Source: Parelaphostrongylus tenuis (Eukaryota > Nematoda > Chromadorea > Rhabditida > Metastrongylidae). From it: a stretch of 64,000 bases of DNA. Both the position numbers and the translations under genes were made by a program. The DNA lies in contig JAHQIW010000708.1 in NCBI GenBank assembly GCA_019055375.1, positions 215,258-279,257 of the forward strand, given 5' to 3'. This document shows, piece after piece, positions 1 through 64,000 of the stretch; within the stretch, counting starts at the first letter, position 1; each line of letters opens with the position of its first letter. The notes below the pieces were generated by a model. That model was not told the origin of the DNA, did no database searches, and was given only the letters and a program-made list of their open reading frames with translations.

Positions 1-1763
1 GATTAATTCATCAATCAACTGATTTTTATCAACAAATTAAGTTACAAGAATTTACGTAGAATGTAAGCAAATAGCAACAGCAAGCACTATTGTGCTAGAA
101 TTATGGAAGTCGTTCGATAAATGTCCCGTCGACTGTGTCGGGGAGAGACTCTGAGAGGAACACTCTTTCCATAATTACCTAGTAATTCCAAGGAAAACTA
201 CGCTCAGCCAGCATTCATCATGATGTCAATATGGAAAGAACGTGACAGATGATTTGCAAGCTGCACCTAAACCACATGGGAATCCGATTATTCCAGTCGA
301 TGCATGAGATGCTGGAGAGACAGCGAAACATCTAACAAGGATTGCAGATATTAGCACTCTTTGTGAAGACTGGCCACCCATGTAGATAAGTATATCGTAA
401 GTACGCCGATTTTCTAGAAGTTTTGAAGAAGAAATTGAAGTGAGCGCTGCTGAAACCTCGTCGTTTGTCTGAAAATTTTTTGTCCGTGGTTTTAATAATA
501 CTTCTTTTTCTGGCTAACGATACAATGTTAGGCCTCCATAATAGAAGCCTTTTATACTTTTGTAAGAGGTAAATTTGATGTTAGATATTAGGTCACAGGT
601 ATCAGTTCGATATTCATTTTCGTAGGAAAAATCTTATTCATCCATTAATCCTCCCATTTCACGACGAACAATGGCAAACATGAGAGGGCGATTCACGTAG
701 TATACTCGGAGACAAACATTACATCCACATCTTTGAAATAGTTTCATCCGAATTACTGTCTCACTCCACGGGGGCGGGTTAGTGAGTGGTTATGAATGCG
801 ATACAAGCAAGGTGATTAGCAATGCTGTGGTTTGAACCTCCCTCCAACACTCAAACAACGAACACCTTAGCAATCGCCTTAGCTCGATACCTTTGAGATT
901 TTAAGGACAATCGGCTAGATAAGCATTCTGCAACATCCATAAAGAAGGCGAAATCCTCAAGCAGCAGCCGAATGAACACGTTAAATATTCGAATAATCGT
1001 GAAAAAAATAGATTGTCTCAGTCCTTTTCTTGAAAAAACTACTAACGTGTTCTTGAGCATTTTGGCACAAATTAAGAGAAAACGACATAGAAAAAAGTGC
1101 GACTTTAACAGAAATAGCGCGGCTCCGAGCGCCATATTCACCGATGTTTGTGCTCAGATGAGGCATTCCGTCCATTGGACTTGCTCACTTAAATATCGAA
1201 ACCATTTGATATAGCAACTACTTTGTCAATACGTAAGCTCTCCTACTCCCCATTGCCAGCTGGCGATCAATATCCTCGTAAATGTCCTCGATAATTAACT
1301 AAAACGACAATGAGATACGAATGTATTAACCACAAAAAATCGATTAAACTATTGCGATTTACTTTTCGGAGAGAAGAATAGAACTATGTAATTTGGAAGC
1401 GAGCCAGTAATGAATGTCACTGAAATTCGATAAGAGCGAAGAGACGGCTCCGTCGTAAGAGTAGAGTGAAAGAAGGCAAACAAGCGGAGAATAAGCGTAT
1501 TAGGATCGAGGCCGAACCTCAAGCGATGAGAAACTATAGTCCTAGTATAGAGGAGGATTCATATGAAGGCATTTTTTGTCAAGTTATAGAAGATGATCAA
1601 CTTCTAGTCTAATGATGACATTTCAATGATGAATCATCGACAAGATCCGGTAATAATTTGTTGAAAAACGTCCACTTCCGGTCAATACAATACCGTTATC
1701 GCCATATAAACCAGCTGTTTCTCTAAAAAAAAATAACTTGGCAGTAATCTGTAAATGTTTGAA
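1..1763. other. No gene recognised
   Basis: AT-rich sequence with only short open frames that match no family I know. Around 770-850 there is a tRNA-like stretch (GTGAGTGGTTA followed about 40 bases later by TGGTTTGAACC), probably a decayed SINE head. Nothing else was found. Confidence 0.5.
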
Positions 1764-2040
1764 AGATGAAGCTCCTGGCATGGATCGATCCTTGACTAGT
1801 GCACCATATATTCGACTTCATCAGGTATCGTTATAGGTGGTCCGATGCACATCGGGCCTTCACAATGGCTCGCGGTGACCTATCGAAATCGAGTCAGTGT
1901 TGCCATCTTTCCAGACAAGTCTGGTATCATTTCGCAAACCCTGAAGGGATGGAAGCTTGGAGAGCCTTGGACGCGGGATCGAACCACTAACCCCACGTGT
2001 GTGTCGCAAAGCAGCTGTAACCACTGCGTCACACGCGTCC
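1764..2040 (-). repeat. SINE-A copy, degenerate, tRNA-derived
   Basis: This copy aligns by eye along its length with the better copies at 6451-6753 and 23510-23808. It starts on the plus strand with GATGAAGCTC (the 3' end of the element) and ends with ACCACTGCGTCACACGCG, the reverse complement of a tRNA-like A box. The element therefore reads on the minus strand. The open frames overlapping it are by-products of the repeat. Confidence 0.75.
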
Positions 2041-2222
2041 ATAGCAGCACTTCGTCCAAAGGTAAGGATTAATGTGCGGTATGAACTATCATAGGAATAA
2101 CTAGATATATGATATAAAATTGGACAAATAACACCCGTCGACGTGCCCATCCTTCCCACTCAAGACTATCGCGGCCTAAAATCTTCATCAGAATCCTGGT
2201 CGATACGTAAACAAAATGGAGG

Positions 2223-2610
2223 ATGAGTTGGCAATATTGGAGGCGCAGTCGAAAGGTCAATGCCGGGAGTATCCCATGTCCTGCAAACGGGAGAAAGGAT
2301 CCGAAGTTCCGATCTACCTCAACGATCAAAAGTCAAGGATGCCGTTCCATACTCCAAGCCATCAAAGATAGAATGGGCCACAGACGTCATGCGTTTTATC
2401 GACAACCGATGGACGAGAGCCGTTACCGACTGAATTCCTCAGGATACAAAACGCTCCATAGGAGAACCACCAACCGACGGTCCACTCTCTTCCTTAGAAG
2501 AAGCGAATCCCTAGAGCGAGGAGGACACACTGGCCTATTCTGGCACGCGATGGGGAAAAATGGAAGTGTTGCTGGTACTCGCTCGACGATGAACAAAACG
2601 ACAGATGATA
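2223..2610 (+). pseudogene. RTE-type reverse transcriptase, 3' fragment
   Basis: In the frame starting near 2283 the translation contains RSKVKDAV, then MRFIDNRWTRAVTD and a stop. This is the C-terminal tail of RTE-class endonuclease/reverse transcriptases that are abundant in hookworm genomes (the usual text is RSKVKDAV...IRWAGHVMRFNDNRWTRAVTDW). The same region occurs in better condition at 18440-18790. The copy is truncated on both sides, carries frameshifts and stops, and cannot encode an enzyme. Confidence 0.75.
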
Positions 2611-2689
2611 AACTACCATGTATTAGATCCTCTTATAAGTTTTGGCATAGAGCATTAAATACCAAATTTATCAACAAGAGTAAACAGAA

Positions 2690-2880
2690 CTGCATAATTT
2701 TGGTGTCCTTCAATTACGCATTTTCTTGCGAACATTGTGGTATACACTTGCCTATATTCGCTTTGAAATGGAGCTGTCGTGGGAAGAAATTCGCTTGCTA
2801 CTCACGCACGAATGACGCGCAGGGGAAAATGCTAGTGAAGCGGCGCGCAAGACTAACCCTTTGGAGAGGGTAGTTTATCA
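2690..2880 (+). pseudogene. Mariner transposase N-terminal fragment
   Basis: From 2771 the sequence reads MELSWEEIRLLLTHE, a stop, then ENASEAARK. This is the start of the mariner-type helix-turn-helix DNA-binding domain (family pattern: M...LR..ll.eF..G..A.eAar.I). About 60 bases upstream are shared with the inverted fragment at 3293-3690, so both come from one family. It is a dead fragment with an in-frame stop. Confidence 0.65.
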
Positions 2881-2884
2881 AGCG

Positions 2885-3240
2885 CACAGAGAAACTCGTG
2901 AGAGAAGCGCGATTTTCGTTATTCAAATAGGGTTATTCTCCATTTGTTAAGTAAAATCTTAGGCTTTTTTGTGTTACTCTGATACTCCATGATCTTCTAT
3001 ACATGGCCGAATGGTTTTCGTGCATATATAGGTATTCTCTAGGATAAAAACATTGTGTGCGAAACGTAGTCCTTCGCTCTTACAGCGTTTTTTGATAAAT
3101 TTTCAAGAAATTATTCACAGCAGCGAATTCTTCGAGATTTGGAAGATCGAAAGACTAGTGAGAGTTTGACGAAGAATTACATACAAGCCTCAGCCTAACA
3201 AGTAAAGCAAACTGGGTGTGAAACATAATTTTACTAACGC
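2885..3240 (+). repeat. Dispersed repeat D copy
   Basis: The segment around 2905-3050 (CGCGATTTTCGTTATTCAAA, later ATACTCCATGATCTTCTATAC) recurs with drift at 35440-35600, and parts recur near 16190, 30490, 39900, 52000 and 56660. It is non-coding. I could not define its ends or class; it may be a non-autonomous DNA transposon. Confidence 0.5.
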
Positions 3241-3292
3241 TGCTACAAAGTAATAAGGAGGCTTTTTTCAAAAATCAAACACTTTGCTAGAA

Positions 3293-3690
3293 TCATAGAG
3301 ATATAAAATTCTTTTGATTGATTATCAAGTATCCAGGAGTAATAATCTGTCCAGCGATAAAGACTTTCAAACAATCGTGTACCTCAGCTTGTACACGTCG
3401 TTTCTTAGGGGTTAATGGAGCTTCCTGTGGACGGCCTGAGCGCGACTGATCCTCCAGACTGTTCTCTTTAGCTTTGAACTTCGTGAGCCACTTCTTGGCC
3501 GTCCTTCCTGCAACCGTATCATTGCTCCAAGCTCCATTAATCTTGCGCGTCGCTTCATCAGCACTTTCCACTACGCGTCATTCCTGCATGAGTAGCAAGC
3601 TAATCTGTTTCCTTCACAGCCTCATCTTCAAGCGAATATAGGCAAATTGTATACCAAAATGTTCGCAAGAAAATGCGTAACTGAGCGATA
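3293..3690 (-). pseudogene. Mariner transposase N-terminal fragment
   Basis: The minus-strand frame 3571-3293 reads ADEATRKINGAWSNDTV, then KKWLTKFKAKENSLEDQ and RSGRPQEA. This is the classical paired helix-turn-helix region of mariner transposases, ending at the Ser-Gly-Arg-Pro linker. The catalytic domain is absent: after the linker the frame runs into unrelated sequence and stops at 3293. Upstream (3572-3690) the match to the copy at 2690-2880 continues with a frame break. It is a truncated, inactive relic. Confidence 0.75.
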
Positions 3691-4477
3691 CCAGAAGCAT
3701 GCAAATCGAGTAATCGGATATGGTATGGTATGTGCGTTTAAGCTCTGACAAAGGCGTTATCGTAGAAACGTCAACCATCAGATTTTGACCAAAGAGAAGT
3801 ACTAACCTCGTGTAAGTTTTAATTCTGACAAAGATGGCAGTTCGCAAAGAATTTTACATTTCTTTACTTATACCGAGGTTTAAAAAGTCAGACTTTTGAG
3901 GTACTGTGGAACGAACTTATATATATAGTTTCTTTGATACAAAAAACTTTAGGACGATCATTACCTCGTTCTCACTATATCTGAGAAAAAATAGAAGAGC
4001 TCAGCAGGTAGATCCAATAAGACGGACACCCTGTTTCAACGGCACCAAACCATTCTATGTGAACTGCCGCAAATTTGTATAATATAATTTCCCGTTTCAT
4101 AGTGATTCGCCTAAAAATCCCCACCAAAAACTATGTGGTACATGATAGGTTATTTTCGGTTCCCTAAATTAAGTGGTGCCCAACTCCACCAGAGCTCATC
4201 GAGCCATTCAAAAGTGTCCAAGGGTCACGAGAACCCTGACCGCGCTGATTGAGATCATACACATCACAAGTACATCTGTGACTAAAGCAGAGAACCCTGA
4301 TGGCTCATGTAAGACCCGTGATGTTGCCAGGGGTTATTCAAAACTATAAGCAACAGCTCTAATCCGCGAAACCTGCAATATTCTGATGAAACATTGCCAA
4401 TCGACTATTTTGAGACCTCAATCAAGATTGATACATCCTCACAGCATATTCTAATCCTTTCATCAGGTCTGTTATGG
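3691..4477. other. No gene recognised
   Basis: No exon-like frame with splice sites and no family match was seen here. The only open frame of note (3614-3847, minus) is mostly the flank of the mariner fragment. Confidence 0.45.
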
Positions 4478-4615
4478 CACTTATAAAGTGCTAGAAATAT
4501 GATTCGGCCTGTCAACCCATCAGCAGCACGATGCCTTTCGGTCCAGTCACTTCCTCGTAAGGGGCTATACCTCCCACATAGGAAGGTATCGACACCGAAT
4601 TATTCAACTATTTCT
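4478..4615 (-). repeat. Hammerhead-family repeat, strongly decayed
   Basis: The segment holds CATCAGCAGCAC near 4519 and GGAAGGTATCGACACCGAAT near 4582. These correspond in order to CATCAGCAGCACC and GGAATCGACGCCGAGCAAT of the copy at 58540-58620. The intervening ribozyme core is no longer recognisable. It is listed only as a distant member of the family described at 17050. Confidence 0.4.
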
Positions 4616-4856
4616 AACAATATATGAAAATACTGTTTAGCCAAAAGTATGAACACTAGCCACCGGAAGTGCGCAACCATAAGGATGAGTAGAACGTTGC
4701 GACGATTATTATCTGGTCGAAACTTGATATAAACCTTTCCCTGGTTTATCAGAGATGTTTGCTAAGCATGTGGGAGGCTAGAGAACTCTCAAAGACTTCC
4801 ACACCCATTAAGAAAGATCAGATAGATAAAGCAATAAAATCAAGCCGAGGCGATAA

Positions 4857-5200
4857 GTGAGTAAATGGTGGTGCACATTGTCAGGAAGCAATGTGCTGGT
4901 TCTGCCTCCTCCCACAACACTCTCTTGTGATCACCTAGGAACACCCTGGCCAAACTACCGTCAGGATTGCAAAGAGGTGTGCCCGAGTGCCCGACCAGTA
5001 TTCTACGACTTTCACAAAAGAAAGACTAACTTCTCAAGAAGCAGTCGAGATGACAAGGGGAATACTGGAAGACCTTTGTGAAGGATGAAAGCAACGAAAC
5101 GAATCTAGAAGCACTGAATCCGCACGATAAAGTGTGATAACGCGTCGTATGAATAGATGAAATTAGAAGAAATAGAACCAAGCGTCAGCTATCCAAACCC
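4857..5200 (+). repeat. Dispersed repeat E copy 1
   Basis: The sequence GATTGCAAAGAGGTGTGCCC followed by CCAGTATTCTACGACTTTCA parallels GATTGTAAAGAGACTCGCTC and CTAGTATTCTACGCCATTCA at 9503-9540. The similarity runs through the flanks (AATCCGCACGATAA versus GATCCGCACAGTTG). It is probably a fragment of a retroelement, but no enzymatic motif is visible, so the class is unknown. Confidence 0.45.
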
Positions 5201-5560
5201 AAAAACAAACTCAAGGGGTCGAAAAAGATAAGCACAAACGAATCACTTCATATCTAGATGAAACATGATAGGTTGGTTCGAATGCTGAGAAAAGACTTCT
5301 CATGCTTAGTTAGCAATAAATATCAAAACAAAGAACACCTTTACAACTTAATTTATCTCGTCATCGACATTTTCTGCTATCTTAATTAGCCAAAAACAAT
5401 ATTATCACAATACTGACCAAGTTTGAAACAATAAACAATATACAAAATCATCGTGGACACTAATCTCCATTGCTGGGAAGAAAAACACGAGGTAAACCGG
5501 GAAAGTCGAAGGGGTGGATTTTTTGATACAAACTTACAAATCTGAGAAAGCGAAATGTGG

Positions 5561-6761
5561 TTAGTATTTGAGCAAAAAGGTATACTTGCTGCGCTTAGAG
5601 ACTAAAAGAAAACCCATCTGTACACATAGAAAAATCATTCCGAGGGTAATAAGAAACAGATAGATTAACAATGCATAAAATCGACTACATAACCATAGAA
5701 TGGAAAAGGATACTCGGAATTTTCCAGAATTAGAGACGGATTCTACCCGCAGAAGTCCGTAGCCGACATCGTAAACTCCCATTCTAAAACGAAATAAAAA
5801 ATATCGATCTAAATACGTCGAGTGGTAGGCTAAAAATTCGATCCCAAGAATCACAGCAGGAAAAGTTCTCAACCACCTGTAGGAGCATGTGGGACTCTGA
5901 AATTCGATGGTCATGTCCTGTCCTACAGTGGTAATTGCCTCTTGAATTTCGAAAACATTTGTAAGATCGGTAAAATTCGCCACAACACCATTACTTCGGT
6001 GAAGCTGGTAGAAAGACGCCTAAAGATACATTTAGTAAGGAAACTACCAAGAATGCAGACAACATATTCTCAAAATATAGAATGTAAGAAATACAATTAA
6101 GAATTCCAAGAAAGAGGACGCACTGTATATCTGTAGAAGTGTACCTACAACTATTTTTACTGAAACGTTGTGATTCTAAAAGTCCCTTCCACCCCTGTGG
6201 TTCATTAGAGATAGGTGTGATATAAAAAAATTAGAAATATCATATATAGTATCTAAGTAGGTATAAATATATTATGAACCATGAGATAAGTCCTCAAGAT
6301 TTACAGACGTTAACTTAAGAACAATCCTGCTGTGCTGAGCGACCAAATAGTTGTAGGAATTCACCCACATATTATTGACATATATATATATATATATATA
6401 TTTATTTATTTATTTATTTATATATATATATATGTAAAAAAATATATATAAAGGATAAAGGATAAAGCTCTCGGCGTTGATCAATCCCTGAGGGATGCGC
6501 CATGCATTCGACTTCAATTTTTAACTTCGTTTGAGGTGATTGAATGCATATCTAGCCCTTACAATGACTCGCGGTGGCCTCCGCTGAACCGAGTCAATGC
6601 TGCTTATCCTCCCAGACAAGTCTGAGACCTGTCTGGTACCAATTTACCGACCCCGGAGGGATGGATGGCTTGGTGAGCCATGAGCGCGAGATCGAACCAG
6701 TGACCTCGAGTGCGACGCAGGGCACCTCTAACCACTGCGCCACATGCGCTCGCATATATAT

Positions 6762-6797
<36 letters not shown>

Positions 6798-9700
6798 GAA
6801 GCATATATACATGTACATGTACATGAATACATATATATATATATGTATATATGTACATATATATACATATATGTGTATATATACGAAGTTCACAATGCAG
6901 TTCAAGAATAGTACACTATTCAGGGCGATCAGAAAACTGGTACTTCTGCAAAAACGAAAAAGGAAAATTCATCCGATAAAAACTAACTTTGTGATCATGG
7001 CCGCTTAAAATTAGATCCGGCTTGAGTGCTTCTGCCTGAAAATCCGATTTTCTTAGGAAAAAAGTTGAAACTGTAAAAAAATGAAATCCACTTCATCGTG
7101 AAACTAACCATTTTTTCTGGGTCATGATATGAAGAATAGCCAAACGAGATATGACTCAAAACAACGTTCAAATTAGGAAAAGCGGACGACTCCGAAATTT
7201 TATGGACTTCACCATTCATAAGGTTGACCTACAACGAATCTAAAATATTAGTCTTGAAACAATACAGCTCTGCTCCGTAAATTTTATAGATATTTAACTG
7301 CAGTTTATTCTTTGTTAGCCAACATGAGGTTTTTACAATACATTTCGTTTTAACGGCTAATGTTTCAACGATTTTGCCTTCCTTAGAGTTTGGAAAATTA
7401 GGTTGTCTACATCCAGCCAACGAAACACTTTCATCACTTCAACAGACAAATCACCAGACCTAGATTTCAATCGCATCAAGGACAAAAATCAATCTTCAAC
7501 ATACTCGCCGCTTTTTACCAGTCTTCAACTGAGTTGTCCGATTGAAGACCAACCCTATAGGTCACGCAGACTGCTAATGCATCCCAAATCAAAATAACAG
7601 TAAAGAGAAATAAGCCGAGGCGAAGCAAACGACAATCAACAACTAATCACTCTTAAAAAACGCCACGTTGGGTGATCTATTCACCCAACGTAGAATGCAA
7701 TTTATAAGGCGACGATTCTCTCTAACAGTATAACACGAGTAGCCGAATGGTAGTGGTTTTGATTAGGGGTGCGAGAAAGTCGAAACATACGTCCACCACT
7801 CGAGGTGCTATACCGGACTTCTGAAAGGCTTAAAAAATTCTATCAGGTCGAATTTTGCATTTCTAAGCAAGGTATGAAAATAGTCGACTGAAAGTGTCAA
7901 AAAACAGTCTTCTGCACTGTGGGCCTAGGCTATAAAACTTTGAGACTATTACAGACTTGTACTTATATAATGTACTGGAGATGATCGACCGACTGGGTTG
8001 TGGACAACCTGATTCTTCCAGGCTCAAAAGAAGGCAAAATCACCGGAACGTCAGCTGCTAAAAAGAAATTCGACAACCTCATGTTTGGTTTTTGAGGAAA
8101 AAATCGGGCGTTATTGAAGGACACCGAGGTTAACAGATAGTCGGTCTTAGGAATTTGTCAATTTTAATAGCTTACTTCAGTTAAGATCAAATGGTTGAAC
8201 AGCGTAGATGCTGGAAAGGAGTTCGAGAAAGTGTTCCGGAAACGGGTCGTCAAAACACTCTGTACCGGTTCCATTTCACCACCGACGTCATTATCACCAC
8301 TTATGAAGATTTTCTGACACAGAATAGCCGTAAACACGTAAGTTTTCGTTAACCTAAACAGACAACTTACAGGGCTTTCGGAATAGAAAAATATGTTTTT
8401 GAATCGTGACAACGTCCACTCAATTTCGGATTCACTGGCCTCAACACCTTCGTCAAATAAATCTCCAAGGAACACTATCAGATCGGGCTTTGTGACCGAT
8501 ACTGCGTGTGAAAATCCTTTTGAGAGAAATCTGCAAATTTGTTCATCAAATACTAGCAACAATAGCATTTTCATCTCTCATAAATGTGAAATCGTCCAAT
8601 TTTTAACTTAGGAAATATAACTCTCTTTCGCTGTTTTCGACTGCAATGCGGGAAAACGATTGGTGTAGTGGAAGAATCCTCTCCTGGTAATGGCGCAATG
8701 AAGGTTCATCTCCGGCCTGAGGTTCACTTTACTATTTAATCGAGCCGTCTTCACAGTGTTTCTGTTTCACTGTGCGGATGCCAGTACTTCAAGCATTCAA
8801 TTCGTTTATTCCGTCACCTTCGTTGAGTCGTAGAATCGTGCTATCTCGAGAAGAGCGTGGCTATGGCGCTCCGCAGGGCGTTCGTTATTGATTGCCAGAG
8901 AAGGTTGAGGGCCGGATAGACCGCGCGAGCCGCGACGAGAATCTCAACCATTCGGCCACGGCTCTTCGTTCTTTTCGCCTGACGATCAAAGTTTTGCAAA
9001 TCACTCAGCATTCGTGGGTATCGATAGGACATATTTTCGATGACGCTTAATGTATGCATAGTATAACATGAATACTTCAACGTCAAACAATTATGTGTTA
9101 GTTTACGGTGGCAAATCTATTAGATAAAAACACTGGATTCACATAACTTTTTCAAGGCAACAAAGATTTTATTGACTAGGACAAGATGCCTTGTTGGTTG
9201 GCGGTTGATACAGATGTACGATCGAAATTCGATTCTCTCAACCAGCTATAGAACCTTTGGAAATTGTGGAATCACCAAAACATATCGGGATGCTCATCCA
9301 GATCTACAAGACTTTGAGATGTCTCGACACTGTAAATCCAGTATTATGGGGGGATCAACAATATACTATTCACCTATGTTCTTGAAGAAGTGGTTGTTAT
9401 GCTCTTGCGGCGCTCGTGGGGTTGGGCTCCACCCCCCCACCCCAGCTCTCTCCGGCGGTCAACAAGGCCCTATGGAACGTCACAGCAAGGCTATCCTCGA
9501 GATTGTAAAGAGACTCGCTCGACTAGTATTCTACGCCATTCAAGAAGAAGACGAAAAAAAAAAACGATTTGAATGTTAGAATCACTGGGATCCGCACAGT
9601 TGAAATAAAACACTGTGATGACGGACCAAATAAACTGAAGTAAGGTGATGCAAAGTTTTCAAAAAAGACCAAATATTCTTAAGCAGATGACGAATCCACA

Positions 9701-10634
9701 GATGAAACACTCCAAAATATCTTAGATCCACTCAATGGGTTAGATAAAGAAAACAGATCCAAAGTATCAAAAAAAAGTTCATAATCTAATAACATTTTTC
9801 CGAAACTCTTTTGAATCTGTTATGGCACAAAGTACTGGACACGTGTTTCCCCGCTACAAGCTCACTAGTAGCATGGTGCCATTCGACACAGCCAATCCCT
9901 TGCAGGTGGATATACCCCTTACTTATAAGAGAATTGACGACAAATTATTTGATTCACAAAAAAACAGCATTGCCGTAAAATTCGTCGTTTTTCAAGCTAT
10001 TTCACTGAATTTTTGTTCAAGCGTTCCTTCCTAACGATTCATTTTAAGCCCTACCAGTAGAATGTGCCTAAGCAAACATTAGAACAAATAATTCGACGTT
10101 GAACTTATGGATTTGTAGAATTCAAAATTCTACGAATTCTATAAGCATTTATATTGTTAGAAGTGATTAAATATCTAGGGGGCCTTTGCAATGGTTCGCG
10201 GTGGCCTACCAACGCATCAAATCCGTGCTGCTATCATCCCAGACAGGTCTGGTACCAATTTGCCAAACTCAGAGAGATTGAAAGTTTGGTGAGCCTTGGA
10301 CGTGACATCGAGCCAAGGACCTTCTGTCTGACACAGGGCATCTCTAACCATTACGTCACAAGAGCTCTACAGATTATAAGACAAGCGCACAAATAGCGAA
10401 AGAGAATCCAGAGAAAAATGTGTAACTAAGAACTCTTAGATTCTCACCTATCGCAATCCCATCGTGTCAGTGGACCAATCATGTGATTCTCATTTCTGAA
10501 TCCAACTAACTGTGGATCCGCAACAATGAGTATTCCCAAAGATTCTAACGAATTCGACTGCGGTATATTCCAGAAAAGTCTCCAGTAGTAATAATTAAGA
10601 GATTCTCCCCAAACAATGGCAAGCACCAGTGCGA
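5561..10634 (-). CDS. Cdc1/MPPE1-type membrane metallophosphoesterase (PGAP5-like), 5' end missing
   Basis: Seven minus-strand exons join in frame: 10634-10448, 8530-8371, 8313-8176, 7228-7109, 7035-6988, 6019-5877 and 5783-5561 (stop TAA at 5561-5563), about 340 codons. Each junction has GT/AG signals (donors GTGAGA, GTAAGT, GTAAGC, GTTAGT, GTTAGT, GTGGTT). Order of features: a hydrophobic anchor (ALVLAIVWG then NYYYWRLFW), [45 protein letters not shown], then a C-terminal membrane span ending near the last 30 residues. This is the metallophosphoesterase order of human MPPE1/PGAP5 and yeast Cdc1, which remodel GPI-anchor ethanolamine phosphates in the early secretory pathway. Human PGAP5 has 396 residues, so roughly 50 N-terminal residues and the start codon are missing; the first exon should lie above 10634. 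The usual GN(H/N)D motif reads GDND here. Introns hold SINEs, repeat E and microsatellites. The family call is firm; exact function is inferred. Confidence 0.88.
6380..6436. repeat. AT and TTTA microsatellite
   Basis: The stretch is about 20 bases of alternating TA, then TTTATTTATTTA, then TA again. It lies in the sixth intron of the phosphoesterase gene, next to the SINE at 6451. Confidence 0.95.
6451..6753 (-). repeat. SINE-A copy, full length, tRNA-derived
   Basis: Read on the minus strand, the element begins near 6753 with GCGCATGTGGCGCAGTGGTT, a good Pol III A box (TGGCGCAGTGG). About 45 bases later it has GGTTCGATCTC, a good B box. The roughly 200-base tRNA-unrelated body ends in tandem TTTATCC units (plus strand AAGGATAAAGGATAAAG at 6451-6467). 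This is the architecture of a tRNA-derived SINE. The copy at 23510-23808 is nearly identical. It is flanked by AT microsatellites, so no target duplication can be read. The overlapping open frames on both strands are repeat-derived. Confidence 0.88.
6754..6885. repeat. AT-rich microsatellite (TA, TATG, TACA)
   Basis: Alternating TA with interspersed ATGTACATG and ACATATATATG units, about 130 bases, abutting the tRNA-like head of the SINE at 6451-6753. It lies inside an intron of the phosphoesterase gene. Confidence 0.9.
7700..8100. other. Intron with short tRNA-like and dispersed motif
   Basis: This part of the 7229-8175 intron holds a stretch at 7738-7800 (GAGTAGCCGAATGGTAGTGG) resembling a tRNA A-box region. 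It also holds one copy of the short dispersed motif G at 8025-8072 (AAGGCAAAATCACCGGAACG then TCAGCTG). I see no coding potential. Confidence 0.45.
8655..9085. repeat. SINE-like fragments in intron
   Basis: At 8660-8715 (GTGTAGTGGAAGAATCC ... GGTTCATCTCC) there is an A-box and B-box-like pair on the plus strand. At 8985-9030 the SINE tail seen elsewhere (TTTTGCAAATCACTCAGCAT then GTGGGTAT) appears. The minus-strand frame 9086-8841 is built on this repeat. All of it lies in the first detected intron of the phosphoesterase gene. Confidence 0.5.
9385..9700 (+). repeat. Dispersed repeat E copy 2
   Basis: This is the second copy of the repeat described at 4857-5200, including the CTAGTATTCTACG core at 9523-9535. 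It contains a short poly-C and poly-A run. Retroelement origin is a guess from its codable but unrecognised text. Confidence 0.45.
10176..10370 (-). repeat. SINE-A copy, truncated at its 3' end
   Basis: The sequence CAATGGTTCGCGGTGGCCTA, then CCCAGACAGGTCTGGTACCA, then ACATCGAGCCAAGGACC and CTAACCATTACGTCACA matches the tRNA-proximal two thirds of SINE-A. The 3' third (AAAGCTCTCGG end) is absent. It lies in the first detected intron of the phosphoesterase gene, about 80 bases from the exon at 10448. Confidence 0.75.
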
Positions 10635-10817
10635 CTGCAAATATTTATTAAAATTGAAAAGAACAGTTTAAGATGCCTTTTTTAAACTTGGAAATGTTCA
10701 AAAATCAAGTAAGACATCGAACGTTCAACTACGATGAAACTTGTGATCTACAGCAATTACTTGATTTACCGCTCTTGTAACAGTCTTATGGTGCAGTAAT
10801 ATAGGTCCAAGGATGCT

Positions 10818-10970
10818 GAATGGCATGAGAAGTATTCGATCCCAGACGGGAGTTGAACCCGCGTTTAAGCCATTACAGGGCCCATGCTTCCACTATACCA
10901 CCGCGGTCATCGCTCTGCTGCCACTCCTTTTTCGATAACATCGTAATCCTGCCTGCCAAAAGGTCGCTAA
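10818..10970 (-). repeat. SINE-B copy, tRNA-derived
   Basis: On the minus strand: GACCGCGGTGGTATAGTGGA (A-box-like TGGTATAGTGG), then CGCGGGTTCAACTCCCG (B-box-like GGTTCAACTCC). The first bases are preceded by CACTCCTTTTTCGATAAC and ATCGTA on the plus strand, which recur in the copies at 16000 and 41880. The acceptor-stem halves do not pair, so this is a tRNA-derived repeat and not a tRNA gene. Confidence 0.7.
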
Positions 10971-12844
10971 AATAAAAAAGAAATTCTTGCAATTTGAACA
11001 TACAAAGTAGCTGTCCAGCTTGACTATTCAGCGCCGATATGTGCTTACCAGACCAGGCAAGTTCACCGTTGGTCGCCTGACAGCTTTGATGTCTTATATC
11101 GAAGAATGAGTGGTAGCAGTTCTGTCTGTGTCATAGGTGGTATAATGTGCTTGCAGACCTTTCGACAGCAGGTGATACGCGAGTACAATTCTCAACTGGG
11201 GTCGGAATTTTTGCATTGCATACCACTCATGCTTCTTTAGATACAATGAACTATGCTACTTTTAGTCTTGTGGTGTTTTATGTCAATAGGATTTAAACCT
11301 TTAGAGCTAAAACATTTCAATTGCACTCATATGTTCATCTTACGTTTTTCCTCCATTTCGAGGATAAATATAAATTCCAAAGGCTAGTATTGTAGAAAGA
11401 AAAGAATTTCATTTTTGAAGTTCAGGCTCAAATCTCACTTGGATAAATAGATGTAAAGAATTTGAAAAACGAGCGTCGACGAGATCGGAAAAGAATCATT
11501 TCGACAGATCGTAATGCCGCACGAATGAGGTACTTCGTCGTTAGTTCCAACTGGCAATCACCCAAAAGCCATACATCCATCAATTTCCCGGGATCGGAGC
11601 ACTATGCGAAACATGCGCCTGAAATGTACAGAAGATCACTGTTGTAGAAAACTATGAAACAAGAAGGTCTTCTCAACAAGAAACTCCTAGTCTCATGGCG
11701 GATCCGACGAGAATTCACTGATTTGAAGCAAAAAATAGCGAATATCAACGAGTAATACCATACAATACCCTGCTTACATGCACGAACTAACGGGACTTAT
11801 TGCTTCTATGATGAGCGGGTAGCGCAGTGATAGTGATTTCGTCTATTGTGCGTACGATCCAACCTGCCTAGGGCGTTGGTTTAACCTCGCCAAGAGCCCC
11901 TCAAGCAGTTCATCCCTTTGGGTAGCAAGAGTGAAATCAGACATAAGAATAGTTCTAATCCACCTGTGAATGGGTTATCACGGTTATCTCACAAATTCAG
12001 GAAGGATCGACTCAGCCAGCATTCAACGACATTCGTGACGAAGGCGAAATCCTCAATTAACAGACGGCTAACACGTATGAGAAGTTCGAAGAGCTTCGTA
12101 GGTGTACGACTGCCAGGAAACGAATCGAATACAAGTGCTTGTATACGCACGGTATGATAAATGTAATGGTGGTACCACGTAACAGGTCATTTCGGATGCT
12201 GGTTCGGTCTGTTGCTTGACGATTTGGTCCTTTCTATGAATGACGAAGAGTGCCCGTCGAGACGATTCTCCTTGCAATCCTGGAGTTAGTCTAACTGAGT
12301 CATTCCATAAGGCTCTCAACAATTGCTTACAAAAGAATGTTGGAGGAAAGGATTGATGTAGTGCCTCATTTGTCACATTTGTTTCATGATGAACAGCACC
12401 ACTAACCACTGCTCTATTCGAACCACAAAAAATAATAGTGATGATAATTCCATAGCAAGCACATTAGCACATATTTGCACGATTTTTGAACAATCAACCC
12501 AATACTGCATCAATCCTCTCGCAATTATTCTCCGCCCTTAACGACCAGCATGGATGCTCCTCGGTTATGAACTGCGATCTCTAAAGAGTGAGGGGTCTAT
12601 CCTTTCATCGACGATTCCTAAGCTGGCAAGCATCTCGGCATTTCGATCTGGACTAAGATTGAACCCATGTCAGGAATCACCTTCAACCTGGTACCAACCT
12701 TATCGGAAGAATGTCAATTTCCCTTCGGTGCTCAACGGCCGACGATTGATAAGAGAAAGAGCTAGAACAGTTACCTCATCACTCAAAGGGACGTGAATTG
12801 TAGTTACAGTGATTCACTAGATTGAGGAAAAGTTCCTTGACAGG
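10971..12844. other. No gene recognised
   Basis: A tRNA-like stretch at 11816-11850 (GAGCGGGTAGCGCAGTGATAG) is the only structured element I can see, probably another SINE head. The open frames at 11462-11647, 11918-12157 and 12554-12796 match nothing I know and lack flanking splice signals that extend them. Confidence 0.45.
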
Positions 12845-12849
12845 GGCAA

Positions 12850-13315
12850 AAATTGCGAATTACGTTCGTTTCAGACAGTATCAATTCTTGTATATTCATG
12901 GAACTATTTCAGGAATATTTCCATAAGAGTCTACGAAGCGTTGAAAAAAAAAGTACCCGACAATTGATAAATCGAGAGCGCGCGTTGTTTCAACAAGACC
13001 ATGCTAAAGCTTACACCGTAAAGAAGACTAAGGAATAGTTTGATGAATTGGAGGGAGTCGAGGTCTTGGCGCACTCATTCTACAGTCCAGATGCTGCGAA
13101 GTCCGATTATGGTCGAATTTTCGCCGCAGATAGTGGACCCCGATTTGAGACATTTGATGAAGTTAAACACGCATGTCAAAAGTTTTTTGATTCAGTCCAA
13201 GGAAGAAAAATTGCGAGCAAATCCGGAAGCTCGTAAATCGTTGGCAGAAGATCGTTGGGATAATCGACGGTTTTTATCTTCAAGAACTATTATGTTTTCT
13301 ATTGAATTTATGTAA
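12850..13315 (+). pseudogene. Mariner transposase C-terminal half
   Basis: One frame from 12853 to 13236, broken by a single TAG at 13036, carries RALFQQDHAKAYT and, after the stop, LAHSFYSPDAAKSDY and FDEVKHACQKFFDS. These match the mariner catalytic region: the second metal-binding Asp in the HDNARPH-type motif and the third in YSPDLAPSDY, followed by the FLxGKxF...A...FF tail. The helix-turn-helix domain and the first Asp are not visible upstream. With the stop and degraded motifs (HDNARPH has become QDHAKAY) it is inactive. Confidence 0.75.
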
Positions 13316-15999
13316 AAAAATCTGAACTTTAAGAGGCTGCTGAGAAAGTTCTTACTCAATCTAATAATATCTAAATAGAAACCATGATGAGCAATGCGTT
13401 TTTTTTTCTGAAGATAAGAGTATTCCAATAATAAAAGTGCTTATGTCGACTAGGCACTTAAATGCTCAGAACCAAATCCTACTCGGGTACATCAAATAGG
13501 ATCTCAAATTTAAGGGTAAGTGGGTGGTTTACCGATTCTCAATTCCGTTTTTATGTTACTATGTGCGGGCATTAGCAATTCATTCAATAAAAATAGCCCA
13601 CACAATTCACTTAGTTACACTCTCGCCCACACAATCACTAGCAATACGTTTCCTAGAAAACACCACGATAACTTCGTAACTTTTTTGTAATTTAATTCAA
13701 AAGAAAAAAAAAAGTGCCATAAATTGTAGTATAAAAGCACTTTGCAATGATTTCGAGTGCAGAGTAGGGTCACGCCCACCTAGGAGAACATTCATTTATT
13801 ACGTCATATTAAACAATTTTCTTTTTTATTACGGAACTGCTATTCGATGTATTTGCTACTTAGCCATGGAACTTTCCAGACACCTCTTATGCCATATCCT
13901 TCCTCTTCAGCAATCTAGTCCAAAGCATCTATTTGATTTTATATCCTATATTCTTCACCACCGTCCCATGTGCGATTTTGACCTTTCACAACCGCAACTC
14001 CTGAGTAACTCCAATGTAGTCCAGGCTGTCATTTGTAAAAGCAGTTGATTTTTCTCGATACGATGAGAAATCTAGAGTGTTAAATGTTCTTAGAACATAT
14101 CAGCTCTCTCCCCACATAGCTTTGAATAAGTTGAGTTCCAAGTCGAATTCCTGATATGTTATTATGACTCACTTACTTTATTTGTATCCCTCAATCATCC
14201 TCAAAAGGCATGCCTACCACTTTTAATACGAAACTTCTTCCGAGTGTCGTTAAAAGACCATGATCACTGGTACGTCACCGCGATCTGACATAAGATTATT
14301 GTTGGTTAGGTTTATGATAAAAACGTCGACATTCCAAGTTCTGGTCGGAACAAAGAGACTGCCTCACAAGGCAATACGACATCCAGAAACATCGTAATCA
14401 TTGTGAAGTGGAGAACTAACAAGGAAAAGAATTTGACTTTTCCTCGGAGAGGTGATCACATGAAGTTTTGTGGCCTTGCCTTTAATCTTAACGAGATCAT
14501 ATACTCTTGACGAACGTTTGAATTGATGCTGATGCAGAAGAGAGGATCCGTTTTTTTCATGAACGCAGGCTTGTTATGGCTATTGATTTTAAATTCTTTA
14601 CAGCTACTTATATTCATTGTTGATGCAGAATTCCTAATACAGAAAGGATACTTCCAATTAACCCTTATGACACGACTGTTGAAATTGCTGCAATCCTAGA
14701 TTACTCCCATTACTTTGATGCTCTATGTTCTTCTATAGACAGTCCTACGTTTTCTTAAGCATGTAAAGCTTACAGCATAAAGAAAAAGCGTTAATCAGAA
14801 ACGATATTGCGTTTGCATGCAATGTCAGTTCACCGATAACTCCTACCAGTTTCTTGGTTATTAGCGTATCAAAAGGCGGGACTTCCATAGAATTGTGGAA
14901 GAAACTTTTCTCTGTCTTATGTGAGTATTAGCTTCTTCTTCCCATTTTACTTTACCGATAACCCAGCTTCAAAATTCAAGCCACAGGCTAACTGCTGGAA
15001 AAGCGTGATGCTACATTCTTCTCGATGCTACAGCTCACCAAGAAGGCTTTTCGAGACAGAAAGCCCAGTGAAAAGCAAAGCATAGACGAGAGCCGAGCAT
15101 ACCATGCACGCTGAAAGTGGTAGTAGGATTTTCTCTTGGCCGCTTTTGTGCACTAAAGCCTCTTAACAAACCAAGTAAGGTCGTCGTTTTCTAAGCTATC
15201 CAATGACTGCTAAGAGTCCCATCGAAAAGTCAACACAGACGAGAACCGAGCATAAAATGCAAGTCCAGAGTGGAACGTAATGTCCTCTTCGCTGCTACAG
15301 TTCACTAAGGAGGCTCTTCCAGAAACTAAGTGCAATTGAAGCCGCCGTTTTTTAGGCTATCGAATGACTGCTAAAAATCTAGTAAAGTAGCTTTTATTTT
15401 TCGAAGAACCTCTAGGTTTTTCTTATTACTCTGAAACTCTGGGTTTTTCTGTACAACCTACTATGTCTCTGATGCATATGTAACTTGCTTTTGATGCACA
15501 TTTAACTACTGAATGTGAAGAAAAAGCACTTATTACGAGCTAGCTATTTCAAGTACGAAGCGTAATCTTTTTTTAAAAACTAGGTAGTACTAAGGAGGCC
15601 TTTCGTGAAAGAAATCTGTTAGAACCGCCATTTTTCACGCTGTCCAATGACCATAGAAGTCTAATGAGATAGCTTCGCCCGTCGATAGAGATTTCTCTGT
15701 AATAATGTGTTCAAAACAACACACGCGTTCCCCAGAGGGTTAATAGACCTCGTTATTTCATCACAACGGTGTCTTAATAATTGATGAAGCCGTTCACATC
15801 ATCCTTAAAGTTTTCCTTCAGTCTGAAATTGTGACTTGTAAGCTGTACTATGCTATTGAAATTGCCATAGATGTTTATACAATCGTTGTGAAACTTTCGG
15901 ACTACAGTTTCCAGCTTTGTCAAAGTGACTTGATCTAATGAATTCTCCACATTTCCGTTTCTTTCGAAGCAGTGCTACGTTATATGTATGCATCTATGA
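13316..15999. other. Repeat-rich intergenic DNA, no gene
   Basis: From about 14990 to 15720 there are repeated blocks of one dispersed family (D): GAATGACTGCTAA occurs at 15201 and 15364, CACTAAGGAGGCTCTTCC-like text at 15303 and 15589, and AAGCATAGACGAG-like text at 15079 and 15235. The part 13316-14980 shows nothing I recognise. Confidence 0.45.
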
Positions 16000-16165
16000 T
16001 TATTGAATGGCATACAGAACATTCGACTCTAAGCGGAAGTTGACCCCGCGTGTCACCCATATCGGTGGCGCGTTCTACCACTACACCACCGAAGCCACTG
16101 CTTTGTCATCACTCTTTTTTCGATATAACCTATCGTAGCTGTCAGCAACCAACCATAGACCCTTT
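16000..16165 (-). repeat. SINE-B copy, tRNA-derived
   Basis: Minus strand: GGCTTCGGTGGTGTAGTGGT (A box), then a GGGGTCAACTTCCGC region (B-box-like). The plus-strand tail CACTCTTTTTTCGATATAAC and ATCGTAGCTG matches the copies at 10818 and 41880. Confidence 0.7.
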
Positions 16166-16962
16166 CGGGACCATAGCAAAAATCGCCGCGCGCAGAGCGA
16201 TTTACAGCCGACGTGCGATTTTTGCTTAGTTAGGAATTTTTTCTTCATGCTGGAAATAATTCTACCCTTCTAGTAATAGTACGAAACTTCACAATTTTTT
16301 CTATACGTTCGTATGTTTTTAGTACAATTATACTATTGTTGGAACCCTGTAAACTGTAATAAGTTGTACAAATGAAACTATGATATTGATCTAATAGGTT
16401 CAGTATATTTCAGTACGTACATTACTTAGTAGTTAGCATAGTGTCTGAAAACCAGAAAAAAAGGAATAGGTCGTCAAAAATGATGCTGCTCGGTGGACGC
16501 GATGCCAAATCATCGATAACAAACATAACAAACTTTTCGGACCAAGGCTTTTCTCCAGACTTCCAGTAGTCATGCGTTAGTTTAAATTTCGACCATTAAG
16601 GTACATTATTTGGTTTTTGACAAAAGAAGTTTTTGGTGCGCTGTAGCAGTGAAAATAAAATATGTTTCACACTCGGTTTCCTTTGTCCGCTCGGCTTGGG
16701 TTTATAGATAACTCTCTATTCAAAGTTTAGAAGCTATTTAATAGCATAAATGATGACAATTCTAAAACTAATTTGTGTTCCAAAAAAAAACTCTATAGGA
16801 TGTTGAACGACCTGTAAGGATGACCACTAAAATTCCACTGAAAAGCCAAGCATATACGATATCGGAGCACATGAAGCAGCCCGAAGAGGAAACGTAATTT
16901 CTCTTCGCCGTTACTGGAGAGTAACAAAAAACATTTCTGCTATCGATTGCTTTTTTACAGAC

Positions 16963-17160
16963 CCGCTCAAAATGATTAAATGATTTTACTCGGCGTCGGT
17001 TCCTTTAGAGGATTATTTCACCTCAAGGGACCGACGGAACCGAGGTAGGGTGCTACTGATGAGTCCCAATAGGACGAAATAGGCGCCTATATAGCACTAA
17101 ACCTATGGCTCAAAATATGTCATATCCTTATCAGACAAAAAACATTGTTTAGAAATTGAG
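16963..17160 (+). repeat. Hammerhead-bearing repeat, best copy
   Basis: The unit runs from a TTTTTTACAGACCCGCTCAA block through ACTCGGCGTC, GGTTCCTTTAGAGGATTATT, the ribozyme at 17050-17097, and ends near CATATCCTTATCAGAC at 17143. The same ordered blocks occur in the copies at 22540-22850, 58430-58760, 58840-59165 and 61565-61800. The GACCCGCTCAA block, which in other copies lies at the opposite end of the unit, directly precedes the interior here. That is what a head-to-tail junction of two units would look like. No protein is encoded. Confidence 0.8.
17050..17097 (+). ncRNA. Hammerhead ribozyme (type I layout, short helix III)
   Basis: All core positions are present. Helix I is GTGCTA (17050-17055) pairing perfectly with TAGCAC (17092-17097). 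CTGATGA is at 17056-17062. Helix II is GTCC (17063-17066) with GGAC (17072-17075) around the loop CAATA. GAAA is at 17076-17079. Helix III is A-TAG with CTA-T (17079-17082 with 17087-17090) around the palindromic loop GCGC. The cleavage dinucleotide is T17090-A17091, so self-cleavage is predicted after 17091. Metazoan hammerheads with a very short helix III and palindromic loop are known from Penelope-like elements and satellite DNAs, where they tend to act as dimers. Activity here is inferred from sequence only. Confidence 0.9.
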
Positions 17161-17456
17161 TCTATGCTCTGAATTGCCGTTTTTCAAGTAATCGAATGAC
17201 TTTTAAGCTTTAGTGAAAAAACTTTGTGTGATGAAAAAGCCAACCAAACGCGACTTGAAAAAAAAAAACTATAAAGTACGAAGAAAAAAAAAACATAATC
17301 TTTGTTGCTACAACTCACTAAAAACATTCCTGAGAATCCAGGAAGTGCTATAACCTCGACTATGTCACGTATCGAATGACAACCAAAAGTTCACTGCGAA
17401 ACCTATGCATCACGAGGAAACTACGAAACACCGAGTGTATCATTGCTAGTACACGT
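17161..17456. repeat. Dispersed repeat D fragments
   Basis: Blocks such as TCGAATGACTTTTAAGCTTT (17188) and CAACTCACTAAAAACATTCC resemble the repeats at 15200-15670 and 16790-16960. The sequence is non-coding with several poly-A runs. Confidence 0.4.
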
Positions 17457-17667
17457 GGTCCCAAAAAGGACAGCCCGTGAATCCACGGCCTCTGCATCTC
17501 TGACTAGCAACTTCAGACGGTCTGCTCCACCACCTCCGCATCCCTAACCCCTAGCGTGCCATTGTTAGACGCAGCACGCTGAGGGTCAGAGATACAGAGG
17601 AGGTGAAGCACACCGTCCAGAGTTGCTAGCTAGAGATGCAGGGGCCTGGGTCCACGGTCCCAAAAAA
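17457..17667. repeat. Foldback MITE, about 210 bp
   Basis: The two halves are imperfect reverse complements. GGTCCCAAAAAGG...CCACGGCCTCTGCATCTCTG at the left answers AGAGATGCAGGGGCC...CCACGGTCCCAAAAA at the right, and CTAGCAACTTCAGACGG answers CCGTCCAGAGTTGCTAG. The centre holds GTGCCATTGTTAGACGCAGC. Related, shorter copies lie at 33085-33274 and 39141-39285. No transposase is encoded, so it is probably a non-autonomous DNA transposon. Confidence 0.75.
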
Positions 17668-17777
17668 ATTAACGGCTTTGGTTTGGTTGCACCTATCGGA
17701 ATTAATTGATAAACGATCTTTGCTTCTCTTCGCTGTATTCACGCTAACAATTTGGTATCACTTTACAGATGTTTTAA

Positions 17778-17890
17778 TTGAAGTTATATAGATATGCATA
17801 TATGAGCAGATATACATGTATATGCGAATGCACGCGCGTATGTGCATACACGCAGTTACGTCTACGTATGTACCGGTACATATACACACA
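17778..17890. repeat. Low-complexity ATATGTA/CATACACG tract
   Basis: A degenerate TATG/TACA-rich stretch of about 110 bases directly upstream of the RTE fragment. The open frame 17778-18011 starts in it and runs into reverse-transcriptase text. Confidence 0.7.
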
Positions 17891-17924
17891 TTTCACATTC
17901 CGCTCAGCGACGAACATCTCCAAA

Positions 17925-18800
17925 TGCTTCATTTACGCCTACCTAGGTCGTGAAGTGAACATGATGAACGACCTAGCGCCAGATCTGAGCAGGAAAAAAC
18001 GAGCGGCTTAGGAAGCTTCAGCTCATCGAGGATTTTGTGAAGAGAACAAAGAACGTCTGACACTATACCCACATTTGCGCCTCGACAATTATCCTTGCCC
18101 TAACGTATGCAGCAGAAACTTGGTCGCCACGTAAGCAGGAACAAAGACCATTTGGCGTTGTTAAACGGAGTGTCAAAGATCGATACTAAGATTGATCCAT
18201 GACAATTTTGCTCTGCCAGCCGAGATCCATCGTCCAAGAAGTGGTGATGGACTAGTGTCATTGTACACTGTGCCGTCACCGGATACGCCTCCCTCCTTGC
18301 TAGAATGCAGGGCTTAGTGTGGGGCGTGGGTCACTGACGAGGTGGGCGAGACCTCCGAAACCCCGGTGTATGGCCCTGACGTACCAACCTCGCTTAGGCT
18401 TCAAACATTCTTTTTTTGGAATTATTTTGCATGACACTAGGATTATCCCGCATCTCGCAAATGAGAGAAAGGGTTCGAAGTTTCGAACTACGTCAACGAT
18501 CAAAAGTCAAGGATGCCGTTCTACAGGCCACGCTGTCAAAAATAAGGTGGGCCGGACACGTGATGTGCTTCAACGACAACCGATGGAAGAGAGCCGTTAC
18601 TGACTGGGTTCCTCGGGATATCAAGCGCTCTACAGTAAGACCACGACCCGATGGTCCGATTTCTTCACGAAGAGACTAGAAGAAAGATACGATGCTCAAC
18701 GAATCTCTAGAGCGAGAGAACGCACTGGGCTACTTTTCACGCGGTAGGGAAAAATGGAGGTGTTGCTCGAGTCACTCGACGATCAACGGACGACAGGTGA
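17925..18800 (+). pseudogene. RTE-type non-LTR reverse transcriptase, C-terminal part
   Basis: Broken frames in order read YLGREVNMMNDLAPDLSRKK (17940-18000), ALTYAAETWSPRKQEQ (about 18106-18160) and LRQRSKVKDAV, then SKIRWAGHVMCFNDNRW and RAVTDWVPRDIKRSTVRP (18480-18650). This is the conserved end of RTE-class endonuclease/reverse transcriptases that are abundant in strongylid genomes. At least two frameshifts and several stops separate the pieces. The 3' end near 18800 is followed by a TATG-rich tract. A second, poorer copy is at 2223-2610. Confidence 0.85.
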
Positions 18801-18804
18801 TACG

Positions 18805-18905
18805 TCGGTAGATATATGTACATATATATGCATATATATATATATACATAAGTATGTATACACATGCATATGTATGTAGATATTATGCATATGTACATCT
18901 ACATC
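18805..18905. repeat. TATA/TATG microsatellite
   Basis: TATATGTACATATATATGCA-like low-complexity sequence, about 100 bases, immediately after the RTE fragment. It may derive from the 3' tail of the retroelement. Confidence 0.85.
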
Positions 18906-19119
18906 ATCGTATTTGAACTATTTTACGAACATTTTGTAATAATCGCTAAGAAAATGCGGTCTTCAGATTAATTAAGACTAGTTATATCTTCATTTTACTA
19001 TAGTAGGACGATAAAAAAGTAGACTAAAGGACCACTGAGAAAGCAGATCTAAGGAGAACGAAGATTAAAAGCTTCCCAGTTCAAAGAGAGTTGACCCGTA
19101 TCTCAGCCTTACCGGTGGC

Positions 19120-19270
19120 GATAGAAGAGGATAGCCGAGCAGGAGCCTCGGTAGTGCCGTGGTTTAGCACGCGATTCCGTTAGATTAAGACGTGGGTTCA
19201 ACTCCTGGCCAAATTCGAGGTTTTGCATACCACTCAGGATTTCTTTATACATAGTTACAACATCATAAAA
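19120..19270 (+). repeat. SINE-B/C-like copy, plus strand
   Basis: Reads CCTCGGTAGTGCCGTGGTTT (A-box-like), then GTGGGTTCAACTCCTGG (B-box GGTTCAACTCC), then the shared SINE tail GTTTTGCATACCACTCAGGA. The acceptor stem does not close, so it is not a tRNA gene. Confidence 0.7.
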
Positions 19271-19602
19271 ACCGCTATGAAAGCGATGAAATAGAGAATT
19301 TCTCAAGAGTAAACGTGAAAAAAATCACAACCCTATAGAAACGACAAATCGCGCCATCGATTCCGTCCACCCTAGGGTTGCTATACGATAACATACTGAG
19401 ATAAATCTGATTTAACTAAGACAAAATCAGACTTCAATGAGAAAAAGCCGTAACGATGTAAGGAAAGGCATTAATATGACGATGACAATGCAAGTTGTGA
19501 ATGGAATGGAATGCGTAGAAAATCAGAAAACAAAATTTTACACGAAACCTCGGAGTGAGAGGCGAAAACTATCTCACAGACAATCAGAATTCTTTTATCT
19601 GA

Positions 19603-19780
19603 CCGCCACTTGCGGTGGTATGATCTTGTAATATACCCAATAATGTGGAGTGCTGTGCAAAAACATCTGCGTCAGCCGGGATTCGAACTCAGATCTCACT
19701 CTTTCCGGGAGCGCATGCTAACCGTTGCACCACCGACGCTCGTTTTTGCACAGCACTCTACATTATTAAGTATTACACAG
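19603..19780 (-). repeat. SINE-C copy with terminal inverted repeat
   Basis: On the minus strand the head is GTCGGTGGTGCAACGGTTAG (A box TGGTGCAACGG), then GAGTTCGAATCCCGGC (B box). The plus strand begins and ends with complementary blocks GGAGTGCTGTGCAAAAAC and GTTTTTGCACAGCACTCT. One end is therefore a copy of the element's tail in reverse, so the whole segment can fold into a stem. Confidence 0.8.
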
Positions 19781-19974
19781 ATAATTTTTCTTCTAAGCAA
19801 AAAGAGAATGAAAACGACTGGAATGAGGACAGAAGATTTTTTGATTTGAAAAACGGCTTTTCTTAGAAGCAGAAAAATGACTGGTTAGCTAACCCTACGA
19901 CTGTGCTTGGCTAAAACCACTACTTTCGTACATGAAAGCTTTTCGATGTGAATCGATCGATATTTAGTAAAGTC

Positions 19975-20648
19975 TGACAAACTAATCGCTAGAATTTGAG
20001 GGTTTCAATTTGATCAACAGAGTCTGAGGGTTTCCACTTGATAAGCAGAACCTAGGGTTTTTCGACCTGGTCGCTGAAATCTGAGGATTTCGAAAAGACA
20101 GTCAAAATCTCACGGTTTCGGTCTGATCGCTCGAATCTGACGGTCTCGATCTGACCAACATAATCTGAGGGTTTCGAACTGATCGCTGGTATCTGAGGGC
20201 TTTGAGCTAATCGCTAGAATCTGAAGGTTTCGAACAGATCGCTAATCTGAGGGTTTCGAAGAGATCCTTAGAATCTGAAGGTTTCGACCTGATCGCTAGA
20301 ATCTGAGGATTTCGAACAAGACCCAAAATCTCAGAGTTTCGGTCTGATCGCTGGGATTTGACGGTCTCGATCTGACCTTGAGGGTTTTCGAAGAGATTCC
20401 TGGAATCTGAGGATTTCGGAAAGATAGCCCAAATCTTAAAGTTTCAAAGAGATTCCTAGGATCTGAAGGTTTCGACCTGATCGCTAGAATCTGAGGATTT
20501 CGGAAAAAAACCCAAAATCTCAGGATTTCGGTCTGATCGCTGGAATCTGACGGCCTCGATCTGACCAGTAGAATCTGAAGGTTTCGACCTGATCACTAGA
20601 ATCTGAGGGCTTCGAGCTGGTCGCCAAATCTGAGGGTTTCGAGAGGGG
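19975..20648. repeat. 28-bp minisatellite, about 24 units
   Basis: Tandem units close to ATCGCTAGAATCTGAGGG plus TTTCGACCTG (28 bases), with drift and small indels, run without interruption for about 670 bases. Variants with ACCCAAAATCTCA alternate with the main form, hinting at a higher-order unit. It ends abruptly at a GC-rich island. Confidence 0.92.
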
Positions 20649-20900
20649 GTCCGATCACAACCAGGAGGGTCAAGCGACGACTAGTCAGTAATCGGATAGA
20701 GGAACAGTTGCCGAGCGGATGGCCGGACCTGCAGCCGCCGCCGCCGCCGCCGCGGCGCTGCTCGCGTGCAGACGCGTGCCGTCGCGTCGCGCTCGGTGGC
20801 AGCGGCGCGATGGACGACGGCAACGGCACGACGTCTCCGCCGCAATCGCGCTAGGACCACAGTGTCATCATCATCTGCCGCCGCCGACTTTGAACGGCTC
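20649..20900. other. GC-rich island with GCC repeat
   Basis: This is the most GC-rich stretch of the window, with a run of CCG/GCC triplets at 20734-20755 and many CpGs (GCGTGCAGACGCGTGCCGTC). A plus-strand frame from 20719 begins MAGPAAAAAAAAALLACRR and stays open to 20911. It might be a first exon, but no splice partner was identified and the alanine run is what any GCC repeat would give. It could equally be a promoter region. Confidence 0.5.
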
Positions 20901-20904
20901 CGAC

Positions 20905-20985
20905 CTGACTTGATTTGATCTGATCTGATTTGGTCTGATCTGACCTGATCTGATCTGTTCTCATCTGATCCGGATCGTTTTGATC
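20905..20985. repeat. TGATC/TGATY tandem repeat
   Basis: About 14 imperfect five-base units (TGATC, TGATT, TGACC) follow the GC-rich island and read TGATCTGATCTGATTTGGTC in part. Confidence 0.9.
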
Positions 20986-21889
20986 TTTGTCCGTGGCTGT
21001 TGTGCTCCTTTTTTTTCGTGCCGGCAATAGTCGTACGCGAGAAAATTCCCATGTGTTGCGATTGTTTTCGCTTTGCTTGCACTGTGATTCATTCCATTTC
21101 CGTCCGCAGTTGACTCGGTTTGATCGCCTTTACTTGTTTAATTCAAGTATTCTATACTATTTCCAAATCCCTAAGGACCTAATGTTTTCCGGATTAAGGG
21201 GATTAGTTTGAAGTTAGTATTTATTGATTTGGCAAGAAATTTACCCCGACTTTTTCGTTTTTCTTGATCATTTTTCATGCGCTTAAGTTTTTGTTTCTAC
21301 TATCGTTTAGAGCATCTTCTTGCGGTCATTTTGATATATAACACTTACACATTTGTTTCGAGATCGAGTTATTACGGGCGCAAGAACGATTGCTTCACGA
21401 GATTCGCTTGAGTTCCGAGTACTGCTGAGACTTTCCGCCGGATTAACGAGGCCTGGGAGGACGGAATTGTTGAGAGGACCCCGGTTCTGGATCGTTCCAA
21501 TGCATTCGATGCCCAAAATGGAGATTTGACCTGCGAGTGAGAAGACAGCAGCCCACTAGAAATTGACCGGGACCAGCTATCTTGAATGTAACTGAGACGC
21601 CTCGGTGTCGACGGTCGACTCGCTTTCTGCCTGGCTGGCGATTTTGAATCGTGAAATTGCCGGGAAAAGTGGAAAGAAGTGATTGAAATTGAAAGGGAGT
21701 ACTTCGGTCTCTTGTTGTTTTTATTTGTTGAAAGAAAAAAAGCGGGATAAACTTGCACAAAAAAGGAAAAAGTCCGGAAAATTTCTTGCCAAGTCAATCA
21801 CTACACTTCGTAACATTTCGATCTCTTGACGTGATCACTTCTCGGTCTTTTTTCTTGTGATTTATTGACAAGCGATTAAAATCACCGAA
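20986..21889. other. No gene recognised
   Basis: Moderate-GC sequence with overlapping short open frames on the minus strand between 21307 and 21797, none resembling a known family. It could contain a 5' untranslated region or promoter tied to the GC-rich island, but no exon is supported. Confidence 0.4.
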
Positions 21890-22100
21890 TGACGTAGAGT
21901 GGTGTGCAAAAACGTTTGCGTCAGCCGGGATTTGAACCCAGATCTTACTCTTTCAGGGGACATGTGCTAAACCGTTGCACATGCTCCCGGAAAGAGAAAG
22001 ATTTGGGTTCAAATCCCGGCTGACACAAACATTTTTGCACACCACTTTACATTAATAGGGTTTATTTGGACATCATAACACCGCAATCGGCGGTCAAATG
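21890..22100. repeat. SINE-C inverted pair (foldback)
   Basis: The arms 21891-21965 and 21977-22053 are near-perfect reverse complements. Left: GTGGTGTGCAAAAACGTTTG then GTCAGCCGGGATTTGAACCC. Right: GGGTTCAAATCCCGGCTGAC then CAAACATTTTTGCACACCAC. The loop is about 11 bases. Each arm is a SINE-C head plus tail. The segment could form a 75-bp hairpin if transcribed. Confidence 0.85.
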
Positions 22101-22239
22101 AGATGATTTCTGAATAAAATCACCGTTTGAAACTCATTCGTATTATAGCGGCTTGTTGCGAGCGAGGGCTGGTATCGAAAACGGAAGGTTTGCTTGGTGG
22201 TCCACTTTTCGAATGTCTTGAAATAATGAGGGATTCTTT

Positions 22240-22500
22240 TCATCTGCGGTGATGTGATGTCACAAATATACTCAACGATGTTGAGTGATGTGCAAAACGT
22301 TGACGTCAGATGGGAATTGGACCCGCATTTCATCGTTTTTGAAGGAGCGTGCTGACCAAGTGCCTCTCAATGCCTGTTTTGCTAACATTCTTTCTACGCT
22401 ACAATACATCAGTCTATCAGATGGAAGGGTGAAATGCTAGTTCGATTCCCGTCTGACCTCAAGGTTTTACACGTCCTCAACACCGTTGGGTATCTTGAAA
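22240..22500. repeat. SINE-C inverted pair, diverged
   Basis: The left half (GTTGAGTGATGTGCAAAACG, GACGTCAGATGGGAATTGGA) and the right half (GTTCGATTCCCGTCTGACCT, TTTTACACGTCCTCAAC) are complementary SINE-C copies separated by about 80 bases. Confidence 0.75.
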
Positions 22501-22539
22501 TCTTTTGGAAACCGACTTTTTGGATTTCTCCATATCACT

Positions 22540-22850
22540 AATCAATCATATACAATCTGATAAGGATACTACATGTTTTGAGCTAGTAGGTCTAGTGGTA
22601 TACAGGCGCCTGTTTCGTCGTGTTGGGACTCATAAGTATCACCCTCCCTCGGTTCAGCCAATCCCCTGGGGTCAAATAACCCTGTAAAGGAATTGACACC
22701 GATTAAAAAGTCACCCCGAGTCAAGTGATGTATTTACGCGACATTGTGGTGACCGGCAGTCGAGTACGTAGGTGTTAAAATGTATCAAACCTTTTCTGTT
22801 GACCGGTTTCTTTGGCCCCGCTCAAAAGATATACAGTTGGCTGATCAGAC
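22540..22850 (-). repeat. Hammerhead-family repeat
   Basis: The unit carries, on the minus strand, CACCCCGAGTC-type text, GGTGTCAATTCCTTTACAGG, the ribozyme remnant at 22595-22642, then CATGTAGTATCCTTATCAGA. Beyond the outer end it continues into GACCGGTTTCTTTGGCCCCG CTCAAAAGATATA, which is the start of another unit, so this too looks like a head-to-tail dimer remnant. Confidence 0.75.
22595..22642 (-). ncRNA. Hammerhead ribozyme remnant, core mutated
   Basis: The minus strand reads GTGATA, then CTTATGA (core G changed to T), GTCC, a loop, GAC, GAAA, CAG-GCGC-CTG, TA and TACCAC. Helix I has one mismatch and helix II is shortened. The substituted core residue is essential in known hammerheads, so this copy is probably inactive. 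Confidence 0.7.
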
Positions 22851-22859
22851 CAATGGCAG

Positions 22860-23498
22860 GAGGTAGATAAAAGGAAGAGTATAAACAGTTTTGTATGGGA
22901 GGGTATTACCGAGTGAGAGGGTCTTCGTTCGAGCGGTGCTGCTTCCTCGAAGGTGGTCTACTCGAACGTCAAAGGACGAAGGCCAAAGCCGTAATGAGAG
23001 CGAACGAGTGAGAATAACCGACTTGAATCATTGACTCTGAAGAAGACGAAAAAGTCGGAAAGTTAGCCGAGTAAATCTTGCATTCCATCTTGTGGTATCA
23101 GCTGAATCTTGAAAGAAACCATTTTTGATAGTAATGCCGAGGTTAGCTGAAAGTCTCTAAAGTAGTTCTCGAACGCTTCACGAAATCATGAAGCTCTCAT
23201 AAAACTGTTTTGAATTGGTTTTCTTTTATGATTTAGCCAATGGCGAGATGTTGATATGAGGAGTTGTTTGGCTGTTTCAGCGTCTTTCTTCTTCAGAGAA
23301 ATCTTCGTCTTTGTCCATACATTTCCCTGATTTCCTCATCTGAAGAAGACGAAGACATCGGAACGTCAGCTGAATAATTCTTCATATCAACCTAGTAGTA
23401 TTCGCTAAATTATTAGAGCTCTTGTGTAACATTTTAATGCAGGCTTTATGATTCCGTGAAGCGCTCGAGAAATACTTTGAAGGCCGACTTTCGCATAG
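22860..23498. other. No gene; two copies of dispersed motif G
   Basis: The short motif GAAGAAGACGAAAAAGTCGG then AAGTTAGCC occurs at 23040-23070 and again as GAAGAAGACGAAGACATCGG then AACGTCAGCTG at 23341-23373. Both are followed by ATCTTGCATTCC or TCTTCATATC-like text and GTGGTATCAG/GTAGTATTCG. No coding exon is seen. Confidence 0.5.
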
Positions 23499-23819
23499 CC
23501 TCGACATTAAAAGCTAAAGGATAAAGCTCTCGACGTTGATCAACCCCTGAGGGATGCGCCATGCAATCGACTTCAATTTTTAACTTCGTTTGAGGTGATT
23601 TAATGCATATCTGGCCTTTACAATGCTCGCGGTGGCCTCTCGCTGAACCGAGTCAGTGCTGCTTATCCTCCCAGACAAGTCTGAGACGTGCCTGGTACCA
23701 ATTTACCGACCCCGGAGGGATGGATGGCTTGGTGAGCCATGAGCGCGAGATCGAACCATTGACCTCGTGTGCGACGCAGAGCACCTCTAACCACTACGCC
23801 ACATGTGGCCTCGACATTA
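23499..23819 (-). mobile_element. SINE-A insertion with 11-bp target-site duplication
   Basis: The element body is 23510-23808 (299 bp). It is flanked by perfect direct repeats CCTCGACATTA at 23499-23509 and 23809-23819, the mark of target-primed retrotransposition. On the minus strand the head has the A box TGGCGTAGTGG and the B box GGTTCGATCTC. The tail ends in TTTATCCTTTAGC next to the duplication. It is close to the copy at 6451 over its whole length, so both inserted relatively recently. It carries no protein; mobility would depend on a partner LINE, possibly the RTE family seen here. Confidence 0.92.
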
Positions 23820-24893
23820 CCAATTAAAAATGGTATCTTTTGACCCTCCTCTAATACCACAAGATGATATATAAGATTTATTCGGCTACGTTTCGACATC
23901 TCCGCCTTCTTCAGAGCGGATGATTCGAGCCGATTGTTCTCACTCTACGGTCTTCTTCTGGTCTTCGTACTCGTTGACAATCGACTCGAATCTTCTTAGG
24001 TGGAGGAACACTCGCTCGAATGATGAGCCTGCCCTCACTCGACAATCCTCTCCCATAAAGGACGGTTTTTACTTTACCTCTATCATCCTCGTGTTGTTGA
24101 CCTGATCAACTAAGATTATGTGACTAGAAATGCCGAGGAAAAATATCGGTATTCAATTTATGAGTTTTGTGCTTGAGCCTTTAATGAATATCGGTGCTTA
24201 GTCTTACATTTCCTGGCGACTGGTTGCAGAGGCTTCCAAGTTGAGCCGCGATGGCTTACGAATAAATAATTTTTTAAAAAGTGAGTATCTCTTCTCTGGA
24301 TGTCTCACTCTATGGGTGTGTCAAGTCAAGTTCCCTATGAATAGGTGAAGGTGGTATGTTTGAGTCACTTATCGTCCTAGTGGTCGTTGAATGACTCAAG
24401 TGGGTACCAGTGAAATTTCTGTTCGACCCTATCACTTCCCACCCGTAGCCCAGTAGGTCCTTCTAGCTAGAGAGATTTGTTTAGCATCATATCTTTCTTC
24501 TTGGCTTTCGTGAAAGACTCGGACCATCAGGTTCGTGGTCTTTCTGTGGAACGCTCGGCATATCGAGGAGTTATTTTTCACTAGTACTGCCAGAAATGAT
24601 GTTCTTAAATAGATTCCATTCCCCAGCACTCAGGAAATCACGTGGAAACATCTTGGCTCATCATTCCCCTAGATTTCCAGGATTTTTTCCTTACATTTGT
24701 GAACCATTCATAGGTTTTTCGTCGTATTATGAAATAGCTGGAGTAGTAGTGATCATCTTCTCAGCTGAATGTTCAGTCTATACTCGACAGCGATTCAAGA
24801 AATCTTTCATAAAAGTACTTAATTCTTCTCAATGCTGTTACTGCGATGTCTTTTCAGTACTGAGAGGTCTTGTGTGTTTTTCAAGAGTCATAA
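23820..24893. other. No gene; one reversed motif G copy
   Basis: At 23866-23925 (ATTCGGCTACGTTTCGACAT then CTCCGCCTTCTTCAGAGCGG) lies an inverted copy of the dispersed motif G. The open frame 24596-25105 crosses into the deleted mariner at 24894 and is not a gene. Confidence 0.45.
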
Positions 24894-25295
24894 TAGGTTG
24901 GGGAAAAAGTTCTGAGAAAATGCTTATGAAGCATTTATTTATGCTCCTATTACACCACAACAAGACAAATAATAATAGTCTAATAGTCAGAATACTCTCC
25001 TTCAACTTCAAGCTCTTCCTGCCACTTCTCCGGCACAAGACTTTTACCAATTGTGTCTTCGCCCCAAGCCAGATTGATGCGTTCACTTGCCTCCGTTGCA
25101 TTTGAGCCTAACAGCCATTCGTGCACCATTATCAATCTAATTTCCTCGCTTGTTAACTCCATCTTGAAATAAGTGGATAAATTTTATACCAATCAGCGCG
25201 GGAGAAGACGTGCTTCCATATGAGCCCAAAAACACAAAAAATGGCTGGCACTCAAAAAGTTTCAAGCATTTTCTCAGAACTTTTTCCCCAAACTA
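24894..25295 (-). mobile_element. Internally deleted mariner with intact inverted repeats
   Basis: The ends are inverted repeats of about 30 bp: TAGGTTGGGGAAAAAGTTCT then GAGAAAATGCTT at the left, and its near-perfect complement AAGCATTTTCTCAGAACTTT then TTCCCCAAACTA at the right, both with a TA dinucleotide as mariner targets require. On the minus strand a frame at 25162-24980 starts MELTSEEIRLIMVHEWLLGS with the mariner helix-turn-helix start (NATEASERIN). It then jumps directly to the transposase C-terminus (PEKWQEELEVEGEYSDY, stop). The catalytic middle is gone. At 402 bp it is a MITE-like derivative that could be mobilised only in trans. Confidence 0.87.
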
Positions 25296-25382
25296 TACAT
25301 AGGTGGTCTTTTCATTTGAACTCGTGTGATGTCTTTGTTTTGACTGGCTTTTTTTCTTGCGAATTGCGATTTTATGAAGTGA

Positions 25383-28915
<3,533 letters not shown>

Positions 28916-30100
28916 GTGGTTGTTGCTTCTATAGCGTAAATGCTCCATAGCCTGCGGCTTCCATTCAAAAGATGTTCGTGCTCTTCATATCATCATTTCC
29001 TTCCTTATAGTCATTTGAATTCGGGGAGATCCCGCTCCCCATTGTTTTTCGATTGTTCCGTACGTGACAATCACGCCTTGCTTTTTTGCGAAATACATTC
29101 AGCTCAATAATCACACAGCGTCCTTTTGATGTTCAGTTCATTCATTGTTTCGTGTGCCTCTGTTAATAGGTGACGACGTATTGGTCGCTCTCGTTGCTGC
29201 CTGTTCTTACCCATATGTGAGTATGATTGGTGTTCAAATGTTCGTTTGTTTTATTAATATTCCTAACGAATTGCTGGTACTTTTGTAGAACTGGGGGCCT
29301 GATCCCAATAGTCATTGTGTGCACGGTTGCTGCCCTTTTGTTTTTTCTCATTGCTGCGACTTTAACCAGTAGTGAAACGGGTCTGAAACTCTTGTTTCCT
29401 TTTTGAATGCGACTATTTTGCTTAGTTCGGACCCTTTTACTACTCTCCCATCACTTCTGAAAAATATTTTTCCTGTATTAATGCGTGCGAATCCTTGTCG
29501 CTCAGATGTTAATTTATATTTTCCTTCCTGTTATTGTACATTTCTCCTAGAAGAGGTTCACGGTTGGTCCGCGATAGGACATGCCGTACGTCCTCCACGT
29601 GGTTTTAACGAGAAGCTCTAAGGTGCGGTAATTCATTGTTAACATCGCCTAGTGAACCATATATCCCCTTTCGTTCTTGAAGTTTTACTCAGATATCCCT
29701 ATCGATTCTTCCTTTATTTAGCGACCCATTGTTCTGTTGTTCCGTTCTCCATCCTTAACTTCGCAGTTAACTATATAATTCTATGTTTTAGCTCTTCATC
29801 ATATTCCTCCTTTCGGTAAATGTACCACTTTGTTGTCAAGCTGATTACGTATACACTTGGAAATTTTGAAGTCTCTTCCTTTATAGATTATGTACCAAAT
29901 GATTGAGATTCATAAATTATTTCTGAAGAGGTGTATGTGCTACAGTTTACGTCACACGTTTATCGTAATATCTTCAATTGTGAAACTGCGACTATTGCTA
30001 TAGATACCGTCACTTTGTTTTGCTAATTAGATTTATCAGGTCTTCCTATAAGTTTTGGCGACCCCTTTACTTCATACGAAGGCGCCGGGACGAAGAAATG
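28916..30100. other. let-60 3' flank, no further gene
   Basis: No AATAAA lies close to the let-60 stop. A single intact gene was not found here. The minus-strand frame 29163-29351 and the plus-strand frame 29403-29621 resemble nothing I know. Confidence 0.45.
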
Positions 30101-30560
30101 GTCCATTTTGATTCCAGGACAGCAACTTTTCGCATATGTTGGTAATCATTCGAAAGCTTAAAACTCTGGCTAGCGTATGACGTGGCCGTTGTTTGAAAAA
30201 GTTTTTTTTTATAACGATCCAACAGCAGGAAAACATTTATGTTTCACACACGCGTTTTTCTTGCGGGGCAGAGCTCTTCTTCTAGACTTCTAGTGAACTT
30301 CGATAGCGTAAGTTTCGGTAGTTGTAATGCTGCGCTTCATTTATGGAAACAGCGTCTTACTGCAGTGTGCAGGGAAAATAAGATCAATTAGCGTACGCGG
30401 GCATTCGTTTTTTCGGCTAATCTACGGGCTGGGAGTGAGGCACGGTGAGGGGCTGCCCGTGGTTTCAACATGGCGATCGGTCGATGGCGCTGAGGTAGCT
30501 CACGTGTGATGTGCGATTTTTGTTATTCAATTAGTAATTTTTTTCTCCGCTCCGACAGAA
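30100..30560 (+). repeat. Dispersed repeat D copy
   Basis: Contains TTCGATAGCGTAAGTTTCGG, GATGTGCGATTTTTGTTATT and CAATTAGTAATTTTTTTCTC, which recur at 16200-16250, 35455 and 56690. It is non-coding. Confidence 0.45.
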
Positions 30561-30872
30561 ACTCGAGATGAAACGTATGACTCAGGTACTAAAAGATTCC
30601 CTCTACAGTTCATGTACTTCTTGTGTTTCCAGCGAAGTAATAGCCAAAGTGCGCGGCCGATGTAAAACATTCCAGTCTACAGTGTCAGGAAGGGGTCATT
30701 TCAAAAAACCGCCACGTAGCGCAGTAGTCAGAGATTTGAGCTTACGAATTATCAATAGCACTCCTTTGAAAAGATTTTGTCCAGCAGAGGTTTCTTGATC
30801 CCATGCTGTCTAATGGTAGAAAACCGTGTTGGCATTGGAGCATTAAGCAGCAGATTATTGACCAGAAGTAGT

Positions 30873-31211
30873 TAAAATTACTTGACAACACTATCAAAAG
30901 TATGCGCCATCAGTCTTAACGCATTCCTGCAATCTCCTCGGCAACATTTCAATACCGCTTTGTGCAGGATTTTTTGAGCTTTTTTTTGGTACCAAGCTTG
31001 TCCATACTTGCCGCATCATGGCTGAAGAACGAAGCCGAGTCTCGGTTCCTTGCTGAGTTTCGCCACAATACGGCAAGTATGGAAAAATTTCGTGCCATAA
31101 GAAAGTTTGGGGAATTCTGCACAAATCGGGAATGATTTGTTGCTGGATAGATGTCAGAAATGTGTTCAGCCTTATGGCGCATAGTTTGAACAGTGTTTCT
31201 AAGCAATTTTA
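30873..31211 (-). mobile_element. Deleted mariner-like element, 339 bp
   Basis: The ends are imperfect inverted repeats of about 40 bp: TTAAAATTACTTGACAACAC then ATGCGCCAT, and ATGGCGCATAG then GTGTTTCTAAGCAATTTTAA, with TA at both edges. Near the left end the minus-strand frame finishes with GIEMLPRRLQECVKTDGAYF and a stop, the signature mariner C-terminus. The rest of the transposase is absent. Internally, CCATACTTGCCG (about 31001) and CGGCAAGTATGG (about 31071) form a second inverted repeat. It is a non-autonomous remnant of a different mariner lineage from the one at 24894. Confidence 0.8.
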
Positions 31212-32185
31212 ATTACTCTTAGTTAATAAATTTCATGTTTATTGCTCTAGTGCCAGAACTTATGAGAAGACCAATAGTACGATCTGTCTTTATCATTCCA
31301 TCAAGCAATACAAGCTGTACTCATTTGCCAAGATAATGGTTCTTACATGTCAGCCGGTCCCGATAATTCTACATCAGTTCGTTGTGATTCAATCGTTTTA
31401 GATATAGCTTGCCATAGTGCCTGAGTTCGCTTGTAGTACATACCTGGATGTTCGCAGGTTTTCACGCAGGCAAGCCCTTAATCTTGTGCTATGGGATGGG
31501 TTTGGAGAAAGGAACAAAAGGTATGGAGTTAGTAAGGGCTCTCTGAAAATGTAGTCCGGGCGCGCTGTAACAGAATTTCGTCCTAGAAAGCACCTATCGG
31601 AAGCGTCATAACAAGAATTCCTGCAGTTTCGTCTACTCCTGAAACAATCATCGTCCAGCAGTAGTCTTTCCCTCACTATTTCAAGCAGTTGCATATCCTT
31701 GTGCTGATGACGAACGCACTCTTGTTGCGAGTGGGGAACGTTTAGGAGTGCTGAGAGCCCACTCGAATGCAATCAAAACATCGATAATCTAAGTCGTATA
31801 AACCATTTGAAGTAGTTTACACTGTGGAGCCGTTTTGTAACTCATATCAAAGAACTCCAATTTTATAACTTCGAATTAAAGTCGTCAGACAGCGAGATCC
31901 TCTCTTATCCACGAGGGTTATCGCCAAAAATCGGTGGGATTTTGAGGTCGTCCTGAAACGTGTATTGGGGAAAATCCCGGCGCTTATTCATTTTGAAAAA
32001 GTGGTGACACATCCTCAAATTGCTGTTGAATGTGCAATCGAACCAGACCACCTTCATCGATAGCGGTTGTAGGTCAACGAAATGAAGTTCTGGGTCCGGC
32101 ATGGCAAGTAACGAGTGCTGTCTGGGTATCGAATGTTATAGCAGTAGATTGTGACTTCAAAACAGTGAATTTCTGCTTCATTTAA
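31212..32185. other. No gene recognised upstream of nop9
   Basis: Contains two longer minus-strand frames (31772-31398 and 32102-31905) with no recognised domain. No repeat family from elsewhere in the window was spotted. Confidence 0.4.
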
Positions 32186-32194
32186 CCTGTTTAG
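32186..32194 (+). promoter_or_regulatory. Probable spliced-leader acceptor of nop9
   Basis: CCTGTTTAG ends at 32194 and the ATG follows at once, so the acceptor abuts the start codon. No upstream coding exon in frame is seen. Trans-splicing of a leader here is the simplest reading. Confidence 0.55.
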
Positions 32195-35100
32195 ATGACA
32201 AGGAAACGGAAGATTGAGAATGTTGAAAGTGAAGAAGTAAGCTCTGAAAGAAATCGACTTTCTGAATATGGCTATCAGTCGGTTTCTGGTGAGGGATCAT
32301 CAGATTTAGCGAATTCACATCGTGACAAGAACGTTTCTCGTCATACATTTCCTCATAAGGGAAGAGGTATGCAATCTCGTGGCCGATGGAATCATCGAAA
32401 TCAGTCTTTCGGAGGTGATCGAAGTTACACGAGTGCTGATTTCAACCGAGTGAGTTCCAGGCACTGCTCCGTATTCTCTGTGAGCTTTTAGTTTTGTTTT
32501 TTCTAGAAATACGGGCGAGTAGGTGGAAGCGATGAATCAGAGATACCTGGGAATGCGTTGGATGCAGAGAAAACTCACGACAGAGAAGATAAGGAAGCGT
32601 TTCCTGTAGAGCTAGTAAGCTATCTGAAAAGCATTGAGGGTACGATGTTGAGTGATGGACCTCTTGGTGAGTGAAGTAGGTGCTATAGAGGATATTTTTA
32701 CCAAGTATATCAGTCCTCTTTCAGATAGTATGGTGCTGGATAAGTGCGCTCAGGAATGCTCGGGTGAAGAGGAGAAGCTTCTATCGTTCAAAGATTCATG
32801 CGTAATAATCGAGAACATATTTGGTATAGTAGTTGCTCATGCATTTGAATGTTTATCTTGACTTGTTGCTCAAAAGGATAAGGAGAGCTTGTCGATATAG
32901 ATCTAATCCTGTGGAGATGTCTCACCGGCTGGTATTTATCGAGATTTGTGGAGGTGATTGACATGTTTGGCCTATTTGATAACTTGCGGAGGCTTAACGT
33001 GAACACTGAAGTTTGTGTTTTTATCTGCACAGACAAATTTGACATGAATTTGCGCCAATTCGGGGAAAAGAGTGCCTGACCTGTTTAGGGCCCTGGACCC
33101 ACCCCTTTGCGTTTCCAACCCCCAGCGTGCTTTGTCCAAAAATGGAGTGTTGTTGCGTCTAAAAATGGCACACTGGGGATCAGAAGCTGATTTTAAACGC
33201 AACACGCTTCATTGTTAGACGCAGCACATTGAGAGTTAGAGACGCAGGTTGTTGGATCCACGGTTTTGAAAGGGCTAATCAGTCGAAAACACGGGATTTT
33301 TCCAATGTTCTTGTGAATCACAGATCCCTGACATAGCTTCACGCTTCCTGAAAGCATCTAGTTTGAAGTTGTTCAACAAGATCATGCATGTGGCGTAGTG
33401 GTTAGAGGTGGTCGACGACACACATGTGGACGCTAGTTCAATGGTGAATTAGTACAAAACTTGTTTGGGAGGTTAGCAGCACTGACTTGATACATCGATA
33501 GATTACTGAAAGTTTCTGTAAAGGAGAGATATTTATCCAGTCGTCGCTAACCATGCTTGATGAAGACGGGTGGTACGGTGCGATTTTACAAGAATCGATC
33601 TATAACTAGAGCTTTTTAGCTCCTAATTTCAATTTTTATAGGTTCCTCGCAGTATGGAGCTAATTTGTTTCTGTCTCGGTTAGCGCGGCTGAAGCATAAA
33701 CGTCTCCTCGATTTATTGTTTTCGGGCAATGCTTCACGAGTGATTGAAACGCTGTTCTACGCACTTCATCCGCTACAAGACGCCCATCACGTGGAGGTGT
33801 GTATCTGAGTGGTTCTGAATTGTTTACTGAGTGATCTCTTATGACTGCGACTTCAGTTGGTCGAGAAATTCTCGGAATTGTTGTGTGACAATTGGAACGA
33901 CGCTGTCGGATGCCAACATTCGGCATTCCTGATAAGGTGTTTAGCACGTCTCACTTGTGGACTAGCCAGAAAACAGGAGAAGGTGTGTCTTTTATCAGTA
34001 GAGATCTACCGTCAAGTGAATGGTATTCGATATACGAAACTACTTTGCTCTTGTCATGATGTCCAGAAGTGTTGAAAGGCAGACAGATCTTCGAATATCA
34101 AGATGGAGTTTAACCTGCCTCTCGTCCTTTCCGAGGCCACTGCTAGTCGCTGCACTAGCGGGGCTCCTGTTCTGCTGCACTCTTGCTGCGACACAACCGT
34201 CGTTGGTTTCCTGACGGAAGTGATCCTTTGCATGCGCAGGAATAGTGCACTAGAACAGGAGGTTCACTAGTGCAGTGATTAGCATGCGCCTATAGAAGGG
34301 CTGAGACGCGGGATCAACTCGAGCCCGAGTATTATCTTTTTTTATCACTCAGCATTTTTGAATATCTGGTTACAACAACATAATGTTGAAGGACATACAC
34401 ACAAAGCTGGCAAAGATTCAATCGGTGCAAATCGAAAACGAAGACGTTCAAAATGCTTTATCACGGATATTTGGTCGTATAGCGTCGCTAGCTTTAGGAA
34501 ATGTGTCAACTGGTGTGTCTGTCATCGTTTTCGGTCATTATGCATTCATTTATCTTTTTATCGTCTATCTAAATCAGCTTGCTGGGAGAATGTCCACTCA
34601 TCTCTTGTTCTACAAGATGTCATCGAAGCCGACAACATTGCGAAAATGGGAAAATCGCCATCTCTGGTCGAGAAGGTCCTCAGGAACTCCAATGGAAATG
34701 GTAAGATGCGTTTTTGAGACGTTTTTGCAGTTGGATTTACTGACTGCAAAAACGTTTCAACATTTCTAATCTATTGAATTTTCTATTCTCTACAGATCTA
34801 CGTCGGCTCTGGTGTGGAAAAAATAGTTCAAGAGTGTGGGAAAAGTTGGTGGAAAGTTGTAACGAGGAGATGTTGCAGTTACTTTGGACAAACACAGTGG
34901 CTGGACATGTAGGCAGCTCAAAATCCCCTATGATTATCATTCCTAATTTCCAAATTTCAATTCTCCTTTTATTTCTTGCAGATTCGCGAATTGGCTACTC
35001 ATCCATCGGGCAATTTTCCTCTTCAAAGACTCATTGCTAATGTGAAGTCTTTAGAATTGGTAACCGGCTAGATATGTGTATACTTTGTCTCTCTCACGTC

Positions 35101-37077
35101 TGAATAGAACGAATATTGCTTTAGGCGACAGAGGTCTGTCATGAAGCAACACCGTTGCTTCAGATTCTGTTGTCTACAGATAGATGGGGAGTTGCGAACG
35201 CTCTACTTCGATGTGCTGGAAATCATGAAATTTTACAGGGACCGATTCTTAAAGAATTACGAAAGTTCTTCAAGGCTAACACGGTATTGTTACATCTTCT
35301 CAAGTGGATACTGCTATGTTAGAAGGTATATCCAGTCTAACTCTGGAAGAAATTGTGAATTTCTACAGCCAAGGTTTTTTCCCCACACGTTGTAAGATTT
35401 AACCCTCTCAGGGCGGCAATTGATCGATCGCGCAGCGCGATTTGCAGGTGGCTTGTGATTTCCGTTATTTAATTGGGGTTTCTTTTACTCTGTTTTTCGA
35501 GAACTACTTTTTTCTCGTGTAATTTGATGCTCCATGATTTTTCTACTCGCTCATATGCTTTGACTAACTTAAGAGCGAAGGAAATTCCAAAACGTGGTCT
35601 TCTTTTCTCTCACACTGCTTCATGAAGATTTTCCAAAAACCAAGCCTAATTACATAATCGCTGGAATTTGAGCTGATGAATGAGTACCATAGTCTTGTGG
35701 AAAGTCAACCACGGACCCTTGTTGAGCGAACAAATCAGTTTAGGTAGGAATCATAATCTTTTCCCATTACTTTAGCGCAAAATGAAGCCGTTTTCCAAAC
35801 CAAGAGCAGTATTGAAATAACGTTTCTCAAGTTATTAGATGAGTACTAAAAGTTGAGTGGAAGAGCTCTGTGCATCGAAAAGGCCTCTCATCATGGACTG
35901 GAAACGGCAAACGCCGTCCTGGAAGGGTCAAATAGAGCAGATACAGTAATGCGTTGTAATAATGTCGATTGAATACAAGTAATGCCACAAAAGAACTTTT
36001 ATATGGCAAAATAATTGACCACGAAAGAAATGAACTTTACTAATCCCTAGCGTAGAGTCAAGAACCACTTAGCCGGGCACAAAATGATAGTAGCATATTG
36101 AAAAGCACTTTTTTTTATTGCAAGAAGTCTACCGAACGCCTAAGCGTCAGCTTTTTTTCATTTCAGACTCAAAACAAGCTGAATTTTTTTCTGAACGTCA
36201 TCACATTTAACAAGTACGATGGAAGAGATTTTGATGTCAACGATTGTCATTTACATGTTGGTTGATATATTTATTTACATAACAACTCAAATGTTCAAAG
36301 GACGTAGCTTTTTATTGGGTACTTGTTTTGTTTTCCAAATTTGATCCATTGCACTTTAAGGGTGGATTGATACTCGAGACGCTGTTATCATTTCACAAGA
36401 TGAAGACAATTACTGCCTGTTTGGAGGCGTTGCCATCCGAGTACATCGTGCGATTGGTGAGTAGAACAGTGGAAATCCTTTTTCGATCTATTGTTCATTT
36501 TTCAGATTGAAAACTTTGTTGTATTCTGTGCTATAATTCGTATGTGAATACAAAAGTACTAGTCAAAATGACGCAACTGTTCTTTTCGAAAAATCTTGGA
36601 TACGGTTTTTTGCTGCGAACTAAGCTGTCCAATTGTGGACTACACTTCTACATATCATAGTGCAATGGCGTGTAGTGCCTGAAGCTATATCCGGAGAAGT
36701 TGCGACAATTTTTTGACCGTTGAGAAACTGAGGCCACAGGTTTATGAAAGGAACTCTGGCAAGAAATAGGTGTTGAGCAAGGCGATGGTCTAATCCAAAA
36801 CTTTTCTCGGAACAAACAATAAATGTCTTAGGGAGAATGTTCTCTTGGCAACCTCAGATCGCAAGGTGAGTCGTACCGACCAGAACTCTTCTGGATTCAT
36901 GAACAAGACAAGATCTACAAGCAGGAGTCGAAGCATTTTGTGGAGGATGGATGTGAACCGAATAGTGAGAGTACTGGGTCCACAAAGTCAACTGTGATGA
37001 CGATGTGTAAATAAATAATCAAAGAAATAGATAAATATGTGCATATACTTATACACTTGTATATACAAAAATGTTCC

Positions 37078-37123
<46 letters not shown>

Positions 37124-38054
37124 CATAAACATGCATATATAAGTGAGAAGATTACTTTCTTTTCTAACTCCACGTATGTTCTGATCTGAAGATCACAGCA
37201 AAACTCGCGCAAACTGCGTTGTGCTGAATACATGTCGGGTGTTTTGTGGTACTAGCCTTATCTATTAGTGTGAAATCTGGTGAATGAAGTTTTGATGTAG
37301 TCTGTTCAGCAATGTCTTATCGTTATCTCTGCCTGAAATATTTACTGTAAGTACTGATTTTTTTTAGGCAAAAAATCGGTGTGGTTCACATGTTGTCCAA
37401 GCGGCGTTAGAAAGCAGCTCACTTAGTGTCACTGTCAAAGAGAAACTGATAGCAGCTTTTGAGGTCAGTTGCTTATTAGCGTTGAGTTGTTGTTCTGTTA
37501 TTGTCAGTTTTCTTTCTTTGTCCTGACTTGGGGAGGATGTATGAGACATTTCTTTCAAGTTTTATCATCTAGAGATGCCTACAGAAACACTAGACTTATT
37601 CATATCGTTTTACTATTGCAAAAGTGAATGCAATAGAAAGAAGTGTGGTAACATTTGCAAATGTTTTCATGCTTAGGATGACTGGGAATCTCTTATTTCG
37701 GACGTCTATGGCAGCCATGTTTTTGAGTCGATCTGGAACTGTTCACTTTTTAATGTGAAACGACGTCAGGATTTGATGAAAAAGCTCGTGCCTATTCATG
37801 TAAGTGAAGAAAATGGCAAATCAGTAAATGGAGTATGCACTTTGGGACGATTTTTAGTGCGTCCAAACACTTATTGGACATGGAATTCTCATTGTCTCTG
37901 TGTCAATCGGTTTTAATAGGTTCTCTGTTTTCAGAATGACTCCAAGTTCTGGAAATTTGCCATGTTACGTTGTGATATGTATCTATTTCGGAAGGACCGA
38001 AAAGCTTGGGTTGAGAAAATGAAAAAATCACTAAAACAGTCAGAAAGTCAATGA
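32195..38054 (+). CDS. nop9: NOP9-like Pumilio-repeat ribosome biogenesis protein
   Basis: Fourteen exons, in-phase except for exon 10: 32195-32449, 32507-32666, 32725-32823, 33642-33796, 33857-33982, 34407(or 34392)-34512, 34578-34700, 34796-34908, 34982-35059, 35125-35373, 36361-36456, 37368-37463, 37677-37799 and 37935-38054 (TGA), about 632 residues; human NOP9 has 636. NOP9 is a nucleolar RNA-binding protein needed for 40S maturation. The first 85 residues are basic and Arg/Gly-rich. Pumilio-type repeats follow: FGSSQYGANLFLSRL, ATHPSGNFPLQRL (human: AAHPIANFPLQRL), NRCGSHVVQAALESS, VYGSHVFESIWN, then the family-typical tail RKDRKAWVEKMKK. Exon 10 is in frame to HLLKW at 35307, then meets TAG at 35320. 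The continuation DTAMLEGISSLTLEEIVNF lies in the next frame from 35307, and the junction to exon 11 does not keep phase. This is a sequencing error, a missed splice or a real lesion. The start of exon 6 is uncertain because a SINE precedes it. Confidence 0.87.
33085..33274. repeat. Foldback MITE copy in nop9 intron 3
   Basis: Contains CATTGTTAGACGCAGCACAT and GATCCACGGTTTT, matching the element at 17457-17667, and a second half GTTTCCAACCCCCAGCGTGC in reverse. It lies in the third intron of nop9. Confidence 0.65.
33386..33510 (+). repeat. SINE-A copy, plus strand, partial
   Basis: Starts ATGTGGCGTAGTGGTTAGAG, the A-box head of SINE-A, then a decayed B box (AGTTCAATGG), and continues to GCAGCACTGACTTGATAC, which matches the reversed body of other copies. 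Only the tRNA-proximal part remains. It lies in nop9 intron 3. Confidence 0.7.
34262..34385 (+). repeat. SINE-B-like copy in nop9 intron 5
   Basis: ACTAGTGCAGTGATTAGCAT (A-box-like), then GCGGGATCAACTCGAGCCC (B-box-like), then the tail TTATCACTCAGCATTTTTGA and GGTTACAACAACATAAT. It ends right at the start of exon 6 and may have supplied or disturbed its acceptor. Confidence 0.6.
35400..36300 (+). repeat. Dispersed repeat D copy in nop9 intron 10
   Basis: 35430-35600 (GCGATTTGCAGGTGGCTTGT, TTCCGTTATTTAATTGGGGT, GATGCTCCATGATTTTTCTA) matches the copy at 2885-3240. The rest of the intron, including an acceptor-like TTTTTTTCATTTCAG at 36155-36169 without a usable exon, is unassigned. Confidence 0.5.
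37080..37121. repeat. (AT)n microsatellite
   Basis: About 40 bases of uninterrupted AT dinucleotides in the eleventh intron of nop9. The two long minus-strand frames over it are low-complexity artefacts. Confidence 0.95.
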
Positions 38055-38318
38055 TGCCAACTATCTGTTGTTTATGGTTGTTGAATTGTTGTTGTTATGG
38101 ATTGTATTTTTCAATATTTTACTACCTTATCGGTGTTAAGAAATATATTTCCATCAATTTTCAATTATTTGCGAGGCTTAGAACGCCTTTATGGATTTTT
38201 ATTCCGGAAGGGGGTTGATGAAGATGAAATTTCTCCCGTTTTCATATTTCCCCTATTGATGTCTTATAGGTTTTGATCGATATGTGACGAGAAGCTGCTA
38301 AATTATTGAACATATATA

Positions 38319-38324
38319 AATAAA
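38319..38324 (+). terminator. Polyadenylation signal of nop9
   Basis: AATAAA lies 265 bases after the nop9 stop codon, the first canonical hexamer downstream. The 3' untranslated region would be about 280 bases. Confidence 0.55.
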
Positions 38325-38339
38325 GTTTTCATCGTTATC

Positions 38340-39140
38340 TGTTAGATCCACTGAGATGCTGCACTGTTACAACTTTTATGTGTGTCCACCACCTCTACTT
38401 GAGGTTAGAAAATGCTTCTTATCACTTTCATATCATTCAGACGCTCAAGAGCGTTAATGAATTACAGTAGTAAATGCATGCTTTTTGGTTCGATTCCCCA
38501 TTTGGTGAAAAAGGACCCTGCCCTTTTGGGTTTAACAGATTGGTATCCGAACTGTCGGGGAGTATCTGTTTCCAATCCACAAAGTCTAACGAATGACTTT
38601 ACGTCGAAGACTTGTGAATGCTCTTGTAGAACTTTCCAGAATTCTGAAGGAAACTGATTATGACATATAATGGGATTTGATTAATAGAACAAAATCATCA
38701 AGTTACAACCGAAGTAGCCTGAAGGTCCAGGAAGCTGTGGCGGAAGTCGGAAAAGAACTGAATCAAGAAAGCGGTGGACCTGTCAGGATATGTGACATCG
38801 TGTTATGGAAGTTCCAAAAAACAAGACATTATGCTCACGAATCCTGAATCGTCTTAAAGGAGCAATGGGGAGCGTGGTCTATGTGCACCGTTATTCCACT
38901 TTTTTTTACAGTAGTCAATTTTTTCGTCGGACCTGAAAAAAGTAGAGATCACTGGTTTATCTTTTTGAGACTACTGTAATATTGTTCAGCTCTCAGTAAG
39001 GAGAGAATAAAAAATACCATAAACTAGAAAGCTTTCGGAGAGCGAAATTTGACGGGATTGCAACTGGACACTAGCGTCCACCCGGAATTGGATGTGTTAA
39101 GGTGCTCGCGGCATTCTCGTGATATTTTGATAATAGATTT
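38340..39140. other. No gene recognised
   Basis: The frame 38412-38657 contains no known domain. Nothing repetitive was noticed. Confidence 0.4.
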
Positions 39141-39285
39141 AACCCTTTCGATACCGTGGCCCACGACGACAGCGTGCCATTGTTAGACGCAGCACTCGGA
39201 GTTGTAGATGCAGTGGAAGTGGAGGAGACCGTCCATAGTTGCCAGTTAGAGATGCAGAGGCCGTAGATTTACGGTCCCGAAACAG
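39141..39285. repeat. Foldback MITE copy, shortened
   Basis: Contains GTGCCATTGTTAGACGCAGC, GAGGAGACCGTCCATAGTTG, CCAGTTAGAGATGCAGAGGC and ACGGTCCC, in the order of the right half of the element at 17457-17667. The left half is mostly missing. Confidence 0.7.
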
Positions 39286-40536
39286 ATAATCGGAATATAC
39301 TAACCGATGATAAGGCGACATTTCCCCTGAAAGGTTCTATATGGCGTTATGTGCTATGCCTTAAACTACGTTTGCTTGATACATTACATGGTTTGAGGAA
39401 TTTTGTGGTGTTACGCCAAGTCGAGACAGCCGCCCTAACTAACGGAATCGGAGTTCAACTATTCGTCTTCCTTGCGCAGTTTTGCTTCTATTATTGATAA
39501 AAGTAATAAAAAAGAGAAACAGCTAGAATGTTCCGGTTCTTTTCCATTACCAGGTAGGGAAGTTCCGTTTCTATTGCGTTATCAGGCATAGAATGATGAA
39601 TTGACCTTTTTCGCTGGGCAAGAACGTTTCATAAGAGTTTTAGTAACTGCTTGAAGGAGTATATCTCGGATAACTATTGTAGATGTTTGTTTTTCAAAAG
39701 GCTATTTTATGGCGCTGTAGCGCTTGTAATAAAATTATGTTTTACACCCGCCGCGCGCTTTCACTATTATGACGCTTATATTTCGCTGGAAACGCGAAAG
39801 TATGTGAACGTACAGAGGAAATCTTCAAGTATCTAAGTCATACGTTTTGTCTGGAGTTTTTTTTTCAAAGCGGAGAAAAATTCTGAATTCAACTACAAAA
39901 ACCGTACTCCACGTGTGAATCGCGCTTTGTCGATTCACAGCCACTACCCACCTTAGCGACAAGCAATGTTCGGCGTATGTTAATCACATCTTACTTTCCT
40001 TACTACACTGCGGCGTTTGTTTCTGTTTACAGAAAATAGGCACAGCATTAGAATCGTCGATACCTACGCTATCAGATGAGTGCTTACAGTTTTATGGAAG
40101 ATACGCGTCCTTGACACAAATCTTCTCTTTTTGCTACAGCGCTGTAAAAAAGTCTTGCTAAAAAGTAAACGCACTGTTGAACTCCTAGAGATTTACGCTA
40201 TCGAAAACATCACCTATGTATGAGGAAAGAGTTTTTTTCCAGCTAAATATAACCGTAATAATAATAAAAGCTACCAACGCGTTTGAAACAATCTTGTTTC
40301 GAATGCTAAAGCGCCATAAGAACCCTTTTTCAAGAAACAAGCACGTACAGCCCCCGTGATAACTCTCCCGAGATATGAGCTTTTGAATAATTACTAAAAC
40401 TCTTATGGAAAGTTTTTGTCCAGAGAAAGAGATTAACTCTTCATTTCCTGCCCGATAACGGATTTCGATTGATAATTCTTTCTGTTCGTAATACTCCTGT
40501 CACTGTGTGCTCTCATATTTGATTGGTCATGAATTC
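39286..40536. other. Dispersed repeat D fragments, no gene
   Basis: Pieces at 39600-39960 (TTTCATAAGAGTTTTAGTAA, GCGCTGTAGCGCTTGTAAT, AAATTATGTTTTACACCCGC, GGAAATCTTCAAGTATCTAA) match 16610-16700 and 51890-52130. Near 40140 there is TACAGCGCTGTAAAAAAG and near 40380 TTTTGAATAATTACTAAAAC, reading as a reversed copy of the same family. Confidence 0.45.
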
Positions 40537-40830
40537 CAAAAAAAAAAGATAAATGATGAAGTTCTTCCCATTGATCAGCCCCTAAGGGATACGCAGTGTA
40601 TACGACTCAATTCGTCCATCGTAAGTATGACTGAATGCGTATGTGGCTTTTAAAATGACTCGCAGTGACTACCGGTGTATTGAGTGAGTGAACTGTTCTC
40701 CCAGACTAATCTAGTTCCACTTTACCCACCCCGGAAGGATGGAAGGCTTATTGAACCATGGGAGCAGGATCGAACCATCGACCACGAATGGGTCGCAAGG
40801 CTCCTCTAACCACAGCACCACCACACGACT
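40537..40830 (-). repeat. SINE-A copy, diverged full length
   Basis: Begins on the plus strand with AAAAGATAAATGATGAAGTT and CCCATTGATCAGCCCCTAAG and ends with CTCTAACCACAGCACCACCA. It aligns along its length with 23510-23808. The B-box region reads GATCGAACCATCGACC on the plus strand. Confidence 0.8.
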
Positions 40831-41089
40831 TTTAAATGAAAATCGTTATGTGTCTTCCATACATGTGAGGCCGATATTTACTGGGTAGCGCAGTGATAAA
40901 GACACTTTGCATTGCGAAAGTGGTTATTGGTGCAGTGTCAGGCGTCGGACAACCCAAATCCCTTATTCTTCCAAAGTCTAGAAAATGGTTTTACCCACTT
41001 ACATAGGAACAACAAAACAGTGGCTTGGCAAATCGCCACCTTTCAAAGATCATTGCATAGGCTGAATATGGCATGCAAACACCTCTGCT

Positions 41090-41365
41090 TCACTGAGAAT
41101 AGTGGATAAGTGGTGTATCTCTCGCGGCTTTATTAATGCTTTTTGTAATCATTGTATTGAACTGCCCAATGGTTTTATCAAAAAAAAAATTAATTGGCAG
41201 AATGATTACCAATGTAATCAATGTCATTGATATGCGAACAATTGCTGGGTAAAGACTGGATGCCTTCTTCCCACAAATAATGAGGCCAGCGACCAAAGAT
41301 GTCGCTAGAGTCACTTTTGAGATCGCCGTAGTTCTTAGATTTTCTCCAGGCAAATCCTGCTTCAA
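41090..41365 (-). CDS. Unrecognised 91-residue hydrophobic frame
   Basis: I do not recognise this frame. It reads from 41365 to a stop at 41090 and has two hydrophobic stretches (TLATSLVAGLIICG and TLITLVIILPINFFF) separated by a short polar piece. It has no splice partner I can identify, and the region lacks the repeat families seen around it. It may be an exon of a small membrane protein, a decayed repeat, or chance. Confidence that it is coding is low. Confidence 0.2.
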   Translation of the reverse strand: MKQDLPGENLRTTAISKVTLATSLVAGLIICGKKASSLYPAIVRISMTLITLVIILPINFFFDKTIGQFNTMITKSINKAARDTPLIHYSQ

Positions 41366-41879
41366 GGCACGAAAGAAAAGATAATGTGATGGAGCAAACA
41401 GGGCTATACGGTGGACGTGCGACCGTGATCCAGCCCAGTTATTCCAAAATGTGGCGAGTCGACATTGTAATTTGAAGTCGAACTTTATCCCAAAGAAAGC
41501 GACACTAAGTCGTTCGGGACGTTTCTCGCATTTCTAGGGCCAACTTCCGGAGTTGTTTTCTGTAGACATCGAGATTGACTGTTTGCTTGATGCCGAGCAA
41601 TTTCCAGAACAGCATCCCCACCATTTTCATAAAAGCGAGAGCTTAATCTTCCGATCATGGAGCCCTGGGCTTTGGTTGATGTGGCGGGTCCTTGCCAAGA
41701 GATCTCTCTGGCTCTATCCCTGGCATATCTATACCCCCTAACTAAAGTTACTAGCACATCCCCTAACACACTACAGCATTTTGGCAAAACCCTGGTTTGA
41801 AATAGAGGAAATAAAACTCGATGAAAATATAGTACGAGACAAATTATGGGACAACTCATGAACAACGATGATAAGTAAT

Positions 41880-42010
41880 ATGGTAAACCCTGAGGTTTAG
41901 TCCGGAGTTGAATCCGCATTTCACCCAAGCTGGGACCGCGTGCTGCCATTACACTACCGGAACCATCGCTGTGCTTTCACCCTTACTTCGCCATATTTCA
42001 TCGTAGCCCT
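41880..42010 (-). repeat. SINE-B copy
   Basis: On the minus strand: GGTTCCGGTAGTGTAATGGC (A-box-like), then ATGCGGATTCAACTCCGGAC (B-box-like). The plus-strand side has TCGCCATATTTCATCGTAG, as at 16140. It lies just upstream of the ankyrin gene. Confidence 0.65.
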
Positions 42011-42175
42011 TTTATATCGTTTAAATGTTGATTCATTTGTTTGCAGATTACGATCTATCTCTATATCATTGTGAGCCGTAGAAATGTAATCATGTCAGTC
42101 ACTCTTTGGCAAGTTCTGGAATGTATGGCATGATCGCATGCGATCTATGAAATGAACGTTCTCTCAGCGATGTAG

Positions 42176-45100
42176 TCAAACATTGATGGAACTAGTGCCG
42201 CCGCGTCGGGAGGGGGACAAGTTATAATTGACTCGTTTCCGACTACGAGATGCGGCCTGATAGGTGAGTAACATTGATTTCTTTTAATCATCTTTTTTCT
42301 CAAGAGATTCGTGTTGGCCTAGACTACGAGTGATACGACACATCAGAATTGTTACAAGGTCTGCGTGCTTGTGGTACGAAGCATAAAGTAATGAGAAAAT
42401 AGATTATTTCATGAAGAAGCACTGAGCGGATTTGAGTTTTCGGGTAGACGGCTGATCCCCTTTAATGGAATTTCTGATAAATTGAAAAAATACGGTTTTC
42501 ATCTGGATGTAGTAACAGTTGAAAAGAAGCTAACTTCATAATCATTGTAAGATGGTACAAAAGTTTAAGGTAACAACAAGAAAACTCAATAAAGCTATTC
42601 TATACCTAAGAGCACAGATTTTCTTAGTAATGAGATAAGTGATTTACTATATCTGGTCGCTAGTTTGATCACGTATACTAAGCCTCCGGAGCTTGCGAAA
42701 TGGTTCAGATTTTTTCTGAGAGGTTACAAATATTGTCTTGATTTGTCTTTGGGCCCACGGAGGTCACTGCTTAAGCCAAGCGTGCAATTGTTCATCTTTA
42801 TCATGTCATGAACAGAGTTGAAGATCCCCTTCAAATTACATGACCGTTAACATATTTCAGAACATCGACTAGCACTTCCTCTTCAGTTATGTGTATAGCT
42901 CTTAATGATACCAAAGGTAGTCACCAGATGATTACATATCATAGCAGTCAAAATAAACATGTGCTGATAGAGAAGCTAAAATCTTATAGTCATTTATTTA
43001 CATTTCTAATGTTCGTTAGAGAATTTACAGTGATTGGAAAAGGGTATGCAAATAAGTAATCGTAATAAAACTGTACTAATGTAGATAAAGAAGTTAAATA
43101 AGATTTGGTGATGCTTATGTGATTAAATGACTGTGTTTGCATTCAGTTGAAGTTCAGTGTGTTTTCAGAACAAACAATTCTCCGATCGTCGACGAACCCA
43201 ATCATCAATGCGAAGATGCGGTACGGGCAGCTCGTCTGGCACATTCCATCTGTTTGTCTCGTCTACCGAATGAACAAATTCTGATCCGAGATGAACTCGG
43301 TGAAACTGTCATGCATCGAGTTATCAGAGAACGGGACTACAATTCCGCCAAGTACGGTATGAGTAGCTCAGCGATGATCCAATGGTCCATAACCTTTTCC
43401 GGGGCGCGTGCTAAGCAATCGCACCACTGACGTCTGTTTATCCACCACTCTTTATATACGGTGCAACGTATCTATATGTCAGCAACAAACCGTCAACGGT
43501 TTGACCCGGCAAGCCATATTGGCATTGATCCCAGTTACGCTCACACATATTGTATATATGTGATCAACATGATTATTTTTGTTTAACCGCTTTATTTAGC
43601 AGTGGTTCAATGTTAATAACATACCCAATAATGTTGAGCTACTGCTAAAAAAGCAGGTAAACAAAAAGAATCACGTTGATCAAATAAATCCAATATCTGT
43701 TAGCGTAACTGGGATCAAGGCCGATTTGGTTTGCCAGGCCAAAGCGTTGACGGTTGCTGACAGACTGATGCGTTGTAGCTCAGAAAGAGTGGTGAAAAAA
43801 CAGGAGTCTGTTGAGCAACTGGTTGGAACGCGCCCCCGGAAAGGGTGAAATGCGAGTTCGATTCCCGTCTGACGTCGAAGTTTTGCACATCACCAAAAAT
43901 TATTGGATATATGACTAGCATCATACAACTCCCAAGAAAGCAGTCAAATGAAAAGAATCATGCCATACCATAGCCGTTCGCATGCGCGCACACATTTCTG
44001 CAGCTCAGCAAAAAATCCTACAGTAGTTATTGGGTTACGGTTGAGCGATAGATGAAATAGCTGCGAGCACGTACTGTCTAACGAAAAATATGGGAATAGT
44101 TCTAGGAGACAACTGAGCAGAAGTCATGTATCTGTACAACAATGAATAGTATTGAGAGACACTTGATTTGATTTTTCAATGTTTATTTTAGTCAACTAAA
44201 ATTTGATAGTATAACCTATGAATGTTTTGCTTTTTTTTTGAAAAAATTCTCTATATTTACTCAATCACAGGAGAAATTGACGTTTCAGTGGACTTTTTGA
44301 AATCTCTTTCTTACGTTTTTGTTTCGAATTGTTTGAGTTACTACAGATACCTACTGTTTACTATCTGCTCAGCATCAATTCTCAGCGCAGAGATTGATGT
44401 TGCTGTGTCATTATCATCATTGTTCTATTATTTTGACACATTTAAAACTATATGTGCTGTCTAGTTTTTATTTGTTTATTTTACAAGAAACCAAGAAACC
44501 AAAAACAATTTATCGTGCGGATCTCAGCCAGAATTACATTCTCCGTCTCAACGACGGTCTTTGAATTTGCGAGGGATCAACAGCTGCTGGAGTACGTGTA
44601 GCTCAGTGGTTAACGGCTTCTGGAATTCACGCGATTTTTAGCAATTTAATCCGTTTCCCACGGCTTAATCAAATTAACACCAATTCAATAGCCTCTACGG
44701 CTGAACATTACGTTCTTTATCTTTCATTGTTACAGTTTCCCATCAAATATCATTTGGTGTGGATTCGTTAGCATTGAATTTTTCACTTATGTTCGGAACA
44801 GGTTGATCACATTTCCCAACAGCTCACACAATGTTTATTCAACTCTTTGCCCACTAACGTGCCGTCGCGCAGTGAATGCGCTTGAGTCGAAGAAGAAATT
44901 TGTGCAACTTTGATGAATGACATTTTTAAGGCTGACGGCACTTATCGAACGTGAAATACATGAAATATACGCTGATGGCTAGCATTACACAGTATTTTCT
45001 CTAGTAACTCATAAGAAAAGCTTTGCATAACTTGCTGAATTAAACATAGTCGATTTTCCTCTACACATATGGCTGAACTCCAAGGTTATTCAAACATTAT

Positions 45101-48100
45101 AGAGCACTTCTTGCATATTCAGTAACAGTACATAACCGCATTAATACTGTCGTTGTCGCAACTGCTGCTGAGTATGTTAGTCAGAGATACCGCGTAATAC
45201 ATGCATACCTCTACAGTTTAACGCCAATCGTGTAAAATAGCGCAGCCGCTGATTAGAGTACCACCTAGTCTGCTGACAGATTTATTAGTTTATAGCTGTT
45301 TTTTGATAAACTAGATCCCTGGACTGATGTAATTAAGTTGATTCGAACAGCTGACGTTTCAACAGATTCTGCCTTCTCTAGAGCCTAGAGAGATCACATT
45401 GTCTACAAACTAATAAAGTGCCTTCAATAATGCAGCAAATAAGCACCCAGCTTAGATTTCAGTCGGATTTACAAGATAATTTTTCATACGCTCACTACTT
45501 TCTATGAGTCTTCCGCTCTGGCCCACGTGGAGACCAACTGTGCAGAGTTCACTGGTCTGCCAATACATAGCTCATATCAAAATGTATTGGTCTTGTATTA
45601 CTGCGTCAAATCGCGTGTGGCAACGAGGAATTCCTCGCTGCGGTTCATTTCTGGATTCGTGGTATTTATCCAGAATGCTGTGAGAAGTGAGAATCTTACA
45701 CGTTGAGGTTCCACATTCTTGTGGGAGGATAGTGAGTTCTGCTTTAAATTTTTCTTGTCTTGTTTGTGTGTCTTACGCGAGTCTAGTGGGGTATTTGGCT
45801 TAGAATTAATCTTGCCGCCTAGGTACTTTTTCCGTACGGACACAGAGTAGCCGACGCGTATGTCTGATGTATTTGTAAGGTGCACGCTGCACACTTTGCC
45901 GTTGAGACATATTATGGAGTTTTGCGTTCTACATATACACTCATACAAACAGCTGTGAATCAGCTGGTGCCCCGAAAATTTCGGTGATGTTTCAATCATC
46001 GTAGTGTCTCTGTAAGCATACCTTTCTTCAATGGCGTTCTATAGCTATACTTATTTCATCTGGAAGAAGTATTAAGAATACCTTATTTCGACTGAAAAAA
46101 TCTTTTCGGGCGCGTTATGTCCTCTAAACTTAGCGTGATTAGTTACATTTTCGAAGCTAATGGAAATGTTTATTTGCCAAGCCAATTTTAAAGGCTCTTC
46201 CTTCTTCTCTATTTCCGTAGATACACTGATTGCAGTTATTCAGGCGGCTTTTCGTAGGTCGGTTGTGGAAAGAGAGATAATGAATCAGTATGATCTTATT
46301 ACTTGGCTATCGATACCACTTGGTGACGACAATGATTAAGACACTATGAATATCCTGAGGAATCAATTGGTGTGCAAGTGCTTGTATGATTGTCTATTTA
46401 CAACGCAGGACTGCGCAATATTTTCAAACGGTAAAGTCAATGGTGACCTAAGTACGGGCAAAGTTAACAAAGTCTCTTTTAAAGCGTGAAGGGGCGAACA
46501 GATCGGCGAAAGAGTAGACTACTCTAAATCGGCAAAGAATATCTAGTCGATGAAGTCAAAGCTAAGCCAAATACCCACGAGCAGTGTATGGGTCACAGGC
46601 ACATAACTGGAAAGAATTTGAAGTAGAAGTCACTATCCACGAATAGGAATATAAAACTTCGGCGCTTAGGATTACAGAAGCTTTTTTATTAATCCCATGA
46701 ATCCATATATGAGTTTCAGGAAGGAGTGCGTTGTCTCCATGTGTGATTTGACATAATATATAGATTGATATTTGATGTACACAATTGGTTTCCACGTGGA
46801 CAATAAACTGGAAGATTCAAAGAAAGCGGTGCTTATGTTGGAAACTTTCTACCTGATACGGCTAAAATCTACCGTTTCTTCCGTCGTAGTAATGGATGTG
46901 CCTGGATAACTGTATTGTAGGCACCCTAGTTCAAACAGGATCTGAAGAAGAAGAAGAAATCCGCTGAAATATCAGCTTGCAAGCAAATTTTATCGTATAA
47001 ACCTCGTCATACATTGTTAGCGAAAGAATGTAAGATATTAAGCAACACCTGAGGCTAATAGATAGTTTGTTCGAAAATTATTTACTTGGTAGCCTGCTGA
47101 ACACGAACTTGCAGGCTTCTGCTACAGAAAGCGCCTGTTTTACGTGAGATGACATCGTTGACCGGTGAGACGCCTGCACATATCGCGATTGCCATGGGGG
47201 AACGGCAAATCGTTGAGCTCTTACTTTGTGGACAACTAAATGAAACGCTAAAGGCCGCTTTAACCAGGTTCTCTTTGATTTTATACAAGTTAAATCTTAG
47301 TTATCATAGTTAGGACTTTGCAAAAATTTATATAAGATGGTTAAGAAACTTCCAAAACTGTCTGCCTTTTTCATATTTTCATCTTCAGATTTTTTGATTT
47401 CTCTGTAAATTCATTTGGATCAAACCCATTCTGTCAATGATATCAATGCAATTCATGCATAAGTATTTGATTGGTCCGTTTTTATAAATAATGGAGTCGA
47501 ATCAGGATATCTTTGGTTAACTAATTCATTGTTTAATTTACTTTCGGCATTGTGTTTCCCTTAAATCTCCAAGAGGATTCTGCTATAAATACTTACGTCT
47601 TCATTAGCAACGTCCACATTTTGTTTGTGAAAGCTCTGAGATCGTTTCGCTTCCACATCATATCCCTTCCACTATGGCAAAACCGTGAACATTCGGCTGA
47701 TCATAGCTATATTCTCATAATTGATATCTGAGCCAAATTGTCATATGGTCTATTAAATGGGCTCTTCGCCAGCCCGATACATGTGTTGCGACCTGGATAG
47801 TCTCGTCAGTAGGACAGAACCTTTAGTTTTTTAGCCAATCTTCTGTGGGGGCTCCAATCCCCACACTAAGATTAGGCGAAAATGAACGACTTACACCACA
47901 CTGCTGTCAAGTGAAAATCACTGGAACAGCAGACCACATGACAAGTTGGCTCAGCTAACAATTATGAGATATACTGAAATTTGAGCGAGGTCTTAAGAAA
48001 AAACTTGAAGAGAACGGTATGATATAGCGATATTGTTCGGCAACAATGTTGCGAAATTTTTAGAGACATCAATGGTACATCTATTTTGACAGCAAGTATA

Positions 48101-51100
48101 ATTCATGGCAACAATCTGATAGCACTGTGGCTTCTTCGAACATTCGGAAAAAAGCTGGCAATGCTACCGAACAACTTCCTAATGATTCCGTTACATTTGG
48201 CAGCTGCACAAGGTATGTGGGTAGATATGTATGACAAATAAAGGATAAAAAGATGAAGGGATAATGGATCTGGACTTATCGTTGTCAGGGATGTTTCATG
48301 CATACAACTCTAATCGTAGCATGGAGAAGGTAGTAAAATCTGGATTTGGCCTAGACAATGACCTACAAATGCTTACTTGTATGCTACGTCGGCTTTTGTT
48401 CTTTCGAGCTATTTTGGTAGTGAAGTCAGACCGAGGGTCTGGATGGTGCACTAGAAAATACAGTAAGCCCCCAGAAGGGGTAATATTGTGGATTCGAGGC
48501 CACCTCAGATTGCATGCTTTCGTAAATCTACACCATCGTGGTCAAGCTTGTATTACTTTAATTATTCCATAAAATAAGAAGATTTGCTAGGTAGGCGCGG
48601 GTCGAGCCAGTAAAGTGTTATTGTGCGATATTTTAAACCGCAGAGTTTATCGTACGTCAATGCAGTATTCATAAAAGAAACTTCGATAAATCTGCTGCTC
48701 CGGTTTAACTAAGAGTTTTGGCATAATGAGTGTAATGATTGCTTCTAATGGAAGTTTAATGAGCGAAGAACTATAAATTCAAGTCCCATTCTCATTTGAT
48801 AGCTAAAGTTCTTCAGAACGGCTACAGAAAACTGTCAAATAGGACAGAGGAGGGAAGCTACCCATTTTTTTGCAGTCTGTTCTCTTAGGATCTGTATACT
48901 TATCCTTAAAAATATCATTGAACTAGTCACTTAGAAATCGGTCTTTCGAACCGTCTTCACTCTGAATCATTTCCCTGATTTTACCAATTTTTTTTGTCTC
49001 TTCATCGATCAGTTCCCATGAAGGTGCATTTCAGGTAATTTGGAGTATGTCAAGCTTGCAACAAAATGGTTTCCGAAGTCAGTGGATGCACGGGACGCAT
49101 TTGGTAGTCTTTCCCAACGATTAAGTTCTATTTACAAGTTTAGCTGAATGTGATACTACAGGGCAGAAAGCTGAAATAAACGAACTAATCGTTTTTTTTG
49201 GTATCAAACTTCGCAATGTGATTTAACATACTTCTTGTGCCGATCAGGTTGTACTCCATCGGCGTACGCTGTTCAAGGTGGCTGTTTGAACACACTTGAA
49301 TTTCTTGTGGAAAAAGCACATGCTAGAATTGGATGTGTGAATCGAAAAGGTACTGATCGCTTAAGTTAGCTATTTTTGCTTCTCTTTTCCCTTTCTATTT
49401 TATTCAACAATGCCTGTTCCTTAGTCCACCTCTTTGAAATGCCTTCTCATATCGTCACAAAACAAAGCGACAAAATTTTTCCATGGTTAAAAAGTCAATT
49501 TGTTGATTTATGAATTGAAGTCAATGCACACATAACAGGCAGAATGAATTGCATGCATCGATGTCAGTGTATATTATTTCCGATAGTTTGTTGGACGTCA
49601 AAGTGTTCATTTGTTATTCTTCCTTATATTTTATGGAATGCCTATTCAGCTTAGGAGTAGTATGTTTTTCGTGGAAATATTTTGCATACGTATACATGTA
49701 ATCAGAAAGCAAAGTGATAAAGTGATAAGCAAGGCGCAGGTTCGATCTCTTCCCCCATCACTCTCTGGCAATGAATCAACGAATGTCTTACGAAAATCTA
49801 GCTCGGCTATCTCCAAGACTACAAGGAAAGTTGTCTCGCCTACCATCTCTATAACATTCTCAAGGAAGACGAAACTTTGAGCCAAAGAAACGGGTGAAAT
49901 ATTCTTTGCTGGAAATGAATGCGAGGCGACTAATCGCATGTAGAAACTGGGATCGACATAGTAGTGTGTAACATTCCTTTTCGAACGATTTTCTCAGTGC
50001 ACACTTCGCTTAGGTATTCAAAATAACAGAGTATTACTGTGTGTACTCGCATTCACAATTGTAATTTCTCTACATTCTTATGTTAACTTTGAACGAGTTC
50101 ATCTTACAGGTCAATCGTTGCTCCATATAGCATCGCTGTGTGGTTATGAGAAAATCGTGCGGTGGATTCTGGATCGTGTAGACATGTACATGATTCTTTG
50201 GAGGACAGCTGATGAGGCAAATGCGATACACTGCGCAGCATGTATGTAACTTCGGAACCTTATGTAGTATTATGAGTCTAAATAATTCAAATTTGTACAA
50301 CATGTTCGTTTCGTCCGTTTATCTCTGTGATTAATTTTAATCCATAATTACTTTGTAATCCTTAATGCGGCACTGCATCTTGAGGAAATCAAGCCCCTCC
50401 ATAAATCTGGAGTCGGCTTTCAATGGCAAAATTGTCTCAGAGTAAAGAAATACTAAAGTTAATAAATGCTAAGCCACCGCTCACTGTGTAGGCCACATAT
50501 GCATTTGATCACTTCTATTTTGCCACGAAAGAAGCCAAATACATGATGCATTGTAAAGATTCTGATCAACATCGAACACCTTATCCTTTATTCTTGATCT
50601 CGTCTGTTTAGATCATGGCAGCGTCCCAATTTTACGCCTTCTCCTACTGCCATGGTCACGAAAAAAGAGGCAGTCTGTTCTGAAAATACGCGACGGAAGA
50701 GGAAATACCGCTCTACATCTTGCTGCTATGAACGGACACTTTGAAGCTGTGAACTACTTGGTGGCGATGATTGTTTTAAATATCTGCGTTATTAGTTGCG
50801 TCTCAAATCTTATGCACGAATGGCTTCAGAAATTCATGCCACGTCCTTTGAATGCATAGAAAGTTTCCTGAGCTCAATCGATTTTTATAGACAATCAGTG
50901 CTTGAAAAGTTTTGTTTAAGGCAAACGTAATGCATTTTATCTTTTTTAAAATCGTATCCAAATATGCCCACTGATGTAGAGTAATATGCAGAACTTTTTG
51001 TCTCAGCTTGGACTCGAACTCACATTTCATCCTGTCTGAGGCGCGTGCTTGAACCGTTGCACTAACAACGCCTGTTTTGACACCACTCTTTTAACGCTGC

Positions 51101-54100
51101 AACGCATCTTTCTGTCAGCAGCCAACCGTCAACGCTATGACGCGTGTGGAACCCGGTCACGTGGCAGATATTGGGTATCAGATGACCAAACAGAATGTAG
51201 GTTCTAGTCCCACCTGACGCAAAAATTTTGCACTTTATTTCAATCAATATGTATATTTACAACATCATACCACCGCCAGAAGCGGTTAAATAAAAAGGAG
51301 TTCCATATCTAAATAGTCTTCCATTTTTCTTTGTCATTACGTATAACTCGTTGAGACTTTTGATTTAAGCAATGAACAACTTTGAAGCTCTAGAAATTAA
51401 CCTAAGTTTTTGAGCATATTTTTATTTTTCTCTCAGTTCTTTTTTACAATGTTTTTTCTAGCTCATTTCAAACGCGGATCCTACGGCCATCAATACCGCT
51501 GGCTTTAGTGCGCAGGCAATCGCTTTGATTCAAGGAAATCGGCAAATGGCAACATATATTGCTGGCTTCAACGGTAAAACTTTGGTATTTCCAAAAAAAA
51601 ATTCCAAAATGATCCCAGTATAAACCATAGCGGGTCAGAATAACTTCCAAATCAAAGATTTCTCGTCTCATGGTAAACTTCAGTGATCTTGACGATACCA
51701 TCAGAGAAATACCTTTTTTTTTGCCAATGACGGCACAGATCTCAATTCTTTTCCGTTTGGTAGCACAGATCTTGAAGCCTGTCGCCTAGTCTGAACAAGA
51801 AATTTTGACAAAGATTGTTAGTGATCATTAGGAAGCATGAATCTCAAGCTAACGCATGTTGTAACTGGTTTTCTGAAAAGAATCTTTGATAACGTTGAAA
51901 AATTGGGAATAAAATTATGTTTCACATCGGCCGCGTAATTCAACTATTACTTTGCTGGAGGCACGAAAAGAGCATGGACATGTAGAGAAAGTCTCCTACT
52001 GTCAGAGTCGGACTTTGATGCGGAGTTTGTTCCAAAGCAGAGAAACGATTCCTAGTCAAATAAACCTCAGTTAGGCTCCAACCATCGATGTTCGCGGCGA
52101 CTTCCTCTGCCCCCACTCCACCGCCCGCGAGTTGGCCAAAGAACTATTGCTCACTCATCTGTATCAATCTTATTCTCTTTGCTGCGTTTCGAAGAAACGG
52201 TATTTTCAAATTATAAGTACAGTATTAAAATTAGTAATTTTTACGCTATCGAATGAATATTAATAGTCAAAAGAAAGAACTCTATTCTTCAAGGCTCGGT
52301 AAGGTCTTTTACATTTCAGACAGAAAAGCGCCTGAACAAGCGAGATTTTGTCCAGAAAATACTTCCCGGTTTTAAAATTTTTGGATATTGATCTGAACCT
52401 TAGGAATGTCTAGAATCAGAGTACTGCTTCAAATAAACTATATGTACCTCATTGCGATGGAGCAAGGCATACTCTGCTAACTTATTGTTTTGAGGTTGTA
52501 AAAACTATAGTCATTTATGAGAATTAACGTTTGTTCAACGTTCATTATCAAGAAGAGACAAGCCAGAACCATTATACTGGGAGGTGTGTTTGAGAGGAAT
52601 TTAGATCTAATGCAAGGAAATTTCTTTGTTATTTCTGAATTGGTTTATCACTAAGTAACCCGCACTATGCGCTGAGTACAATGAATTCAGTGCTAGAGCA
52701 AATACCCCTTCCAACTTTGAAAAGGACATCACAATAAGCGAGAGTATAGTACAATTTCATTTGGCTTAATAATATGTGTCAGTAGCGCCCCAGTAGGTCT
52801 AGCAATCAGTATCACGAAATAATTTTCTTCAGTAAGTTTCGACTTTATCAGGAAAACGAAGGTCGAGATCGTTGTCACATATGTCTGACTACATAGCGGA
52901 AACCACTTTTGGGAATTCTATGAGTATGTCGCAGTCACTGTCACCAGTTTTTTGTGAAGACGTTTTCGCCTAGAGAATCGAGCTCTGGTTACTCGTCAAC
53001 GGCTGAGCCCGGTAGTAATGAAACGTGAGCGATTTTTAGTCAAAAATCTTTGTGTATTTCAACTTGTACAAAACCGCTTGACTTCTGTTCTTCAAAAGAT
53101 CTGATAAGCTACATAAATAAGAAAAATAAGGCGCTCCGCGTTGTTCATTCCGTGGAGATAAGTCATGCATTCAATTCCATTCATATGACAGTAAAGATGT
53201 TTAGATGCTTGAACGACCGCCTTCATTAGTAGTGCAGAATGTAGCACAGTTTTCGTGCGTTTCTCTCTTGCGCGCCCGCCGTCCATGGGAGTGGTTCACT
53301 TTGAGCATGGGGACGTACGCGGGGTCCAATCCGTAAATTCGAATTCGTTGACATCTGCTGATGCGCATGATTGACGTTAGCACAAATACGTCTGCCCATA
53401 GTTTGTGTGGTTTTCCAAAAGGATGCTTCCATTTTCTTATAGTCTACTCCACTGTTCTTTTCGTCCATCTGTCATCTGTTCTCCTTGATATATGAGCGGC
53501 CCACCTGTGTTTCGTTATCGATACATATACTCTGGGTCATAGAGATGATATTTCGAAGATCGCAGCTGCGCAAACTGACGTCGTGACTGCCGGTTGACTT
53601 TTAGTAGATTCCGCTGAGGCGCCCTATGAGTGGCACGCAGACTTCTTGACGTGGTTGTGGTATCAGCTCACGTTTCAACCGCACTGCAGAGCGTTGCGAG
53701 GACTTTTGAATCGAAAGGGTGAGCAAGAAGTTTGGCGTCCGCTATAAGGTCGGTGGCTTCCTTGAGAAGCATACGGCCCACGCTGCTCTCCTTCTTCTAT
53801 CTAGTTCCTCCTTCATGTTCATCATGATCATTGAATCTCAAAGGTACACGTGCGAGGCGATCTCCTTGATAAGAGGGTCAACCAAACCGATTTGCTTACC
53901 TTCGCACCATGGATTTTTCTTTGACTGTGCCGTCGTCCTGTTCATGCTTAGCCCAACCCTTCTTGCTATCGTTGAGTTCTCTGAGCGTCGTCCTTGCATC
54001 ACTGATACTTTTCAAAAAGATGATGATGTCGTCCGCAAAGCAATGATTTGGTAGGAACTTTCATTAATCCATATGCTTTTCTGGTCCCAATCGAAAAGCT

Positions 54101-55702
54101 TCATCATCCATTGCAGTGCGGCAGTAAACAGCTTTGGAAATACAGTGTTGCCTTATCGAAGTCCTTTTCCAATGAGTATTCTGAGGGTTCGATGGAAGAG
54201 CCGTATTTTCGTGGGGCAGTTTCGATAGCAGTCTGCTAATGTTCATATATAGGACGGGTCTACACTTTGGTCAACGAGCGCTGATGGGATCGTATTCGTT
54301 TCGACGCTGTCAGACGCTTTTTCATAGTCGTTGAAAGTTAGAACAAGGGATATGCAGTGTTCCCCACAGAATTCGGTAACGCGTGACACTCCAGAAGAAA
54401 TTTGATTGTATATCTGACCTATGCAATGCGATAATTTACAGAGGTGTCAATTCAGCTTTCTTTTTCCCCATAACGAGAATATTCCTACCTGGAAATAGTG
54501 TTGACTAAGGTGTTAGCGTGTAAAATCGAACCAACGCTCTTGTTTGCCTTGCAGGGCTCCTTTAGCTGCGTTAAACACATGCGTGGTATTGTTAAGTCCT
54601 ATACAGTATAAGTAAGCAGTTACTTTATTTGCTCACTTTCCATTACTGTATACAGCTTCTGTGTTAAGATTTTGCTCTTTATTTTAGTGGCTCACAAAAC
54701 AGAATTTATGCGTCGCATTTTAGTCAAGAAACAATATCATATTGAGTGAAGAAGAATAGAAAAATCGTTATAACAAGGAGAGAATTATTTAGAGGTGAAG
54801 GTGAAGAAGTGATTCGAAGACGAATGAGATTTATTGAGGATGATCAGAACTCACTTAAAGACAGCTCAGTTCAAACTGAGAAGGACGATCTTGTGGATCA
54901 CGTAAAGGTAATTTGATGCTAAATAGTGTAAAGTGATCATCGCCTACAATTTGAGTTGGTTTTAGTTGGCTATTTCAGAACATTACCATCTTCATTTCAC
55001 AATTCTGTACGTGCTTTTACAAGCTTTTCCCATCGCTATATTGAAGTTTCGCAACTGTTGACTTAGGTCATCACCCATTTTAGAAGGATCTTGACTTGAG
55101 GATGAGGCACTCAGTAACCTTTCAAAATAAACTAGTCTGATCCATCTTAAACAGCATAAGCAGACCGTTTTCATTTATAATATTTTCATGACATTATTAT
55201 AAAGGCGGACTTAGCATGGTATGAGTATCTAAGAAAAGAAGAACGGGTATGTTCATTTGCAGCATAGCTCATTCGTAGGAACAGGAGGCTTACTTAAAAA
55301 TAAGCCAAAGTTTCATCCCACTTCCTTCATGCGTTCTTATGCTAAATAAATATACGCACTTATCAAAACAAGAATAGTTCTACTGCTGATTATCTGAGCT
55401 GTGGCCATTGACACGATTATGCGTACCTTCTTATAGAGGTTTTTTTTTTGTTCTACAATCAAGAAGTCTATCCAAAAATTTGGTGAAAAATGTGCATCTT
55501 TTGCTGAGTCATCTATGCCTTAACAGGCAAATTAATCGGTGAGCAAACTAATATTCAAATAATTTGTTTATTTTAGGTACAAAATTTGTATTCCTTTAAT
55601 TTTCTTCAGATTCTCACCGACGAGGCGTGGACCGGAATGGGTCTGTCGGCTGTAGAGCACATTGATCGTGTATTAGATGAAATTGAACATCTTGACAAAT
55701 GA
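42176..55702 (+). CDS. Ankyrin-repeat protein, 5' end not found
   Basis: Twelve exons join in frame: 42176-42263 (start tentative), 43147-43356, 46221-46287, 47115-47267, 48097-48212, 49248-49349, 50110-50241, 50612-50760, 51462-51573, 54795-54907, 55205-55246 (a 42-base exon) and 55610-55702 (TGA), 459 codons with stop. All junctions use GT/AG and phases agree, which strongly supports one gene. Ankyrin-type helices are evident: DELGETVMHRVIRE, LTGETPAHIAIAMGERQIVE, PLHLAAAQG, TPSAYAVQGGCLNTLEFLVE, QSLLHIASLCGYEKIVRWIL, GNTALHLAAMNGHFEAVNYL and NTAGFSAQAIALIQGNRQMA, so seven or so repeats. After them comes an acidic, charged tail (FIEDDQNSLKDSSVQTEKDD, ADLAWYEYLRKEER, TGMGLSAVEHIDRVLDEIEH) that I cannot assign. 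No membrane span or catalytic motif is seen. The first exon listed has no ATG in frame, so at least one upstream exon is missing. Introns carry inverted SINEs, repeat F and a reverse-transcriptase relic. Confidence 0.85.
43380..43930. repeat. Large SINE-C inverted pair in ankyrin gene intron
   Basis: The left arm (about 43400-43610) has GCGTGCTAAGCAATCGCACC, CAAACCGTCAACGGTTTGAC and TGATCCCAGTTACGCTCACA. The right arm (about 43640-43930) has their complements TAGCGTAACTGGGATCAAGG, GCGTTGACGGTTGCTGACAG and GTTGGAACGCGCCCCCGGAA, then the SINE head GTTCGATTCCCGTCTGACG and tail GTTTTGCACATCACC. Each arm is over 200 bp. It sits 24 bases past the exon ending at 43356. Confidence 0.8.
45340..45400 (-). 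repeat. Dispersed motif G, reversed
   Basis: CAGCTGACGTTTCAACAGAT then TCTGCCTTCTCTAGAGC is the reverse complement of the motif seen at 23341 and 8040. It lies in the second intron of the ankyrin gene. Confidence 0.5.
46930..46990 (+). repeat. Dispersed motif G copy
   Basis: GATCTGAAGAAGAAGAAGAA then ATCCGCTGAAATATCAGCTTG, a diverged plus-strand copy in the third intron of the ankyrin gene. Confidence 0.45.
47740..48030 (-). repeat. Repeat F copy in ankyrin gene intron
   Basis: CATATGGTCTATTAAATGGG, AGCCCGATACATGTGTTGCG and CTTCTGTGGGGGCTCCAATC correspond in reverse to text at 62343-62490. The block TGAAATTTGAGCGAGGTCTT at 47980 recurs at 57955, 59640 and 62195. It is non-coding, its class is unknown, and it ends about 70 bases before an exon. 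Confidence 0.6.
50970..51300. repeat. SINE-C inverted pair in ankyrin gene intron
   Basis: The left half has GATGTAGAGTAATATGCAGA, CTTGGACTCGAACTCACATT and CCGTTGCACTAACAACGCC. The right half has GTTCTAGTCCCACCTGACGC, AAAAATTTTGCACTTTATTT and CATACCACCGCCAGAAGCGG. In between is CAGCAGCCAACCGTCAACGC, also present at 43480. Confidence 0.75.
51830..52400 (+). repeat. Dispersed repeat D copy in ankyrin gene intron
   Basis: AAAATTATGTTTCACATCGG, GAGAAAGTCTCCTACTGTCA and GAATGAATATTAATAGTC match 16650-16700 and 39740-39960 in order. It is non-coding. Confidence 0.45.
53122..53200 (-). repeat. SINE-A 3' end fragment
   Basis: AGGCGCTCCGCGTTGTTCAT, CCGTGGAGATAAGTCATGCA and TTCAATTCC match the 3' third of SINE-A on the minus strand. 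It is truncated at its 5' side, as target-primed insertions often are, although later decay cannot be excluded. Confidence 0.6.
53210..54440 (-). pseudogene. Non-LTR reverse transcriptase fragment in ankyrin gene intron
   Basis: On the minus strand, broken frames read LVLTFNDYEKASDSVETN (about 54350-54300), LVDQSVDPSYI, then NHCFADDIIIF (about 54040) with the FADD catalytic motif. Further down are ELNDSKKGWAKHEQD and, in another frame, KKMEASFWKTTQTMGRRIC. The order matches the polymerase domain of RTE-like elements (D.EKAFDSVE..., ...RFADDIVL...LNEAGKKIGL). Many stops and frame changes make it inactive. It lies antisense within the intron 51574-54794. Confidence 0.75.
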
Positions 55703-57420
55703 ATGCATCTCTTTGAGATCCTTGCCTACTAGGATTTCAGTTTCATATACTTGATAAAAATCAAAACCTTCCATTTACCATGTCGATACAGTTTTCCAAA
55801 GTTGTTGATATATTTTGATGCTTCTTTAACAAATTTAGTTTATAACAGAGATCTGCTCACTAGAAATCGACATTTTATTACGCCAAGGCAAGCAAAAAAT
55901 TTTTATTTCCAGTGGTAAAATCTAATTCAAAAGTGTCTATGTTCTTTTGAAATATGTCACATTTAATGATATGTTTGTAGTATGGACATATGCCGATAAA
56001 TCTGGATGTGGCTGTGCTTGATTTGTCTAAGATATTCCGTATAGATTTAGTGATACTGAGCACATATCTTTTATTTTATTTTCAGTTTCCTTTTAACAAT
56101 ATCACTCCTATAATTATACTTGTGATTGGTGATTTAATCTCACTCACAAGGGAATCACGTTCCAATTTTACCCTGAGTTGCTACGAGTGCAAGTGGGGAA
56201 CACAACATCTAACATGCACCCCGGACGCAGCATTTTACTTTGCCCGGAGCTTTCTAGATCAGAACGTGCTTTTTGCCACTGTTGCTCAATTATAGTCGTC
56301 ATTTGTCACCGATGGCAACTGATGTGGTAATGTATCTGTGTGCTGCGAAAGGTAAATGACTTCAGAAACTGTGTTGAAGCTCTAATATATGCACAAAACA
56401 AGCTGCTTTGACAAGAAATATCAAAAACAGCATAAATTGTCCATAGTCAGTGCACCACTGCATGGGCCAATCGCTACGGAGGTAGGTCAACATGATAATG
56501 TACTTGTCGATTGTAGGAGCTAAATGAGAGCAATCCGTCAAGGGTTAACAATTAAATGAAGCAAATTTTTTTATAAGAGCCATGAAGAACGCTTTTTACT
56601 GTTTTTTAACTGAAATCAAGAGCTTCATTGCTACCGCTTATGAAATGGCCACGTGCAGCGCAAGTAACAAAACAGCGCCCGATTTTCGTTTTAAAATTGA
56701 GATTTGTTTCTCTGTTTTGAAAAATTCTCAGGTTTTTTCTCTATTTTGACGCCCATGCTTTTTTTCATAGATTCTTCCAAGTTTTTTGTGCATAAACAGC
56801 CACTATGCGTGAAGATAAAGTGTTTGTCTACTACACAAACATGCTGTTGCTAGCATTCAAGCAATTGCGATATAATTTACAAATAACGCTATGATATAAA
56901 TCTTGGTATTTCAATATGATTTTATTCCATACAATGTCCGAAAATCATCGTAGAAGTTGAGAATCACGGGACAATGATTATTTACCAAAAGTAATGTTGC
57001 AAACTGCATGCATGCGATGTCAATTCATGGAGAACTCTCACCAAATTTTTGATCATAAGTGCATCTCAGGAATTTATATCTCTATGAAATCATAGAACAC
57101 ACTTCTTCTTCTATCGCTCCATAGGTGTTAGCTTTGTATATATTTTCATATAGTGTGCTGTGAACATCATTTATCCTACGACGTCCGTCACCACGCATGC
57201 ACACTATTTTTATGTGCTTTACGTATTTTTTCCAGTTAAATGTCCTCAAGTCAATTTTCCGCACCTTCTCCAGGCTACTTTTCTATATAATCGCCATGTC
57301 ACCACATGCAAGTGGTTTTGAAGGTAGACAACTCGTCAGTACCGTAGTCGACTTCAATCTTCATCTATGCAGTATACCGAGTCACAGCTATCGCATGAAA
57401 TATGCCGATAAAGAACCGTA
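55703..57420. other. Ankyrin gene 3' flank, repeat D piece
   Basis: 56640-56770 (GCACGTGCAGCGCAAG-like text, CGATTTTCGTTTTAAAATTG) resembles repeat D. A minus-strand frame (57264-57082) reading RKIDLRTFNWKKYVKH has no firm family match. No gene is called. Confidence 0.4.
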
Positions 57421-57799
57421 ATAGGCAACTGTCAACCAGAGAAAATTGCATTTCTTAGACAATCCTGATTGCTGTTTCATGAAGAAACTGTAATTTAACA
57501 CCGAACACGCCATGAAGCGGGTTTGTTCACGTTTACACTGAATCACAAAGATATGTGCTCAGATCAATGCTCATTGTCTTAACTGAGCACATGCAAAAGT
57601 GCTTGAATCAATGTATTTCGTAGCGGGTTTGTTAGATGTTTTATGGTCCCACGTCATAAATCACTGTGGCTTTTTTTCTCAGAGATGTAACACATGAAAC
57701 GCTTTAGCATTTATTTTACAGATATAACACATGCATCACTTTGGTGCCAAACTATTCAAATCTAACACATGAATACTGGTACTGGTACTATATTTTTTT

Positions 57800-57865
57800 G
57801 CGGATATGACAAGATATGACAAGACAAGATATGACAAATATGAATTTTACAGATATGATATGATA
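57800..57865. repeat. Short ATATGACAAG tandem repeat
   Basis: Three to four units of GATATGACAAG with ATATGAC spacers. The matching complement ATCTTGTCTTGTCTTGTCAT is at 59802. Confidence 0.8.
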
Positions 57866-58429
57866 ACATTGGAACTATTTTTTTGATAGATATGACACAT
57901 TTATCATTTTAGTATTCGATGTTTTACAAATACCTAGATTTAGATATGTTGAAATTTAAAATTTGAGCATGGTCTTGAGTAAAGACTTGAAACGAACAGT
58001 GTAATATTTTACGGATACTTTGATGCTTCATCTTCTATCTTCCCTGTGCTTCTCGTCGTACCGCAACAGCGACATTTCTCAGCATTACTCTGAACGTAGA
58101 CTTTGGGACATTCCCATCTAAATGGCTGAAATACGTGAGCGGCTTTAATGGTAACTAAGATAGGGTGCGAGTGCAAAGTATCAATATGTCTATGACTTAC
58201 TGGCCAAGCTACAGTTTGAACTGATCTCCAAAACCCTTCTGTACAGCAGAATGGGACTTCTCAGCGTCTTCTGAGGGCCTCTCGCAGTCGGTTGTTGTGA
58301 ATTCATCTTTTTCAGGCCCCTCATTTCCAAGCTTGTTAACCCTTCGAGACTCTGCGATGGATGCTGTAAAATTTTCGTAATACACTTAAACAACATTGAA
58401 ACTTTCTTAAAGACCTCTTCATTTGAGCG

Positions 58430-58760
58430 AATTTTTATAGACCTTGCTCTAACAATAATAATCTGATACGAATATATAACATGTTTTGACCTATTAAGGT
58501 TTAAGTGTTATACAGGCGCCTGTTCCAACCTACCTGGACTCATCAGCAGCACCCTCCTTGGTTCAGCTGATCCCTTGAGACTATACCCCTCTGTGCAGGA
58601 ATCGACGCCGAGCAATAAATCACCGACAGTCAGATGATGGAACTACCTGACATTGTAGAGACCGGCAGTCGAGCTTGCGGCTTTTAAAATGAATCACACC
58701 TCTCCAATAGACCGCTTTTCTGTAAGCCTTGTTCAAACAATAATAATCCGGTAAGGTAAC
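58430..58760 (-). repeat. Hammerhead-family repeat, dimer remnant
   Basis: The first unit runs from TTTATAGACCTTGCTCTAAC (58434) through the ribozyme remnant at 58505-58552 to AGACCGCTTTTCTGTAAGCC (58709). It is followed at once by TTGTTCAAACAATAATAATC CGGTAAGG, which is the start of a second unit. This is a head-to-tail arrangement of two repeats. Confidence 0.75.
58505..58552 (-). ncRNA. Hammerhead remnant, GAAA lost
   Basis: The minus strand reads GTGCTG, CTGATGA (intact), GTCCAGG, then GGAA in place of the C-GAAA junction, CAG-GCGC-CTG, TA and TAACAC. Helix I has mismatches and the second core strand is altered, so activity is unlikely. Confidence 0.6.
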
Positions 58761-58839
58761 CATGTTTTGACCCATCAAGCCAGAGCCATGATCCTGTGTA
58801 GCACTTAATCCTTAATAGCCCAGAACATGTTATATCCTT

Positions 58840-59165
58840 ATCAGACTATTATTGTTTGAGGAAGGTCTATAAAAAAGTTGTCAAATAGAGAGGTATGCTT
58901 CATCTTAAAAGCCACAGGCTCGGCTGCCGGTTACTACAATGTTAAATAATTCCATCATCTGACTTGCGTCATTTAATGCTCGGCGTTAATTACTTTATAG
59001 AGAAGTCTAGCCTCAACGGATAGGGTGAACCGAGGACGGTGCACTGAGTAGTCAAGGCAGGATGAAAGAGGCATCTGTATAACATAGACTTTAATAGGTC
59101 AAGACATGTTATATCTTGTCAGATTATTATTGTTTGAGCAAGGTCTATAAAAAGCGGTCGAATGG
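58840..59165 (+). repeat. Hammerhead-family repeat, facing the previous copy
   Basis: From TATATCCTTATCAGACTATT (58830) in the reversed leader, through GGCTCGGCTGCCGGTTAC, to the ribozyme remnant near 59038-59085 (GGTGCA, CTGAGTA, GATGAAA, GAGGCATCTG, TATAACAT) and TTATATCTTGTCAGATTATT, then GGTCTATAAAAAGCGGTCGA (59141). The core is mutated (CTGAGTA for CTGATGA). Confidence 0.65.
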
Positions 59166-60349
59166 GGATGCTGTCATCAAAAAGTTTGATGTTTTCTAAG
59201 TGTATTACGAATATTTGCTTACAGGATCAATCGCAATGTCTCTACGAGTTGACAAGCTTGGAAATGAGGCGTCTAACAAAGGTTATTCAACTAAGGAAAG
59301 AATCACCCCAAAGATTTCAGAAACAGTCGACTCTGGGATATGCACAAAAGACGCTTAGAAATGTCTTGCTATTGAGTAGAAGGGTTTTCAGCGATCAGTT
59401 AAAACTCCAGTCGGGCCAGTACGTCTTAAACACATCAATATTTTGCAGTCGTACCCTATCTTAATTACCACTAACGCCGCCCACGTAAATTAACCATTTA
59501 GATGGGAATGTTCTGAATGCTACGTTCGGAGTAATGCTGAGAAGTGTCTCTGTTGTAGTACGAGGAGAATGACAGGGAAGATAGAAGATGCAACATCAAA
59601 GTATCCGTAAAATATTACATTGTTCGTTCCGAGTCTTTACTTAAGACCACGCTCAAATTTCAAATTTCAACATATCTAAATCTAGATAAGTGTGAATTAT
59701 TAAATACCAAAAAGATAAATGTTGACCTATTAAAAAAAAATAAAATAAAAAAAATAATACCAGTGTCATCATATCATTTCTGTAAAGACCACATCTGCCA
59801 TATCTTGTCTTGTCTTGTCATATCTTGACATATTTGTAAAAAAATATAGTACCAGTACCAGTATTTGTGTGTTAGATTGAATGAGTTGAGTACCAAAGCG
59901 ATGCATGTGTTATATTTGTGAAAATCAAAGTGCTGAAGCATTTCATGTGTTAGATCTTTGAGAAAAAAAAAAACCAAAATGATTCATGAAGTGGGCACCA
60001 CGAAGCATCTGACAAACTCACGACAGAATACGTAAATTCAAACACCTATGCATGTGCTCAGTTAGGAGAGTGAGCATTGATCTAACCACATATCTTTCTG
60101 ACTATGTGCGAATGTACACAAACCCCTTTCAAGCGTGTTCGGTGTTGAATTTACAGTTTTCTCCACGAAGCACCAATCAGGATTGCCTGAGAAATGCAGT
60201 TTTCAGTGGTTAACAGTTGACTATTACTGATCTTTATCCACACATTTCATGCGATAACTGTGGCTCGATGTGCTGCATAGGAGAAGATCAAAGTCGACTA
60301 CTATCCAAATTACTCGCCAATAGAATTCTTGCTATTTAACCGTTTTTAG

Positions 60350-60950
60350 TGGTGTGTGATGTTATAGATATGCCCACTAATGATGAGTGGTGTCGAAAAC
60401 TTTTGCGTCAGGCGGGACTCGAACACGCATTTTACACTATCCAGGGGTGCCTTGACCCGTTGCACCACTGAAGCCTCTTTTGCCACCATTCTTTTTCCAA
60501 CGAAGAGGGTGAAATGCAGGTTCGAGCCTTGTCTGACGCAAAACTTGTGTACATGACTCTACGTTATTGGGTATATCTGTAGCATCATGCCATCGCTAGA
60601 AGCATTTAAAAAAAGAAATCTTTTTGATCATCCAGTACCCAATATTCATCAGTGTGACTCAGTTCAATGTTGATATCGATTAAGTAGGCCAAACCGCTGA
60701 CGGTTAGCTTCTGACGGATAGATGCGTTGTAGCGTAGAAAGTAGGTTGACAAAACGGGAGTCAAAATAGTGTAACGAGTTAAAGCTTCCGCCTCCGATAG
60801 GGTGAAGTGCGGGTTTGAGTCCCGCCTAACGTGAAACTTTTGCATATCACTCAACATTCTGGGTACATCTGCTTGCCAATGATTCATTTTAGAAGAAGAG
60901 ATCTCATATTTCCAAGCGCAGAGCAATGTTTTTCTGCCAGCAGCCACCAG
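60350..60950. repeat. Cluster of SINE-C copies, inverted
   Basis: The copy at 60350-60480 (minus) has GTCAGGCGGGACTCGAACAC and CCGTTGCACCACTGAAGCC. A plus-strand copy at 60490-60600 has GGTTCGAGCCTTGTCTGACG and a CATCATGCCATCGCTAGAAG tail. A third at 60700-60870 has GGTTTGAGTCCCGCCTAACG and TTTTGCATATCACTCAACAT. The longer minus-strand frame here is repeat-derived. Confidence 0.78.
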
Positions 60951-61560
60951 AAATGCCTCGGGTAAGATATCGATTCAATATAAAAAACAGGACGATCAAT
61001 ATAGAGGTGGAGCGATTAGGAGAGCACAGGCTTCATCGTCAACTTCAACATCTTATTTTTTAATCACGGATCTTCTTCATTGAAGGGTCGTTGCTCCGTT
61101 GGTCTCAGAGGCACGTGGCTATTTTCCACATAGGTGGATGTTTTCCTCCACATCAACCAAAAGCAAACATGTCTCCCTAGACACCCAAGTAGATTCAGGA
61201 ATGAAACTTTCTGTTGACATACCTTATTTCTGCTAGTCAAATTGCTCAAATGTCTGAAATCAAGTGAATGAGAACTACCCGAGAGATTTCAGAGCCACTT
61301 GCGACAAATAATTTCTTCATTGTCATTCTTGAAGAGTCTATAAAGCTACCCGTAATTGCCAATATCTTACGTTCAGAGTTTCAAAGGAACTATACATTGA
61401 TTACGAAATGCTGGACGATTAAAAAACCGGCCTGATTCCTTTGAATCCAAAAAAGCTTCCAGTAAGACAGCGCGGGAATGTGCGAGAACGGAGAGGGTGT
61501 TTAAACTCGTGACTAAAATAAATGGCCGAAATCGGAACAGACAAATCTCTTCTACCGACC
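60951..61560. other. No gene recognised
   Basis: No exon-like frame with splice sites and no repeat from elsewhere in the window was noticed. Confidence 0.4.
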
Positions 61561-61564
61561 GCTT

Positions 61565-61800
61565 TTTATAGACCCGCTCGAAGTGATATAATTTGATAAG
61601 GATATTACATGTTTTCAGCTGAGAGGTCTAGTGGTATACAGGCACCTGTTTCGTCCCATTGGGATTCATCAGTAACACCCTCCCTCGTCTTAGCCATTCC
61701 CCTGAGGTCAAATAATTCTCTAAAGGAATTGACGCCGAGTAAAAAATCACCCCAAGTCAGGTGATGTATTTGCCTGACATTGTGGCAAGAGACAAAATGA
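61565..61800 (-). repeat. Hammerhead-family repeat
   Basis: On the plus strand: TTTTTATAGACCCGCTCGAA, GATAAGGATATTACATGTTT, the reversed ribozyme at 61631-61678, CCCTCCCTCG, GGAATTGACGCCGAGTAAAA and GATGTATTTGCCTGACATTG. This is the block order of the other copies. Confidence 0.8.
61631..61678 (-). ncRNA. Hammerhead ribozyme, near-complete copy
   Basis: The minus strand reads GTGTTA, CTGATGA (intact), ATCCCAATGGGAC as helix II with one terminal A.C mismatch, GAAA (intact), CAG-GTGC-CTG as helix III, TA, TACCAC. Helix I pairs with TACCAC except for one internal T.C mismatch. All catalytic-core bases are present, so weak activity is possible. Cleavage is predicted after the base at 61637. Confidence 0.75.
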
Positions 61801-62054
61801 CGATCTGAACTTATAACACGCGTTCACTTGCACGGATCCATAGAAAATCTATCAATGCAGTTAGAAAGGATGAGATGTGACATCGGTGGCTTCTCTATGG
61901 CATGACGGCGCTACTCATTTCACTCTGTCTACGACACCAGAGAAAAACTCTTTGCAGGAACATAATGTAGATGAAGAGGTCTTAGCGAAGTTGCATTCTC
62001 GTAAATCGAGCTTGACCATAAACGTCAGTTTATCATATCTTTTTTTTGAGTGTT

Positions 62055-62220
62055 TTTTTAAGACCGCAGCTCAAATTTCAACATGTCAAATAATCATTTT
62101 TGAACGACGCATGTCATGTGGTCTGTTAAAAAAGGGCTGACTTATTTAAAGACCACATGACATGCGTGGCTCAAAAATGATTATTTGACATGTTGAAATA
62201 TGAGCTGTGGTCTTGAGAAA
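62055..62220. repeat. Palindromic repeat F segment
   Basis: The arms 62059-62124 and 62150-62217 are near-perfect complements. AAGACCGCAGCTCAAATTTC, AACATGTCAAATAATCATTT and CATGTCATGTGGTCT face AGACCACATGACATGCGTGG, AAATGATTATTTGACATGTT and GAGCTGTGGTCTTGA. The loop is about 25 bases. The outer sequence recurs at 47980, 57955 and 59640. Confidence 0.85.
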
Positions 62221-62342
62221 ACACTCGAAACGAAAGACGTGATACATTGAATATTTTAGCCACGAGCAATCGAGTGTGCAACACTTTGTTTTCGGTGATA
62301 ATTTCCCTGACATAGAGTCTGAAAACGTTCGTCGTCGCTAAC

Positions 62343-62490
62343 TCTTAGTGTGGGGACTAGAGCACTCACACAGGATTGGCAAAAGACGAGAAAGGGTAAG
62401 TGCCCGACTGGCGAGACTGCAAGGTCGAAACACGTGTATCGGGCTCTATAAGTCAGCCCTTTTCAACGACCACATGACATCATGGCTCAT
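62343..62490 (+). repeat. Repeat F copy
   Basis: GTGTGGGGACTAGAGCACTC, CAGGATTGGCAAAAGACGAG, ACACGTGTATCGGGCTCTAT and CGACCACATGACATCATGG run parallel to the reversed text at 47745-47880. The short plus-strand frame over it is therefore unlikely to be a host gene. Confidence 0.6.
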
Positions 62491-64000
62491 GAATGATATA
62501 TGGAGCATCAATTTATTCAAAAAAACTCTCGACAAGATCGCACGACTGTGACTGAAAACGATGCGGATCAACTTCCACCATGACAGTCTTCGTTGCTTAT
62601 GCACCAATTCAGGCTGCGACAAAAAGGAGCCGAAGCGCTGTGAATTTTAAATGGTGTGGCCTATTTTGTTATGGCACTCTCCATTGAGACGCTTGCTATC
62701 TGCGTCGTCCTGAGACACTCAGGCAGTCCTCAATCCAGCTCGTTCTGCTTCACCCCGTGATAATCAATGTGATGTACTTCAGGCGTTCCTTTGAATTCAG
62801 CTTTTGCATTGAGTTCTTCAGTGGTGACCTAGAAGTATGGCCTCCTCTTTAGAATTTCTCCATGTCCAAAAAGAACTCTTCTATTTTGTCTTTTCTCAGC
62901 ATGATACCGGCTCGTAAACAACGAAAGTGGTCATAACCGTTATGGCCTCACATTTCTCTAAAAGTAGGCAACCTCCGTGCTGCTAGTCGTGTGAGTAAAT
63001 CAAGCTAATATCTTGGTGAAATTCGTGTTGATGAGAGTGCCAGCGTTAACGACATTTCTACTTTCACATGTTCCGAGAGACACTCCTTTTTCGGTGTCAT
63101 AGACTTTATATAATGAAAATTAACTTTTTATTTTGGTGAATCTGGCGATATCGTACTTTCTTTTTGTAGCCTACATGCAGACACAAAATGAATGTGCATC
63201 ATAGTACAGATCTTCACCTTGATCTTCCAAGATTTAGGCAGCCTAGAACTGCTTTGAGAGTTTAACAACCTCTCCGTTCTCTTGCAACTAAGCGCTGTAG
63301 TTTCGCGACGAGGGGAGGAAAAATTGTGAACTACTTATTCTACTGTCTAATGTACGATACACGACGCAGCAAATCCGAGCTTCAAACATAGTGGGGTGGC
63401 TGCTTGTAGAAAGCCAGCTTTTTCGGGCAAGTAGGAGTTTAAATGTTAAAGGTAACTCTCAACTCCTTTGACATTTAGTCATTTTACTGCAGGATGTTGG
63501 CCTAATTGAAATGTAGAATATAATCCTCTCAAACGCGAATACACGCATGCACGTATAAATGATTGCGTTTGAATAAACACATATGGTATGTGCCTAGTAA
63601 GCGCAGTAGAAGCAGTTAGGTATACCCCAATCCACCCTTGTCTCAGGGAAGCACAGAGTGACCTTGACTTTCTTAGTCCGACGAATCTCCCTGTGTATAG
63701 CAACTCCTGTACGGCTCTGTTGCTACTTTACAACCCTTCCGGTCCATGGCTGCCATGTCGATACGTTGATCATTTGAAATTCATAATACGAAACATACGA
63801 GTTAGGTTCCTTCAGTCTCGTCAAGGAGCGGGCTTTCAATGACCTGCAGTGGTCAGTTGTAGATCATTGTCGTTGACATTGTTGTACTAGCAACGCGAGA
63901 GCTGAATTTTCAGCGAGCTGTGATTTGTGCTTGAGTGGAGTGAAGGCATCCATCATGCGACGGAGCTTCATGATGAAATATGTGTCACTCGCCACCGAGG
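62491..64000. other. No gene recognised
   Basis: The only frames are short (63479-63703 minus, 63588-63842 plus) and unrecognised. No repeat family from elsewhere in the window was identified here. Confidence 0.4.

Follow-up and report, generated by a model that had tools for sequence, protein, structure and literature searches.

A type I hammerhead ribozyme motif in a probable retrozyme-like repeat of a strongyloid nematode

The 64-kb stretch of DNA analysed here, referred to below as the window, carries on its forward strand (17050-17097) a type I hammerhead with an intact core and three helices that, read from the sequence, are perfectly paired. That this is a real hammerhead, at the level of a sequence motif, is hardly in doubt. 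In our interpretation, it is probably a genuine type I ribozyme housed in a small, non-coding, retrozyme-like mobile element of a strongyloid nematode, a likely relic of a sort of element that other animals also have. The motif belongs to a dispersed repeat, is directly preceded by a conserved hairpin and, in two of the copies, recurs within a period of about 281 nt. In addition, folding energies have been computed for single and paired ribozymes.

All the features that define the type I class (CUGANGA ... GAA(A) ... UH, three helices and an open-ended helix I) are present in this stretch. Specifically, a preliminary description had listed the conserved elements in order, and each of them is there letter for letter; its account of the helices, with six base pairs in helix I, four in helix II and four in helix III around a GCGC loop, likewise agrees with the sequence (Table 1). 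The distal part of helix I, at 17046-17105, which that description leaves out along with the upstream hairpin and the positions of the other four copies, is also placed by the alignment to the Rfam HH9 model.

Table 1. Hammerhead elements, repeat copies and associated structures in the window
Feature	Position	Strand	Basis or remark
Helix I, 6 bp	GTGCTA 17050-17055 pairs TAGCAC 17092-17097	+	sequence
Core CTGATGA	17056-17062	+	sequence
Helix II, 4 bp	GTCC 17063-17066 pairs GGAC 17072-17075; loop CAATA	+	sequence
Core GAAA	17076-17079	+	sequence
Helix III, 4 bp (A17079-T17090 counted)	17079-17082 pairs 17087-17090	+	sequence
Loop III GCGC	17083-17086	+	centre of 12-nt palindrome 17079-17090 (AUAGGCGCCUAU)
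Predicted cleavage site	between A17091 and T17092, after TA	+	sequence
Extended helix I	TAGG 17046-17049 pairs CCTA 17102-17105; TAAA bulge 17098-17101 between	+	sequence
Conserved hairpin directly 5' of ribozyme	16989-17044	+	fold energy, covariation
3' tail of c17k, conserved	17098-17135	+	BLASTN to c22k (82%) and c61k (82%), ends 17135 and 17133
Inverted piece (tail and following unit) at 5' end of c17k	16923-16976	-	BLASTN 78%, E 4e-4, to 61536-61587
Copy c22k	22499-22815; hammerhead 22595-22642	-	nhmmer E 1e-94, profile including c22k
Copy c58k	58401-58729; hammerhead 58505-58552	-	BLASTN, profile, core reading
Tail repeats of c58k	58698-58779 and 58413-58498, ~281 nt apart	-	BLASTN
Copy c59k	58793-59180	+	BLASTN, profile; partial hammerhead (3' half) from 58793, then decayed hammerhead
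Second tail of c59k	59091-59168	+	BLASTN
Copy c61k	61540-61848; hammerhead 61631-61678	-	BLASTN, profile, core reading
Palindrome, c58k and c59k head to head	57344-60301	.	arm-to-arm alignment, BLAST identity 76.5%

The frequency of such a motif by chance was estimated with a descriptor scan of both strands, which required the core together with at least five pairs in helix I, four in helix II and three in helix III, and with two looser settings; the background consisted of 377.6 Mb of first-order Markov sequence having the transition frequencies of the window. At the three stringencies the background gave 4, 33 and 150 matches, corresponding to 0.0007, 0.0056 and 0.025 per 64 kb, and the window gave one match at every stringency, always 17050-17097. 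With an expectation of 0.0007 per 64 kb against one observed, the earlier judgement that a chance occurrence is very unlikely is borne out. A loose gapped pattern, for which 2.2 matches are expected, occurs six times in the window, and 5 of 100 shuffles contain as many; besides the match at 17056, three of these matches fall in the c61k copy of the repeat and two at a site near 32 kb that is taken for chance.

No Rfam hammerhead model reached its gathering score in the window. The best one, RF02275 (Hammerhead_HH9), scored 25.4 bits, its cut-off being 52, a value that is Rfam's threshold for this one model and no structural feature of the type I class, with an E-value of 0.052 over the whole window and of 2e-4 over the 251 bases searched. 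The motif shares with HH9 the core, helix II and the two-part helix I, and differs from it in that loop 1 of helix I is without its 5' strand. The refutation test proposed earlier, a covariance score at background level, has neither failed nor been cleanly passed on these figures. Rfam scans of the remaining copies of the repeat returned no hammerhead.

The hammerhead had also been said to lie in a repeat, and four other copies, decayed to differing degrees, do occur in the window. The copies were located by BLASTN and by a repeat search, and an nhmmer profile was built from all five, i.e., c17k, which bears the motif described above, c22k, c58k, c59k and c61k. By construction this profile recovers the five copies, with c59k at 58863-59180 (+); it also detects two partial tails at the centre of the palindrome, and two weak matches (9861-9941, E 0.012; 47784-47848, E 0.8) were left uncounted. 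In BLASTN comparisons, c17k is 82% identical to both c22k and c61k over about 150 nt, and the latter two are 85% identical to each other over 200 nt. The G+C content of four copies is 41-46%. An intact core accompanied by all helices is found in c17k alone, and the core is changed in three of the five copies: it reads CTTATGA in c22k and CTGAGTA in c59k, and in c58k, where helix II is weak, GGAA replaces GAAA. The core of c61k is intact, with one mismatch in helix I and one in helix II. The outermost pair of the extended helix I is T-A in c17k and G-C in c61k, and is mismatched in c22k. Summed over the ten pairs of copies, identity amounts to 114/130 in the core, 317/449 in helices and loops and 404/570 in the hairpin. 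The inverted piece at the 5' end of c17k and its counterpart at 61536-61587 face opposite ways with respect to the element, as in a 5' truncation of c17k with inversion. Because c17k has lost its 5' part and borders there on an inverted piece of tail, the intact ribozyme resides in a truncated copy that cannot itself release a unit; judged from its sequence, c17k looks like an intact ribozyme in a dead copy.

The length of the unit can be read from c59k, in which 281 nt (58799-59079) separate the two cleavage positions, the left site being only half a hammerhead whose 3' half starts six letters ahead of the cleavage position. In both c58k and c59k the tail that follows the hammerhead recurs about 280 nt upstream (BLASTN), and each of these copies accordingly holds about 1.3 units. 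When a tail string, picked by eye and most like c58k and c59k, was scored against the upstream sequence, c58k reached 90 and c59k 126, compared with 95% levels of 32 and 35 in 200 letter shuffles; c22k scored 30, equal to its shuffle level of 30, and by the same comparison the upstream tail is absent from c17k and c61k. The period of about 281 nt is present in two of the five copies, both of them inside one palindrome, and a full dimer of the unit was not found within the 64-kb window.

The palindrome is 2.96 kb long. Its midpoint (about 58795) falls some 4 nt from the hammerhead cleavage position, a distance that is approximate, as the central 51 letters are unaligned. Around 1.1 kb per arm does not belong to the hammerhead unit. 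Other self-complementary sequences occur in the window, in particular a stretch of 226 bp (84%) at 62025-62250, near c61k, and inverted repeats just upstream of c22k (22842-23142 with 23809-24108, and 23132-23509); the 226-bp stretch has a 50-bp motif (62185-62234) in common with the palindrome arms (57949-57996 and 59623-59670). Inspection of the repeat revealed no LTR, and Pfam found no transposon domain in the open reading frames (ORFs) overlapping or near the copies.

The hairpin and the hammerhead were also examined for folding and for covariation. Hairpin and ribozyme together (129 nt) fold at -47.4 kcal/mol, an energy as low as which was seen in none of 200 shuffles; taken by themselves, the ribozyme stretches are not more stably folded than shuffles (z -1.23 in c17k, +0.73 in c22k, +0.33 in c61k and +0.49 in c58k). 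Among the five aligned rows, 3 of the 19 hairpin pairs are changed on both sides, as many as in 79 of 500 shuffles, and the covariation score of the hairpin was reached by 13 of 500. For the hammerhead, two pairs are changed on both sides among the five rows, a count equalled in 257 of 500 shuffles. A rival pairing between GGGUGC and GGCGCC is kept in 87.7% of cells across the copies, compared with 87.4% for the hammerhead, and RNAalifold favours it over the hammerhead pairing. This equal conservation, together with the choice made by RNAalifold, is evidence against a simple monomer reading of the ribozyme.

Calculations on paired molecules, whose free energies ignore tertiary contacts and concentration, were made on four of the five copies, c59k being omitted because its core is broken. 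As a monomer, the c17k 60-mer adopts the hammerhead at -12.7 kcal/mol against -14.8 kcal/mol for the best fold. For two such 60-mers, the double hammerhead lies at -45.3 kcal/mol against a cofold minimum of -45.5 kcal/mol, a structure with a shifted helix I that is open distally. When the hairpin is included, the unconstrained two-copy minimum of c17k is the double hammerhead itself (-113.3 kcal/mol, compared with -94.8 kcal/mol for a pair of monomers); it contains the two hairpins, helices I and II of each copy and a helix III of 12 bp. A computed exchange of the GCGC loop for GAAA turns the hammerhead into the monomer minimum of c17k. The 12-mer is its own reverse complement in c17k, c22k and c58k and contains two G.U positions in c61k; shared ancestry alone could explain why the palindrome is kept across copies. 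Although the 12-bp helix III is part of the dimer minimum in all four copies, this minimum is not the double hammerhead in three of them (c61k, c22k and c58k). The earlier suggestion that the GCGC loop and helix III point to a dimer is thus upheld by free energy for c17k and not for the other three copies, and, on these models, the odds that the ribozyme prefers to act as a dimer appear even.

If the favoured interpretation is correct, each hammerhead would cut a transcript that spans more than one of the units of about 281 nt, the host would then close the unit-length RNA into a circle, and its return to DNA would take place via the reverse transcriptase of another element; cleavage, circles and retrotransposition are what we infer for the life of this repeat. 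The main working form of the ribozyme would probably be a double hammerhead to which two units contribute. Specifically, in a single unit the GGCGCC of helix III would pair with the GGGUGC of helix I, thereby blocking the hammerhead fold, and in two units the same 12 nt would build the 12-bp helix III, leaving helix I free. The production of small circular RNAs with the help of ribozymes is attributed to animal retrozymes. Should the retrozyme-like reading hold, the phylum of C. elegans would gain such elements, and a single short sequence, for which the expectation is clear, would permit a test of monomer versus dimer activity in type I hammerheads.

A more far-reaching proposal is that these copies represent a nematode hammerhead family with a built-in dimer switch, in which GGCGCC silences the monomer and activates the pair through the 12-mer. 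The midpoint of the palindrome close to the cleavage position would then look like the trace of a ribozyme-made 5' end that was copied into DNA with a snap-back. We consider this rather unlikely; if true, only tandem or multimeric transcripts would cut themselves, and unit circles as well as host transcripts reading through a copy would be spared.

The attribution to a nematode, already made in the preliminary description, is supported by the protein encoded at 18398-18676. This protein has 18 relatives, 15 of them with a source name, which come from Parelaphostrongylus tenuis (1, 75% identity), Angiostrongylus cantonensis (6), Necator americanus (6) and Heligmosomoides polygyrus (2), all four species being nematodes of the superfamily Strongyloidea. 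The source names include 'Endonuclease-reverse tran...' and 'Reverse transcriptase'. The regions 2211-2873 and 18398-18676 are two decayed LINE ends, 78% alike at 2266-2492 and 18440-18666, which we take, partly from the source names of the relatives, to be of the RTE type. A tie between the repeat and the nearby fragment at 18398-18676 was considered and rejected: the surroundings of the second fragment lack a copy of the repeat, and neither fragment contains a match to the repeat profile.

As for coding content, Pfam recognised no reverse-transcriptase, endonuclease or transposon family in 30 stop-free ORFs; the LINE fragments among these were left unnamed as well, which makes this negative a weak one for reverse transcriptase. 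A crude search for motifs among the 269 ORFs of at least 60 aa returned five with short matches, none of them a reverse transcriptase as judged by eye. An internal pol III promoter in the unit was likewise rejected, given that no B box occurs within one mismatch in four copies; B-box matches with two mismatches are found in two of the four, and loose A-box matches in all four. Elsewhere in the window there is a family of dispersed tRNA-like repeats, SINE-like by look, at approximately 8974-9023, 19635-19739, 21884-22060, 22248-22496, 28431-28581, 43757-43923, 50959-51276 and 60346-60871, one of which (19668-19739) exceeds the Rfam tRNA cut-off, as well as a degenerate tandem array whose period is 28 bases (20060-20628) and an exon-like ORF of a Ras-family GTPase (25682-26047; Pfam PF00071, E 8.6e-10). 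Searches of other collections gave no match to three repeat patterns in viral contigs, none to one c17k stretch in phages and none to one c22k stretch in plasmids. A 19-letter pattern with one open letter matched bacterial genomes four times; by eye, no hammerhead follows any of these matches within 60 letters, and they look like chance. Made up of viral, plasmid, bacterial and archaeal sequence, these collections are hardly informative on nematodes.

Other origins of the motif have to be weighed against a retrozyme-like element. The preliminary description had linked it to Penelope-like elements, and the copies could in fact be pieces of the pseudo-LTR of such an element, with minimal hammerheads acting as dimers. 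The palindromic helix III and loop, the tail found at either end of the c58k and c59k units and the fold calculation favouring a dimer in c17k would all suit this origin. However, the hammerheads of Penelope-like elements are described, in the parts of PMC7761336 and PMC6155905 available to us, as minimal, without helix III or loop-loop contacts, and the 4-bp helix III, the two-part helix I and the unit of about 281 nt disagree with the link; the 30 stop-free ORFs, moreover, yielded no reverse-transcriptase or endonuclease family in the weakly negative Pfam search. A palindromic loop III is known, according to the legend of Fig. S8 of PMC3088659, from several repeat-type type I hammerheads, and is consequently no pointer to Penelope. 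We find no support for this link and hold a Penelope-like origin to be quite improbable.

A different possibility is that a non-autonomous palindromic DNA element, foldback- or MITE-like, captured the hammerhead repeat and spread as DNA, with the ribozyme as a passenger. This would fit the presence of the repeat in both arms of the palindrome at 57344-60301, the inverted tail piece at the 5' end of c17k and the further inverted repeats near c61k (62025-62250) and c22k, but c22k and c61k themselves lie outside any palindrome when their 3-4 kb surroundings are compared with themselves, and such a capture seems unlikely to us. Finally, the motif might be a hammerhead-like sequence arisen by chance in an ordinary repeat without ancestral ribozyme activity. 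The Rfam score under the curated cut-off and the lack of significant ribozyme covariation in the five rows could be taken in this sense; on the other side stand the expectation of 0.0007 per window, the better conservation of the core than of the helices among the copies and the second intact core, in c61k, and this explanation is very improbable. The reading as a small retrozyme-like element is the one that we prefer.

Among hammerhead-bearing repeats, SM-alpha of Schistosoma is alike in its type I hammerhead, its SINE-sized repeat and, presumably, a similar helix II with its loop, and different in its phylum and, presumably, in its flanks and loop 1. A literature search recognised no natural nematode hammerhead among the matches listed, judged by title and start of the abstract; an earlier mention is possible, and the element at 17 kb is not claimed here as the first nematode report. 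The word nematode is absent from the main text, as far as available, of PMC7229834, PMC7761336, PMC6155905 and PMC3088659, and the uses of it displayed from PMC8490949 are unrelated.

The non-LTR retrozymes of animals, as portrayed in excerpts of PMC7229834, consist of tandem type I hammerheads with units of 170-400 nt and a G+C content below 50%, and are made into circles. With those of coral, mussel and axolotl the nematode repeat shares the type I hammerhead, a unit within 170-400 nt, a G+C content below 50%, a short helix III with a self-complementary loop, the non-coding nature, as far as tested, and, in c58k and c59k, a length that exceeds a single unit (about 1.3 units). It differs from what these excerpts describe in its nematode host, a hairpin immediately upstream of the ribozyme, the mostly decayed state of the copies and the lack of a full tandem. 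The circular unit of c59k, which is decayed and was the sole unit folded, has an energy of -55.4 against -60.6 +/- 5.4 in shuffles; it is not unusually self-paired, unlike the retrozyme circles in the same excerpts (PMC7229834). Amphibian retrozyme hammerheads are stated there to act as dimers. In the satellite hammerheads of newt and axolotl, whose cleavage takes place as dimers (excerpts of PMC7229834 and PMC6155905), a palindromic tetraloop on helix III is found as in the present case, in which the dimer is predicted to be favoured, whereas helix III has one or two base pairs instead of four and the copies are tandem rather than dispersed as in this window. The minimal hammerheads of Penelope-like elements and Terminons, in the passages of PMC7761336 consulted, have in common with this motif the type I permutation and the proposal of a dimer; they are devoid of helix III or of tertiary contacts and reside in reverse-transcriptase elements, none of which was found here by an admittedly weak test, and the 4-bp helix III and bulged two-part helix I set the nematode motif apart from the minimal hammerheads of Penelope (PMC7761336, PMC6155905, in part). 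In the length of the unit, its G+C content and its partly tandem arrangement, the repeat resembles small non-coding animal retrozymes more than it does Penelope-like elements.
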